From: Ilex aquifolium
Lineage: Eukaryota > Streptophyta > Magnoliopsida > Aquifoliales > Aquifoliaceae
Direction of reading: 5' to 3'
Length of the DNA: 64,000 nucleotides
Assembly (NCBI GenBank): GCA_951799425.1
Contig: OX637395.1
Location: 14,114,451-14,178,450 of the forward strand
The notes below the pieces were generated by a model. It made no database searches. It was not told the origin of the DNA and worked only from the letters and a program-made list of their open reading frames with translations. A program made the position numbers and the translations under genes. The first letter of the stretch is position 1; every line of letters starts with the position of its first letter. This document shows positions 1 through 64,000 of this stretch, one piece after another.

Positions 1-503
1 TCAAGGATAGAAACTAAAAAACCTTACTTGAGTAAATGTTGATTTTCTCTCAAAAGAATCGCAAGGCTCGAAAACTTACCATGTCATTCTTTGTTATCTC
101 CACTGGTTTTGTCAGGTTTTCAAAGAATGTCGGTTATATATCAATTCCATTTTTGAGTCTGGTCATCTTGTACTTTAAGAATAACAAATACCAATGTACA
201 TTTGACATTTAAGCATAGAGAAAATACCATTTTTCAAAGACATGTGGTTTTAGGTTTGGATTGTTAGGTGAGGTGCCAAACCGATCATGTGCTTTAGTCA
301 CTTTAGCAATCAATCTCAATATTAACATCTGTTTCATCAATTATTTAACAAATAACAATGTAATGCTAAGTCTAACACATGCATTTAAAAAGATAAAAAT
401 ATAATAAAAACTAATTTATTCATTTCACAAAATATAGCACAAAAAAGATTCAAATCATCCAAAAACAACAACCAATCATCAATTTTAAGTACAAAAGTCT
501 CTC
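1..503 (-). other. Element A non-coding 3' interior (partial)
   Basis: No credible gene. Read on the minus strand it matches the DNA just downstream of ORF3 in element B (about 30631-31140), including the stretch around the phrase CAACATTTACTCAAGTAAGG near B 31110. This places the segment between ORF3 and the missing 3' LTR. Confidence 0.6.
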
Positions 504-1641
504 TCACTCTCTCGTCTCTCCCGAGCCTGAAGGTCCTCCAGCTCCACCCCTCAAAAGTCTGAGAATCTCCTCCTGCTATCGGAGAATCTCATCTTGCTTG
601 GCCTCGATGCCAAGCATGATGTCTCGTAATGTCTGTCGGGTGCGGGTGCTGGTGCTGGTGCTGGTGCTGGTACCTGCCTCGGACTTTTCCTGTGCCTATG
701 CCTATGCCTCCTCGGCCTCTCTCTGCTCCTCGGCGTCCAAAGCATCCTGCACTTCATCAGTGCCTTGGGCTGGTGGCACATCCTGTCTCGCCGCTGTGAC
801 CTTGGCTCCATTGGAAGGACGCCTTGTTCAATGGTCCCATCGGCTTTTGAACTCCCATCTGTGGCCTGACTTGCACTCCCCAGTCCAAGCACATCTCTGT
901 CACAAGTGTACCTAAGGGGAGTGAATTCTTCTTCACATCACACCCCCTTCATCATCTTCGTCAATATCAAGGACGAGAGGTCTATGATTTGGCCCCTACC
1001 TATTGCGTATAGCAATCGGGCCATCTCTAGGAGTATCTTATTCTTACGTCCGATGGAGGCAAGGTTCAAGAGGGTAATCAAGTTTAACATTTTGTACTTT
1101 TTCGTCAATTCACCTTGCCTAAAAAATCTCCGTCCTCCCTAAGCAAACGTTGCCAAGCCCGTCAACTCAACACCGACCTTATCAATCCCCACATTCTTTC
1201 TCGGGGGGTAGCTCGGCCTTGGTACCCGTGGTACGGCCCTCATTTCCACAATGTAATCTTTATCGACATTGATGTGAGCTCCCCTCACATATGTCTTAAT
1301 CTCCCCATATACAATTTCGGCGTTGGAGTAAAACTCCCGCACCAACTCCTTCACCGCCTCTCCTTCATTCCTCAAATACATTGTCCATCACCTCGCCTCC
1401 ATATTGGCATAAAGTCCCAATCCCACAAAATCCAACAACTCAATTGTTCGTTCACAGCCTATAGGTTGGTTTTGAAAAAATTGTTGTACCTATCCGCTTT
1501 GAGAGCATTAGGAAATCGGGTTCTATCGTACCTTCGGACTATGGGTGGCCTTCCCTCTCGTTCCTCGATCACCTCTTCAACAAAGTTAGGCTCTTGGTTG
1601 GCCGCCTTGCGCCTAGCGGGCATCTTCATCCTTGGTGGCAT
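504..1641 (-). pseudogene. Element A ORF3 (plant retroelement downstream ORF), degenerate
   Basis: The start MPPRMKMPARRK at 1641 matches B ORF3 (MPPRVKLLARRN). Recognisable blocks follow: EEREGRPP, then LVREFYSN..YVRGAH around 1139-1381, ending PRVPRPSYPPRK, then a C-terminal coiled-coil-like part with IMLGIEAKQDEILR near 560-600 and a Gly-rich end at 504. Several in-frame TAGs and frameshifts separate the blocks. The core resembles the family annotated in plants as 'putative plant transposon protein' (Pfam PF20167 by memory, not searched). I see no signal peptide or membrane segment. The Ala-Pro repeat readable across 640-670 is only a wrong-frame reading of a Ser-Thr repeat in this frame. 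Confidence 0.6.
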
Positions 1642-1852
1642 GATTTTCGGATTTTTGGGGTTTTAGGGCAAGAAAAGCTTGGATTTCTTGGTGAAAATGT
1701 GAGAAATGAGGTGGGAATGTGTTTGGGATGGTGGATTTTGGGTAGAAATTGAGAATGAATGAGGGTTTGAGGCTTGGGAAGTGAAGAGTCACTGAGGGTT
1801 TTGAGGGGTTTCAAGGGTTTTTGGTGGTTTTGAAATGGAGAAGACAAACCAT

Positions 1853-1861
1853 GTTTTTATA
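1853..1861 (-). promoter_or_regulatory. Candidate TATA box of internal ORF3 promoter (element A)
   Basis: The minus strand reads TATAAAAAC, between the internal palindrome cluster and the ORF3 start about 210 bp downstream. The homologous position in B reads TATAAAAG. The role is inferred. Confidence 0.45.
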
Positions 1862-1872
1862 CCTAAGTAGCC

Positions 1873-2168
1873 AATGTTCGAACGTGAATGGCGTTCGAAC
1901 GTGTATAGAAGGATTTTAAAAAGATGGTTCGAACGTTACACTGTCGTTCGAACGTTTTGTGCTCCCAGTATTTTTGATGTCCTGCAGAGGCCAAAGTACT
2001 GTAAGCTCCTTGCGTTCAAACGTGGGTATGACATTCGAACGTTGGGTCCTAGTTCAAACGTTAATCAGGCGTTCGAACGTTTAATGCTCCCAGTACTTTT
2101 GATGTCCTGCAGAGGCCAAAGTACTTTGAGCAGCCAACGTTCGAACGTGAACTGGCGTTCGAACGCCA
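1873..2168 (-). promoter_or_regulatory. Internal palindrome cluster upstream of ORF3 (element A)
   Basis: About ten copies of CGTTCGAACG or one-base variants, arranged as close pairs with centres 17-19 bp apart. The palindrome and pair spacing are the same as in A's own LTR (10374-10706). Two copies of a linker ending in CAGTACTTTTGATGTCCTGC separate the pairs. Confidence 0.7.
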
Positions 2169-2445
2169 AATCAAAAATCACAATTTTATGCACATTTATA
2201 TACACACATTAAAAGAAGGCTATATGCACATATTGAACTTGAAAAAAATCATGGCATCTCAGGATAAGTCCCTACCCACGATATAACTTCGTTGGTATTT
2301 TTGGACATTCCTTACTCGGCCCATATTTCCATTTCAACAAAAAATTGTACAATTAACAAAAAGATATTTACACTTTTTACAACAAGTTCGGACATTTGGC
2401 TTTCATCCCAAAAACACAGTTTTCCATAATTTTGTCAAAAGCATT

Positions 2446-2857
2446 CTAATCCGAGTCTTGCCAGGTTTCCATGCCATTTGAACAATCAGTGACTCTTCTA
2501 ATTTCTTGTCGCACAAAACGTGTAAGTACAGTACTGGAATAGCATAGCATCTCAGGATAATCCTTACTCTGCCCATTCTCTATCCAGTCTAATCGATCGA
2601 GTGCGCGACTGAAAATTGGTTTAGAATACTAATTATATTCCTTCATGTGAAAGATCTTGCCACATTGTTTACAGGCACCAAGTCTTTTGACACGACGACG
2701 TTTAGCAAAAGTGTTTATGCCACAAAGTAGTTTCGCTTGCTCTTATCAGATTTTAGTTTTTCTCACCTATCTTGCTTTTCTCAATATCACAGAATGCACA
2801 TCAAATGGAAAAGTGTGTAAAATGCCTAAACTGAACGAAAAAAATCTTACTATCCAT
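2446..2857 (-). pseudogene. Small basic Cys-rich frame (element A copy), disrupted
   Basis: Starts at a minus-strand ATG at 2857 (MDSK) and ends at TAG 2448-2446. The first third has a one-base shift relative to B. From FPFDVH onward the frame runs parallel to B, with a Cys-Gly then FAKRRRVKRLGACKQCG, a His five residues later, and HMKEYN followed by the same in-frame TAG as in B. The basic run plus Cys clusters suggest nucleic-acid binding. Extra stops (TAG, TGA, TAA) lie before the Cys region. The opposite strand is also open across 2657-2866 and shares the third codon positions, so strand assignment rests on the motif. Confidence 0.35.
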
Positions 2858-2882
2858 GCTTGCTAAGCTTAAGACACACTAT

Positions 2883-2915
2883 CTGGTTCTTTAACATCTG
2901 TCAGTCACAAAGACG
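2883..2915 (-). promoter_or_regulatory. Conserved post-pol block TTTGTGACTG.CAG (element A)
   Basis: The minus strand carries CTTTGTGACTGACAGATGTT followed by AAAGAACCAGATA. The same block occurs in B (near 28330) and C (near 21937). The CAG after a T-rich run looks like a possible 3' splice site. Its function is unknown. Confidence 0.45.
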
Positions 2916-3099
2916 ATTGAAGCTACTTTAAAGACATGCTCATCAAATTGTTTTGTTTTTATATATACTATAAAGACTGTATAAATACAAAATACAAGAC
3001 ATAATACGAAATACAAGACAAAATACGCAATATGATGAAGAAAAAAAAAATTAAAAGCACAACAAAAAATATTAAAAGCACAAAATATGAACTATAATT

Positions 3100-3137
3100 C
3101 TCACCCCCCAACCTAAACTCAACATTGTCCCTAATGT
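3100..3137 (-). promoter_or_regulatory. Post-pol hairpin plus internal polypurine-like tract (element A)
   Basis: On the minus strand an imperfect hairpin (ACATT ... AATGT, 3137-3122) is followed by GGTTGGGGGGTGAG. The same arrangement lies after pol in B (28158-28196) and D (42888-42926). The G-tract resembles the polypurine tract found next to 3' LTRs, so an additional plus-strand priming site is possible. Confidence 0.5.
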
Positions 3138-3225
3138 TTTGAATTTACCAGTATACACAAAGTGGAGTTAGGATTGAAAGTAGAGATTTGTACATCTGCC
3201 GATGCCTACAAAACAAATGCATAAA

Positions 3226-3372
3226 TTAATCATCTTTAGGAAGATCAGAGTTTCAAGTAGGATGTAAACCCTTGTGCGTGAGTGTAAACAGAAGTAGGAC
3301 ACCCATGAGCAAGTACAATATTAAAATGCAAAACATAAAGCAAAGGATTGTGTCAGTGGAGTGTGTGGCCAT
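3226..3372 (-). pseudogene. 48-codon membrane-peptide frame (element A copy)
   Basis: Same length as the B copy. It reads MATHST.., then a hydrophobic stretch (LCFMFCILILYLLMGVLLLF) and a polar tail ending DLPKDD. One in-frame TGA, explained by CGA to TGA, breaks the tail. Across the two copies I count about 12-13 silent codon changes against about 11 replacement changes, far more silent than neutral drift predicts. It looks like a single-pass membrane peptide. Similarity to a known family was not established. Confidence 0.45.
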
Positions 3373-3390
3373 GGAGTTGCAGAGGGTGGG

Positions 3391-4880
3391 TCATTTGCAG
3401 AGAACAGAGAAAAAAAGAAGAAGCACAGCGGTGGATGGGGCAAAAAACATGGAAAGGGTTGGAGGCCTTATAAAGGCATCCTTTCGGGTCGGGATGAATT
3501 GGATTTTTCCTGACCCGACCCCTTTTTTGTGTCGACAGGCGCGAATTTCGGTAGAATATTCTGGATCCATTAAAAAAATAGTTTCCACATCTTTAACAAA
3601 GTCTTCAAAAAATGGTTTCAAACGCTGACCATTGCTAGTAAAAATATTACCATTTGATAGATTTTTCACTTCCACTGTTCCATGTCCAAACACTTGTTTG
3701 ACAATATAAGGCCCAGTCCACCTAGATCTCAACTTATCAGAAAACAGGCGGAGCCTTGAATTGAATAAGAGAACTTTCTGTGAAGGGGCAAAATATTTTC
3801 TCAATATGTTTTTATCATGAAAAGCTTTCATCCTATCCTTTGCAATTTTAGCATTGTCATATGCCTCATTCCTCAACTTTTCCAACTCATTAATCTGAAG
3901 TTTTTTTGAGATTCCAGCCTTGTCTAGTTCAAAGTTCATTGTTTTAATGGCTCAGTATGCTCTGTGTTCCAATTCCACAGGTAGGTGACAAGGTTTTCCA
4001 TAGATTAATTGATAAGGAGACATGCCCAAAATTGTTTTAAAAGTAGTGCGATATGCCCAGAGTGCATCAGTTAGTCTTAACGACCAATCCTTGCGGTCTG
4101 GATTTACCGTTTTTTCTAAAATCAGTTTGATCTCTCGATTAGCTAATTCAGCCTATCCACTAGTGTTTGGATGATAATGGGTTGTAATTTTATGAGAAAT
4201 CAAGTACTTTTTCATCAAATTCTAAAAAGTACGATTGCAAAAATGAGCACCTCCATCACTTAGAATAGATTTAGGAATTCCAAATCTGGACAAAATATTT
4301 TCTTTTAAAAATTTGATCACTGTTTGGTAATTATTATTTCGGCATGGAATTACTTTAACCCATTTGGAAATATAGTCAACAGCCACTAAAATATATAGAT
4401 AGCCAAAGTAAAGGGGAAATGGTCACATAAAATCGATGCCCTAACAATCAAAAATTTCAATTACTAGAATGGGGTTCAATGACATCATGTTTCTTTTAGA
4501 AATGCTTCCCAACCTTTGGCATCTATCACATGTTAGACAGAAGGCATGAACATCTTTAAAAAGTGTGGGCCAATAAAATCCATACTGCAAGATTTTTGCA
4601 GTGGTTTTTTTAGATGAAAAAATGGCCACCACATGCTTCAGAATGACAAAAAGAAATTACCTGTCTACTCTCATGATTGGGGATACAATGCCTTATGATT
4701 TGATCCTTACAGTATTTAAACACATATGGATCCTCCCAAAAGAAATTATGAACCTCCCTCAAAAATTTCTTCTTATCCTTCATTATAAAGGAAGAAGGAA
4801 ATGTACCAGTAGCAAGAAAGTTACCAATATCAGCGTACTATGGTGTTTCCATGACTGTGAACAGTTGTTCATCAGGGAAA
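3391..4880 (-). pseudogene. Element A integrase, broken
   Basis: The zinc-binding part is readable near 4441-4632 (GFYWPTLFKD..CLTCDRCQ). The catalytic core has frameshifts around 4000-4440. The C-terminal part at 3391-3939 keeps RSRWTGPYIVKQVFGHGTVEV and [12 protein letters not shown], both shared with B. Integrase would join element cDNA to host DNA. Multiple frame changes make it inactive. Confidence 0.75.
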
Positions 4881-4912
4881 TTTTCATTGATTGACAGTCA
4901 TCCTCATAAAAT

Positions 4913-5407
4913 TCATATGTGTAACCTGGATAGATAATCTGCCACCACATTCTCAACAGCCTTCTTGTCCTTAATGATCAGATCAAACTCTTGTAATAAG
5001 AGTATCCATCTTAAGAGCCTTGGCTTGACATCTTTCTTTGTGAGCAAGAATTTTAATGTTGCATGGTCAGTGAACACAATAAAAAATGGGCCAACAAGAT
5101 AAGAACAAAATTTCCCCAGAGCAAAAACTACAGCAAGCAATTCCTTTTTAGTTGTGGAATAATTCATTTGAGCATCATTCAAAGTTTTGCTTGCATAGTA
5201 AATCACATAGGGTTTCTTATCCTTTCTTTCTCCCAACACAGCTCCTACAACATAATCACTTGCATCACACATTAATTCAAACGGTAAAGTCCAGTCAGGA
5301 GGTTGTATTATTGGGGCAAAAAGTAACATACCCTTAAGCTTATCGAAAGATTTTTGGCATGATTCATTCCACACAAAAGATACATCTTGACTTAGGAGAT
5401 GACACAT
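4913..5407 (-). pseudogene. Element A RNase H domain
   Basis: A 164-residue open segment with the Ty3/gypsy RNase H signatures [39 protein letters not shown] and [10 protein letters not shown], which hold the usual acidic catalytic residues. Its role was degrading RNA in RNA:DNA hybrids during reverse transcription. It is flanked by a broken RT and INT, so it cannot work as part of a polyprotein. Confidence 0.8.
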
Positions 5408-5469
5408 GGTTTTAGATATGGTACTAAATTCTTTTATGAATCTCCTATAGAACCCTACATGTCCTAGAA

Positions 5470-6200
5470 ATGATCAGACATCTTTAACAGTCTTGGGAGC
5501 AGGCAAATTTTCAATCAGATCTATTTTTACCTTGTCAACTTTCATGCCTTCAAACGACACAATGTGACCCAAGACAATGCCTTGGGTTACCATGAAATGG
5601 TATTTCTCCCAATTGAGCACTAGATTGACTTCCTTACATCTTATCAACACTTTCTCCAGATTTGTCAGACACAAATAAAATGAATCATCATATACAAAAA
5701 AATTATCCATGAACACTTCCAAAAATCTCTCAACCATGTCACTAAACAAACTCAGCATGCACCTTTGGAATGTTGCAAGAGCATTACAAAGTCCAAACGA
5801 CATCCTTTTGAATGCAAAGGTGTCAAAGGGGCATGTGAATGTTGTTTTATCTTGGTTATCTAGTGCTATCTCAATTTAATTATACCCAAATACCCATCTA
5901 AGAAACAGTAGAATGCATGTTCTGCAATTCTTTCTAAGACTTGATCAAAAAAGGGAAGAGGAAAATGGTATTTCCTAGTTACCAAATTGAGTTTTCAATA
6001 ATCTATGCGCATTCGCCATCCTGATAAAACTCGAGTTGGTACCAGTTCATTGACATCATTTTTAACCACTGTGACCCCAGACTTCTTGGGCACAACTGGG
6101 GTTGGGCTAACCCATTTAGTATTAGAGATGGGAAAGATTATTATTGCATCTAATAGTTTGAGCACCTCAGTCCTTACAACCTCCTTCATGTGAGGGTTCA
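5470..6200 (-). pseudogene. Element A reverse transcriptase, active site mutated
   Basis: The N-terminal fingers are readable near 5995-6189 (KWVSPTPVVPKKSG). The palm and thumb are readable near 5474-5803 (MSFGLCNALATFQR, then VLNWEKYHF and GIVLGHIVS). The catalytic motif FMDD of B and D reads FMDN at 5702-5713, so one of the paired catalytic Asp residues is lost. Stops lie near 5995 and 5874. Confidence 0.8.
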
Positions 6201-6348
6201 GTCGTCACTGCATTTGACGAGAGGGTTTTGAATCCTCTTCAAGGTATATAGCATGATTGCAGATTAACGGGCTTATACCTTTCAAATTAGCAATGGTCCA
6301 CCCAATGTTACTTTTATGGCGTCTAAGGACTTCAATCAGCTTAAACTC

Positions 6349-7150
6349 TTACAGATCTGCAAGCTTAGATGAAATGACCACTGGGTATGAATCGTCCTCC
6401 CCTAAAAATGCATATTTTAGGTCAAATAGGAAAGGTTTTAGTTCAGACTTTGGTGGCTTGACACTTGATGAAATTAGCTTTGTACCACTTGATGAAAGTT
6501 CTTCAAATTTGGGTGCCCATGTCTCGACAACATGAGTGGGGCGACTCTTTGGATTCTGATCATCATCTGTTAACTCAGATGTGATAGGTTCCAACAGACA
6601 GGATTCAGTAGAGGTTTCACAAAATGTATCATTCAAATGTTCATAGACCAAAGACTCAATGAAATTTATTTCTCTCATTTCCTTGTCCTCTCTTGGGTGC
6701 TTGGAAATATTAAAAATATTAAGCTCAAGAGTCATATTCCCGAAATTTAATTTCATGACTCTATTCGTGCAATTGATTAATGCATTTGAAGTTGCTAGGA
6801 AGGGTCAACCAAGAATAACATAAATTTGATTCTCTAAATGCATTGTTGGCTAATTATTCAAAACGATGAAGTCAACAGGAAAGACGAAGTTGCCCATTTG
6901 AACAAGGACATCCTCAATAATGCCCCTTGAAACTTTGACAGACCTATCTGCGAACTGGAGTGTGATACATGTGGGTTTGAGTTCACCCAGACCCAATTGT
7001 TGATAGACAGAGAAAGGGAGCAAATTGAGACTGGCTCCAAGATCCAGCAGTGCTTGTTCTATTCTGAAATTTCCAATAACACATGATACAGTTGGACACC
7101 CTGGGTCCTTGTATTTTGGAAGGGTTTTGTGTTGAAGTAGGGCATTGGCT
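6349..7150 (-). pseudogene. Element A aspartic protease and linker
   Basis: The protease core reads [18 protein letters not shown].. at about 7095-7030, with the Athila-like DLGAS active site, then ..[10 protein letters not shown] and PFLATSNALINC. At least two in-frame stops interrupt it. The linker to RT (6349-6756) is open and rich in acidic and Ser residues. It would have cleaved the Gag-Pol polyprotein. Confidence 0.7.
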
Positions 7151-7409
7151 TATTCTGTCAAGAATGTTCTTTTCTGAACATTTGGGCTTCTCTTGATCGT
7201 GCACAAGTCTTTTAGAAACTTGACATAAGAAGGAACCTGCTTGATTGCATCCAGAAGTGGAATATTGATTTTTACCTGCTTAAAAAGCTCGTAAATTTCT
7301 GGATGGTTATTCGACTTCTGTACTATTTTGAGTTTTTGAGAAAAAGGAGCAGGGATAGGACAAGAAGGATCTTTTTCCTTTGATGGTTCTGGTTCCTTTT
7401 CAATCACAG

Positions 7410-8995
7410 GTTCATGCTCAACTGGTTCAGTGACTGGGATTGACTTTGGGTTTTGGTTTTGGAATTAACATTTCTCTAATGGATTTGTCAATCACCTTGC
7501 CACTTCTCAGTGTAGTGACAGCTTGAGCTTGTTCTTACGGGGTTTCCATGATTAAAGGATTTCCCACATGAAATTGACCTTGTGGTTGTTTTGGTTGGGC
7601 AAGAAACTTGCCCTTCTCATGTGTGGTCATTGATTGGGTCAATTTTTGAATGTGGCTTTTGAGATCCTCGAAGGACTGAGTTGTCTGGGTTTTGAAATCA
7701 TTAAACGCCAGAGTGGAATGAGTGTTGTAGTTCATTTGGATTTGCATGAATTGATTCAATGTGTCCTCAAGACTTCTCTTGTGTGGTGGTTTGTATGGTT
7801 GATATGCAGGAGTCCTTGAGGTGGTGGTTGTGAACTTTGTTGTGGATTCATGGGAGTTGGTTGTGTGTTCCTCCAACTGAAGTTCGGGTGATTCCGCCAC
7901 TATGGATTATATGTTGTAGAATACGGGATGGAATAAGGTTTGTTGAAGTTGGAAATTGCATTTGTTTGTTCCAACAAGACTTCTTTGAATGTCGAAATGG
8001 TAGGAAACTCCTCAGTAGGGTGTCCTTTCAATGCACAAATCCCATATAATTGTTCTGTGGGAGGGTCAACATCAACTTGACCTTTTTCATCTCTAGAGCT
8101 TCAAGCTTTCGAGACAGTGTAGTCATTTTCGCTCTTAGGCCATCATCTTCTTTCAAGATATACTTACTCCCTTGGGAAGTAGATGGTTTGGTTTCAACAA
8201 TGGCAAGAGAGGCTGAGTCCCACATCTGAGAACTATCTGATAAGGTGTCAAAAAAATTGAATGCCTCCTCTGGACTCTTTTCCATGAACTCTTCTTGAGC
8301 TATCATTTCAACAAACTGACGTAGTCTAGTGTACAAGCAGTCATAGAAAAATTCTACCAAAGTCCAATTCTCAAAAGTATAGTGTGGGCAGGATTGGAGA
8401 AGATCCTTGAATCTATCTCAACATTGGTAAAATGTTTCTCCCTCTTTGACCGAAAAATTCATGATTTGCCTTTTGAGTGCATTGGTATGGTGTAGAGGAA
8501 AAAACTTTCTAAAAAACTCATTCTGCAATGCATGCCAGTTTCATATTGAATGGGCTTTCAAAGAATTTAGTCATTGTTTAGCTTTGTCCTTTAAAGAGAA
8601 TGAAAAAAGTTTCAACTTGGCCAGTTCCGAATTATCTTGAAATGTTCCACATACCTCCTCAAAATCTTTTATATGTAGATATGAGTTTTCAGATTCGAGT
8701 CCATGAAATTGAGGTAGTAGTTGCACTGTCCCAGCCTTTACATTAAAGAGGGACGCATTTGCAGGAAAAACAAAACAAGAGGGGACACTGTTTCGTGTGG
8801 GATGCAAGTAATCCCGCAGAGTTCGAATGTTAGGAACTTCCCCTCTCTCTCAGGAACTTCCCCTTGTCTCTCATTATAGGTCATGTTATTATCAAAAGAG
8901 TCTGCTACTGATCGAGGTTAAGATCGTTTAGACTGATTTACAGACCCAACAGATTCTTCTGGCAAATTTTAAAAGTGAGAATCGTCCTCAGACAT
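7410..8995 (-). pseudogene. Element A gag, broken
   Basis: The probable start MSEDDS at 8995 matches B (MSEDAS). Readable blocks are the N-terminal Gag segment (HPTRNSVPSCFVFPANASL), 8571-8807, then RQFVEMIAQEEFMEKSPEEAF in 8028-8360, and the Gln/Pro-rich C-terminus, 7535-7900. The zinc knuckle near 8000-8050 has lost its first and last Cys (C to Y and C to F). Gag would form the virus-like particle. Multiple stops make it dead. Confidence 0.78.
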
Positions 8996-9081
8996 AAAAT
9001 AAGAATTATACACAGTAAATCAAAAATATATATACACAAATGAAGGTATTTTCACCTTTTACTTTACAACACCTTTTTGGT

Positions 9082-9098
9082 TCCCCGGCAACAGCACA
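9082..9098 (-). promoter_or_regulatory. Primer-binding site, degraded (tRNA-Asp type), element A
   Basis: The minus strand reads TGTGCTGTTGCCGGGGA, matching the 3' end of plant tRNA-Asp through the GTTGCCGGGGA part. The GGCGCC portion is damaged by an indel and substitutions. Confidence 0.7.
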
Positions 9099-10253
9099 AA
9101 AAACTTGACTTGATCCGAAATGTGTACACCCAAGTGCAGGCGGTCAAGTTATAGTAATAATCCGGTTAAGTCCGGAGTTGAATCCACAGGGAACTAATGT
9201 TGGTGTTTCGAAGTAAGTAGTGACAGAGACCAAAGTGACTGGAACCCTTGAGATTTAAAGTTGTGGTGTTTATGGATTTTCCTGGACAGAATATATGATC
9301 TTTCCAAGAAGATTTTCTAGACAAAATATAATATTCTCTCAAATGTAAAAGTCACCCTTTTGCTTGAGGATTTGGACATATAGTCAATCATCCGGTTGTT
9401 ATACTTTTGTTTGGGAACTCAATTAATCCCTGTGTCAACATAAAGTTAATCGGAGGATAAATATAGATTGTGAGAATTAAGAGCATAGTTCCGATGTCTA
9501 TGTAGAGTTTTACAAGAATTGTCTGTGCCGAGACTCAACCTGTCTACAAACAAGCAAGTATTTCTACAAGGCATCCAACCACTGTGTTAGTATTCCATTC
9601 TTAGTTGAAGCACAATAAGAGTGAAGATTGAAAAGTAGTCATGAAGATCTAGCTGGAGTACTTGCAAAGAGCCAATGAGTCTTCATATGCCAAGAGTCAT
9701 CTATGTCATAGAAAGGACTCATGGTTGTATAAAGTACCTTAACTTTGCTAGATGTATTCAATCATTCAATAGGCAAGTAAAAGATAAAGTATTAAGTATA
9801 AACGAAATGCACAAACATAACTTCCAAATGATTTATACATATCCATTACCTCTTACTAAAGAGTGAATGAGAAACTACTCACTCTTCATTGATTTGGTAA
9901 AGCTAGAGAAGTGAGTGATTCTCATCCCTCCAATTAGAGGACTTATAAGGTAAAACACACTACACAATGAACCTATCTTCGACGAAGAATGAGTGAATCA
10001 CTTTCCACCCTTCATGGCTTTGGTAAAGTTAGAAAAGTGGAAGAGTTTCACTCCTCTAAAGGAAGAAGGAAGCTCAAACAATGGAAGCTAATAAAACTAA
10101 TAATAAAAGTAGAAGAAAAATATTCACTTTTGGAGGGTTTCCTCCTCAACCAAAAGATGATCTATCTCTCTCTATGTATGTCTATCTATATCTAAGTGCA
10201 AGTGTATGCAAGTGTAAAAATCTAAGTTCCCTTTAAATCTCATACAATGGAAG

Positions 10254-10261
10254 TATTTATA
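10254..10261 (-). promoter_or_regulatory. TATA box of A 5' LTR
   Basis: TATAAATA on the minus strand, preceded by TTGCC. B's 3' LTR has the same context at 33163-33170. It lies downstream of the palindrome array, as expected for a U3 promoter. Confidence 0.6.
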
Positions 10262-10373
10262 GGCAAGGAGGAGGGGTAAAGAAGTGTAAAATAATAGTTC
10301 AAAGTCCTCAAAATCCAAGTGAATGCCCCAAGGTCTGGATAGAAAATCAACCACTCTGCAGCTTGTTTGGGAC

Positions 10374-10706
10374 TACGTTCGAACGTAGTATGGCGTTCGA
10401 ATGTTGACTCCTGTCTTCTGTGATGGGCGTTCGAACGATGAATGGAGTTTGAACGTGGTACTTACGTAGCTCTTGTCACCCACAGTAGATAGCAAGCCAT
10501 GTCTCATCACCCTGACAGTCTGGTCTTCAAAAAATTCAAAAGAACGTTCGAACGTGGATTGGCGTTCGAACGTTGTACTCAAGTAGCTCTTTTTCTTCTG
10601 TGAAAATAACTACAACACGTTATAAGCCATTGCCCTAGCACTCTTCCAGGGGCCCTTAATTATTTCTAGATGGGCGTTCAAATGTTAATTGGCATTCGAA
10701 CGTTGA
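10374..10706 (-). promoter_or_regulatory. Paired CGTTCGAACG palindromes in A 5' LTR
   Basis: Four pairs of CGTTCGAACG or near copies, each pair separated by 8 bp and so 18 bp centre to centre. The array ends about 115 bp upstream of the TATA box. Binding of a dimeric factor is inferred. Confidence 0.7.
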
Positions 10707-10886
10707 TGTCTTGCTTTAAACTTCTCCAATTTTCTTGCGGAACACGTGGATGTTGCATGAAAGTTTGGTATCTATTAACTTTAGGCTTTTGTGCAGCTTT
10801 GTCCTAAAATTTCATCATTTAAACTCCATCAAAGCATAATTATTCTTGTAAAAGCATAGTAAGATGCTAATTTTAGTAATTCATCA

Positions 10887-11211
10887 GCATCCTTGCCCAA
10901 AGGTGCCCATGCCTTAGCCAAATTGGGTTTTGCTTGAGGAAGCAAACCCCTAGTGTAATCAGTGGGTGATTGAAGCCCCAGGCATGGCTGGGCTTAACAA
11001 CTAATGCATGGGCACGTTGGGCATGATCAGTAGGTTATTGAAGACCCATGCATGGCTGAGTGAGGTAGCTCATGCACGGGCACGATTGGTTGCAATCAGT
11101 AGGTGATTGAAGCCCCATGCAAGGCAGGGCATAGCAGCTAACGCATGGGCTCGTGGGCACAAGCAAGCATGCAAGCAAAGGCTAGTTAGGTGGCTCGATT
11201 TGTGGGGTGAT
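10887..11211 (+). repeat. Element F 5' LTR, left fragment
   Basis: Matches F's 3' LTR from 51733 (CCTTGCCCAAAGGTGCC onward) to about 52060, including the three roughly 68-bp tandem repeats. A cuts it off on the left and G on the right. The last five bases, GTGAT, are the G target-site copy (partner GTAAT at 48982-48986). Confidence 0.82.
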
Positions 11212-11512
11212 TGCTTGAATTGAGATTCACCCTAATCTCCAAAGATGATCCCGGTTGTGTGTATATGGCTTATATGAGTAGGTGAGTGTCACTCTCCCTC
11301 GGGTTCGATTCTAAAAATGGGGAAAACGTGTGTGTGAAAGAAAATGTGTGTGTCTGTGTGCAAAATTGCTCCCCAAGTGTAGAGAGACTTGCAATATCGT
11401 GTTTTACTTGGAATTTAGTATTTCAAGGTCGTCTCCTCAGGGAAGGAAGGTCGAATTGTGGTGAAGGTGATTTTTGTATAGAATTGAAAAGTGTAAAATC
11501 TTGTGAGTTTTG
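11212..11512 (-). repeat. Element G solo LTR, fragment 1 of 3 (LTR 3' end)
   Basis: On the minus strand this is the LTR terminus, ending ...CAATTCAAGCA at 11212. It contains the antisense of a block typical of the Athila LTR 3' region (around 11430-11455), similar to D's LTR near 36445-36470. B is inserted after 11512. Confidence 0.65.
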
Positions 11513-13345
11513 TGATTAGTAGTTAAAATTAACATTTTAATATGCCTTTCTAAGACTAATTATACTTTGATGGAGTTTAAATGATGACATTTCAGGACAT
11601 AAATTGAACAAAGATCCAAAGGCAATGAATATCAAACACCCATGCAACATTGCATGCCCTGGAGCAAAATTGGAGAAACTTGGAACAAAGCAAGAACGTT
11701 CGAACGTCAAATAACGTTCGAACGTCCCCTTGAATTATTTGAGGACCAGGCTGCTGAGACATGGCGTGTTGCAGCAAAGAAGGAAAACATTGAGGTACTT
11801 GAGTACCACGTTCGAACGCCAAATAACGTTCGAACGTTCTGCTGAATTATTGAAGGCTGCTGAGTGCAACGTCAAGTTGAACATAGAGTGTTAAAATGGC
11901 TCTCATAGAAGACCACCCACTTGAGTGGGAAGATCAAACCCCATCTGGCGTTCGAACGCTCATCAAGCAAAGACAAAATGAACGTTCGAACGCTCATCAA
12001 GCAAAGACAGATACAACGTTCGAACGCCAAACAACGTTCGAACGTTGTCCCTAGACAGGCTGCAGAGTTGTTGATCTTCTCTCCGGACATTAGGACTTTC
12101 ACTTGGACATTGAAGGCCTTGTACTATTCCTCCACACTACCTTGCTCCCTCCTCTTTGCCTATAATTACTCCCATTGTGGGAGCTTCAAAAGGGAGTTGG
12201 ATTGGCACTAGACCAACATTTCTTAGCTTGTTTATAAAATTATTCTTAGACTTAGGTTTATATTTACTTGCATAGAAGGGGATAGATCATCTTTTGGTTG
12301 CAGATTAACCCTCCAAAAGTGACTAGATTTCTTCTACTTTCAATATTTGTTTCATTCACTTCCATTGCTTGAGCTTCTTTCTTCCATTAGAGGAGTGAAA
12401 CTCTTCCACTTTTCTAGAGCTTTGCCAAAGCCATGAAGGGTGGAACGTAATTCACTTATTCTTCGTCGAAGATCGGCTCATTGTTTATCGTGCTTTACTT
12501 TGTACTCCTATACTTGGAGGGATGAGCATCACTCACTTTTCTAGCTTTGCCAAAGCCGTGAAAAGTGAGTAGTTTCTCATTCACTCTTCAGTAAGAGGTG
12601 ATGGACATGTATAGATCATCCGAAAGTTATATCTGTGCATTTTCAATTATGCTTAATGCTTTATATTCCCTTTGCTTATTGAATGATTGACTGCATCTAG
12701 CAAAGTTAAGGTACTTTGTCTAACCATGAGTACTTTCTATAACATAGATAACTCTTGCATAGAAAGACTCATTGGTTCAAGGCAAGTACGCCGGCTAGAT
12801 CTTCATGACTACCCTTCAATCGTCACCATTATTGTGCCTCAATTAAAGAATGAAAATGGAATATTAATGTCATGGTTGGATGCCTTGTAGAAACACTTGC
12901 TTGTTTGTAGATGGGTTGAGTCTTGGCACAGACAATTCTTATAAACTTCTAGAAAGACGTCGGAACCATGCTCTTAATTCTCACAATCCACCTTTATCTT
13001 CCGATTAACTTGTTGTTGACACAGGAGTTAATTGAGTTATCAAGCACAAGTATAATAAACCTGATGATTAACTACATGTCCAGATCCTCGAACTAAAGAG
13101 TGACCTTTTACATTTGAGCTTATCTTATATTTTGTATAGAAAGATCTCTTGGAAAGAATCCTATATTCTGTCCAGGAAATCCCATACACCACACAACTTC
13201 AAATCTCAAGGGTTGCAATCATTTGGTCTCCACTACTGCTTACCTCAAAACACCAACAATAGTTCCCTGTGGATTCGATCCGGACTTAAACCGAATTATT
13301 ACTACAGCTTGATCGCCTGCACTTTGGTGTACACATTTCGGATCA
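11513..13345 (+). repeat. Element B 5' LTR
   Basis: 1833 bp, TGATTAGTAG...CGGATCA. It matches the 3' LTR at 32441 but lacks one repeat block of about 64 bp present there in the palindrome array. The TATA context is mutated to TATAATTA at 12161. Confidence 0.85.
11693..12047 (+). promoter_or_regulatory. CGTTCGAACG palindrome array in B 5' LTR
   Basis: Includes two perfect 12-bp ACGTTCGAACGT palindromes separated by CAAATA (18 bp centre to centre), a second 18-bp pair near 11807-11837, and single and paired copies linked by the repeated phrase CTCATCAAGCAAAGACA up to 12047. TATA lies about 115 bp further on. Confidence 0.75.
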
Positions 13346-13352
13346 AGATTTT

Positions 13353-13370
13353 TGGCGCCGCTGCCGGGGA
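13353..13370 (+). promoter_or_regulatory. Primer-binding site, tRNA-Asp type (element B)
   Basis: TGGCGCCGCTGCCGGGGA, complementary to the 3' end of plant tRNA-Asp with one mismatch (GCTGCC for GTTGCC). It lies seven bases after the LTR end and would prime minus-strand synthesis. Confidence 0.88.
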
Positions 13371-13465
13371 GCCATAAAAGGTGTTTTAAGGTAAAAGGTA
13401 AAAAGACCTTCCTTTTTGTATATATTTTTTGATTTACTGTGGATAATTTTATTTTAATTTTTTTA

Positions 13466-14860
13466 ATGTCTGAGGACGCTTCTCACTATCAAAATTTTCC
13501 GGCATAATCTTTTGGGTCTGTAAATCAGCCTAAACCATCTTCACCAAGATCAGTAGCAGAATCTTGTGAAAATAGTATGGCAAATAATGAGAGACAAGGA
13601 GAAGTCCCTGTGAGAGAGGGGGAAGTGCCTAACATTCGAACTTTGCGGGATCACTTACATCCCACAAGAAACAGTGTCCCCTCTTGTTTTATCTTTCCTG
13701 CAAATGCATCCCTCTTTAATGTAAAGGCGGGGACAGTGCAACTACTACCTAAATTTCATGGACTCGAATCTGAAAATTCGTATCTGCACATAAAAGATTT
13801 TGAGTAAGTATGTGGAACATTTCAAGACAATTCTGAACTGGCCAAGATGAAACTTTTTCCTTTTTTTGTAAAGGATAAAGCTAAACAATGGCTAAATTCA
13901 TTAAAAGCTCTTTCAATACCTGACTGGTAGAGATTACAAAATGAATTTTTCAGAAAGTTTTTTCCTCTACACCGCACTAATGCACTCAAAAGACAAATCA
14001 TGAATTTTTCGGTCAAAGAAGGAGAAACCTTTTACCAAATTTGGGAGAGATTTAAAGATCTGCTCCAATCCTACCCACACCATGCTTTTGAGAATTGGAC
14101 TTTGGTAGGATTTTTCTACGACTCATTGCCCACTAGACTACGTCAGTTTGTCGAAATGATGACTCAAGGAGAATTTATGGGAAAAAGTCCAGAGGAGGCA
14201 TTCAAATTTTTTGACATCATATCTGATAGTTTTCAGAAGTGGGACTCAGCCTCTCCTACCACTGTTGAAGCCAAACCATCTACTTCCCAAGGGGGTAAGT
14301 ATGTCTTGAAAGAGGATGATGACCTAAGAGCAAAAATGTCCACTCTGTCTCGAAAGCTTAAAGCTTTAGAGATGAAAAAGGTACATCAAGTTGATGTTGG
14401 CCCTCCCACAGAGCAAGTGTGTGGGATTTGTGCGCTAACAGGACATCATACTGGGGAGTGTCCGACCATTCCAGGATTCAAGGAAGTCTTGTTGGAGCAA
14501 ACAAATGCAATTTCCAACTTCAACAAGCCTTACTCCAACCCATATTATGAAACATACAATCCAGGGTGGCGGAATCACCCAAACTTCAGTTGGAGAAACA
14601 CTCAACCAACTCCCATGAACCCACAACAAGGTTCACACCCACCACCTCAAGGACCCTCCACATATCAACCATACCAACCACCACAAAACAGGAGCCTTGA
14701 GGAGACACTAAACCAGTTCATGCAATCCCAAATGAACTAAAACACCCATTCCACACAGGCTTTCACCGATTTCAAAGCACAGACCACCCAGTCTTTCGAG
14801 GATATCAAAAGTCACATCCAAAAATTGACCCAATCCATGAGCACACATGAGAAGGGCAAG
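13466..14860 (+). pseudogene. Element B gag, interrupted by stop codons
   Basis: Starts MSEDASHYQN at 13466. One continuous frame has in-frame stops at 13505 (TAA), 13805 (TAA), 13928 (TAG after TGG) and 14738 (TAA), and no frameshift. It contains the Gag core (LKLF/MKLF..KDKAKQWLNSL, ENWTLVGFFYDSLP, RQFVEMMTQGEFM) and an intact knuckle CGICALTGHHTGEC, pattern CX2CX4HX4C, near 14420-14463. A Gln/Pro-rich region follows. It would package element RNA if restored. Confidence 0.85.
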
Positions 14861-15874
14861 TTTTCTGCCCAACCAAAACCTCCACAAGGCCAATTTTATG
14901 TGAAAAATCCTTCAATCATGGAAACCCCACAAGACCAAGCTCAAGTCATCACTACACTGAAAAGTGGCAAGGTGATTGACAAAACAATCAGAAACATGTT
15001 GATTCCAAGGCCAAGACCTGAGTCAATTCCATGCACTGAACTAGTTGAGCTTGAACCAGTTGAGTCTGATCCTATGATTGAAAAGGACCCAGAATCATCA
15101 AAGGAAAAAGAACCTTCATGCCCTATTCCTGCTCCTTTTCCCCAAAGACTCAAAGCTGTACAGAAGTTGAATAACCAGCCAGAAATTTATGAGCTTTTTA
15201 AGCAAGTAAAGATCAATATCCCACTTCTGGATGCAATCAAACAGGTTCCGTCTTATGTCAAGTTTCTGAAAGACTTGTGCACAATCAAGAGAAGCCAAAA
15301 TGTCCAAAAAAGAGCTTTCTTGAAGGAACAAGCCAGTGCCTTACTTCAACACAAAACCCCTCCAAAATACAAGGACCCTGGGTGTCCAACTGTGGCATGT
15401 GTCATTGGAAACTTCAGAATAGAACAAACACTGTTAGATCTTGGAGCTAGTGTAAATTTGCTCCCTGTTTACCAGCAGTTGGGACTGGGTGAACTCAAAC
15501 CCATTTGTGTCACACTCCAGTTGGCAGACAGATCAGTCAAAATCCCTAGGGGCATTGTTGAAGATGTACTATTCCAAGTGGACAAATTTGTCTTCCCTGT
15601 TGACTTCATTATTCTAGACACTCAACCAACAATACATTCAAAGAACCAAATTCCCATTATTCTTGGTCGACCCTTCCTTGCAACTTCAAATGCACTAATC
15701 AATTGTAGGAATGAAGTCATGAAATTGACTTTTTGGAATATGACTCTTGAGCTGAATACTTTCAATATTGCCAAGCACCCTGGAGAGGACAAGGAAGTAA
15801 GGGAAATAAATTATATTGAGTCATTGGTTCACGAACATGTGAATGATACCTTTTGTGAAACTTCTGCTAAATGA
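14861..15874 (+). pseudogene. Element B aspartic protease region
   Basis: Continues the gag frame. Readable blocks are [17 protein letters not shown], then CVIGNFRIEQTLLDLGAS with the DLGAS active site near 15435-15452, and later VDFIILDTQP and [17 protein letters not shown]. Two residues are missing after NLLP relative to C and D, an in-frame deletion next to the active site. The segment ends at TGA 15872. Confidence 0.82.
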
Positions 15875-17049
15875 TATCTATTGGAACCTAGCACAGTTGA
15901 GACAACAGATGATGACCCAAATCCACAAAGTTGCCCTGCTTATGTTGGTGAGACATGGGCACCCAAATTTGAGGAACTTTCATCAAGTGGTACAAAATCA
16001 CTCTCATCAAATATCAGGCCACCAAAGCCTGAGCTAAAGTCACTCCCATCTGACCTCAAATATGCATTCTTAGGAAAGGACGAGTCATACCCAGTGGTAA
16101 TTTCATCTAAGCTTACGGACTTGCAAGAGTCTATGCTGATTGAAGTTCTCAAACTCCATAAAACCACCATTGGGTGGATCATCGCTGACTTGAAGGGTAT
16201 AAGCCCGTTAATCTGCAATCATGTTATATACCTTGAAGATGATTCAAAATCCTCTCGTCAAATGCAGTGACGACTGAACCCTCACATGAAGGAAGTTATG
16301 AGAACTGAGGTGCTTAAGCTATTAGATGTTGGGATAATCTTTCCCATCTCTAATAGTAAATGGGTGAGCCCAAACCAAGTTGTGCCCAAGAAATCTGGAG
16401 TCACAGTAGTCAAGAATGATGCCAATGAACTAGTACCAACTCGAGTCGTCACAAGATAGCGGATGTGCAAAGACTATCGAAAACTCAATTTGGTAACTAG
16501 AAAATACCATTTTCCTCTTCCATTTCTTGACCAAGGCCTAGAAAGAATTGCAGGACATGCATTCTACTGTTTCTTAGATGGATATTATGGGTACAATCAA
16601 ATCGAGATAGCACTAAATGACCAGGAAAAGACAATGTTCACATGCCCCTTTGACACCTTTGCATTCAAAAGGATGCCGTTTGGACTTTGTAACGCTCCTA
16701 CAACATTCCAAATATGCATGCTAAGCTTGTTCAGTGACATGGTTGAAAATTTTTGGGAAGTGTTTATGGATGACTTCTCTGTATATGGTGACTCGTTTGA
16801 TGTGTGTTAGACCAACCTAGAGAAAGTGTTAATAAGATGCAAGGAAGCCAATCTAGTGCTCAATTGGGAGAAATGTCATTTCATAGTAACACAAGACATT
16901 GTCCTTGGTCACATTGTGTCATCTGAAAGCATGAAAGTTGACAAGGCAAAAATAGATCTGATTGGAAACTTGCCTGCTCCCAAGACTGTAAAGGATGTCC
17001 GATCATTCCTAGGACATGCAGGGTTCTATAGGAGATTCATAAAAGACTT
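15875..17049 (+). pseudogene. Element B reverse transcriptase, interrupted by stops and by element C
   Basis: Same frame as gag. It has the linker to RT (APKFEELSSSGTK, ELKSLPSDLKYAFLG), then fingers [14 protein letters not shown], palm DQEKTMFTCPFDTFAF and [14 protein letters not shown], catalytic FMDD intact at 16763-16774, and [17 protein letters not shown] at the junction. Stops are at 16268 (TGA), 16457 (TAG) and 16808 (TAG). C is inserted after target GACTT (17045-17049). Removing C and one TSD copy restores the frame exactly into RH at 25826. Confidence 0.9.
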
Positions 17050-17318
17050 TGATTAACCCTAAATTGTGTGTAAATTCAAAAATCAAAAAACTTGAATTAG
17101 TATAACAAATGCACTAAGAATTAGTACTTAGAGTGAATTAGGGTTTGTGCGGGAATAATACTAGTTATAACATTTTATCTCAAAGTTGCAGGACAAATGC
17201 TGAAATAACGCAAGACCAAGGGAGCAATGTCAAGGGAATGTAAAGAATGAAGGCCAAAGTGTAATTACCCAACGTGAAGACTCAGCATGCATGCAAGTGG
17301 CCGTTTCCAGCAAAGCAC

Positions 17319-17352
17319 CACCGTCCGGACGGTGGGACTGCCGTCCGGACGG
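17319..17352 (+). promoter_or_regulatory. Palindrome pair CCGTCCGGACGG in C 5' LTR
   Basis: A perfect 16-bp palindrome CACCGTCCGGACGGTG (17319-17334) and a perfect 12-bp CCGTCCGGACGG (17341-17352), centres 20 bp apart, about 55 bp upstream of the TATA box. The same pair is at 24120-24153 in the 3' LTR. Confidence 0.75.
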
Positions 17353-17404
17353 TCACCCTTGTCAGACTCAGCCTCATCCCTTCCCCCACTTGCCTTCATT
17401 TGCC

Positions 17405-17412
17405 TATAAATA
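17405..17412 (+). promoter_or_regulatory. TATA box of C 5' LTR
   Basis: TATAAATA in the context GCCTATAAATACTGC, close to the context in B's and A's LTRs. Transcription would begin about 30 bp downstream. Confidence 0.65.
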
Positions 17413-17870
17413 CTGCAGCTTCTTCTGCATTTCCTACGGCCGGACTGAGGCAGAAAAGAAGAGAGAAACAGAGAGATCTGAGAGAGATTCTGAAGTTCTG
17501 AAGTTCTGAAGAGAGAAAAAGAGAGAAAGAAAAGAGAAGAGAAAATACACTCCGGTCCGTGTTATACTTCAGTCCTAAGTCCTGTACTTTTATAGTTTTT
17601 GTGTAGCTTTCAATTCGAATAGTTGAACTGCCGCCACTTTTTCATCTTAACTGATTATAAGAGTGGCTGTGTTTCAATCGTTCCCTGCGAAAGACATTTA
17701 AATTCCGCACTTTCCTTTTTGCTGTAATGACAACTGCTAGCTCTCCTTGCTTGTCTATAGCAATGGAGCGTGAGTAGTTCCGTATATCCTCCGGTTCGAG
17801 GGGAACACATGTATAATATTGATCTGTTTTTGGAATTGCTGATGTTTTATGTATACGTTTATTATATATA

Positions 17871-18150
17871 CAAGACGGGCCAGCTAGAATGACCCCGGCG
17901 TTCCTACCGGTATGGTTAATCCTCCACTGGAATGCTGAGGAAGTTCCACTGACGCCTGGTAGTATTATGTATATACAAGACGGGCCAGCTAGAATGACCC
18001 CGGCGTTTCCACCGAAATGCTGAGGAAGTTCCACTGACGCCTGGTATTACTATATATATAATAATATTGCCTGCTGGAATAACCCCGGTGATCCTCTTAG
18101 TATGGCTAGTCCTACACTGGAACGCTGAGGAAGTTCTACTGTCTATATAT
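17871..18150 (+). repeat. Three diverged tandem units in C LTR
   Basis: Units start near 17871, 17978 and 18064. Each carries ACCCCGG followed by AATGCTGAGGAAGTTC or a close variant. A TA microsatellite ends the array. The array is repeated at about 24672-24950 in the 3' LTR. Confidence 0.7.
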
Positions 18151-19026
18151 ATATATATATATATATATTACAAGATAACCTATTGAATAATTCAAGTATG
18201 CCGCTCAAGTAACTTCACTTTCTGGGTAATATATCTAAATACAGTGTAGCCTAAGAAGCAGCTGTATTATGATTAACTACCACCGGTTGACCTGACAAGT
18301 CGCCGGAAGATAGTCTGTACCACCTGCGGATTTTACTTGAATTAATCAATTGGAACATCTAAGCCCAGTGTAGCCTAAGAAGCAACTGTGCTATATATTA
18401 CCACCGGTGTAGCCTAAGAAGCAGCTGTGTTATGATTTATTATATATATATACGTATTTGCAATCATGAGATCAAGTGAATAACTCAAGTATTCCTCATG
18501 AATGGCTTGTCCTTCTGGTTTGCTTGGGTTAATCATTTGACATAAATATACCCAGTGTAGCCTAAGAAGCAGCTGTGTTATAATATATATATACATCAGA
18601 CCTGCCGGTTAGCTTGCCAGTAAAATGGAAGTTAACTGATGTGAGGTAGCAATTCCGTAACAAGACCGATGTAAAGCATGTGGGATCCTTGAACTGAAGG
18701 ATATCTTTTATATTTCTGTCATTAATCTGTGTTACTTACGCATTTTATTTCTGCACCTTTATTCCACCTGTTGTTTTAGAATCAAGTTTTTAACACCGTC
18801 ATTAGACTAAGCTCACACCACAAGCAATCAAACATCAAACTACTCCAAACAACCTTTTTATTGCTTTATTTTTATTTTATTTATTTTATTTTATTTTAAT
18901 TACTAAAACTCTCTGTGGGATCGATACTTGGACTCAAAAACCAAGAAAACTACAATTCGACCACTTATACTTGGGTGTAATATAATAATATAATTCTGAC
19001 ACACTAAAAAGTGCGAATCAAGTTTT

Positions 19027-19044
19027 TGGCGCCGTTGCCGGGGA
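19027..19044 (+). promoter_or_regulatory. Primer-binding site, tRNA-Asp (element C)
   Basis: TGGCGCCGTTGCCGGGGA, a perfect complement of the plant tRNA-Asp 3' end (17 of 17 plus one), six bases after the LTR end. Confidence 0.92.
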
Positions 19045-19181
19045 GTTAAGGTAATTGTAAAATAAAATAAAATAAAATATAAAATATAAAATTATAATTA
19101 AAATAATATTTATAAAAAAAAAAAAAAAAATTTTTTTTTGTTTGTTTGTTATATATGTTTATAGTTTGTTATTTTTAGTCT

Positions 19182-21677
19182 ATGTCTGTTCATTCATCAG
19201 TAGGTTCTGTAAATCAGTCAACTCCTTCATCTTCCTCATCTTCTTCATCTGCATCTACACAAGAATCATTTAACTTAAGTATGGCTCAAAATGTACCTAG
19301 GGAGGAAGAGGCTAGAGAACAGGAAATAGTTCAAAATACTAGACCATTAAGAGAATATTTACATCCTACTAGAACTAATGTTCCGTCATGTTTTGTTTTT
19401 CCAACAGACGCTCCAAATATTAATATCAAGCCAGGAACAATACAACTACTACCACAGTTCCATGGTTTGGAAGATGAAAATCCTTATGTTCATATGAAAG
19501 AATTTGAAGAAGTCTGTGGAACTTTGCAAGATAGTTCTGAAATGATTAAATTAAAACTTTTTCCTTTTTCGTTAAAAGATAAAGCTAAACTATGGCTTAA
19601 TTCTTTAAGAGCAAATTCTATCACAAATTGGCAAGCTTTACAAACTGAGTTCTTTAAAAAGTTTTTTCCTGTGCATCGTACTAATGCACTAAGACGTAAA
19701 ATAATGAATTTTGTTGTAAAGGAAAAAGAAACTTTTTATCAATGTTGGGAAAGATTTAAAGATCTTCTCCAAGCTTGTCCACATCATGCATTTGAAAACT
19801 GGACTTTAGTTGGTTTCTTTTATGATGCTCTTCCATCTGCAATGAGACAATTTGTTGAAATGATGGCTCAAGGAGAATTTATGAGTAAAAATCCTGAAGA
19901 AGCATTTCAATTTTTTGATACTATTTCAGAGAGTTCCCAGATGTGGGACTCAACTTCTTCAAACATTGTGGAAAATAGGTCATCTATATCTGAAAGAGGG
20001 AAATATGTTTTAAAAGAAGATGATGACCTAAGAGCTAAAATAGCTAGTTTATCTCGAAAATTAGAAGCCTTAGAAATGAAAAAACTTAAACAAGTATCTG
20101 TTGTAACCTCTACTGATCAAGTGTGTGAAATTTGTGCGTTGTCAGGACATCCTGCTGGGGAATGTCCAACTATACCTGCCTTTAAAGGAGTTTTAATTGA
20201 ACAATCAAATGCTATTCCAACTTATAATAAACCATATTCAAATCCATATTCTGAAACTTACAATCCAGGATGGAGAAATCATCCGAATTTTAGTTGGAGA
20301 AATACACAACCTACAAATCAAACACAAGGTCCACCACAACCACAAAATCAACAACAGTACCAACCTTATCAACCTCCTCAAAGAAGAACTCTGGAAGACA
20401 CTATGAATCAATTTATTCAGAGTCAAATGAATTTTAATACTCAAACAAATCAAGCATTTAATGATTTTAAAGCTCAAACTTCCCAGAGTATTGAAGATAT
20501 TAAGAGTCATCTTGCTAAGTTGACCCAGTCCTTGAGTACGTCAGAGAAAGGAAAGTTTCCTTCTCAACCTAAACCTCCACAAAGTCAGAGTCATGTTAAT
20601 TCTGTATCCTCTGAATCTTCGTCAAATCAAGTACAAGCAATTACAACACTAAGAAGTGGTAAGGTAATTGATAAAACCATCAAACCTAAGATTTCAAAGA
20701 AAATACGTGAGTCAATTCCTGTAAACGAACCACTTGAATCTGAACCTTTAATCAAAAAGCAACCAGGAGTACAAAGTGAAAAAGATCTGCCATGTCCTAT
20801 CCCTTTACCTTTCCCTCAAAGAGTCAAGCAACTTCAAACTGAAAAAGATCAATCTGATATTCTCGAGCTATTTAAACAGGTAAAGATTAATATTCCATTA
20901 TTAGATGCAATAAAAAGAGTTCCAGTTTATGCTAAATTCCTAAAAGATCTTTGCACAATAAAAAGAAGAACTAATGTACCAAAGAAAGCATTCGCAACTG
21001 AGCAAGTCAATATAATACAACATAATACACTTCTTAAGTACAAAGATCCGGGTAGTCCTACAGTCTCATGTATTATTGGAAATTTTCAAATTGAACAAGC
21101 TCTACTAGATCTTGGAGCCAGTGTTAATTTAATGCCATATTCAGTATATACACAACTAGGGTTAGGTGAATTGAAACCTACCAATGTTACACTACAATTA
21201 GCAGACCGGTCTATAAAAACTCCACGAGGAATTGTGGAGGATGTTCTTGTCCAAGTTGATCAATTCTATTTTCCAGTAGATTTCATTATCTTAGACACTC
21301 AGCCAGTTTTGAATGCTTTCACATACATTCCTGTCATTCTAGGTAGACCATTCCTAGCTACATCAAATGCATTGATAAATTGTAGGAATGGAGTCATGAA
21401 GCTTTCATTTGGAAATATGACTAGTGAATTGAACATCTTTAATGTGATAAAGCACCCAGGTGAGGAGGAAGAAATTTGTGAGGTAGATGAAATTGATAAG
21501 ATTGTAGAGGAAAAAGTTAACACCTCTTCTTATTCTGACCCTCTACAAGTCTGTTTGATTAATTCTGTTATTGATAGTGGAAATCCTGATGTCCAATTTT
21601 ATACTGATTTGTTAAATTCTTCGCAGAAAGTATCAGGGAATGTAAGAAACTCTACTTGGGAACTTAAGCCCGATTGA
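19182..21677 (+). CDS. Intact Gag-protease polyprotein of element C
   Basis: An uninterrupted 831-residue frame. The N-terminus is Ser-rich (about residues 1-45). The Gag core spans about 60-260, including LKLFPFSLKDKAKLWLNSL and ENWTLVGFFYDALP. A zinc knuckle CEICALSGHPAGEC (CX2CX4HX4C) lies near residues 315-328. A Gln/Pro-rich stretch and coiled-coil-like region follow, then the DLGAS aspartic protease near residue 643 with [19 protein letters not shown]. The frame ends WELKPD*, at the linker that leads into RT in B and D. It would form particles and process itself. The start is the first ATG (19182), 138 bp after the PBS. The open frame in a very young copy suggests a functional protein. 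Confidence 0.9.
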   Translation: MSVHSSVGSVNQSTPSSSSSSSSASTQESFNLSMAQNVPREEEAREQEIVQNTRPLREYLHPTRTNVPSCFVFPTDAPNINIKPGTIQLLPQFHGLEDENPYVHMKEFEEVCGTLQDSSEMIKLKLFPFSLKDKAKLWLNSLRANSITNWQALQTEFFKKFFPVHRTNALRRKIMNFVVKEKETFYQCWERFKDLLQACPHHAFENWTLVGFFYDALPSAMRQFVEMMAQGEFMSKNPEEAFQFFDTISESSQMWDSTSSNIVENRSSISERGKYVLKEDDDLRAKIASLSRKLEALEMKKLKQVSVVTSTDQVCEICALSGHPAGECPTIPAFKGVLIEQSNAIPTYNKPYSNPYSETYNPGWRNHPNFSWRNTQPTNQTQGPPQPQNQQQYQPYQPPQRRTLEDTMNQFIQSQMNFNTQTNQAFNDFKAQTSQSIEDIKSHLAKLTQSLSTSEKGKFPSQPKPPQSQSHVNSVSSESSSNQVQAITTLRSGKVIDKTIKPKISKKIRESIPVNEPLESEPLIKKQPGVQSEKDLPCPIPLPFPQRVKQLQTEKDQSDILELFKQVKINIPLLDAIKRVPVYAKFLKDLCTIKRRTNVPKKAFATEQVNIIQHNTLLKYKDPGSPTVSCIIGNFQIEQALLDLGASVNLMPYSVYTQLGLGELKPTNVTLQLADRSIKTPRGIVEDVLVQVDQFYFPVDFIILDTQPVLNAFTYIPVILGRPFLATSNALINCRNGVMKLSFGNMTSELNIFNVIKHPGEEEEICEVDEIDKIVEEKVNTSSYSDPLQVCLINSVIDSGNPDVQFYTDLLNSSQKVSGNVRNSTWELKPD

Positions 21678-22895
21678 TCTATCCTCTAATGCACTTCTTG
21701 TATATAGTAGTTAAAATTTTCGTTGTTTTATGTTTTTATGTCTTTTGTATAGTTTCTTTATTTGTCTTTTATATTAGAATCTTATACTATAAATATCTCT
21801 CGCTGCAAGACCTAATTAGTAATTTTCTATTTTTATAGTGAGGATAATATTTAATTTAAGTTGGGAAAATATAAGTGTGAATTTACTTGTTGTTTTTAGC
21901 ATGATAATTTTTATTTAAAAAATTATGTTTGTCTTTGTGACTGGCAGACGTTAAAGAACCGGATAAGGAGTCAATTTTAAATAATTTTTCTTTGAGTCAT
22001 TTTTATATGTTTATGGATAAAAAAAAAAAAAAAAAAAAAAATTTTTACTTTCTTTCACTCACCCTTTTTAGTTTATGCACTTTCAATTTCTGCACTTAAA
22101 ACTTAAAGTTATGTTTTATGTTTTTTATGTTTGTGTGATTTGAACTTAGTTAAATTTTGCTTATATGTTTATATATGTTTGAACTAATATGTTTTAATTT
22201 TCAGTATGTTTTAATTGTCTTTGTTAAAATGAGAGCATACATTGCTAAAGTAGGAAGTATATTTCATATAATTCACAGTTAGATTAGGATTATATTCTAA
22301 TGCCTTGCGAAAATACTCTCAATCTGATCTCATGAGACTGTCATATTTTAGCTGTACGTTATCTCAATATTTTTATTCGAACTTAACCTTAGAAGCACAA
22401 ACAGATGTCTTTATTTTTGAAAACCATGCAAAATACTACACTCTTTCTATATATAGTGGAGATGTAAAAACCAAATGCAGAATTAGAGCCATTCTTTCTT
22501 GGAGAGAAATGCTACATCTACTCAACTACGAATCTTCGATTCAGCGGTAACTTTTCTTTGAATAATCTCATTATATTTGCTTTGATTAGCACGTCTTGAA
22601 ATATATTATGTACATTGCCCTTAACTATTTATCTAGAAAGAATATAAATATAGGATTTCTGGAAAATGATCTTAGGCCATGTTTGATTAATTTTGAGCCT
22701 TAACCATTTCTTTTACAAAATTATATCATTAGTCAACCATGTTTGAGCCTAAAATAGTATAAATTCTTTTCATGAAACCTGAAAAAGACCCGAGCCAGAT
22801 AAAAATATGTTAAACCTACCTGAGCTACATAATTTTCTTGCACCCTCTTTTAAATCAACAGGATACCAAAAAAGTGAGATGGAGCATAAAATGCA

Positions 22896-22927
<32 letters not shown>

Positions 22928-23850
22928 CATGAGTTGAGAACTGGATGGAGCGTAAAACGCACCCGTTCAACAAAAAGCGAGATGGAGCATAAAATGCACT
23001 CGCCAAGAAAGTGAAAAATGAAAAAAGAGAGAGCCAAGAAAGTGAAAAAAAAAAAAAAAAAATGGAAAGAATACATAAAGTTTTAAGAGGAATGCCAAAA
23101 GGTAGCTTTTGAACCCCATAAACGTCGTTTCTTAAACTCTAAACCCAATGGCCACAATACAACCTAATAAAAGTCCTTTTTGATTCCAGAAATCATATAT
23201 TTGCATCCAGTCTAGCAATCTAAAAAGGAAAATGTTAATAATATATTTAATACAGTGTTAATATTCTTTCATGAGATTATGTCAATTTCCAGTTTATTTA
23301 ACATAACCGCTCCTTTCTATTACATGTGAAATAATTTGTTTTGTTATCAATATTCCAATCACATGTAAAATTATAAGAACAGTCACTATAACATGTGTGC
23401 TATTCTTACTGAGTGTATTCCAGGAAAGGATTGACATCAAGACTACCATGAAAGAGGGTAATATTTTTCAAGTAATTTCTGAAAATAAAAACATCACTAC
23501 ACACACACACAAGTTTTCATAAAAATATATAGATAATACTACACCCAACATATGATTCTCTCAAGGTGATCAGAAAAAGGAAGCATTCTAGCAAGACAGA
23601 AGAAATATCATCTTAAGCATGCATGTGAAAAATATGGAATATGCATTCCTAATTACTGAAGTTTGTAGGTAGCTTCACTGGAAACCTTCACGAGACACAA
23701 CTCGTCCACTAGGGATCACCTAGGGGTTTAATGGCTTATTGCATATGCTAAATGCAATCGTACAAAAATCTACGAAAATGATTTTACCCCACTTGTATTA
23801 TATTTTCTTTTTATTTTACTAGGGACTAGTAAAGTTTAAGTTAGGGGGTG
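21678..23850 (+). other. Element C non-coding interior
   Basis: No convincing gene. It keeps pieces seen in A, B and D: a decayed hairpin/G-tract (about 21838-21880, G-tract shortened to GGG), the TTTGTGACTGGCAGACG block (21937-21966), and from about 22660 the long block shared with B 31250-32440, including GATCTTAGGCCAT and TTTCTTTTACAAAATTATAT. A-runs lie at 22020-22041, 22897-22926 and 23047-23062. A tract ending TTAGGGGGTG (23841-23850) is the likely polypurine tract. Confidence 0.7.
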
Positions 23851-25819
23851 TGATTAACCCTAAATTGTGTGTAAATTCAAAAATCAAAAAACTTGAATTA
23901 GTATAACAAATGCACTAAGAATTAGTACTTAGAGTGAATTAGGGTTTGTGCGGGAATAATACTAGTTATAACATTTTATCTCAAAGTTGCAGGACAAATG
24001 CTGAAATAACGCAAGACCAAGGGAGCAATGTCAAGGGAATGTAAAGAATGAAGGCCAAAGTGTAATTACCCAACGTGAAGACTCAGCATGCATGCAAGTG
24101 GCCGTTTCCAGCAAAGCACCACCGTCCGGACGGTGGGACTGCCGTCCGGACGGTCACCCTTGTCAGACTCAGCCTCATCCCTTCCCCCACTTGCCTTCAT
24201 TTGCCTATAAATACTGCAGCTTCTTCTGCATTTCCTACGGCCGGACTGAGGCAGAAAAGAAGAGAGAAACAGAGAGATCTGAGAGAGATTCTGAAGTTCT
24301 GAAGTTCTGAAGAGAGAAAAAGAGAGAAAGAAAAGAGAAGAGAAAATACACTCCGGTCCGTGTTATACTTCAGTCCTAAGTCCTGTACTTTTATAGTTTT
24401 TGTGTAGCTTTCAATTCGAATAGTTGAACTGCCGCCACTTTTTCATCTTAACTGATTATAAGAGTGGCTGTGTTTCAATCGTTCCCTGCGAAAGACATTT
24501 AAATTCCGCACTTTCCTTTTTGCTGTAATGACAACTGCTAGCTCTCCTTGCTTGTCTATAGCAATGGAGCGTGAGTAGTTCCGTATATCCTCCGGTTCGA
24601 GGGGAACACATGTATAATATTGATCTGTTTTTGGAATTGCTGATGTTTTATGTATACGTTTATTATATATACAAGACGGGCCAGCTAGAATGACCCCGGC
24701 GTTCCTACCGGTATGGTTAATCCTCCACTGGAATGCTGAGGAAGTTCCACTGACGCCTGGTAGTATTATGTATATACAAGACGGGCCAGCTAGAATGACC
24801 CCGGCGTTTCCACCGAAATGCTGAGGAAGTTCCACTGACGCCTGGTATTACTATATATATAATAATATTGCCTGCTGGAATAACCCCGGTGATCCTCTCA
24901 GTATGGCTAGTCCTACACTGGAACGCTGAGGAAGTTCTACTGTCTATATATATATATATATATATATTACAAGATAACCTATTGAATAATTCAAGTATGC
25001 CGCTCAAGTAACTTCACTTTCTGGGTAATATATCTAAATACAGTGTAGCCTAAGAAGCAGCTGTATTATGATTAACTACCACCGGTTGACCTGACAAGTC
25101 GCCGGAAGATAGTCTGTACCACCTGCGGATTTTACTTGAATTAATCAATTGGAACATCTAAGCCCAGTGTAGCCTAAGAAGCAACTGTGCTATATATTAC
25201 CACCGGTGTAGCCTAAGAAGCAGCTGTGTTATGATTTATTATATATATATACGTATTTGCAATCATGAGATCAAGTGAATAACTCAAGTATTCCTCATGA
25301 ATGGCTTGTCCTTCTGGTTTGCTTGGGTTAATCATTTGACATAAATATACCCAGTGTAGCCTAAGAAGCAGCTGTGTTATAATATATATATACATCAGAC
25401 CTGCCGGTTAGCTTGCCAGTAAAATGGAAGTTAACTGATGTGAGGTAGCAATTCCGTAACAAGACCGATGTAAAGCATGTGGGATCCTTGAACTGAAGGA
25501 TATCTTTTATATTTCTGTCATTAATCTGTGTTACTTACGCATTTTATTTCTGCACCTTTATTCCACCTGTTGTTTTAGAATCAAGTTTTTAACACCGTCA
25601 TTAGACTAAGCTCACACCACAAGCAATCAAACATCAAACTACTCCAAACAACCTTTTTATTGCTTTATTTTTATTTTATTTATTTTATTTTATTTTAATT
25701 ACTAAAACTCTCTGTGGGATCGATACTTGGACTCAAAAACCAAGAAAACTACAATTCGACCACTTATACTTGGGTGTAATATAATAATATAATTCTGACA
25801 CACTAAAAAGTGCGAATCA
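23851..25819 (+). repeat. Element C 3' LTR
   Basis: 1969 bp, near-identical to the 5' LTR. The palindrome pair is at 24120-24153, TATA at 24206. Differences seen are T to C near 24898 and one fewer TA unit. Followed by TSD GACTT. Confidence 0.92.
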
Positions 25820-25824
25820 GACTT

Positions 25825-26400
25825 TAGTACCATAGCTAAACTCATGTGTCATCTCCTGAGTCAAGATGTAAATTTTGTGTGGAATGAAGCATGCCAGAAA
25901 GATTTTGACAAGCTTAAAAGCATGTTAATTTCGGCTCCAATCATGCGACCCCCTGACTGGACTCTGCCATTTGATTTAATGTGTGATGCAAGTGATTATG
26001 TTGTAGGTGCTGTGTTGGGACAGAGAAAAGATAAGAAACCCTATGTGATTTACTATGCAAGCAAAACCTTGAATGATGCTCAAATGAATTATTCAACAAC
26101 TGAAAAAGAGTTGCTTGCTGTAGTTTTTGCTCTGGAGAAATTTCTTTCTTATCTTGTTGGTTCTTCTGTTATTGTGTTCATTGACCATGCAGCATTAAAA
26201 TTCTTGCTCACAAAGAAGGATGTCAAGCCAAGGCTCTTAAGATGGATACTCTTGCTCCAAGAGTTTGATCTGATCATTAAGGACAAGAAAGATGTCGTGA
26301 ATGTGGTGGCAGACCATCTATCCAGGTTAACATATGAATTTCATGAGGATGGACTGCCAATCAATGAGAATTTCCCTGATGAACAACTGTTCATAGTCAT
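25825..26400 (+). pseudogene. Element B RNase H domain (after C insertion)
   Basis: Continues the interrupted B frame. [58 protein letters not shown] (FTDH in D) and [11 protein letters not shown] are all present, with the acidic residues retained. A 210-codon stretch from 25844 to 26476 is open. Only the interruption by C and upstream stops prevent translation. Confidence 0.88.
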
Positions 26401-27750
26401 GGAAACACCATGGTACGCTGATATTGCTAACTTCCTTGCTACTGGCGTTTCCTCCTTCCTTTACATTGATGGATAGAAAGAAATTTCTGAGAGAGGTTCG
26501 CAATTTCTTTTGGAAAGATCCATACGTATTTAAATATTGTAAGGATCAGATCATAAGACGTTGCATCCTCGAGCATGAGAGCAGGCAGGTAATATCATTT
26601 TGCCATTCTGAAGCATGTGGTGGCTATTTCTCATCAAAGAAAACTGCTGCAAAAATCTTGCATAGTGGATTTTATTGGCCCACACTTTTTAAAGATGTCC
26701 ATGCCTTTTGTCTGACATGTGATAGGTGCCAAAAGTTGGGAAAAGAAACATGATGCCCTTGAACCCAATTCTAATAATTGAAATTTTTTACTGTTGGGGC
26801 ATCGATTTTATGGGACCATTTCCCCATTCCTTTGCCTATCTATACATTTCAGTGGCTGTAGACTATGTGTCCAAATGGGTTGAGGCTATTCCATGCCGAA
26901 ATAATGATCACCGAACAGTGATCAAGTTTTTAAAATTTAATATTTTGTCCCGGTTTGGAATTCCAAAATCCATCATTAGTGATGGGGGTACTCATTTTTT
27001 GCAATCGGCCTTTCTAGAATTTGATGAAAAAATACTTGATTTTTCACAAAATTGCAACCCCTTATCATCCACAGACTAGTGGACAGACAAAATTGGCTAA
27101 TCGAAAGATCGAACTAATTTTAGAAAAAAAGGGTAAACCCAGACCGCAAGGATTGGTCGTTAAGACTAACTGATGCACTTTGGGCATATCACACTGCTTT
27201 CAAAACAATTTTGGGCATGTCTCCTTATTGATTAGTCTATGGTAAGCCTTGTCACCTACCTGTGGAATTGGAACATAGAGTATACTGGGCCATTAAAACA
27301 ATGAACTTTGACTTAGACAAGGTTGGACTCTCAAGAAAACTTCAAATTAATGAGCTGGAAGAATTAAGAAATGAAGCATATGAGAATGCTAAGATTGCTA
27401 AGTTCAGGATGAAAATTTTTCATGACAAGAATATTTTACGGAAATCTTTTGAACCAGCTCAAAATGTCTTGTTATATAATTCAAGGCTCTATCTTTTTTC
27501 TGGTAAGTTGAAATCAAGATGGACTGGTCCATACATTGTCAAAAAAGTGTTTGGACATGGAACAGTGGAAGTGGAAAACCCATCGAACGGTAATATCTTT
27601 ACCGTCAATGGTCAGTGGTTGAAACCATTTTTGGAGGACTTTGTAAAAAATGTGGAAACCATTCTTTTAATGGAACCAAAATATTCCTCCGAGATTCACA
27701 CATGCCGACACAAAAAAGGGTCGGGTCAGGAAAAATCCAACCCAAACTGA
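26401..27750 (+). pseudogene. Element B integrase, frameshifted
   Basis: A frame change near 26440, then the HHCC zinc region (CHSEACGGYFSSKKTAAKI, CLTCDRCQ), a frame change near 26740, core Asp regions [11 protein letters not shown] and ISDGGTHF, and a frame change near 27030. The third catalytic position is Lys in [10 protein letters not shown], where D has [10 protein letters not shown], so the catalytic Glu is lost. The C-terminal part (27262-27750) is open with SRWTGPYIVKKVFGHGTVEV. Not functional. Confidence 0.85.
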
Positions 27751-27921
27751 CCCGCTGGGACGCCTTTATAAGGCCCCACTCCTTTTTTCTCTTTTTCCCA
27801 TCCGCCGCTGTTGGCCCCCCTCATCCCCCCTCCTCTTCTTTCTTTTTCTTCTTTCTTTTTCTTCTTCTTCTTCTTCGTTTTTCTCTGTTTTCTGCAAAAG
27901 AGACCCAGCCCCTGCAAACCA

Positions 27922-28068
27922 ATGACCACACACTCCACAAAAACAGTCCTTTGCTTCATACTTTGCATTTTAATCTTGTATTTGCTCATGGCTATTCTGC
28001 TCTTGTTCGCACTCACACATAAGGATTTCCATCCTACCCGAAACCTAGATCTCCCTAAAGATGATTAA
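27922..28068 (+). CDS. 48-residue putative single-pass membrane peptide (element B)
   Basis: Intact here. It reads MTTHSTKT, then a hydrophobic segment of about 24 residues (VLCFILCILILYLLMAILLL), then a polar tail ending DLPKDD. The ATG at 27922 is chosen because A has an ATG at the same place and the frame length is identical (147 nt). A in-frame extension upstream to 27811 uses no ATG and is pyrimidine-derived Phe. A TATA-like TTTATAAGGCC lies near 27768. Silent changes are enriched between A and B. Small size and hydrophobicity resemble movement or envelope-type accessory peptides, but I cannot assign a family. Confidence 0.5.
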   Translation: MTTHSTKTVLCFILCILILYLLMAILLLFALTHKDFHPTRNLDLPKDD

Positions 28069-28157
28069 TTGTTGTGTTTTGTTCGTAGGTTTCGGCAGAT
28101 AAACAAATCTCTACCTTTCAACCTCATTTCCAAAATCCACACACTAGTAAATTTGAA

Positions 28158-28196
28158 ACATTGGGGACAATGTTCAGTTTAGGTTGGGGGGTGAGA
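28158..28196 (+). promoter_or_regulatory. Post-pol hairpin and internal polypurine-like tract (element B)
   Basis: A perfect 6-bp hairpin ACATTG-GGGA-CAATGT (28158-28173), then AGGTTGGGGGGTGAGA at 28181-28196. D has the outer pair changed from A-T to G-C. The tract is nearly the same as the polypurine tract before the 3' LTR (32429-32440). Confidence 0.6.
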
Positions 28197-28330
28197 ACTA
28201 CAGTTCATATTTTGTGCCAGTAAATTTTTTTAAATTGTTGTTGTTGTTGTTGTTTCTGATCGTATTGTGTACCTTGCCTCATATTTTGTATAAATTGATG
28301 ATTGTGTCTGTGAGTCAGCTTCTATCGTCT

Positions 28331-28361
28331 TTGTGACTGGCAGACGTTAAGAACCAGATAG
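28331..28361 (+). promoter_or_regulatory. Conserved TTTGTGACTGGCAG block (element B)
   Basis: CTTTGTGACTGGCAGACGTT followed by AAGAACCAGATA; shared with A and C at the same relative place. A pyrimidine-rich stretch precedes CAG, so a 3' splice site for a subgenomic RNA is possible. Confidence 0.45.
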
Positions 28362-28383
28362 AGTGCCTTAAAATTTAGCAAGC

Positions 28384-28788
28384 ATGGATAGTAAACTTTT
28401 TTGGTTTAGTCTGGGAGTTTTACGTAACTTTCCATCTGATGTGCATATTGTGATCATAAGAAAAACAAGATCGGTAAGAAAGAATGAAATCCAAGAATAG
28501 CAAGCGAAACCACTATGTGGTAGAAGCACATTTGCTAAACGTTGTCGTGCCAAAAGACTTGGTGCTTGTAAACAATGTGGCCGGGTATTTCACATGAAAG
28601 AATATAATTAGTGTTCTGAACCAATTTTCGGTCGCGCACTCGATCGATGGATAGTGAATGGGCAGAGTAAGGATTATCTTGACACGCCATCCTATTCCGG
28701 TACTTTGCTTAACCGGTTTGTACGACAGGAAATTAGAAGAGTCACTGATGGTTTAAATGACACGGAGACAGAGGATGACTTGGATTAG
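28384..28788 (+). pseudogene. Small basic Cys-rich frame (element B copy), two in-frame TAGs
   Basis: Reading from ATG 28384 gives MDSKLFWFSLGVLRNFP, a hydrophobic stretch DVHIVIIRK, TAG at 28498, then CGRSTFAKRCRAKRLG, ACKQCG, a His five residues after the last Cys, HMKEYN, TAG at 28609, then a tail ending ETEDDLD and TAG 28786. The pattern 'Cys-Gly-x-Ser, basic run, CxxC' recalls the Cys-rich nucleic-acid-binding proteins of some plant RNA viruses (Pfam Viral_NABP, PF05515 by memory). The second TAG is shared with A. Similarity is by eye only. The opposite strand is also open at 28368-28553. Confidence 0.38.
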
Positions 28789-29036
28789 ACTGCTTTCTAA
28801 CAAAACTGTGGAAAACTGCATTTTGGGAATGAGAGCCAAGGGTCCGAATTTTTGTAAAAAGTATAAAAATCTTTTTTGTACAAACTTTTTTGACTAAAAT
28901 GAAAATATAATACCTACCTAAAGCGTGGGTAGGGACTTATCCTGAGACGCCATGAATTTTTAGATCAAATTTGTATGTATACCTTTTCTTTAAATATGTA
29001 CATAAATTTGCATAGAAATTTTCAATTTTTGCTTTG
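28789..29036 (+). other. Element B spacer between Cys-rich frame and palindrome cluster
   Basis: No coding signal. It holds GGACTTATCCTGAGACGCCATG (28936 on, split here as GGACTTATCC and TGAGACGCCATG), conserved in A near 2253-2275. A related copy of this motif lies inside the Cys-rich frame of both elements. Confidence 0.4.
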
Positions 29037-29301
29037 ACGTTCGAACGCCAAGTAACGTTCGAACATTACCTACTTGCAATACTCAGTCTCTGATGGAAAC
29101 AAAAAGTACTGGGAGCTCAGCATGTTCGAACGCCAATAGAACGTTCGAACGAGAATACCACGTTCGAACGCCAATAACACGTTCGAACGCCATGAGCTTA
29201 CTTTGGTCTCTAACAAAACTCAAAAGTACTGGGAGCTCACCACGTTCGAACGTCAGTCTCACGTTCGAACGTTCTTTTTAAAATTCTACTACATGTTTGA
29301 A
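29037..29301 (+). promoter_or_regulatory. Internal palindrome cluster upstream of ORF3 (element B)
   Basis: Four pairs of CGTTCGAACG or near copies, centres 18-19 bp apart, plus one degenerate single copy, linked by two copies of AAAAGTACTGGGAGCTCA. The palindrome matches the array in B's LTR. The cluster ends about 235 bp before the ORF3 start. Confidence 0.72.
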
Positions 29302-29316
29302 CGTCAACCCTTAGGC

Positions 29317-29324
29317 TATAAAAG
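29317..29324 (+). promoter_or_regulatory. Candidate TATA box of internal ORF3 promoter (element B)
   Basis: TATAAAAG in GGCTATAAAAGTCTGG, 16 bp after the last palindrome copy and 213 bp before the ORF3 ATG. The homologous site in A is TATAAAAAC. Confidence 0.5.
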
Positions 29325-29536
29325 TCTGGTTCATCTTCTTCACTTCAAAAACCCCCAAAATTTTGAAAAATCACCAAACCCTAGAGTGCCTCTTCATTAC
29401 CCAGCCCTCAAAATACCTCTCATTCCCAATTTCTACCCCAAATCGACCATACCAAAGCCATTCCCACCTCATTCATCCTCATTCTCACAAGAAAATCAAG
29501 ACTTTCAAGCCCTAACACCCCCAAACCCGAAACACC

Positions 29537-30630
29537 ATGCCTCCAAGAGTCAAGCTCCTTGCTAGGCGCAACACACCAAGTCAAAAGCCTAATATGGTGG
29601 AGGAAGTCGTTGAGGAGAGAGAAGGGAGACCCATTACATGAAGGTATGATAAAACCCTCTTTCCTACCGCGCTCAAGGGAGACAGGTATGAAATTTTTTA
29701 CCGAAACCATGCTCTGGTTTGTGATCGGGATGTGATATTGAGTGACTTTGCGGAGTTGGGTATTTTTTAGAACATGGGGAGGAGGGAATGGACGTTATAC
29801 TTGCGAAACGGCGGAGATGCCGTGATTGACTTGGTGCGGGAGTTTTACTCCAACACCGAAATGGTCAATGGGGAGATACGAAGCTATGTGAGGGGGGCTC
29901 ACTTTGGTGTAGATGAGGACTATATTCGGGAGCTTAGACAAGAGGTACCTCGAGTACCAAGTCCTACCTACCCCCCGAGAAAGAAGGTGGCCATGGATAC
30001 TATGGGGGCGGAATTAACCGGGTTGGCAACTTTTTCGTGGGCAAGGAAGAAATTTTTTCGACATGGGGAGTTGACTGATAAGTATAAGATGCTGAATTTG
30101 ATTGCGGTCTCGAACTTCTCCCCAAGATGGCCCGTCTACTATACACACTTGGGAAGGGCCACAACATAGACCTCCCCTCACTAATTCTGACCGAGATGAA
30201 GAAGGGATGCGATGTAAAGAGGAACTCGCTCCCTTTTGGCACTTTGGTCACGGAGATGTAGAAGGACCACAGGCTTAGGGTGAGGCCAGAGATGAAGATA
30301 CAGAGGCCGATGAGACCACTCAACAAGGCTTCCTTTCGGAGGAGCCAAGGTCACAGTGGAGGCCCGACGGCTAGACAGGATGTGCCCCCTGCTCGAGGCA
30401 TCGATGAGGTGCAGGATATGTTGGATGAAGAGGAGGAGAGAGAGCTAGATGCTGAGAGAGCCCAGGAGCAGACTCGGGAGGAGGCAGGCCCTAGCACCAG
30501 CACCAGCACCCACCGATCACTGAGAGAGATTATGTTTGGCATAGAGTCCAAGCAAGCTGAGATTCTCCGACAGCAGGAGGAGATTCTCAGCTATCTGAGG
30601 GGTGGAGCTGGTGGAGCTGGCGGAGAGTGA
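29537..30630 (+). pseudogene. Element B ORF3 (putative plant transposon protein-like), broken
   Basis: Starts MPPRVKLLARRN. Blocks in order: EEREGRP, LFPTALKGDRYE, CDRDVILSDFAELG, then WTLYLRNGGDAVIDLVREFYSN and YVRGAHFGVDEDYI, PSPTYPPRKK, DKYKMLNLIAVSNF, LPFGTLVTEM, then a charged coiled-coil-like C-terminus (ERELDAERAQEQ, FGIESKQAEILRQQEEIL) and Gly-rich end. Breaks are TGA 29639, TAG 29768, a frameshift near 30130 and TAG 30259. The order of blocks matches D ORF3. It occupies the position called 'env-like' in Athila elements, yet I see no signal peptide or membrane span. Confidence 0.65.
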
Positions 30631-32440
30631 GAGAGACATTTATGTTCTTGAGTGTGGCTGTGTATTTATTACTTCTTTTATGGATGATTTGAGTCTTTTG
30701 TTTTTCTGCTCAACTATCATATTTTGTGAAATGAATGGTTCAATTTTATCACTTTTATCGTTTTAAATGCATGTGTAGAATTAGCACTTTATTGTTATTT
30801 GTTAATGAATGAAGGAACAAATGTGGATTCCAAAGACTATTTGTTAAAGTGACTAACCACATGATCGGTTTGACATCGCACTTAGCAACCTAGACTTAAA
30901 ACCATATTTCTTGGAAAAATGGTATTCTCTCTATGCTTAAAATGTCAAATGTACATTGGTATTTGTTATTCTTAAGGTACAAGATGATTGGACTCGAAAA
31001 TGGAATCGATATATAACCGACATTCCCTAAAAAAACCCGACATAACCAGTGGAGATAACAAAGGATACCATGGTAAGTTTTGAGCCTTGCAATGCTTTTG
31101 AGAGACGATCAACATTTACTCAAGTAAGGTCTTTCACTCTCAATTTTTGAATAATCTCATTAAACTTATTTTGATTGACGCAACTAAAGCGATCTATTGA
31201 CATATCCTACAAGGAATCTTTCATATGACGCATGCATATGCACATACTTGAGAAAGGATCTTAGGCCATATTTGACTAAATTTTGAGCCTTAGCCATTTC
31301 TTTTACAAAATTATATCCCTAGTTAGCAGAGATTGAGCCTTTAATGTACGATCTTTTTTTCCAAATAGCCCGTATGATAACAAAAAACCACAAGAAAATG
31401 TACTTGACATACCTTTGCTATCTAATTTTCTTGCACCCTCTTATAAATCAGTATGATACAGAAATTAAAAAAAAGAAAGGGAAAAAGACTATGGTGGCTA
31501 CTATTCAATGAAAAGAGAAGTCGGTGGAAACAATTGAAAAAGAAACAGAAAGACAAGAAATTGCCAAGAAAGTGAAAAATGAGAAAAATGAAAGAAAGAA
31601 ATATCATTTCTAGGCAAAATGTCGACAAGCTAGAAAGAGGTGTGCTACATTACAAAATGAAAGGATAGCTTTTTAATACCATTGACGTCATTTCGTTAGC
31701 CACTGAACTCTGGCCACATTACAACCTATAAAAAGCCCTAATTGATCTCAAGTCTGATGCATGTATGTGTCGTCAGCCAAAAGTGGGGTATGGTAAATAG
31801 TGTTTCTTTAATTGCATCAATATTCTTCCATGAGATTATGCCAAACATGATTAGTTTGCTTCTGTAAAACTTCACTCCCATACTAATTGTGCATGAGATT
31901 TTTTCGATTGGCCATCCTCTAATTACATACCCTTTTGAGAGACAAGTCACTATAATCAGAGGGAATTTTTGCTGAGAGCATTCTACGAGAGATTTGTGAA
32001 ATCAAAGCTATCCATGGAAGGTGGAAACGAGGAATGTTTGTTATATAACAATTCTTGTTGCTAGAATGATCATTCTGACTACACAGGGAATCCCAAATGC
32101 CAATGTGACAAGTGCTAATTTGTGCATTGAATAAATACCAACGAAAGAGGGGTGTGCGGGAGATAAGTCGAGATTGAGGGTTAGGTGTCCCGACGACCAT
32201 GATGATAATTTACTTTAACCATCAATCCCACATACACATCTATTCAACTGAAGTTTGTGGGTAGCTTCACTGAAAAACCCTCACGAGACAACACTCATCC
32301 ACTAGGGTAAACCTGGTTGTTTAACGGCTTGTTGCATACGCTAAATGCAACCGGATGACCTACGAAAATGGCATTGTAAATAAATCTCATTTAATTGCTC
32401 CTGTATTACTAGAGACTAGCAATATTTAGGTTGGGGGTTG
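30631..32440 (+). other. Element B non-coding 3' interior with polypurine tract
   Basis: No gene. It includes the long block shared with C (22660-23850) and, in part, with D (43240-44200), with GGATCTTAGGCCAT, GAGCCTTAGCCATTTC, CATTACAACCTATAAAAAGC and CATGAGATTATGCCA as landmarks. It ends in AGGTTGGGGGTTG (32428-32440), the polypurine tract beside the 3' LTR. Confidence 0.65.
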
Positions 32441-34337
32441 TGATTAGTAGTTAAAATTGACATTTTAATATAACTTTCTAAGACTAATTATACTTTGATG
32501 GAGTTTAAATGATGATATTTCAGGACATAAATTGAACAAAGATCCAAAGGCAATGAATATCAAACACCCATGCAACATTGGCATGCCCTAGAGCAAAATT
32601 GGAGAAACTTGGAACAAAGCAAGAACATTCGAACACCAAATAACGTTCGAACATTGCCTTGAATTATTTGAGGACCAGACTGCTGAGACATGGCATGTTG
32701 CAGCAAAGAAGGAAAACACTGAGGTACTTGAGTACCACGTGTGAACGCCAAATAACGTTCGAACATTCTGCTGAATTATTGAAGGCTGCTGAGTGCAACG
32801 TCAAGTTGAACATGGAGTGTGAAAATGGCTCTCACAGAAGACCACAGGACACTTGAGTGGGAAGATCAAACGCTATCTGGCGTTCGAACGCTCATCAAGC
32901 AAAGACAGAATGAACGTTCGAACGTCATCCAACATTCAAACGCTCATCAAGCAAAGACAGAATGAACGTTCGAACACCATCCAACATTCGAACGCTCATC
33001 AAGCAAAGACAGATACAACGTTCGAACACCAGACAACGTTCGAACGTTGTCCCCAGACAGGCTGCATAGTGGTTGATCTTCTCTCCGAACATTGGGACTT
33101 TCACTTGGACTTTGAAGGCCTTGTACTATTCCTCCACACTACCTTACCCCCTCCTCTTTGCCTATAAATACTCCCATTCTGGGAGCTTCAAAGGGGAGTT
33201 GGATTGGCACTAGACCAACATTTCTTAGCTTGTTTATAAAATTATTCTTAGACTTAGGTTTATATTTACTTGCATAGAAGGAGATAGATCATCTTTTGGT
33301 TGCGGATCAACCCTCCAAAATTGACTTGCTTTCTTCTACTTTCAATATGTGTTTCATTCACTTCCATTGCTTGAGCTTCTTTCTTCCCTTAGAGGAGTGA
33401 AACTCTTTCACTTTTCTAGAGTTTTGCCAAAGCCGTGAAGGGTGGAACGTGATTCACTTATTCTTCGTCGAAGATCGGCTCCTTGCTTATCGTGCTTTAC
33501 TTTGTACTCCTCTACTTGGAGGGATGAGCATCACTCACTTTTCTAGCTTTGCCAAAGCCATGAAAAGTGAGTAGTTTCTCATTCACTCTTTAGTAAGAGG
33601 TGATGGACATGTATAGATCATCTGAAAGTTATATCTGTGCATTTTCAATTATGCTTAATGCTTTATATTTCCCTTGCTTATTGAATGATTGACTGCATCT
33701 AGCAAAGCTAAGGTACTTTGTATAACCATGAGTACTTTCTATAACATAGATAACTCTTGCATAGAAAGACTCATTGGTTCAAGGCAAGTACCCCGGCTAG
33801 ATCTTCATGACTACCCTTCAATCTTCACCATTATTGTGCCTTAATTAAAGAATGGAAATGGGATATTAATGTCATAGTTGGATGTCTTGTTGAAACACTT
33901 GCTTGTTTGTAGACGGGTTAAGTCTCGGCACAAACAATTCTTGTAAACTTCTAGAAGACGTCGAAACCATGCTCTTAATTCTCACAATCCACCTTTATGT
34001 TCTTATTAACTTGTTGTTGACACAGGGGTTAATTGAGTTATCAAACACAAGTATAATAAATCGGATGATTAACTACATGTCCATATCCTCGAACTAAATA
34101 GTGACCTTTTACATTTGAGCTTATCTTATATTTTGTCTAGAAAGATCTCTTGGAAAGAATCCTATATTCTGTCCAGGAAATCCCATATTTCGGATCTCAA
34201 GGGTTACAATCACTTGGTCTCCACAACTGCTTACCTCAAAACACCAACAATAGTTGCATGTGGATTCGACTCCGGACTTAAACCGGATTATTACTACAGC
34301 CTAATCGCCTACACTTGGGTGTACACATTTCGGATCA
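32441..34337 (+). repeat. Element B 3' LTR
   Basis: 1897 bp, TGATTAGTAG...CGGATCA. The palindrome array (about 32624-33050) has one extra repeat block compared with the 5' LTR, and several copies have decayed, mainly G-to-A or C-to-T changes in the CpGs. The TATA box TATAAATA is intact at 33163-33170. Confidence 0.85.
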
Positions 34338-34977
34338 AGATATTTTGTGTTTTGGTGAGTAGTGTTTTTTGAAAAAATGCTAGGAAACAAGGTTGGCTTA
34401 TCTGAAGAAGTCATTCCAATGGGAATGTCAAATCAACTCAATTCATTATGCCAATGGTATTTCGGTGCTTGATTGATTCGTAGGAAGTGAGAGACTAATG
34501 TGGAGATGTACGGTCAAGCATACCCCAAGGCAAGTCTAGGGTGTATCAAGAGCTCACAACCACGTCCGCACTCAACCTATTCAAACCAAACACTTTACAC
34601 TACGAGGAAGAATGGAGGAGAGTTGATTTAGCATACCCAAGAGGAAGTCTTCCTTTGATTAGCCAACTAAAAGCTTACCTACTCATAATAGATGCAAGAA
34701 CATACACAATGTAAAGAGAAATGGTGAAGAAATAAAGCTTAGAACTTGTATTAATGCAAAAAGAAGTTAAACTACAAAGACAAGTTCATTTCATTCCCAA
34801 AAGTAAAGCTTGGAAGGAAAAATCCAAATGTAGACATGGTAAATACAAGAATATGTAGCTAAACTTGAATACACTTGTAATAAAGGAGATTAAAATGCAA
34901 GAAGTAAAGATTACAAGTGATTTAAAGCTTACTACAACTGAAATGGAGAAGAAAATGCAAAAACCTAACTTTCTCTC
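34338..34977 (-). repeat. Element G solo LTR, fragment 2 of 3
   Basis: DNA between B and D. On the minus strand it aligns loosely with D's LTR (for example the TTTAGTTGGC stretch near 34665 matches D LTR near 36053), so G belongs to a D-related LTR family. It ends with CTCTC, the D target site. Confidence 0.6.
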
Positions 34978-36688
34978 TGATTAGCACAATATATTGTATG
35001 ATTCACATGTGCAAATCAATGTTAATTGAATGGTTTTTATAATTAAAAGATGGAGTTTTACTTCATAATTTCTCAATTTAGCATTTGATGATTGCAGGGT
35101 AAAAGTGTGCAACATAACCATCTTGAGGCTTCTCAAATACATCAAGATGAATAAGGGTGAAGGAAAACCAAAGGCAAGTTCAACAGGGGAGGACAGGAAG
35201 AAATTCAGGAAAATAAGGCTAGCGTACCAGTACGCGTGCCGGTACGCTGACCCTACTGGAGTGCATCGTACCGGTACGCGTACCGGTACACTGACCCTAC
35301 TGGAGTGCTGCGTACCGGTACGTGTACCGGTACGCCCGAAGGAATTTTGCCCAAATTCTGCGAATTTGTCTCAGCCGATTTTTGTGGACCCCACCATGTC
35401 TTCTCCCTCCTGCCTCCTGCAAGCCCACAACACTATTCATTGTGTTCACACCTCTTTTGGACTATTGATTGCAAGAGAGCATTAATGAGAGGAGTGAGAA
35501 GTTGAGCTGCTGGGTCTTGAGGAGTGCCCTGCCATGCCCTGTCCAAGCCATCACCTGCAACCTATTGATGGAGATCACTTCTCCAGGCTACTCCATGTCT
35601 CCTGCACGTTAGGGTTGATGAATGATCTCCATTACAAGGGCTGGATAGGAGGGAAAGGAGGGGGAGAGGATTATTGGATGGATTATGCATTAGAGGGATA
35701 TAGAGAGAGAAGCTCTAAGCGTAGAGATGATGAATAGTAGATTCTAGAGAGAGAAAGTTGTAATTTTCACTTATTTTCCAGTACATTGCCTTGCATTCTT
35801 CTGTAAGACTCTTTAGAACTTTCTTCAATGCCATTAATGTTAGCTCTTCCATGCTTTTCACTAGTTTAATGTTCTCTTCCACTTTCTACCATTAATGAAT
35901 TAAAGTTCTTCATTTTCATAGCTATGTAATGGGTTTAAATGCATTTTCTTGTAGCTCATGAATTCTTGTACTTTGTAGCTTTAGAAGTTCATAGATTTGC
36001 AATGCACTTTCATTACATAGTCATTTCCATTCCAAGTATGAGTAGCTAAATCCTTTAGTTGGCAAGACCAAGAGGGATCTCCTTTGGGGATACCATTTCA
36101 ACTCTTTCTCCTCCTTCCCTTTAGAGTCAAATGGTTCATTTTGACCGGATGGAAGATGGATGAGTCGATGAGTCTTTGATAAACCGTAGGCCTAGTCACG
36201 GTTTATGCTTAGATACTCACCGACGTCATCCTCGGCTTTCCGTGATTCAAACGTTCATTCATGCTCAATCGGAGGAGTGATTTGAGTTGAGGTGGTACAC
36301 CCATTGGAGTGATCTCTTGGAATTGCCAACACTTGTTTTATCATTACATCTTCATTAGCATACACTTCACAAACCAACTCTCAAGACAAAAGATTTTACA
36401 TTTCCGTTTTTCACCAAATCACTTCAATCTTGATTCACTTCCTTCCCTGTGGATACGACCTTGGAATACTCTTCCAAGTAACTCACAACACACGAAAGTC
36501 TCCTTGCGATTGGGGAGCATTTTTGTGCATACATATCCCATATTTACATCTTCCCATTTCCCTTTCCTCATTGCCCTTTCTTTTCACACTATCCCAACGG
36601 GGGAGAAATCCTTCCTTCCGCTCATACATTGCATCATTTGAGGGATAGCATTTTAGGGGTTAGGAAAGACATAGTTTCCAATCAATCA
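34978..36688 (+). repeat. Element D 5' LTR
   Basis: 1711 bp. It has the GTACCGGTAC palindrome array at 35223-35335, a purine-rich stretch (35640-35760), and an R/U5-like pyrimidine-rich 3' part containing TTCCCTGTGGATACGACC. I see no strong TATA box; GGGATATAGAG near 35696 is a weak candidate. Small ORFs in it are repeated in the 3' LTR and have no recognisable motif. Confidence 0.92.
35223..35335 (+). promoter_or_regulatory. GTACCGGTAC palindrome array in D 5' LTR
   Basis: Perfect and near-perfect CGTACCGGTACG units in adjacent pairs (centres 12 bp apart), separated by the repeated linker CTGACCCTACTGGAGTGC. The 3' LTR copy (46765-46866) has one unit fewer. Units here show two or three C-to-T or G-to-A changes. 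Confidence 0.75.
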
Positions 36689-36692
36689 TTTT

Positions 36693-36710
36693 TGGCGTCG
36701 TTGCCGGGGA
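36693..36710 (+). promoter_or_regulatory. Primer-binding site, tRNA-Asp type (element D)
   Basis: TGGCGTCGTTGCCGGGGA, one mismatch (GTC for GCC) to the tRNA-Asp complement, four bases after the LTR end. Confidence 0.88.
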
Positions 36711-36847
36711 AGGCAAGTGTCAAATCAAGGAAGTGATTTCCGAACAACGGAGGTAAGTCCCGTGATCTTCATCACGGGCTGAGGTACGTTGTCTCGTGTA
36801 CATATTCTTGTTTGTGTATAATTTCATTTGTATAGATATTTTGTTGC

Positions 36848-39800
36848 ATGTGGGGAAGGGACGACTATCACCGATTAGTTAGACAACCCTTAGGCCCCAA
36901 CATGAACATCGACCAAGACCCACCCGAGGATGCGGGTGACAATTTTGAAAATGTGGATGTCAACCCAAACATGCAAGGTGGTGGAATCTTTGACAATGTC
37001 GGTGCAAATCCAAATGCTCAAAGGGGTGGGGGGTTACCCGAAAATAGGATGCCTAACCCAAGAATGCAATATCCCCCTCCCGATGCTTTTGATAATGAGG
37101 ATGCTAACCCGAATAGGCAAATGGGTGGGGGATTTCAACCACCTAGGATGCCCAACCCACGAGTGCAATTTCCCCCACCTAGGAATGAAGGGAACATCCA
37201 ACTTGACCCTCCACCAAGGACAATGCGGGAGTTCCTTCAGCCGACCCGTAGCTCCACACCATCATGCCTTGTTCTTCCAGTCCAAGCACATCTCTTTGTA
37301 ATCAAACCATGGATGTTGCAACTACTCCCTAAATTTCATGGGGTCGAGAAAGAAAACCCTTATAGTCATCTAAAGTCTTATGAGGAAATAGTTGCAACCT
37401 TTATCCCAAATTACAACATGGAAGAGATAGCAAGGATGAAACTTTTCTCTTTTTCGTTGGAGGGTAAGGCAAAGATTTGGTTTGATTCTATGGGGCCTCG
37501 GACCATGCTATCTTGGGACCATATAGTTTCATTCTTTTTGAAAAAGTTTTTTCCGGTTCATAGAACCACTTCTTTGAAAAAAGACATTCAAAACTTTTCT
37601 GAAAAACCCAATGAACAATTCTATCAGTGTTGGGATCGATATAAAGATTTGATTCAATCCATACCACATCATGGTTTTAAATCGTGGCAATTGGTGAGTT
37701 TCTTCTATGAAGGAATCTCACCAAACCATAGGCAATTCATTGACATGATGTGCAATGGTGAATTTTTGAACAAAGACCCTGACGAGGCCCTTGACTACTT
37801 TGGTACCTTGGCTGAAAATGCACAATCGTGGGATGTTAGGGACCTAAGTGATGTACCTAGGACTTTGCCAGTGAGTGGTCAATCTCAAAGGGGAGGGATA
37901 TATGATTTGAAAGACCGGGAGGACCTACTTTCACAAATTTCCAAATTGTCTAGGAAAGTAGATAGCCTTGAGGTGGAAAGGAGACGAGAGGTGTCTCATG
38001 TGTCAAAAACCGAGGAGGCTTGTTCTATTTGTGGGGGTGTCGATCATTCCATGTCGGAGTGTCCGAGCATTCCGGCACTTAAAGAGACATATCATGAACA
38101 AGTCAATGCCTTCAACCAACCAAGGCAATCATTTCCTTCAAATTCCAACACTTACAATTCAGGGTATCGTGATCACCCTAATTTCAGTTGGAGGAATGAG
38201 AACCCCATTCCTTATGGCTCAAACACATATACACCTCCCGCACCTCCTAGGCAAAGCCAATTTCAATCCCAAGGTCAAGGGCAAGCCTCTAACTCCCAAT
38301 ACCCACGGTCCAATCCGCAAGGGTACCAATCCAATCCTCCCCCACAAAATTTCTCCCAACAAGGTCCGTCTAGTTCTTCCACCTACCAACCTCCTCATAA
38401 GAAGAATTTGGAAGATATGCTCCACAATTTCATTCAAACCCAGACCACCCTCAATCAAACCTTCACTAATTTCATGCAAAGCCAAACCACCTTCAATAAG
38501 GACATTTCGGCCCAACTCACCAAAATCACCAATGCCATTGGGTTGTATCAACAAGAGAAGGGAAAATTTCCCTCTCAACCCCAACAAAATCCCAAAGGTC
38601 AAAATGTGGTTGAGTTGGCCGAGACTTCCCAGGAGAGTTGTGAGCAACTCAAATCTGTCACCACACTTAGGAGTGGTAAACAAATTGAAAAGATAGTGGT
38701 GCCAAAGTTGACACCAAAGGCCGCATTGCCAAAAGAAAAAGAAATTGAGAGTGAGGCCAAACAAAGTGAGGCCAAAGAGGGTGTGGTTGACAAGGGTGAG
38801 TCGAGTGAAAAGAATGAAAGAAATGGGGTTGATAAAGAACATGTGATTGATGATGGTTTATGCTTTCCTTCTATGCCTGCCCCTTTTCCCCATCGGTTGA
38901 AGCCACCTGTCAAGGTGGCTAATTATTCTGACATTTTGGATTTGTTTAAGCAGGTAAAGATCAACATTCCGCTCCTTGATGCCATCAAGCAAATTCCGTC
39001 ATGTGCCAAAATATTGAAAGACCTATGCACGGTGAAAAGGAAGTTGAATGTCCGGAAGAAGGCATTTCTCACCGAACAAGTGAGCTCTATATTGAGGACC
39101 AACACTCCTCCAAAATTCAAGGATCCCGGTTGTCCAACAATTGTCATCACCATCGGGAATTGCCGGGTTGAGCAAGCATTGCTTGACTTGGGGGCGAGCG
39201 TCAATCTTCTTCCTTACTCCGTGTACCAACAACTCAAGCTTGAAGAGTTAAAGCCCACCTCAGTTACACTTCAACTGGCGGATCGGAGCATACGCACACC
39301 AAGAGGAGTAGTGGAAGATGTGCTTGTCCAAGTTGACAATTTTTACTTTCCAGTCGATTTTATTGTTTTAGATACACACCCGGTTGCTAACCTTAATTCC
39401 CAAATCCCCGTTATTCTTGGAAGACCTTTCCTTGCTACTGCAAACGCTGTGATTAATTGCAGGAATGGTCTAATGAAGTTGGCTTTTGGGAACATGACCA
39501 TGGAGCTGAATGTATTCAATTTAGCAAAACAACCAGGGGATGATGTGGAGGTGAACGAGATCAATAGAATCGACACTTTGGTTGAGGAGCAAGTGGAGTT
39601 AGAAGGGATGTTGGACTGCATGGAGGAGGACTTTGCTGAACTTGTAAAGTTAGATGAGGAAGAGAGCGTGGAAGAGTTGAAAGGGGTAACAAAATGGATT
39701 CCCACATTTGAGGAGTTGCCCAAGCAAGAAAAGAAGATTTTCCGATCGGAGGAACAAAAGCCAAATTTGGAGTTGAAGCCGTTACCCTCACACTTGAAGT

Positions 39801-42682
39801 ACGCCTATCTTGGCGAGGGAGATACATTTCCGGTGATCATTAGTTCCACATTGAACAATGAACAAGAAAAAGAACTCTTGGAGGTTTTGAGAAGACACAA
39901 GGGAGCAATTGGGTGGACCATTGCGGATATCAAGGGAATAAGCCCTATCATTTGCACCCACCGCATTTACCTCGAGGAGGATGCAAGACCTTCCCGACAG
40001 CCTCAACGGAGATTGAACCCTCATATGAAGGAGGTGGTGAGAGACGAGGTTCTTAAACTACTTGACGTGGGTATAATATTTCCAATTGCCGACAGTAAGT
40101 GGGTGAGCCCCACGCAAGTGGTGCCCAAGAAATCCGGAGTCACAGTGGTAGAAAACGAGGAGAATGAACTGATACCTACAAGAGTGATTACTGGATGGAG
40201 GGTGTGCATCGATTATAGGAAATTGAACTCATGCACTAGGAAGGATCATTTCCCAATGCCGTTCCTTGATCAAGTGCTGAAGAGAGTGGCGGGGCACCTC
40301 TTCTACTGTTTCCTAGATGGATACTTCGGTTATAATCAGATCGAGATTGCCCTCGAAGACCAGGAGAAAACCACCTTCACATGCCCCTACGGTACCTTTG
40401 CGTACCGGCGCATGCCGTTCGGACTCTGTAATGCCCCAGGAACTTTCCAAAGATGTATGATGGGCATTTTCAGTGATATGGTGGAGAAAATTGTGGAGGT
40501 GTTTATGGACGATTTCTCCGTATTTGGTGATTCCTTCGACAGATGCTTGGGAAATTTGGAGAGAGTGTTGGAAAGATGTGAAGATAAGGATCTTGTGCTG
40601 AATTGGGAGAAATGTCACTTTATGGTGACGGAAGGGATTGTGTTGGGTCACATAGTGTCGGCAAGGGGCATCGAAGTTGACAAATCCAAGGTGGAGGCCA
40701 TCTCCAACCTCCCCACGCCGACGACCATCAAAGGGATCAGGTCATTTTTGGGTCATGCAGGCTTCTATCGCCGGTTCATTCAAAATTTTAGTGCATTGGC
40801 CCGACCCCTGACCAATTTACTGTCTAAGGAGGTTCCCTTCGAGTGGTCGCATGAGTGTGAGGCATCTTTTAAGAAACTAAAAAACATGCTTGTCACGCCT
40901 CCTATCATGCGATCACCCAATTGGGACCTTCCTTTTGAGCTCATGTGCGACGCGAGTGATTACGCGGTCGGTGCAGTGCTTGGTCAGAGGGAAGATAATC
41001 GACCATATGTCATACACTACGCTAGCAAGACACTTAATGAGGCACAAATGAATTACACTACCACTGAAAAAGAATTGCTAGCTGTAGTGTTTGCCTTAGA
41101 TAAGTTCCGGTCATATATCATCGGTTCACCTATTGTTGTTTTCACTGACCATTCTGCTTTGAAGTTTTTGTTGTCTAAGCAGGATGCAAAGCCAAGGCTA
41201 ATTAGGTGGATCCTCCTCCTACAAGAATTTGATTTGACTATTAAAGACAAGAAGGGAGTTGAGAATGTCGTGGCGGATCACTTATCCCGACTGGTGGCAC
41301 AAGAGACAAATGAGCACATCCCTATCCCAGACTCTTTCCCTGATGAGCAGTTATTGTCCATTCATTCTCATTGTCCTTGGTATGCTGACATTTGCAATTA
41401 TCTTGCAACAGGACAAATCCCACCACACTGGAGCCCTGAGGATAAAAGGAGATTTATGGCCGACGTGAAGTACTTCTACTTCGATAATCCGTATCTGTTC
41501 AAGTATTGTCCGAACCAGATCATGAGGCGATGCGTGCCTGAAACCGAACAGCGGAACGTCCTGGCCTTCTGTCATTCCCAAGCCTGTGGTGGGCATTTCT
41601 CTGCTAAGAAGACCTCAGCCAAGATTCTACAATCAGGTTTCTACTGGCCTTCTCTGATTAAGGATTGCATTTCATTTTGTAAAGAATGTGATAGATGCCA
41701 ACGTTTGGGTGGTGTGACCCGAAGGAATATGATGCCCCTCTCCCCTGTACTTGTGATAGAAATATTCGATTGTTGGGGTATTGACTTCATGGGTCCCTTC
41801 CCTATATCGTTTGGTTATCTATACATTCTGCTGGCAGTGGACTACGTGTCCAAATGGGTGGAGGCTATCCCAACAAAGACTAATGACCACCGGGTTGTAG
41901 TCAAGTTTTTGAAAGAGAACATTTTCTCGAGGTTTGGGATGCCTCATGCTGTGATTAGTGATGGTGGATCACACTTTTGTAACAGGCCAGTTGCATCGTT
42001 AATGTTCAAATATGGCATTACACATAAAGTATCCACCGTTTATCACCCACAAACAAATGGCCAAGCCGAGCTAGCCAATAGGGAGATCAAGACCATCCTT
42101 GAAAAAACAGTTAACCCCAATAGGAAGGATTGGTCTGAGAGATTGATTGATGCCTTGTGGGCATATCGTACTGCCTACAAGACAGTTTTGGGCATGTCTC
42201 CCTATCGGCTTGTCTATGGAAAGGCTTGCCATCTACCGGTAGAAATGGAACACAAGGCCTATTGGGCCATCAAGACTTTAAATTTCAATATGAGAATGGC
42301 CGGTGTACATAGGAGGTTAGAAATGAATGAATTGGAAGAGATTCGGCGGGATGCATACGAGAGTTCAAAAATTTCAAAGGAACGGGCGAAAATCTTTCAT
42401 GATAACTCCATAGTGAGGAAATCATTCGAGCCCGGGCAAAGGGTACTCTTGTATAATTCCCGCCTCTCCATTTTTCCCGGAAAGCTAAGATCCCGTTGGG
42501 ATGGCCCCTATCTTGTCAAGGTGGCCTACCCCAATGGAGCTGTTGAGATCACCAACCCCAAAGATGGCCAAACATTCAAGGTCAATGGCCAAAGACTTAA
42601 GCCATTCTTTGAGGGCTTTGAAAACCAAGTGGTGGAGGAGGAGTTAACAGACCCGGTGTATCCGGAAGTGGTTGAGGAATAA
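36848..42682 (+). CDS. Gag-Pol polyprotein of element D (Gag, PR, RT, RNase H, integrase)
   Basis: A single 1944-residue frame. Residues 30-112 hold imperfect Asn/Pro/Gly-rich repeats. The Gag core is about 125-330. The zinc knuckle C392SIC..H400..C405 is CX2CX4HX4C. The protease active site DLGAS is at 780-784. RT has [18 protein letters not shown] and catalytic FMDD at 1219-1222. RNase H spans about 1360-1480 ([35 protein letters not shown]). Integrase has a zinc region about 1575-1620 (CKECDRCQ) and catalytic D about 1664 (AVDYVSKW), D about 1704 (ISDGGSHF) and E about 1740 ([10 protein letters not shown]). No chromodomain is visible. The start is the first in-frame ATG, 137 bp after the PBS. 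All key catalytic residues are present, so it is probably active or recently active. Gag and Pol share a frame, so no frameshift is needed. Confidence 0.95.
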
Positions 42683-44685
42683 CAATTGGTCCCTTGTTCG
42701 CATGTACAGTTTCTTTTATTTTAATTATGTCATGTTTTTATTTCATGTCACTTACTTGTTGCTGGTGTATAGCTTTGTTTTCTTTTGAATCCAGATCTTG
42801 GTGCTTTTGTCAAAAGCTCATATGCGAGGTGTTCTCTTACCCTTATCATCTTTTACTGTCTTTCATTGCAATTTTTCTCTTTTTGTTGCATTGAGGGCAA
42901 TGCATGAATCAAGTTGGGGGGTGAGGTGCACTATTTGTATGTTACACCAAGGTTGTTGGGAAGTATCCTATTTTTTGTCGCATTAGTACAAAATATGTGA
43001 GAAATTTTGAATTTTTTTGATGAAAAATACCTGTAAGTTGATCTGTATTCCCTTATGAAGCGAGTATGAATTGGATGACATGTTGATTGATTGTTGTGAA
43101 CCTTGTGCACATGGGCTTACTATAGAAATGGATCCTATGCATAAGTATCACATATGTATTGATTTTCGAACTCATCTGTATGTGATTTCTGAATTTGTAA
43201 TTTCAGTGATTTACGGGTTGGATTCATGTTTTAAGCTTGACATAAGTAGTGGAGATGAGTAAGGACCCATGAGAGCTTTAGTGCCAAACTTTTTTTGAGG
43301 GAACTTACGTTTACTCAAAGAACAATTTTTGATATCAAGTTTGTTCAATAGTCTCATTATGCTTGTTTTGGTTAGTTGCATTTGGTTAGTAGACTGATTT
43401 GTCTTGATCATGTAATGCTCTCCCCATGCGGACCCGGAAGTGATTGTAGGCCATTTTTGAATGCTTTGAGCCTTAGCCTTTTTCTTGAGAAAATTTTATC
43501 CCTAGTGCCGTGATTGAGCCTATTTTAAAATTCGTTTCTATGCCACACATTTGACCAAGCCAATGCAAAATGATAAAAATCTACCTCACCTTGGTTGTTC
43601 CTAGAGCTGAATATGAGTGAGTGTAAAAGAGAAGGAAGTATGGTGTGGAAACTCCAACAAAAGGGATGAATGTTTTGAAACTCAAAGAGTTGAATGAAAA
43701 TCCAAGAAAATGAGAAAAATGGGTGAAAAGAATAAAGAGTGATCAAAAGAAAAGGGAGATGTTAAGAAGAATAAAGAAAATAAACAAGGGGTGTGGTGAT
43801 GGTGAGAAAATCAAAATCCCATGAAAAAGGAAGTGTTTTTCCAACATTAAAGTCTCTCACTCGGAACAACCCTCTTTGTTGCCCTTTTTCCTTCATTTCT
43901 TTTACCTAGATATCACCCCAGGGCCCCATTACAACCCTTAAAGCCCTAAGTGATCTAGGGAAGCATGGGAGAAGCATATTTGTTAAAGAAATGATAAAGT
44001 TTAGTCTTACTACCTAATGCACTAATATCCTATTCATGAGACTATGCCAAGGTTGCCTCATTTTCACATATGAACTTCATTTTTGGATTACATGTGAGCA
44101 CTTTGTTTTGAATACAAGATTCCATATCACATGTACACATGGAGTGCATTCCAGTATAACGTGAGTGCGTTTATTGCTCAAGAGTGTCCCTTGGTGAGTT
44201 TTGCATTGAAACTGAGTTTGTCTAGCCTTTCGAATGTGAATTCTGTTTCGTAAATGCCCAAATTACTTGTTTAATTTCACATGCACACGAGTGCAAAATT
44301 AATTTGTAGGTGCATACTTCTGACTAGCATTGAGGACTATGGCTTTGCTCATGTGCATCTAGTTCATTCAATTGAGAAATTTGTTAAAAAGCTCCATGCT
44401 GGCAAGAATGAGGGAATATTTCTCAAGTTATTGATATTGGATATGATTCAGAAATGTTTTGATTATGATCTTGATGATGTGTTTTCTGGATGTTCATTTT
44501 GGATAGTCAATTGTTGGAATTCATTTCTTGTATATTGAATGTATCAAAGTCCTAAATTGCATTGCAATTTCATTAATAAATTGGACATGATGGTTAAGAG
44601 TGTGCTGGGAGGTATAGAGGATGTCTAGAAGTAAATAGGATTGAAGCAGGATAGCCAGCAAGAAGTTTCAGGAAACTAAGGCTGA
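42683..44685 (+). other. Element D post-pol non-coding region
   Basis: It starts with a 66-codon hydrophobic frame (42694-42894, Cys/Phe-rich, no conservation evidence), then the hairpin and G-tract. From about 43240 to 44200 it holds the block shared with B 31040-31910 (TTTACTCAA, GTAGGCCATTTTTGAATGC, GAGCCTTAGCC, CATTACAACCC, CATGAGACTATGCCA). Here that block lies upstream of ORF3, whereas in A and B it lies downstream. Confidence 0.6.
42888..42926 (+). promoter_or_regulatory. Post-pol hairpin and internal polypurine-like tract (element D)
   Basis: Hairpin GCATTG-AGGG-CAATGC (42888-42903) and AAGTTGGGGGGTGAGG (42911-42926). Compared with B the outer pair is changed on both sides (A-T to G-C), keeping the pairing. 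Confidence 0.6.
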
Positions 44686-44744
44686 TCGTACCGGTACGCT
44701 GACCCTACTGGAGTGCTGCATACCGGTACGCGTACCGGTACGCC
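44660..44744 (+). promoter_or_regulatory. Internal copy of the LTR palindrome module upstream of ORF3 (element D)
   Basis: About 85 bp that matches D's LTR palindrome segment closely, including the flank CAGGAAA.TAAGGCT, units of GTACCGGTACG and the linker CTGACCCTACTGGAGTGCTG. It ends 247 bp before the ORF3 ATG. A possible TATA variant (TTTAAA) lies near 44815. Confidence 0.75.
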
Positions 44745-44990
44745 TGCCTGAATCGATTTTTTTTTAAATGGGTTTTTTATTTTAGATGTCAGTTAACCCT
44801 TCATTTCCCTCCTCATTTAAACTCGTTTTCTCCCAACCGAAATACCTCTTGGAGTTCATACCCTTTCCCATTCCTCCTCTTTAAGAACCCACCTTCTCTC
44901 AAATCCCAAATCCCTTGAACCCTTGTTCCACCGAACCCCCCTCAAGCCCAAATCTTCCCGTTTTTCTCCATTATCTTTCAAAATCCTTCA

Positions 44991-46199
44991 ATGGCCCGAA
45001 CAAAAGTGCCCGGTCCTGATCTTCCTCAACATGAGGAGCCCTCTGGTCGCAAGCGGAGTAGTGAGGAGATTGAAGAACTCAGGGAGAAGAGGAAGAAGGC
45101 GAGAATGGAGGCTCGGATGAAATGGATTGGCGACAGGGGTGTGACCTGTGAGCGAAACCTCGATGTCATATCTCTCACACGACGGAATGAGGTGGTCCAA
45201 GCCATCGAAAACCATGGTATGCATTTCTGGTTTGAGGCAGTTGAGGGGTATAATCTATCCATGTGCAGGGATTTTTATCAGACCCTTGGGTTGGCTGATG
45301 AGGGCGGGGTAGAAATTTTGAAGGCCAAGGTTCGGGGTAAAGTAATCATAGTGACCCCTGATGTCATTGCGTCCCTCCTCGGGGATTACCAGAGACCACC
45401 CGATGATCCACCGACCTACCCTGACAATGTCACTCAGGCGAAGACGATCAATGAACTGGTGGCGTTGATGTATGCGGACCCCAGCATGTTTAAGGGGCGG
45501 GTGCAGAGTGGGAAGTTGAAACACTCTTATGGGTTGTTGAACAAACTCCTCCACTACAATTTGCTGCCTAGGGGTGCTGAGAAGAAGCCGAATTTGGAGA
45601 AATTGGCTTTGTTGGATGCGGTTATGTCTGGAGTGCCAATTGATTTTGCTCAGTTTATATGGGAATAGATGAAGGATTTTGCCAACACACAGAAACCTCA
45701 GATTAATTTGCCTTTTGGGAGCTTAGTGACCCGCTTGTGCAAGCTCAGCAAGGTTAGGCCCTACGTGTTTGATCAGATTACTCCCCCTGAGACTGGGGCC
45801 ATTGGCAGGACAAGCAAGAAGAAGAGGAAGGCTCTGAGTCGGGGAAGGCGAGCTGCTCCTGTTGGCACTAGATCTGAGGCCCCTGGTGCTTCATCTTCTG
45901 CCGGGCCATCAACTGCGGAACCTGTACGCTCGACTGATCAGCGTCTTGATGACATTGAGGCGACGTTGCAAGGTTTTGGGGAGATTTTGAGAGAGCTGTT
46001 CAGCCATACTTTCCCAGGGAGACCTATTCCTAGAGTGGCCCCGCCAGCTGCTGCAGGCCCATCTGCCCCTTCTGCCCCTTCTATCCGTACTGATGTTGAG
46101 ATGGGTGGAGATGATACTGAAGAGGGGGATGGTTCTGAGAGTGGGAGTGAGTATGATGAGGGTGATGATAGTGATGAGGGAGAGGGAGATGATGAGTAG
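44991..46199 (+). pseudogene. Element D ORF3 (putative plant transposon protein-like), one in-frame TAG
   Basis: 225 codons, TAG at 45666-45668, then 176 codons in the same frame. The N-terminus is basic and coiled-coil-like (RKRSSEEIEELREKRKKAR). The core has AVEGYNLSMCRDFYQTLG, VRGKVIIVTPDVIASLLGDY and PPTYPD, the order seen in B (LVREFYSN, YVRGAH.., SPTYPP), then LPFGSLVT. A nuclear-localisation-like TSKKKRKALSRGRR and an Ala/Pro/Ser-rich part precede a strongly acidic tail (DDSDEGEGDDE). Nothing looks like an envelope protein: no signal peptide, no membrane segment. The TAG could be a recent mutation (CAG or TGG) or read through; gag-pol is intact, so I treat it as a single lesion. Confidence 0.65.
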
Positions 46200-46520
46200 G
46201 TTGTTGTGTTTTGGGTCTTTTGTCTTTTCATTTTATGTTGAAGTTAGGATTGAGTCCCTGGCCATGTAGAAGAAGCTGAAGGAATTAGGCCAGCTTTTGT
46301 GTCTTGTTGATTTTTGAATCCTCCTACCCCAATTTGAACCACAACAAATGAAATATCACATTTGCTTCCATCTTGTCCATATTTATTTTGTGAATTGCAT
46401 TATGATTTTGTATTTTGATTGATAGTTGAATTGTTATGGATTGTTGGATGTTAGCCTATTTTTTTTGTGTTTTAATATTGAATTTTACTAAGGGACTAGC
46501 AAAAGATAGGTTGGGGGGTG
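46200..46520 (+). other. Element D 3' interior and polypurine tract
   Basis: No coding signal. AT-rich, ending in ACTAAGGGACTAGCAAAAGA, then GGTTGGGGGGTG (46509-46520) directly before the 3' LTR, the plus-strand priming site. C and B have the related ACTAGGGACTAGTAAAG and ACTAGAGACTAGCAAT before their tracts. Confidence 0.75.
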
Positions 46521-48219
46521 TGATTAGCACAATATATTGTATGATTCACATGTGCAAATCAATGTTAATTGAATGGTTTTTATAATTAAAAGATGGAGTT
46601 TTACTTCATAATTTCTCAATTTAGCATTTGATGATTGCAGGGTAAAAGTGCGCAACATAACCATCTTGAGGCTTCTCAAATAGATCAAGATGAATAAGGG
46701 TGAAGGAAAACCAAAGGCAAGTTCAACAGGGGAGGACAGGAAGAAATTCAGGAAAATAAGGCTAGCGTACCGGTACGCGTACCGGTACGCTGACCCTACT
46801 GGAGTGCATCGTACCGGTACGCTGACCCTACTGGAGTGCTGCGTACCGGTACGCGTACCGGTACGCCCGAAGGAATTTTGCCCAAATTCTGCGAATTTGT
46901 CTCAGCCAATTTTTGTGGACCCCACCATGTCTTCTCCCTCCTGCCTCCTGCAAGCCCACAACACTATTCATTGTGTTCACACCTCTTTTGGACTATTGAT
47001 TGCAAGAGAGCATTAATGAGAGGAGTGAGAAGTTGAGCTGCTGGGTCTTGAGGAGTGCCCTGCCATGCCCTGTCCAAGCCATCACCTGCAACCTATTGAT
47101 GGAGATCACTTCTCCAGGCTACTCCATGTCTCCTACACGTTAGGGTTGATGAATGATCTCCATTACAAGGGCTGGATAGGAGGGAAAGGAGGGGGAGAGG
47201 ATTATTGGATGGATTATGCATTAGAGGGATATAGAGAGAGAAGCTCTAAGCGTAGAGATGATGAATAGTAGATTTTAGAGAGAGAAAGTTGTAATTTTCA
47301 TTTATTTTCCAGTACATTGCCTTGCATTCTTCTGTAAGACTCTTTAGAACTTTCTTCAATGCCATTAATGTTAGCTCTTCCATGCTTTTCACTAGTTTAA
47401 TGTTCTCTTCCACTTTCTACCATTAATGAATTAAAGTTCTTCATTTTCATAGCTATGTAATGGGTTTAAATGCATTTTCTTGTAGCTCATGAATTCTTGT
47501 ACTTTGTAGCTTTAGAAGTTCATAGATTTGCAATGCACTTTCATTACATAGTCATTTCCATTCCAAGTATGAGTAGCTAAATCCTTTAGTTGGCAAGACC
47601 AAGAGGGATCTCCTTTGGGGATACCATTTCAACTCTTTCTCCTCCTTCCCTTTAGAGTCAAATGGTTCGTTTTGACCGGATGGAAGATGGATGAGTCGAT
47701 GAGTCTTTGATAAACCGTAGGCCTAGTCACGGTTTATGCTTAAATACTCACCGACGTCATCCTCGGCTTTCCGTGATTCAAGCGTTCATTCATGCTCAAT
47801 CGGAGGAGTGATTTGAGTTGAGGTGGTACACCCATTGGAGTGATCTCTTGGAATTGCCAACACTTGTTTTATCATTACATCTTCATTAGCATACACTTCA
47901 CAAACCAACTCTCAAGACAAAAGATTTTACATTTCCGTTTTTCACCAAATCACTTCAATCTTGATTCACTTCCTTCCCTGTGGATACGACCTTGGAATAC
48001 TCTTCCAAGTAACTCACAACACACGAAAGTCTCCTTGCGATTGGGGAGCATTTTTGTGCATACATATCCCATATTTACATCTTCCCATTTCCCTTTCCTC
48101 ATTGCCCTTTCTTTTCACACTATCCCAAAGGGGGAGAAATCCTTCCTTCCGCTCATACATTGCATCATTTGAGGGATAGCATTTTAGGGGTTAGGAAAGA
48201 CATAGTTTCCAATCAATCA
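46521..48219 (+). repeat. Element D 3' LTR
   Basis: 1699 bp, TGATTAGCAC...CAATCA, followed by TSD CTCTC. It differs from the 5' LTR by about 14 substitutions and a 12-bp deletion of one palindrome unit (array at 46765-46866). Confidence 0.92.
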
Positions 48220-48981
48220 CTCTCTCTAAAACTTCATCTTCTTCCTTGAGCTTCTCTCTCTAAAACTATGTGTGTAGCTGAAATATTTGTGTAAGTCTTG
48301 GTCCAAATTCCTCCATACCCCTCCCACGGTCTGTGTGAATTGAATTCCTTTCATTGGAAGGTCTTTTGGGGACTGCTACAAGCAACCACAGGCCTTGCAT
48401 TCCTCTACCATGCTTCCCCCCAACCACTCTCTTCCTCTTCCATGCTTCTTCTTCCAAATTCAGGTTTTAGGTGTAAGAAAGCATGCTTGTATGTAGAATG
48501 TGTCAGGGCATGCGTGGGAGAAGTAGAAGTGGGCCCACGAAGTTGTTGGAGTTGAGAATGCAAGCTTCTGGCGTTTCTGGGCAAAACCTACCGGTAGAAC
48601 GATGATAAAACCTACTGGTAGGTTTTTTCCAGTAGGCAAAATCTATCGGTAGGTTTTGGCAGGGGCAGCGGTAGAAGAATTTCAGTGCACTAAACCTATC
48701 AGTAGGTTTTGATGAACATCTACCGCTTGGTTTTCACTTGTTTTGGCTTTTTCTTGATTTCTTGATATCCCGAACCACCCGTTAATCCTCCCCTTCTTCT
48801 CCATTGCCTTTAAGCACTTGGTGGATGCTTAACACATGCCATTTCCTACTCTTTACCTATAATCACAAAAAAAAACTTCATTAATTGTTAGATTAAACAT
48901 AATTTCCCCCATTTTCTCCACAAAATCAAGTATAAAATGGGTGCAAAGAGATAAATGATGTGCAATATTCTATGTTTATCA
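48220..48981 (-). repeat. Element G solo LTR, fragment 3 of 3 (LTR 5' end)
   Basis: On the minus strand the LTR begins TGATAAACATAGAA at 48981. Joined with the other pieces it makes about 1.7 kb with TG...CA ends and a near-perfect TSD (GTGAT at 11207-11211, GTAAT at 48982-48986). No interior is present, so it is a solo LTR left by recombination between two LTRs. Confidence 0.7.
48588..48731 (-). promoter_or_regulatory. CTACCGGTAG palindrome array in G LTR
   Basis: CTACCGGTAG at 48588-48597 and several near copies (CCTACTGGTAGG, CTATCGGTAG, CCTATCAGTAGG, half-sites) to 48731, close to the start of the LTR on the minus strand, as expected for U3. The core ACCGGT is shared with D but the flanks differ. 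Confidence 0.6.
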
Positions 48982-49647
48982 GTAATGCTAGCTTGGAAGA
49001 CCAAGCCATGGGCTGGGCATGACTAGGCACGAAGGCAAGGCTAATTAAGTGCTTTGGGTTTGCAAGGAAGGCAGGTGCACAAACATGTGAGGCGGTTCCG
49101 AAAGGTTGTGGCATGTGCCCTGCAGATGGTGGCGGTTCCAGAAGGTTGCTGGCATGTGCATGGCATTCAGGGGTGGTTTTGTGCATAATGCTGGCATATG
49201 CACATCATGAGGGTTGCTGGCATGTGCACTCAACATGCACAACAATTGAGGGTAGTTGCTGGCTGGGTCAGCCAACACTTGTAATTGCCCCTTTCTATGA
49301 CTAGCAGATGTGGGAGTGGCAAAGAGTCTCAACCTTCATCAGCAGGCTGTGGGTGGCCTTGTGGGTGAATCTGGCGTAGCTTTCCGGTTGCCTAGGCAGT
49401 TGGGCTAGTAACTGCCACCTTGTTTGCTATAAGACATGTTGGGGCCTGTAGTGCACCAGAAGAACGTTGGGCACATTTTTGTAAGCAGACCCTGGCTTGT
49501 AAAATTTACGTGTGAGTTTGCTTTCCTGTCCCTACTCTGTTCGTGTGTGCATTTATGTGAGCGTTTTGAGTGCTTGACTGAGACTAAGTGTGGATCTCAA
49601 TGCCATCACGAGGCAGAAATTTGAGTGAGAAATTTGACCCAGTGACA
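48982..49647 (+). repeat. Element F 5' LTR, right fragment
   Basis: Continues the left fragment after G. It matches the 3' LTR from about 52056 (AGCTTGGAAGACCAAGCC) to its end GTGACA. The TATA region is damaged: GCTATAAGACATG here, GCTATAAATAGACATG in the 3' LTR. Confidence 0.82.
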
Positions 49648-49649
49648 GT

Positions 49650-49661
49650 TGGTATCAGAGC
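49650..49661 (+). promoter_or_regulatory. Primer-binding site, initiator tRNA-Met type (element F)
   Basis: TGGTATCAGAGC, complementary to the 3' end of plant initiator tRNA-Met, two bases after the LTR end. This differs from the tRNA-Asp sites of A-D and marks F as another lineage. Confidence 0.9.
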
Positions 49662-49675
49662 TTCAATTTGCGACC

Positions 49676-50694
49676 ATGGCCGGTGGAAACGCTCCTGAAT
49701 TGCGAGAATGTATGACCCGTCTTTAAGATTTTCTGGGTGCCCCTGAAAGTGATGTTGCAACCAGCGTGACTGTGCAGATGGAGCAGCACGCTATTCAGAT
49801 TGTTGGTTTACAGATGGCCTTTGACAGCTATGTGGTCAACAACGATGCGAAGCTTGCAATGATGATGGAGGACATTTTGTCCCTCACCGATGCTGTTAAA
49901 ACCAATCTAAAGAATCTTGAAGATGAACTAACCCTAGTGAAAAGGTCCATGCGTTCTCGTCCAGGTGCAGACGAGACATCTTCAAAGATCAAGGTCCCTG
50001 AATCTAAGGCCTTTAGAGGGAGCCAGAGTGCCAAGGAGCTGGAGAACTTTCTGTAGGACATGGAGCAGTATTTCAAGGTTGCTCATGTGTCTGCTGGAGA
50101 GAAGCTGACCATTACCAGTATGTATCTTTCTGGTGACGGCAAGTTGTGGTGGCAGACCTGGAACGAGGATGATGAATCTGTTGGGCGTGCAAAGATTGAG
50201 ACGTGGGAGACACTTAAAAAGGAATTGAAGGATTAATTCCTGCCTAGCAATACGATGTGGATTGCTAGGGAATCGCTCAAGAAACTTAAGCACACTAGAA
50301 CCGTGATTATGTGACTGAGTTCAGTTCTTTGATGTTGGATATCAAGAACATGTCCAAGGAGGACAAACTCTTCAATTTCATGTCCAGTTTGCAAGGTTGG
50401 GCACAAGCCGAGTTGCGTAGGCAGGGGGTGCGTGATTTGCCCATTGCCATCGCTGCTGTGGATGGCCTAGTTGACTTCAAAACTGGTGATAGTGAAGGCC
50501 CTTTCGAAAAGAATGAAGGAGGCGACAAGAAAGACCGATATGGTACTTCCAAAGATGTAGAGAAGGCGAATTGGAAGAAAAAGATGAACGGGAGTGATTC
50601 TAAAAAGCCAGACAAAAACCAAAAGAAGAAGAGCTTTGATTCTGGTTGCTTTATTTGCGGCGGCCATTATTATACTAGGGACTGTCCCAAGTGA
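49676..50694 (+). pseudogene. Element F gag (chromovirus-like), broken
   Basis: ATG 49676 gives MAGGNAPELRECMTRL, TAA at 49724, then a frame with VPESKAFRGSQSAKELENFL, TAG, DMEQYFKVA, LWWQTWNEDD, ETWETLKKELKD, TAA, FLPSNTMWIARESLKKLKH, a frameshift near 50298, then EFSSLMLDIKNMSKEDKLFNFMSSLQGWAQAELRR. The zinc knuckle CFICGGHYYTRDC is altered: the expected His position holds Tyr. These are features of Gag in plant chromoviruses. Dead. Confidence 0.8.
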
Positions 50695-51487
50695 GAGAAG
50701 TTAACTACCTTTGTTACTGAAAGTGGAGATGGCAGCGACGATGATTATCCCACTCGGGTTAATCCTCTGCAATTGCAGAATGCAATGTCTTTGGGAAAGA
50801 TTCAGCAAGCCCGTAAAGTTATGATGTTTGTGTAGGCTTGGGTGAACAGGAAAGAATTTTTGGCCATGGTGGACACTGGTGCCACCCATAAATTCATTGC
50901 GTAGAGGGAAGTGGGAACATTTGGCTTACAGTTAGACGAGAGCTCAAGCAAGCTCAAGGCTGTCAATTTAGGAGCAATTCCAGTGTGTGAAAATGTAGAG
51001 GCAAACTTGAAAGTTGGTCTGGGGAAGGCCGCGTGAGCATGACGGCTACACTTTTGGACAACTTCGATGTCATCCTCGGGAATGAGTTCTTCGTAAGGCC
51101 AAAGTGGTGCTGATGCCACACTTAAGTGGAATGATGATCTCTAAAGAGGGAGCAGCATGCTTTGTGCCTACAGAGAAGGTGGCAGACCAAAGCAAAAGAG
51201 ACAGCAAGCGAAAAGTGGAGATGTTGTTCGCTTTGCAAATGGATACTGGGTTGCAAGAAGGCAAGATGACATATCTTTTAGCCTTGGTGGGGAATAAACC
51301 TGTTGAGAAGGTTAAAATACCCGGGTTGGTGGCAAAACATTTAGAGGAATGTGCTGGGACTTTGCCTCCAAAACTACCCAAGGACCTTCTGCCCATATGT
51401 GGAGGTGACCACAAAAACGAGCTAGAGTATGGGGCAAAGCTTCCAGCTCGTGTCCCTGATCGGATGGCGGCCGCGGGACAGAAGTAG
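50695..51487 (+). pseudogene. Element F protease and start of RT; rest of pol deleted
   Basis: EFLAMVDTGATHKFIA, with the classic DTGA aspartic protease site, lies near 50850-50900, followed by a TAG. An open stretch at 51104-51487 covers the linker to RT (VLMPHLSGMMISKEGAACFVP, then DHKNELEYGAKLPARVPDRM, the usual entry to RT). After 51487 the sequence jumps to about 200 bp ending near the 3' LTR. RT core, RNase H, integrase and chromodomain are missing, so a large internal deletion occurred. Confidence 0.72.
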
Positions 51488-51695
51488 TCTTTTGCCTATG
51501 GAGGGGCGAGATAGAGGACCGGATGTTCTACCACACATGGAGTTACTCATTTTAAGTAAGAGTTGCTTGACGAGTCAAATGACAGCTGTGTTAAGGCTGC
51601 TCATCGGAGGAAAAAGCGTGTTGATCCTGATCAGATCAAGGGGACTCGGGACAACCTCTCGACGAGGACGTCGAGCTCTTCTAGTGGGGTTGGTT
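51488..51695 (+). other. Element F residual 3' interior
   Basis: About 200 bp with no recognised domain. It ends in CTAGTGGGGTTGG just before the putative LTR start and may include the polypurine tract. Confidence 0.45.
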
Positions 51696-52693
51696 TGTTA
51701 TCCCCTTAGCTTTTGGCTCGGCGTTAGCATGGGGCAGCCTTGCCCAAAGGTGCCTATGCCTTAGCCAAATTGGGTTTCGCTTGAGGAAACAAACCCTTGG
51801 TGCAATCAGTGGGTGATTAAAGCCCCATGAATGAGTGGACGTAGCAGCTAATGCATGGGCACGCTGGGCATGATCAGTGGGTGATTGAAGACCCATGCAT
51901 GGCTGAGTGAGGTAGCTCATGCACGGGCACGATTGGGTGCAATCAATAGGTGATTGAAGCCCCATGCATGGCTGGGCGTAGCAACTAATGCATGGGCACG
52001 TGGGCACAAGCAAGAAAGCAAGCAAAGGCTTGTCGAGTGGCTCGATTTGTGGGGCAATGCAAGCTTGGAAGACCAAGCCATGGGCTGGGCATGGCTAGAC
52101 ACGAAGGCAAGGCTAATCAGGTGTTGTGGGCTGCAAGGAAGGCAGGTGCACAACATGTGAGGTTGTTTAGAACAGTTGTGCCATGTGCACAACATGAGGG
52201 TTGTTGGCATGTGCACTCAGCATGCACAGTAATTGAAGGCAGTTGTTGGCTGGGTCAACCAACAGTTGCAACTACCTCTTTCCATGACCACCATATATGG
52301 GAGTGGCAGAGAGTCTCAACCTTCATCAGCCAACTGTAGGTGGCCTTGTGGGCGAATCTGGTGTAGCTTTGCAGTTGCCTAGGCGGTTGGGCTTGTAACC
52401 GCCACCTTATATGCTATAAATAGACATGTTGGGGTTTGCAGTGCACCAGAAGAGAGTTGGGCATGTTTTTGTAAGCAGACCCTAGCTGAGTGTTCCTTTA
52501 GGCTTTATTAAGAAAGAAAAGGTTGGACCATTGGCCTGTAAAGCTTGTGTGTCATGTGTGAGTTTGCTTGTCTGTCCTTACTCCATTCGTGTGTGCATTT
52601 CTGTGAGCATTTTGAGTACTTGGCTGAGACTGAGTGTGGATCTCAATGCTATCATGAGGCAGAAATTTGAGTGAGAAATTTGATCTCGTGACA
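51696..52693 (+). repeat. Element F 3' LTR
   Basis: About 998 bp, likely TGTTATCCCC...GTGACA; the start is inferred. It contains three tandem units of 68-69 bp (51805-52010) and a TATA box TATAAATAG near 52427. It matches the two pieces of the 5' LTR (10887-11211, 48982-49647). The flank CCTAT after 52693 should be the TSD; its partner is beyond the window start. Confidence 0.8.
51805..52010 (+). repeat. Three 68-69 bp tandem repeats in F LTR
   Basis: Units begin near 51805, 51873 and 51942, each with ATCAGTGGGTGATT or a variant, CCCATGCATGG and GCACGGGCACG or variants. The same array lies at about 10957-11160 in the 5' LTR fragment. Confidence 0.75.
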
Positions 52694-52915
52694 CCTATAA
52701 ATTATAAGCCCCGCTTACACATGGAGGCATCACACGCATCTCAGCATACCACACCTTGAATAATAAAACTCTCCTGCCACCGTCGCCACTTCTAGTGGAG
52801 TAGATCACCCAAATTGAACCACCTAATACGTTTCTCTTGTTGTATTAAGCATCCTCATCTCATACATCATCATAATCTTGATTGATTTTGCATAAATCCA
52901 TTTTGTGCATCTTCA
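52694..52915 (+). repeat. Element H 5' LTR, right remnant
   Basis: AT-rich, ending CATCTTCA before the PBS. The remainder is on the far side of F and A, outside the window. Confidence 0.5.
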
Positions 52916-52918
52916 ATT

Positions 52919-52937
52919 TGGCATCGTCTGTAGGAAC
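52919..52937 (+). promoter_or_regulatory. Primer-binding site region (element H)
   Basis: TGGCATCGTCTGTAGGAAC, close to the TTGGC.CCGTCTGTGGGAA sequence common at this place in Tat-lineage elements. I did not assign the tRNA. Confidence 0.6.
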
Positions 52938-52971
52938 AACTTAGTCTTCACCCTACTGTATTCTCATTTTT

Positions 52972-54600
52972 ATGACTATTACAACTAGATCCATGGGCCA
53001 ACAAAGGGAAAATGATTATCAACCATGTCGGGACGAGGTCCCACCCCCACTGGCAAACCCTGAAACGCAAATATTGGAGACGATGCAGTTGTTGGTATAG
53101 CAAACCCAACAAATCCTCCAATTGTTGCTCATTGGGCACCCTAGAGCCACGCCCCAATAGCTAGGAGGGCCAACACCATAGGTGCCACAAGAGCCCCAGA
53201 TGCCTTGACCAGCACGCCAAGGTGACCCACCTCACCCGGGTGCCCCACCCCAACGCACCCTAGCTCCCCCTCCTCGTGCGCCCGCTCGATCCTCCCATGC
53301 TGACAACCTTCCATTCTAAGAATACGAGTACATGGACCATGAAAACCACTATAACAACCTATACGGCATCCCCAACCACTGGGAAAAATGATCAAGGAGG
53401 TACATAACCAACTGGGCAACGTCTTCAATGCCAAAAAGGCGCGAGAGCTAGAAACATTCGAGCACCTTGTAAGGAGTACTGATATGCCACTCGTAGCTGA
53501 TGTGCCCAACTACCCCCTCCCACCAAAGTTCAAAATGCTAACTATGGAAGTTTTTGATGGCTCGAAAGATTCACTAGATAACCTTCACACCTATAAATCC
53601 CTTATGCAGCTACATAACATACCAAATGAGATTATGTCCAAGGCTTTTCCTACCACTCTCAAGGGGTCTGCACTCTAGTGGTTCGCGAAACTCATATTAG
53701 CGTCCATAAATTCTTTTGCTGAACTAAGTAAATCCTTTGTCTCCCACTTTGTAGGGGGACACTGACACTAGCATTAAGTAAGACCGGGACAAAAGTCTAA
53801 GGAGTTACCTTACTAGTTTTAATGAGGAGGTCCTCCAGATTGAAGAGTCAGATAACAAAATTACCATGGCAGCCTTCATAAATGGCCTACGTTTATCCAG
53901 TTTTTTGTTTTCTTTTTTGAAGTGCTCGCTAAAGTGCATGCCAGAATTATTGTCAAAAGTCCAGAAATACATGAACGCCAAGGATGTAACCAAAGTCAGG
54001 CGAGGTGAGTCCTTACGTGGAGGGGAGAAGAGAAAAGAGACCAATGAAGACAAGAGAGAGACCGAGAACAAAAAGGGATAGACAAAGAGGGTGTTAGCCA
54101 AAGACCACCTTGGCCCTGCACCTCAGAGGGAGCTACATGCCTTCATGCAGCTCAATGCCTCAGTTGAGCATATTCTGCTCCAAATTCAGGACAACCCTGT
54201 GGTGCGTTGGCCATAAAAAATGAAATATACCCTGAATCGTAGGAACCTGAACAAGTATTGTCGTTTCCACCACGATCATGGCCACAACATTGACGACTGC
54301 TTCGAACTCAAAAAGAAGATTGAGGACCTTATACAACGTGGCCAATTGCAATAGTATGTAGCAGGTAAAGGTTATGCCCCACCACCCGATCGTAACCAAG
54401 GTGAGAGAGAGCACCAACAACCTCTTGGAGAAATTCATACGATCTCTGGAGGGCTTATGGGAGGAGGTGACTTCAACTCAGCTAGGAAGCTTCATGTCAG
54501 GAAAGTCAGACATTCAGAGCCAGATGACCTATGCCCATTGAAGTCTCACAAGCAAGGGGATAGTGAGCTCATCCTCTTTTTAGACAAAAACTTGGAGGGG
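52972..54600 (+). pseudogene. Element H gag, broken
   Basis: ATG 52972 gives MTITTRSMGQQREN, then stops. The best block is 53388-53678 (NYPLPPKFKMLTMEVFDGSKDSLDNLHTYKSL, then AFPTTLKGSAL followed by TAG and WFAKL), typical of Tat Gag. A later block near 54237-54350 has YCRFHHDHGHNIDDCFELKKKIEDLI, with zinc-binding C-H-H-C spacing. Many stops. Confidence 0.75.
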
Positions 54601-54613
54601 ATTTAGCACCCCA

Positions 54614-54950
54614 ATGACGACCATGATGGCAGCCAACTTACTAACCATGATGGCATCGAACTATCAAGTAAGAAAAATCCTTGGGGACAATGACATCTCC
54701 GTCGATATCCTGTTCCCAAAGGCGTACGATAACCTCCATCTCGACAAGGAGAGACTCCAACCCATCAAGACACCCCACATTGGTTTTTTAGGAGAAAAGG
54801 TATACCCCCTAGGCTGCATCACCTTGTCAGGCATGACGCCTAGAAGCTCCACCATAATGGTAAATTTCTTAGTGTTGGGCTACCTTTCTGCCTACAACAT
54901 CATATTTGGCATCTCACACTCAACACCTTGATGGGGGTGCCATCCATTAA
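54614..54950 (+). pseudogene. Element H protease remnant
   Basis: VRKILGDNDISVDILF at the place where an aspartic protease has VDxGSSADILF; the active-site motif is destroyed. LEKVYPLGCITLSGM-like and AYNIIFGI segments support the assignment. Confidence 0.55.
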
Positions 54951-55018
54951 CCACCTCATTCTCCGTTTTCCAACCTCTATGAGGGCCAACCTCTAGAGAA
55001 ATTCGAGTCCAAGTTACA

Positions 55019-56111
55019 GTGAGGGAGTGCTATGTAACTTCTATGAAGGCCAAAAAGCCTCAAGAGGGCTTACAACTGGAAGTACTTGACCCTAGGGACA
55101 AAAACACACAAGAGAGAGGAGAGCCAATGGAGGAGCTCACACCAATAGTCTTGGACAAAAGCCTCCGAGAGAAGAGTCTATGTTGGCTCCTCACTTCCGG
55201 AGATCGAGCCCACCAACTCGTTGATTTTCTGAAGCATAATATGGATATATTTTCCTGGTCTCATCAAGACCTTGAAGGCATTGACCCTGAAGTTGCCACC
55301 CACCGGCTCAATATAGATCCCAGGTACAAGCCCGTCCGCCAAAAGTTGAGGAGCTTCGCTACAGAAAGGGCGCAGGCCATGGAAAAAAAGGTAGGGATGC
55401 TACTAGCAAATGAGTTAGTCAAGGAGATGGCCTACCCGGTCTGGCTATCCAATGTGGTAATGGTGACTAAAGTCAATGGGAAGTGGTGCCTCTGTATAGA
55501 TTTTACCGAGCTTAACAAAGCATGTCCCAAAGACCTACCTATTGCCATGCATAGACATCCTCATCTGTGCTACAACCAGAAATGAGTTGCTTAGCTTCCT
55601 AGATGCCTACTCTAGATATAACCAGATTAGAATGTATCCGCCGAACTAGAAGAAGACATCTTTCATCACTCCCAATGGAACCTAATGCTATAGGGTCATT
55701 CCCTTTGGACTTAAAAACGCGGGAGCCATGTTCTATCAGCTGGTAAATAAGATGTTTGAGTCACAGATCAGAAAAACTATGGATGCATACATTGACGACA
55801 TATTGGTAAAGCGCCTAAGGGCGGCGGACCATGTGAACTACTTGCGAGAGACCTTTGACGTCCTGGGGTCTTACCAGATGAAGTTGAATCTTGAGAAATA
55901 AGCCTTTGGCATGGGATTAAAAAAATTATTGGGCTTCATAGTCACCAAGAGGGGTATTGAGGTGAACCCGGATAAGATCAAAGCCATTTTAGACATGAGG
56001 TCCCCTGCCAATGTGAAAGAGGTTCAACGCCTTAACGAAAGGGTTGCGGCTCTTAAAAGATTTGTCTCAAAATCTGCTGATAAGTGTTTATCTTTCTTCA
56101 AGATCCTCTGA
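55019..56111 (+). pseudogene. Element H reverse transcriptase, broken
   Basis: DIFSWSHQDLEGIDPEVATHRLN, YKPVRQKLRSFATERAQAM, WLSNVVMVTKVNGKW and DFTELNKACPKD precede a frame break near 55560. Then SFITPNGT, VIPFGLKNAGAMFYQLVNKMF, the catalytic YIDD intact at 55788-55799, and [20 protein letters not shown]. Several stops. Confidence 0.82.
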
Positions 56112-56600
56112 AATACTTTTGAGTGGGGACCAAATACAGAAGAGGCTTTTTAGAAACTAAAAGCCTTCCTTATTGCGCCCCCTTACTTTCTTATGCTATA
56201 CCTAGAGAAGCCTTGTACCTGTACCTTGCTGTCTCACCATCTGTCGTGAGCTATATCCTTGTCATAGAAAATGAAGGAATACAAAAACCCATCTATTATG
56301 TGAGTAAGGCTTATTGAGGAGCGGAGATAAGGTACACAAGATTGGATAAGCTAGCACTCGCCCTAGTCACGTCAGTCAGGCACCTTCGACACTATTTTTA
56401 GGGCCACACTACTGTGGTCGTCACAGATCAACCATTGAAAAGGATACTGGGAAAATCGGATGTGCCTAGGAGACTCCTCAAATGGGCCAATGAATTGGGT
56501 GAGTTTGACATATAGTACCAACCAAGATGAGCCATTAAGGCACAAGCGGTAGCAGATTTTGTGGCTAAGCTTATGCCACTTGAGGAGGAAGGGACGCCCC
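56112..56600 (+). pseudogene. Element H RNase H, broken
   Basis: LYLYLAVSPSVVSYILV, KPIYYVSKAY, ALVTSVRHLRHYF, VVVTDQPLKRILGKSDVPRRLLKWANELGEFDI and VADFVAKL, with stops between them. Confidence 0.75.
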
Positions 56601-57200
56601 AACGTACCTATGCACCTTGATGCTACGCTAGCACCTACGATGTCAGCATCAGTGCCAATGCCCTCGATGCCGCACTAGTTTCTAGCACCTGCCGCTTGTG
56701 CACCCAACGCCTCGCCCAATGGCACCTCACCTACACATGGCTCCCTGCCTCTTTTTGTCGGGCCAAATGGTACCTCGCTGGCACCTCTAGCCGCCCACTG
56801 CACCTTGCCTGTACTTAATGGCGCCTGCCTACCAGACCCTTATGCCCATCGATGCCAGGCCAACTCACCTCGAGGTCGCGCCAACTCACCTCAAGGTCGC
56901 GCCCCCACCTCGCTATAGACCATTAGACCCAAAGGCACTCCTCTCAAATATGTTGTATCTTTCCATTTTGTAACCTCCAACAACAAGGCAAAATATGAGG
57001 CCCTCATCTCAGGCCTAAATCTAGCAATTGAAATGGAGGCCTAACACCTCACCGTCTACAACAACTCCCAACTGGTAGTCAACTAGGTGAAGGAAGATTT
57101 TGAACGAGGAAGGAAAGGATGCAGGAGTACCTAGTATTCAAATAAATCTTATTAAAAAAGTTCCACCATTTCCATATTCAACATGTGCTAAGAGAGTATA
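56601..57200 (+). pseudogene. Element H second (archaeal-type) RNase H, with GC-rich insert
   Basis: At about 56940-57115: KYVVSFHFVTSNNKAKYEAL, ISGLNLAIEMEA, then VYNNSQLVVN, the aRH core. Glu of NEAEYEAL is Lys here and the SDSQ Asp is Asn, so it is inactive. The first strand (normally ..DGS..) is not found. In its place is about 320 bp (56603-56925) of GC-rich DNA with recurring GGCACCTC-like words, giving a Pro/Ala/Ser-rich reading. Confidence 0.65.
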
Positions 57201-57343
57201 ATATGATTACAGATGCACTTGCCAAGTTTGCCTCATCCTCATACATCCCACCAGTTCTCGCCTTTACGGGTCACCAACTTGAGCCAAGTAGGCTACAAAC
57301 AGATGTGGGTAGTGTCAACTGTACATCCAATGAGCCAGACTAG

Positions 57344-58305
57344 ATGGTGCCCATCCGAGAATATTTAAAAGAAGGCACACTCCCAGACATCCCAAGGGAA
57401 GCCAAGAACCTAGGCCGAAGGACATCAAAATACGTCATCCTACAGGACATCCTTTACAAGAGGATCTACTCACTGCCATTACTTTGTTGTCTCTCTCCAA
57501 AAGAATCTGACTATCTCATGAGAGAGATTCATGAGGGAGTGTGCGAAAATCACTCTGGAGGGCACTCACTAACCCACAAGGTGATCAGACAAGGCTACTA
57601 CTGGCCTAACAAGATCAGGGATGCCCGCGACTTTGTTAGATAATGCAACAAGTGCCAATGCTTTGCCATTCAGTCCTTAGCCATTCTCCAAGTAGGGTAT
57701 CGACATAAGCCGCGACAAGTGCAAATTTGTTATGGTAGCCATCGACTACTTCACAAAATGTGTGGACGCAGAGCCCTTGGGTAAGATAATAGATAAGAAG
57801 GTAAAGAACTTTATCTGGAAGAACATGGTGTGCCGTTTTGGAGTGCCCCATGCCATAGTGAGTAATAACACCAAGGAATTCGACAACAAACTCCTCAATG
57901 ATTTTTGCACTGACTTCCAAATCAGAAAGCTCCACTCCAATCAGGCACACCTCCAAGCAAGCGGACAGGCTAAAGTCACTTTCAGAACTATACTGCATAA
58001 TCTGAAGGCTATATTGGAAAGCGCCAAAGAACTATGGGTGGATGAACTCCCCGGAGTGTTATGGGCATACTGCACGACGCCCAGGAGCCCCACTAGCGAG
58101 ACTTTTTTCTCCCTTGCCTTTGGCACGGAAGATGTCATACCTGTCGAAATCGGTGTCCACTCACTAAGGGTCTGACACCATGACCCAAACACCAATGAGG
58201 AAGGTCTCTGCCTTAGCCTTAACTTGATAGAGGAGGGAAGAGAAATGGTCATGGTCAGGAATGCGGGATACAAGCGTCGCATGACCAAGCACTACAACTC
58301 GAGCA
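57344..58305 (+). pseudogene. Element H integrase, broken
   Basis: Zinc region EIHEGVCENHSGGHSLTHKV..GYYWP and CNKCQ near 57520-57655. Core AIDYFTKCVDAEPL keeps the first Asp. The second Asp is lost (SNNTKEFDN) and the Glu is Lys (GQAKVTFRTIL). LWAYCTTPRSPTSETFFSLAFGTEDVIPVE is the usual C-terminal core. It breaks off at YNSSMK near 58310, where I begins. Confidence 0.8.
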
Positions 58306-59125
58306 TGAAGCAAGAATTAATGCACTTTGAGCTCATCTTCAATATAATTTACAAGTGCTATTTATCAAGGCAAATTTTCATAAAATCAATGAAAACTTGC
58401 ACAGGAAAATAAAAGCTAAAGATAGAAATGGAAGGAGCTATGGAAGTCAAAAAGAAAAACCAAAATGCCATTTGCCTCTATTATCTAGAGAAATGTTGTA
58501 AAACTAAAGAAATATAGAGAATAGAATAGCAAAGAAACAAGAGAATATATAAATGCTAGAGAGTTTCTCAAATTATATTTCAAAATGTACTTAAGACCTC
58601 CTTTTATAGACCTCTAAACATAATGACCATCAAATACAATATTAAAAGTAGTATATCAATGGGTAGGGGTCTAATGCACTAACACCCACTAGTTCTTATT
58701 TAATTGGGGCACTAATTGGAAGGTTAGGGGTTGATAAATAAAGAAATAGCACGTGCTCGAAATGCGGGACTAGGAAGCTCATCATAGCTCCAGCTCGGCG
58801 CGTAACCACTACCTAACCCCCTGGAGAGCTCGACAGGATTCTACTCTTGAGGAACCCATACTAGTTTGACTCAATTGTCACTTCCATCTAGCCAACAAAG
58901 ACTGAGTCAAGTGAGCAAAGTAACTAATTCATCTAAAGTAGCCAGAGAAGTGACAACAGCAAAACCTAAAGCTTCTTTCAACTCTCATCATCTCTTCGAC
59001 TAACTTTATTATCGGAGGGTCAATCCCCAGAACCCCTCTAGTCTCTGAATTATCTTTATAAGGCATTGAAGGATTGTTCTAGCTCATTGTTGGCTCTGGA
59101 GCTCGGTGGACATTCTGAACCATCA
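58306..59125 (+). repeat. Element I putative 5' LTR
   Basis: About 820 bp from TGAAGCAAGAATTAATGC to CCATCA. The start is set where homology to integrase in H stops. It contains TATATAAAT at 58546-58554 and TTTATAAGGC near 59054. No ORF of interest. Confidence 0.5.
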
Positions 59126-59130
59126 TTAGT

Positions 59131-59150
59131 TGGCACCGTTTGTTGGAAAC
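59131..59150 (+). promoter_or_regulatory. Primer-binding site region (element I)
   Basis: TGGCACCGTTTGTTGGAAAC, related to the same site in H. Confidence 0.55.
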
Positions 59151-60575
59151 GACAAGTTTTCCAAACATATTTGTTCAAGAGATTTCAAATCCAATGGTGA
59201 ACACAAGTTCAAAGGATCCCGTCAAGGATCAAACCTAAATAACAAGCGACCAAAGTCGCACCTAGTGGATAAGAGAACCACAACACCTCCAGAAAAGGAG
59301 ACCGCAAGGTTAAAGAAGCTATAAAAGACTTTGGACAAACTGGTTGGTCAGAACTAGCAAATCCTTCAGCTTCTCACCAACCAACATCATCCGGAGAAAG
59401 TTTTATCCCAGATCCAGGAGCACGGAGAAGACAACCATGGGACCAAAGACCAGAGCCAAAACGAAGTTATCCGGGCACATATCAATGATCAATGGGAACA
59501 AAAGTTCCAGGAGGTTAATAAAAAGCTAGTTAACATTTTGAATACCATAAAAGCTCGGGTTCCGGAAGTTGTGGAAGCCTTAGTGCAACACACTAAGTCC
59601 TCATTCACCCAAGACATCTCAAGCTATCCTCTCTTAAAGAGGTTTAAAATGCTGGTAATAGAGATTATTGATGGGATGAAGGACCCACTTGACCACTTAG
59701 ATACCTATCGATCCCTTATGATGCTTCATAGTGTTCTAGATCAGACTACGTGTAAGGCCTTTGCAACCATCCTGAAGGGCACAACAAACCACTAGTTCAA
59801 CAAACTCAAACCCAGCTCGATTAGCTCATTCATAGAGTTAAGTACGTTATTTATCTCCAATCATCCCAATTTCTCTTTGCCTTGTTCGAGGATCCACTCC
59901 AGAACATGACTAAGCTACTGTCAATAGATAAGAACTACATGAATGTTGAGGATACTATCTTAGCATGGAGAAACCAGGAAGAGAGGCATAAGGAGAAGAA
60001 AAGGCGTGACCCACCAAGTAGGAATGAAAGGCAAAATAGCCCAAAGAAGAGCTAGAGTGAAAGAACTGATCGGGTGAGTGCAAGAGACCGCCTTGGGCCG
60101 CCGGCCTCGAAGTGAGCAAACTCGAAGATATAGGTCATTGAACACCTTGGTCGAGCAAATCCTCTATCATATCCAGGATGATAGGGTCCTAAAGTGGCCA
60201 GAAAAGATGCGTACTCACCAAAGTAAGAGATTAAGAGACAAATATTACAGCTTCCATAGGGACCATGGCCACAGCACTAACTGCCAAGCCCTGAAGGATC
60301 AAATATAAGACATCATCTAGAAAGGCCATCTAGGGTGGTACATAGAGCACATACGCCGCGAAAATAGGAAAGCACAACCAAACCAGAAGGAAGCAATGCA
60401 CTAGTAGCCCAATAGAGAAGTCTATGTAACCTCCAGAGGGTTTGCCGGAGGTAGATAAAGTAGCTTTACAAGACGGACGCACACTTGAAAAACAAATTTC
60501 AAGCAAGAAATTTTCTTGGTGAACCCAAGGAAGAAGCCCTAGATAAACTAACTAATTTTCTTCTCTAACAAAGAC
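59151..60575 (+). pseudogene. Element I gag, broken
   Basis: The leader and N-terminal part are poorly readable. 59538-59795 gives SYPLLKRFKMLVIEIIDGMKDPLDHLDTYRSLMMLHSV and AFATILKGTTNH, the Tat Gag core. 60078-60308 gives DKYYSFHRDHGHSTNCQALKDQI, the zinc-binding block, with the first Cys replaced by Ser. Many stops. Confidence 0.7.
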
Positions 60576-60990
60576 TTGAATGGAATTCAGCACCCTCATG
60601 ATGACCCATTGGTTGTGACCCTGACTATTGTCATTTACTCGGTAAGAAGGGTCCTGATAGATAGTGGGAGTTCGGCCGACATTATTTTCACACATGCCTT
60701 CGATAAGTTAAACATAGGTAAGGAGAAGCTGGTATCGTTCACTGCCCTATTCATCGAATTCTCAGGAGAGAAAGCATACTCTTTAGGGGGGATAGTTATT
60801 CTAGTGATAGCTGGACAAACACCCTGCCAAGCTACCATTATGACCAACTTCTTGGTCTTAGACTACCCTTCAACCTATAATGTGATTCTAGGCCGACCAA
60901 GCCTTAATTCAATGAAGGCAGTACCCTCAACATACCATTTTTTGTCGTGGTTTCTGACTAAGACAAGAATTGGTGGGGGTAAGAGGTGAT
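60576..60990 (+). pseudogene. Element I aspartic protease
   Basis: An open 137-residue stretch. VRRVLIDSGSSADIIFTHAF carries an intact DSG active site, followed by GEKAYSLGGIVIL and YNVILGRPSLNSMKAVPSTYH. It is the best preserved part of I. Confidence 0.78.
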
Positions 60991-60999
60991 CAAGTGGTA

Positions 61000-62040
61000 G
61001 CCAGGGAGTGCTACGTAGCTTTCATGCGTGAAAAATAGCAACAAGAGACCTTGCAGATAGGATCTCTAGACTATAAAGGAGATAGAGATGATGTAGAGCG
61101 ACCCCGATCAGTCGAGGATCTCGAGCCTTTTCAAATTGGAGATTAGCCAAAGCAAGTCACCTGTGTGGGGAAGATGCTCGGGAAGATTCTTAAAACCTTG
61201 CTCATAGAATTCTTGTGCCAATCCAACCTTTAAGCCTATTCGACAGGAGGGGTGAAGCTTTGATCCAGAACGAAACAGAGCAAACAAGGAAGAAATGCTT
61301 AAGCTTCTTGATGCCAGCTCGATAAGGGAAGTACAACATCCAGAGTGTCTGGAAAACGTGGTGCTTATAAAGAAAACAAGCGAAACATGGTGGATGTACG
61401 TGAATTTCACAAACTTGAATAAGGCATGTCCAATTGTATCCCCTTGTCTAGGATTGATTTTCATTCTGGTAGATGCTATGGCAGGTTACAATATATTAAC
61501 CTTTATGGACACCTTTTCGGGCTACAACTAGATCATGATGGACGATCCCGATCAAGAAAACACCTCCTTCATCACATAATATGGGACTTACTACTACAAG
61601 GTTATGTCTTTTGGGCAACTCTATTGTTCTCCCTCCAACAATGGGTGACTCTAAAAGACTTCAATTATGCCTTAACGCCTTAAGATAAAAAGAACCAGTG
61701 CTCTAAAGAATGCAGGGGAAACATACCAAATGTTATTCAACCAAATGTTCAGGGAGCTCTATTGAGGTCCATATGGATGACATGCTCGTCAAAAGTCTTC
61801 AAGCTACCAAACACGTAGACCATCTAAGAAGAGCTTTCAACATTCTGAGAAAATATAACATGAAACTCAACCCTACCAAGTGTGCATTTAGGGAAGTTCT
61901 TGGGCTTCATGGTAACTCAAAGGGGAATTGAGACTAAGCCCAAGAAGATCCAAGCACTCCTGGACATGAGGTCCCCTTGGAATATCAAGGAGGTCTAGGT
62001 GCTCATAGGAAGAGTAGCAGCATTGAACAAGTTCATATCC
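61000..62040 (+). pseudogene. Element I reverse transcriptase, broken
   Basis: 61295-61531 has EVQHPECLENVVLIKKTSE, NFTNLNKACP and LTFMDTFSGYN. The catalytic motif reads HMDD at 61770-61781 (Tyr to His), followed by MLVKSLQATKHVDHLRRAF and MKLNPTKCAF. Several frame changes. Confidence 0.75.
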
Positions 62041-62860
62041 CGAGCTAGTGAAAAATGCCTCCCTTCTTCAAAACATTGAGGAAGGAGTTTTGAGTGGAGC
62101 CTAGAATATGAGGAAGCTTTTAAGGTTCTCAAAGAGTACATTAGCAAGCCACTACTCCTTGTCAGGCCTAAGCAAGGATAGAGATTGTACTTATATCTTG
62201 TTGTTCCTTAAAAGGCTACGGTGCAGTTTTAATGTGCCAAAGGAAAAGAGTCCAACACCCAGTTTACTATGTAAGCCGAACGCTGAGGGGGGCATATTCT
62301 AGATACCCAACAGTGGAGAAAGTGGCTTTTGCACTAGTAACAATCTCTAGGAAGTTGAGGCCTTACTTTTAGGCTCACATGATCGAGCTGATAACAGATG
62401 TCCCCCTATGATAGATCCTTCAAAAGACAGACTTGTCCAAATGGCTAGCAAAGTGGTCTATCAAGCTCGGAGAGTTTGATGTGCAATACACTCCACGGAC
62501 TACCATGAAAGGATAGGTAGTAGTTGATTTAATTACAGAATTTTCAAATGAAATGAAGAAACCCCTGAAAGCTGATACCCAGATGACCAGCTAGAAGATA
62601 TACGTAGAAAAATCCTCTAACTCATCTGGTTGAGAAGCTGACCTTATCCCCATTCAAGGTCTCAAACAACGAGGCAGAGTATATGAGGCCCCTAGCCAAG
62701 TCACTTGAGGTAAAACACTTAAATGCCTACAGTGACTCTCAGCTAGTAGTAAGAAAAATGCAAGGGGAATATGAGATTTGGGAGCCTAGAATGAGCTCTT
62801 AGTTAGGTATTATAAAATAAATAGTACAAGAGTTTGGCACTTCCTAGTTAATTAGATACC
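62041..62860 (+). pseudogene. Element I RNase H and second RNase H remnants
   Basis: Short readable pieces in shifting frames: a TPxLLxxP-like start near 62150, YYVSRTL-like near 62270, WSIKLGEFDVQYTPR near 62455-62500, and for the archaeal-type RNase H a NNEAEY- and YSDSQLVV-like pair near 62660-62750. Heavily decayed. Confidence 0.55.
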
Positions 62861-62999
62861 CCGGGAACAGAATTCCCGTGCAGACTCCCTAGCACGTTTG
62901 GCCTTAACTTTGATTGATGACCTAGTAAGGAGTATCTCCACAGAATTTGTGTTGCAACCAAGTACAGAAGGCCTGGATATCCAGCCAATTGCACCATAG

Positions 63000-64000
63000 G
63001 TGAGCTAGATTGATGAAATATACACATATCTACAACTTGGAGTAGTTCCCCAAGATGTCTAAAACGAAAAGAAGATCCCCATAAGGGTATCTAGATACAC
63101 AATACTCAACCAAGTTCTCTACAATAGAGGATACTCGCTCCCATATTTAAGATGTCAGGCTCCTAGTGAGGTAACATATGTATTCAAAGAAAATGAAGAA
63201 GTCTGTGGGAATCACTTAAGAGGACATGCCCTGATACAAAAAGTGCTCAGACAATGGTATTTCTAGCCTACGATGAAGAACGACGCACAAAGTTATGTGA
63301 AAAGGTCTAAAAAGTGCCAAAAATTTGAAAGCTGCCCCCACTAAGCTCACCCCAATAACGATCCCTAACCTTTTGCTTAGTAGGGAATTGATATCGTGGG
63401 ACCCCTCCAGATGGGAAAAGAGCATAACAAATTTGCAATTGTAGCCATCGACTACTTCACCAAGTGGTCTGAGGTAGAACCTTTAGCTACAATCACCAGG
63501 CAAAAGGTCCAAGGGTTTGTATAGGAATCGATTGTATGTAGGTTTTGTATCCCGACTATCATCATTAGTGATACTAGGAAGCAGTTTGATAATCACCGAT
63601 TTAATAGATTTTGGTCAGAGCTCGGAATCTATAACCACTACTCCTCTCCAGGCCACCCATAAGGCAATTGAACAGTCTAAAAAGTTGTGGGTAGAAAAGC
63701 TCCCAAGCATCTTATAGGCTTATAGAACCACCATAAGAAGAAATCAGTAATCCTAATGGAGATTGGTTTGAAAACATACGAGATAAACGAATTCAATCTA
63801 GTTCAAAATGACCAATAGCTAGCCTGTAACTTGGATCTATTAGACGAAAAATGAGAGGAATCACAAGGAAAGGGGTAGCATATCAATAGAGGATGGCAAT
63901 GTGTTATAACTCCAAGGTCAGGCAGTGAGTCTTTCTCCCAAATGACTTGGTCTTCAGAAATGTTACTCGAACTATAAAGATGATAGAGAAGGGAAATTAG
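63000..64000 (+). pseudogene. Element I integrase remnant (cut by window end)
   Basis: EVCGNHLRGHALIQKVLRQWYF, GIDIVGPLQMGKEHNKFAIVAIDYFTKW, then IISDTRKQFDN, where the first two core Asp residues remain. The Glu region (after SPGHP) is riddled with stops. The frame cannot be followed reliably after 63720. Confidence 0.68.

Follow-up and report, generated by a model that had tools for sequence, protein, structure and literature searches.

Family-specific palindromes shared by the LTRs and the region upstream of ORF3 in Athila-like retrotransposons of Ilex aquifolium

Results

Nested Athila-like elements in the window

The window, i.e. the whole 64-kb stretch of DNA analysed, consists of nested Athila-like LTR retrotransposons: A, B, C (inserted within B) and D (Table 1). 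We take the lineage to be Athila (Ty3/gypsy OTA), a name that follows published papers rather than a phylogeny. A and B are related copies, being 77-82% identical. D is from another family, and its gag-pol ORF is open over 1944 aa; Pfam gives it the domain order protease-RT-RNase H-integrase, with an extra ORF (ORF3, PF20167) after pol. RT precedes integrase in D, the reverse of the Sirevirus (Ty1/copia) order, and the Pfam domain order, as far as it goes, has one RNase H region, an additional RNase H being the mark of the Tat clade. The Athila-type layout of A and B is assigned by homology. ORF3 pieces from all three elements match PF20167 (Transposase_32), with scores under the curated cut-off in the case of A and B (45 bits; one B piece scores 38.9 bits), and the D ORF3 reads as two pieces because of one in-frame stop.

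Beyond its gag-protease ORF, element C is open over at most 92 aa at a stretch, and so lacks both pol and ORF3. Its LTRs are 99.85% identical to each other, and it is a young non-autonomous element. The C palindrome, CGTCCGGACG, which the earlier note did not mention, is absent between the C LTRs, where there is no internal cluster. A C LTR also contains a diverged direct repeat of ~145 bp (17860-18088, 74.7% identity).

Table 1. Positions of LTRs, palindrome clusters, TATA boxes, leaders and ORF3 in the window
Feature	Position	Strand	Remarks
Element A		-	cut off by window start
A ORF3 ATG	1641	-	ORF3 broken in this copy
G-poor leader, A ORF3	1649..1848	-	4% G, lowest-G 200-nt window of A
TATA box TATAAAAAC, after A cluster	1853..1861	-	
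A pre-ORF3 cluster of CGTTCGAACG	1875..2165	-	5 exact, 10 within 2 mismatches
A 5′ LTR	9109..10875	-	limits by homology with B
A 5′ LTR palindromes	10376-10702	-	
TATAAATA in A 5′ LTR		-	114 nt after last palindrome site
B 5′ LTR	11510..13353	+	8 exact palindromes, 11697-12044
Element C, nested in B	17050..25819	+	one gag-protease ORF, 831 aa
C LTR palindrome CGTCCGGACG	17322, 17342; 24123, 24143	+	twice per LTR
B pre-ORF3 cluster of CGTTCGAACG	29038..29303	+	6 exact, 9 within 2 mismatches
TATA box TATAAAAG, after B cluster	29317..29324	+	
G-poor leader, B ORF3	29339..29536	+	5.5% G in 29339-29538, lowest-G 200-nt window of B
B ORF3	29537..30630	+	broken in this copy
B 3′ LTR	32438..34345	+	11 sites within 2 mismatches, 32626-33046
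D 5′ LTR	34978..36688	+	CGTACCGGTACG sites 35223-35334
D pre-ORF3 module	44687..44742	+	3 sites
G-poor leader, D ORF3	44793..44990	+	5.5% G in 44793-44992, lowest of D
D ORF3 (PF20167)	44991..46199	+	two separate open pieces
D 3′ LTR	46521..48219	+	sites 46766-46865

Palindrome clusters, their spacing and the ORF3 leader

The palindrome CGTTCGAACG occurs exactly 26 times in the window, against 0 expected by chance, and GTACCGGTAC 11 times, against 0.01 expected; CGTCCGGACG occurs four times. These three share the form CGT-N4 or N6-ACG, with three CpGs each, and have TTCGAA as core in A/B and CCGG, i.e. the CCG-CGG order, in C and D; none has a CGG-CCG core. As the earlier note had claimed, the clusters before ORF3 in A and B use the palindrome of their own LTRs, CGTTCGAACG. 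With up to one mismatch allowed, all 39 CGTTCGAACG sites fall inside the five A/B LTR or pre-ORF3 modules, and the same type of placement holds for the 14 sites of CGTACCGGTACG (D) and the four of CGTCCGGACG (C); the module limits were drawn round the clusters, whereas the placement of the clusters in LTRs or before ORF3 was not so chosen.

The sites tend to come in pairs. In both the LTR and the pre-ORF3 clusters of A/B, neighbouring sites lie 17-19 bp apart more often than under random placement (P 0.0035 or less; 6/9 spacings before ORF3 in A, 5/8 in B, 4/7 in the A LTR and 3/7 in the B 5′ LTR), the five in the pre-ORF3 cluster of B being of 18-19 bp, and paired sites are separated by spacers of similar form at the two places. 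D has spacings of 12 and 32 bp in both LTR and pre-ORF3 module, and the paired spacing is likewise the same at both ends in F377 (23 bp) and in C/F406 (20 bp), F377 and F406 being ORF3-bearing elements from elsewhere in the host genome (see below). The comparison of spacing covered A/B, D, F377 and C/F406.

The distance from the last (decayed) site to the ORF3 ATG is 233 nt in A and in B, and 248 nt in D, in good agreement with the earlier values of about 235 and 247. A TATA box following the cluster, also reported earlier, is present in A and B and recurs in F377, beginning 13 nt (A and B) or 12 nt (F377) after the last pre-ORF3 site; it does not extend to D, whose LTRs and pre-ORF3 module both lack a TATAWA in the 400 nt that follow the cluster. 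In A, B, C and F377, the LTR cluster also lies upstream of a TATA box.

In plants, a leader low in G is a general mark of 5′ untranslated regions. The 200-nt window lowest in G ends within 8 nt of the ORF3 ATG in each of A, B and D. The F377 leader has 3.7% G, and a window of 1-5.5% G is present within 1.5 kb upstream of ORF3 in 30/30 further loci (L013-L042); the leaders of F406 and F389 are only moderately G-poor (10.5-11%), the lowest-G window of F406 lying elsewhere. There is no ATG between the TATA box and the ORF3 start in B. In A, B and D the last 200 nt ahead of ORF3 are free of ATG, but this was dropped as evidence (P 0.37-0.50), because missing upstream ATGs are not unusual in leaders so low in G.

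Constraint in A and B

A and B had been regarded as independent instances of the same design. This view could not be upheld: their pre-ORF3 modules align over ~800 bp with a score of 489, compared with a shuffle maximum of 58, and their LTRs are likewise homologous, such that A and B constitute one inherited case, not two. Between A and B the palindromes are 90-93% identical and the flanks 59-67%, i.e. 81/90 vs 130/193 positions before ORF3 (Fisher p 3e-5) and 74/80 vs 155/261 in the LTRs (Fisher p 4e-9). All 15 palindrome differences fall on CpG positions, 12 of them being CpG transitions, and the non-CpG palindrome positions are all identical (36/36 before ORF3 and 32/32 in the LTRs). The two LTRs of B, whose divergence dates from after insertion, behave differently, with 73/80 palindrome and 286/301 flank positions identical (p 0.28, not significant); the palindromes are no better kept than the flanks in this pair, hence they are not intrinsically slow-evolving. 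In the B 3′ LTR, 10/11 departures from CGTTCGAACG are CpG transitions. Within an inserted copy the palindromes would thus appear to decay like methylated CpGs, yet they were held between lineages. The flank before ORF3 is itself partly conserved like the palindromes, since 36% of its 10-column windows match at 9 or more columns.

Copying from the LTR to the pre-ORF3 position

Stretches shared by LTR and pre-ORF3 region suggest that pieces of the LTR enhancer were copied to the ORF3 promoter in D, F377 and F406, the direction of copying being our interpretation. In D, a 60-bp stretch before ORF3 is 59/60 identical to the D 3′ LTR, with weaker LTR homology extending from this module in the upstream direction only. 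In F377, a further family whose 377-aa open frame and score are shared by ~15 of the 150 scored hits, CGTCCGGACG occurs seven times before ORF3 and four times downstream, with 23-bp pairs at both, and the modules have common 40-51-bp stretches at 82-85% identity, some of them inverted. In F406, the presumed LTR shares 87% identity with the C LTR, and ORF3 is preceded by a composite LTR module (dyad, spacer, dyad) in inverted orientation; this module is an exact inverted match to the F406 LTR over 36 bp (the longest direct match is 12 bp) and is 97% identical to the C LTR. The same inverted module is present in F389 over 38 bp (97% to the C LTR). The inversion fits an enhancer bound as double-stranded DNA. 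F377 and F406 both use CGTCCGGACG, and their modules and LTRs are otherwise alike only in short stretches. In A/B, little LTR-to-pre-ORF3 homology is left beyond the paired unit, and the copying, as judged from the alignments, appears to be old.

The earlier note had considered that a match arising through copying would count against co-regulation. This is in part what we see in D, F377 and F406, where the match appears to be renewed by copying; the A/B palindromes outlast their flanks, and there the match is apparently kept by purifying selection.

Pairing of LTR and pre-ORF3 motifs in the host genome

The host genome (800 Mb, 103 contigs) yielded 6,661 candidate places for PF20167, of which 150 were scored, and the upstream regions of 39 scored loci were inspected (L013-L042, i.e. 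30 loci, and nine others). Upstream of ORF3, 29/30 of the loci L013-L042 have an AGCGC/GCGCT cluster (at least 4 in 250 nt), L024 being the one that lacks it; these best-scoring hits are probably largely one related group and hence are not independent.

An LTR was sought for 16 ORF3 loci, comprising A, B and D; F377, F406, F389, F384 and F387; G1-G4; and L015, L042, L030 and L029, which were hand-picked from L013-L042 and are the four of those 30 loci whose downstream DNA entered the analysis. B and D have known LTR limits, and those of A (with B) and F406 (with C) are set by homology; for F377 and the six AGCGC loci a downstream stretch serves as the presumed 3′ LTR. Each downstream stretch is presumed to belong to the same element as the ORF3; those of F389 and G2 clearly take in another element. 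The tabulation of LTR against pre-ORF3 palindromes that had been proposed could be completed for 11 of the 16 loci, and in 11/11 the LTR has the motif class found before ORF3. The classes number four by core (TTCGAA, ACCGGT, TCCGGA and AGCGC), and off-class counts are zero across the paired loci, save for two AGCGC in the F377 LTR stretch. The claim that families keep the two modules matched therefore stands for these 11 loci, with the qualifications that A and B are a single case and that the AGCGC group, which makes up 6/11 (L015, L042, L030, L029, G3 and G4), matches at the half-site level only. Its LTR side is weak, with 2-5 AGCGC copies per stretch and shuffle P values of 0.01 (L015), 0.032 (L042), 0.002 (L030), 0.06 (L029), 0.10 (G3) and 0.025 (G4). 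GCCTAGGC is repeated before ORF3 in L015, L042 and G4, and occurs in 0/6 downstream stretches of the group. The pre-ORF3 AGCGC count of L029 (6) is within the shuffle maximum (8), and L030 has the longer form CCAGCGCTGTT.. in common with its downstream stretch.

Five of the 16 loci (F389, G2, F384, F387 and G1) are unpaired. The downstream stretch of F389 has six copies of CTACCGGTAG and apparently derives from another element. In this stretch (L054, reverse-complement 176-365) the six copies, mostly with a 42-bp period, are followed by a T/C-rich leader, and the array is apparently the pre-ORF3 module of another, D-like element. G2 is followed by a B-type LTR, and its own upstream motif resembles, by eye, a decayed CGTCCGGACG. 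F384 and F387 (L049 and L055, about 436-760) have a GATCGATC/TGATCGATCA cluster before ORF3 with no matching LTR cluster in 6.3 kb downstream, where GATCGATC has at most one copy, and G1 has no repeated palindrome. C, the sole ORF3-less element examined, lacks an internal cluster; its ORF3-bearing relative F406 has one.

Searches were also made in other collections. A palindrome-pair scan of viral contigs returned three (GC 0.54-0.60, with long ORFs), which were judged by eye to be phage or bacterial and set aside as relatives, and a pol search of viral contigs gave no match. The pol search of a prokaryotic collection gave one contig, L004 (DAIEQH010000041.1), which ends before any ORF3; it is filed under a Candidatus Nomurabacteria MAG and encodes an Athila pol, and so has the look of a plant contaminant. 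Downstream of the L004 pol is a small ORF with CxxC motifs.

The ORF3 protein

Basic runs and an acidic tail are present in two ORF3 relatives, P0003 (387 aa) and P0007 (396 aa), which lack a strong hydrophobic segment. Their AlphaFold models are of very low confidence (mean pLDDT 39.6 and 37.9), and in these a helix of 26-35 residues is predicted near the C terminus. Pfam searches with ORF3 recognised no DNA-binding domain, with no DUF1985 match listed, and the hits of a PDB sequence search were all ATP synthase b subunits, none with an E value better than 0.33. The maximum 19-residue hydropathy is at most 1.93 in the D ORF3 pieces, P0003 and P0007, and is 2.04 in P0010, in the conserved core. 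In two other ORF3 relatives, a hydrophobic stretch lies in frame just upstream of the usual start (maximum hydropathy 2.86 in P0002 and 2.40 in P0006); it may be either a real signal anchor or a mistranslated pyrimidine-rich leader.

Discussion

Our preferred interpretation, to which we assign a probability of roughly 0.64, is that the clusters serve two promoters as matched enhancer modules and that a single dimeric factor, which may be host- or ORF3-encoded, reads both. Each family would possess clusters of paired, CpG-containing, dyad-symmetric sites at its LTR promoter and at an internal promoter of ORF3, or at least at an mRNA 5′ end, the internal module being a copied LTR enhancer. By binding both modules, a dimeric sequence-specific factor would switch genomic RNA and ORF3 mRNA together, and the use of different dyads by different families would keep the control of each family separate from that of most others. 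Pairs of perfect dyads are the kind of target that a dimeric DNA-binding protein would likely read.

Several observations are consistent with regulation at two promoters, including the agreement of motif class in all paired loci across four classes, the better preservation of the A-B palindromes relative to their flanks, which is not seen for the B LTR pair, and a paired spacing that departs from random in A and B and agrees between the two ends in A/B, D, F377 and F406. The G-poor leader that abuts the ORF3 ATG, the TATA box just past the last site in A, B and F377, and the contrast between C, without ORF3 or internal cluster, and its relative F406, with its inverted LTR module, point in the same direction. 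Counting against two promoters under shared control are the lack of a TATA box in D, the less G-poor leaders of F406 and F389, the weakness of the AGCGC group, the five unpaired loci, the lack of a cluster in L024, and the conserved patches in the flank before ORF3.

With respect to the identity of the factor, we tentatively propose that ORF3 (PF20167) may itself be a nuclear, dimeric DNA-binding regulator that recognises the dyad of its own family. As part of a feedback loop, it would drive or de-silence its own promoter together with the LTR, and it would serve in trans C-like elements that keep the dyad but have lost ORF3. Alternatively, and in our view also doubtful, the factor is a host transcription factor, the families having captured different host sites and copied the LTR enhancer before ORF3; this would be a sub-case of matched modules at two promoters. 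The use of CGTCCGGACG by both F377 and F406, which are dissimilar beyond the motif and short stretches, and the observed LTR-to-internal copying are in accord with a host factor, as is CGTAC in the D dyad, which we take to be the core of plant SBP/SPL sites. The turnover of specificity between related Athila families argues in the other direction, as does the finding that dyads with up to one mismatch occur nowhere else in the window, which says little about host genes. It is improbable, we consider, that neutral copying accounts for the matches, i.e. that LTR segments are occasionally copied beside ORF3 and matches persist only through recency; the near-identical D module, the F377 stretches and the exact inverted F406 copy would fit, but the A/B palindromes are kept while their flanks differ at 33-41% of aligned positions, little residual LTR homology remains in A/B beyond the paired unit, and the position before a G-poor leader recurs across families with different motifs.

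A role at the RNA level, with the dyads pairing in the transcript (as hairpins, in dimerisation or as siRNA traps), seems similarly improbable. The four clusters tested fold better than shuffles (z -3.4 to -6.2), and palindrome-rich LTR regions of maize Sireviruses are described as small-RNA hotspots (PMC5311732); however, any self-complementary repeat would fold in this way, and pairing RNA arms would not seem to need the palindromic form that every single copy has. Least probable of all, in our assessment, is the reading of ORF3 as an env gene of retroviral type whose expression depends on splicing, the cluster being incidental. The historical env-like naming (PMC7264820 and PMC11728184) and the hydrophobic stretch of P0002 and P0006 favour this older view, but the D ORF3 pieces, P0003 and P0007 are without such a stretch, the basic runs, acidic tail and C-terminal helix (from low-confidence models) are not in its favour, and nuclear localisation is predicted for a PF20167 Athila protein in a published study (PMC11728184).

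There are clear parallels with known systems. Bousios et al. 2010 (PMC2829016) described Sireviruses with palindromic repeated motifs (RM) in the LTRs and before ENV; among 13 RM-bearing elements, linker copies are present in the 9 with ENV and in none of the 4 without, a pattern taken there to support an internal ENV promoter, itself unidentifiable by those authors, and six ENV-bearing elements without RM boxes are mentioned. Like the palindromes described here, the RMs are element-specific, lie in the LTR upstream of the TATA box and again before an extra 3′ gene, and their clusters, as that source relates, form CpG islands. The differences are that Sireviruses are Ty1/copia and the present elements Ty3/gypsy Athila, and that, according to the same text, the RMs have a CGG-CCG core in all but one case, which A/B (TTCGAA) do not. 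The present design is thus the Sirevirus design in Athila with other palindromes, and we recognised no account of it for Athila in the open-licence literature. What is new against the Sirevirus precedent is the evidence of constraint between lineages, copying in inverted orientation, spacing that agrees between the two modules, and a non-autonomous relative with a matching dyad.

The VANDAL/VANC systems also have short motifs in non-coding clusters that differ between related families and turn over through local repeats, and, reportedly, VANC21 binds its motif and VANC brings about a loss of methylation (PMC5735166 and PMC10398659). VANDALs are DNA transposons, unlike the LTR retrotransposons here, whose ORF3 matches PF20167; by analogy, VANC/VANDAL may be seen as a functional model for ORF3 as a regulator. 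Maize Grande gene23 offers a precedent for an additional 3′ gene that has its own promoter and whose product is nuclear, but, unlike ORF3, it is antisense, and matched palindromes are unmentioned in the available portions of PMC7264820 and PMC11963269.

Athila elements, with their extra ORF, are abundant in plant genomes. If the LTR and ORF3 promoters share a family-specific dyad, this would provide a direct binding assay for the ORF3 protein, as well as a rule for which non-autonomous elements it serves. It would also suggest that Sireviruses (Ty1/copia) and Athila (Ty3/gypsy) reached, or share, one regulatory design. Were ORF3 the regulator, the changing dyads would be evolving private addresses, a retrotransposon counterpart of the VANC systems; the analogy suggests that retrotransposons, much like VANDAL transposons, may evolve private regulatory addresses of this kind.
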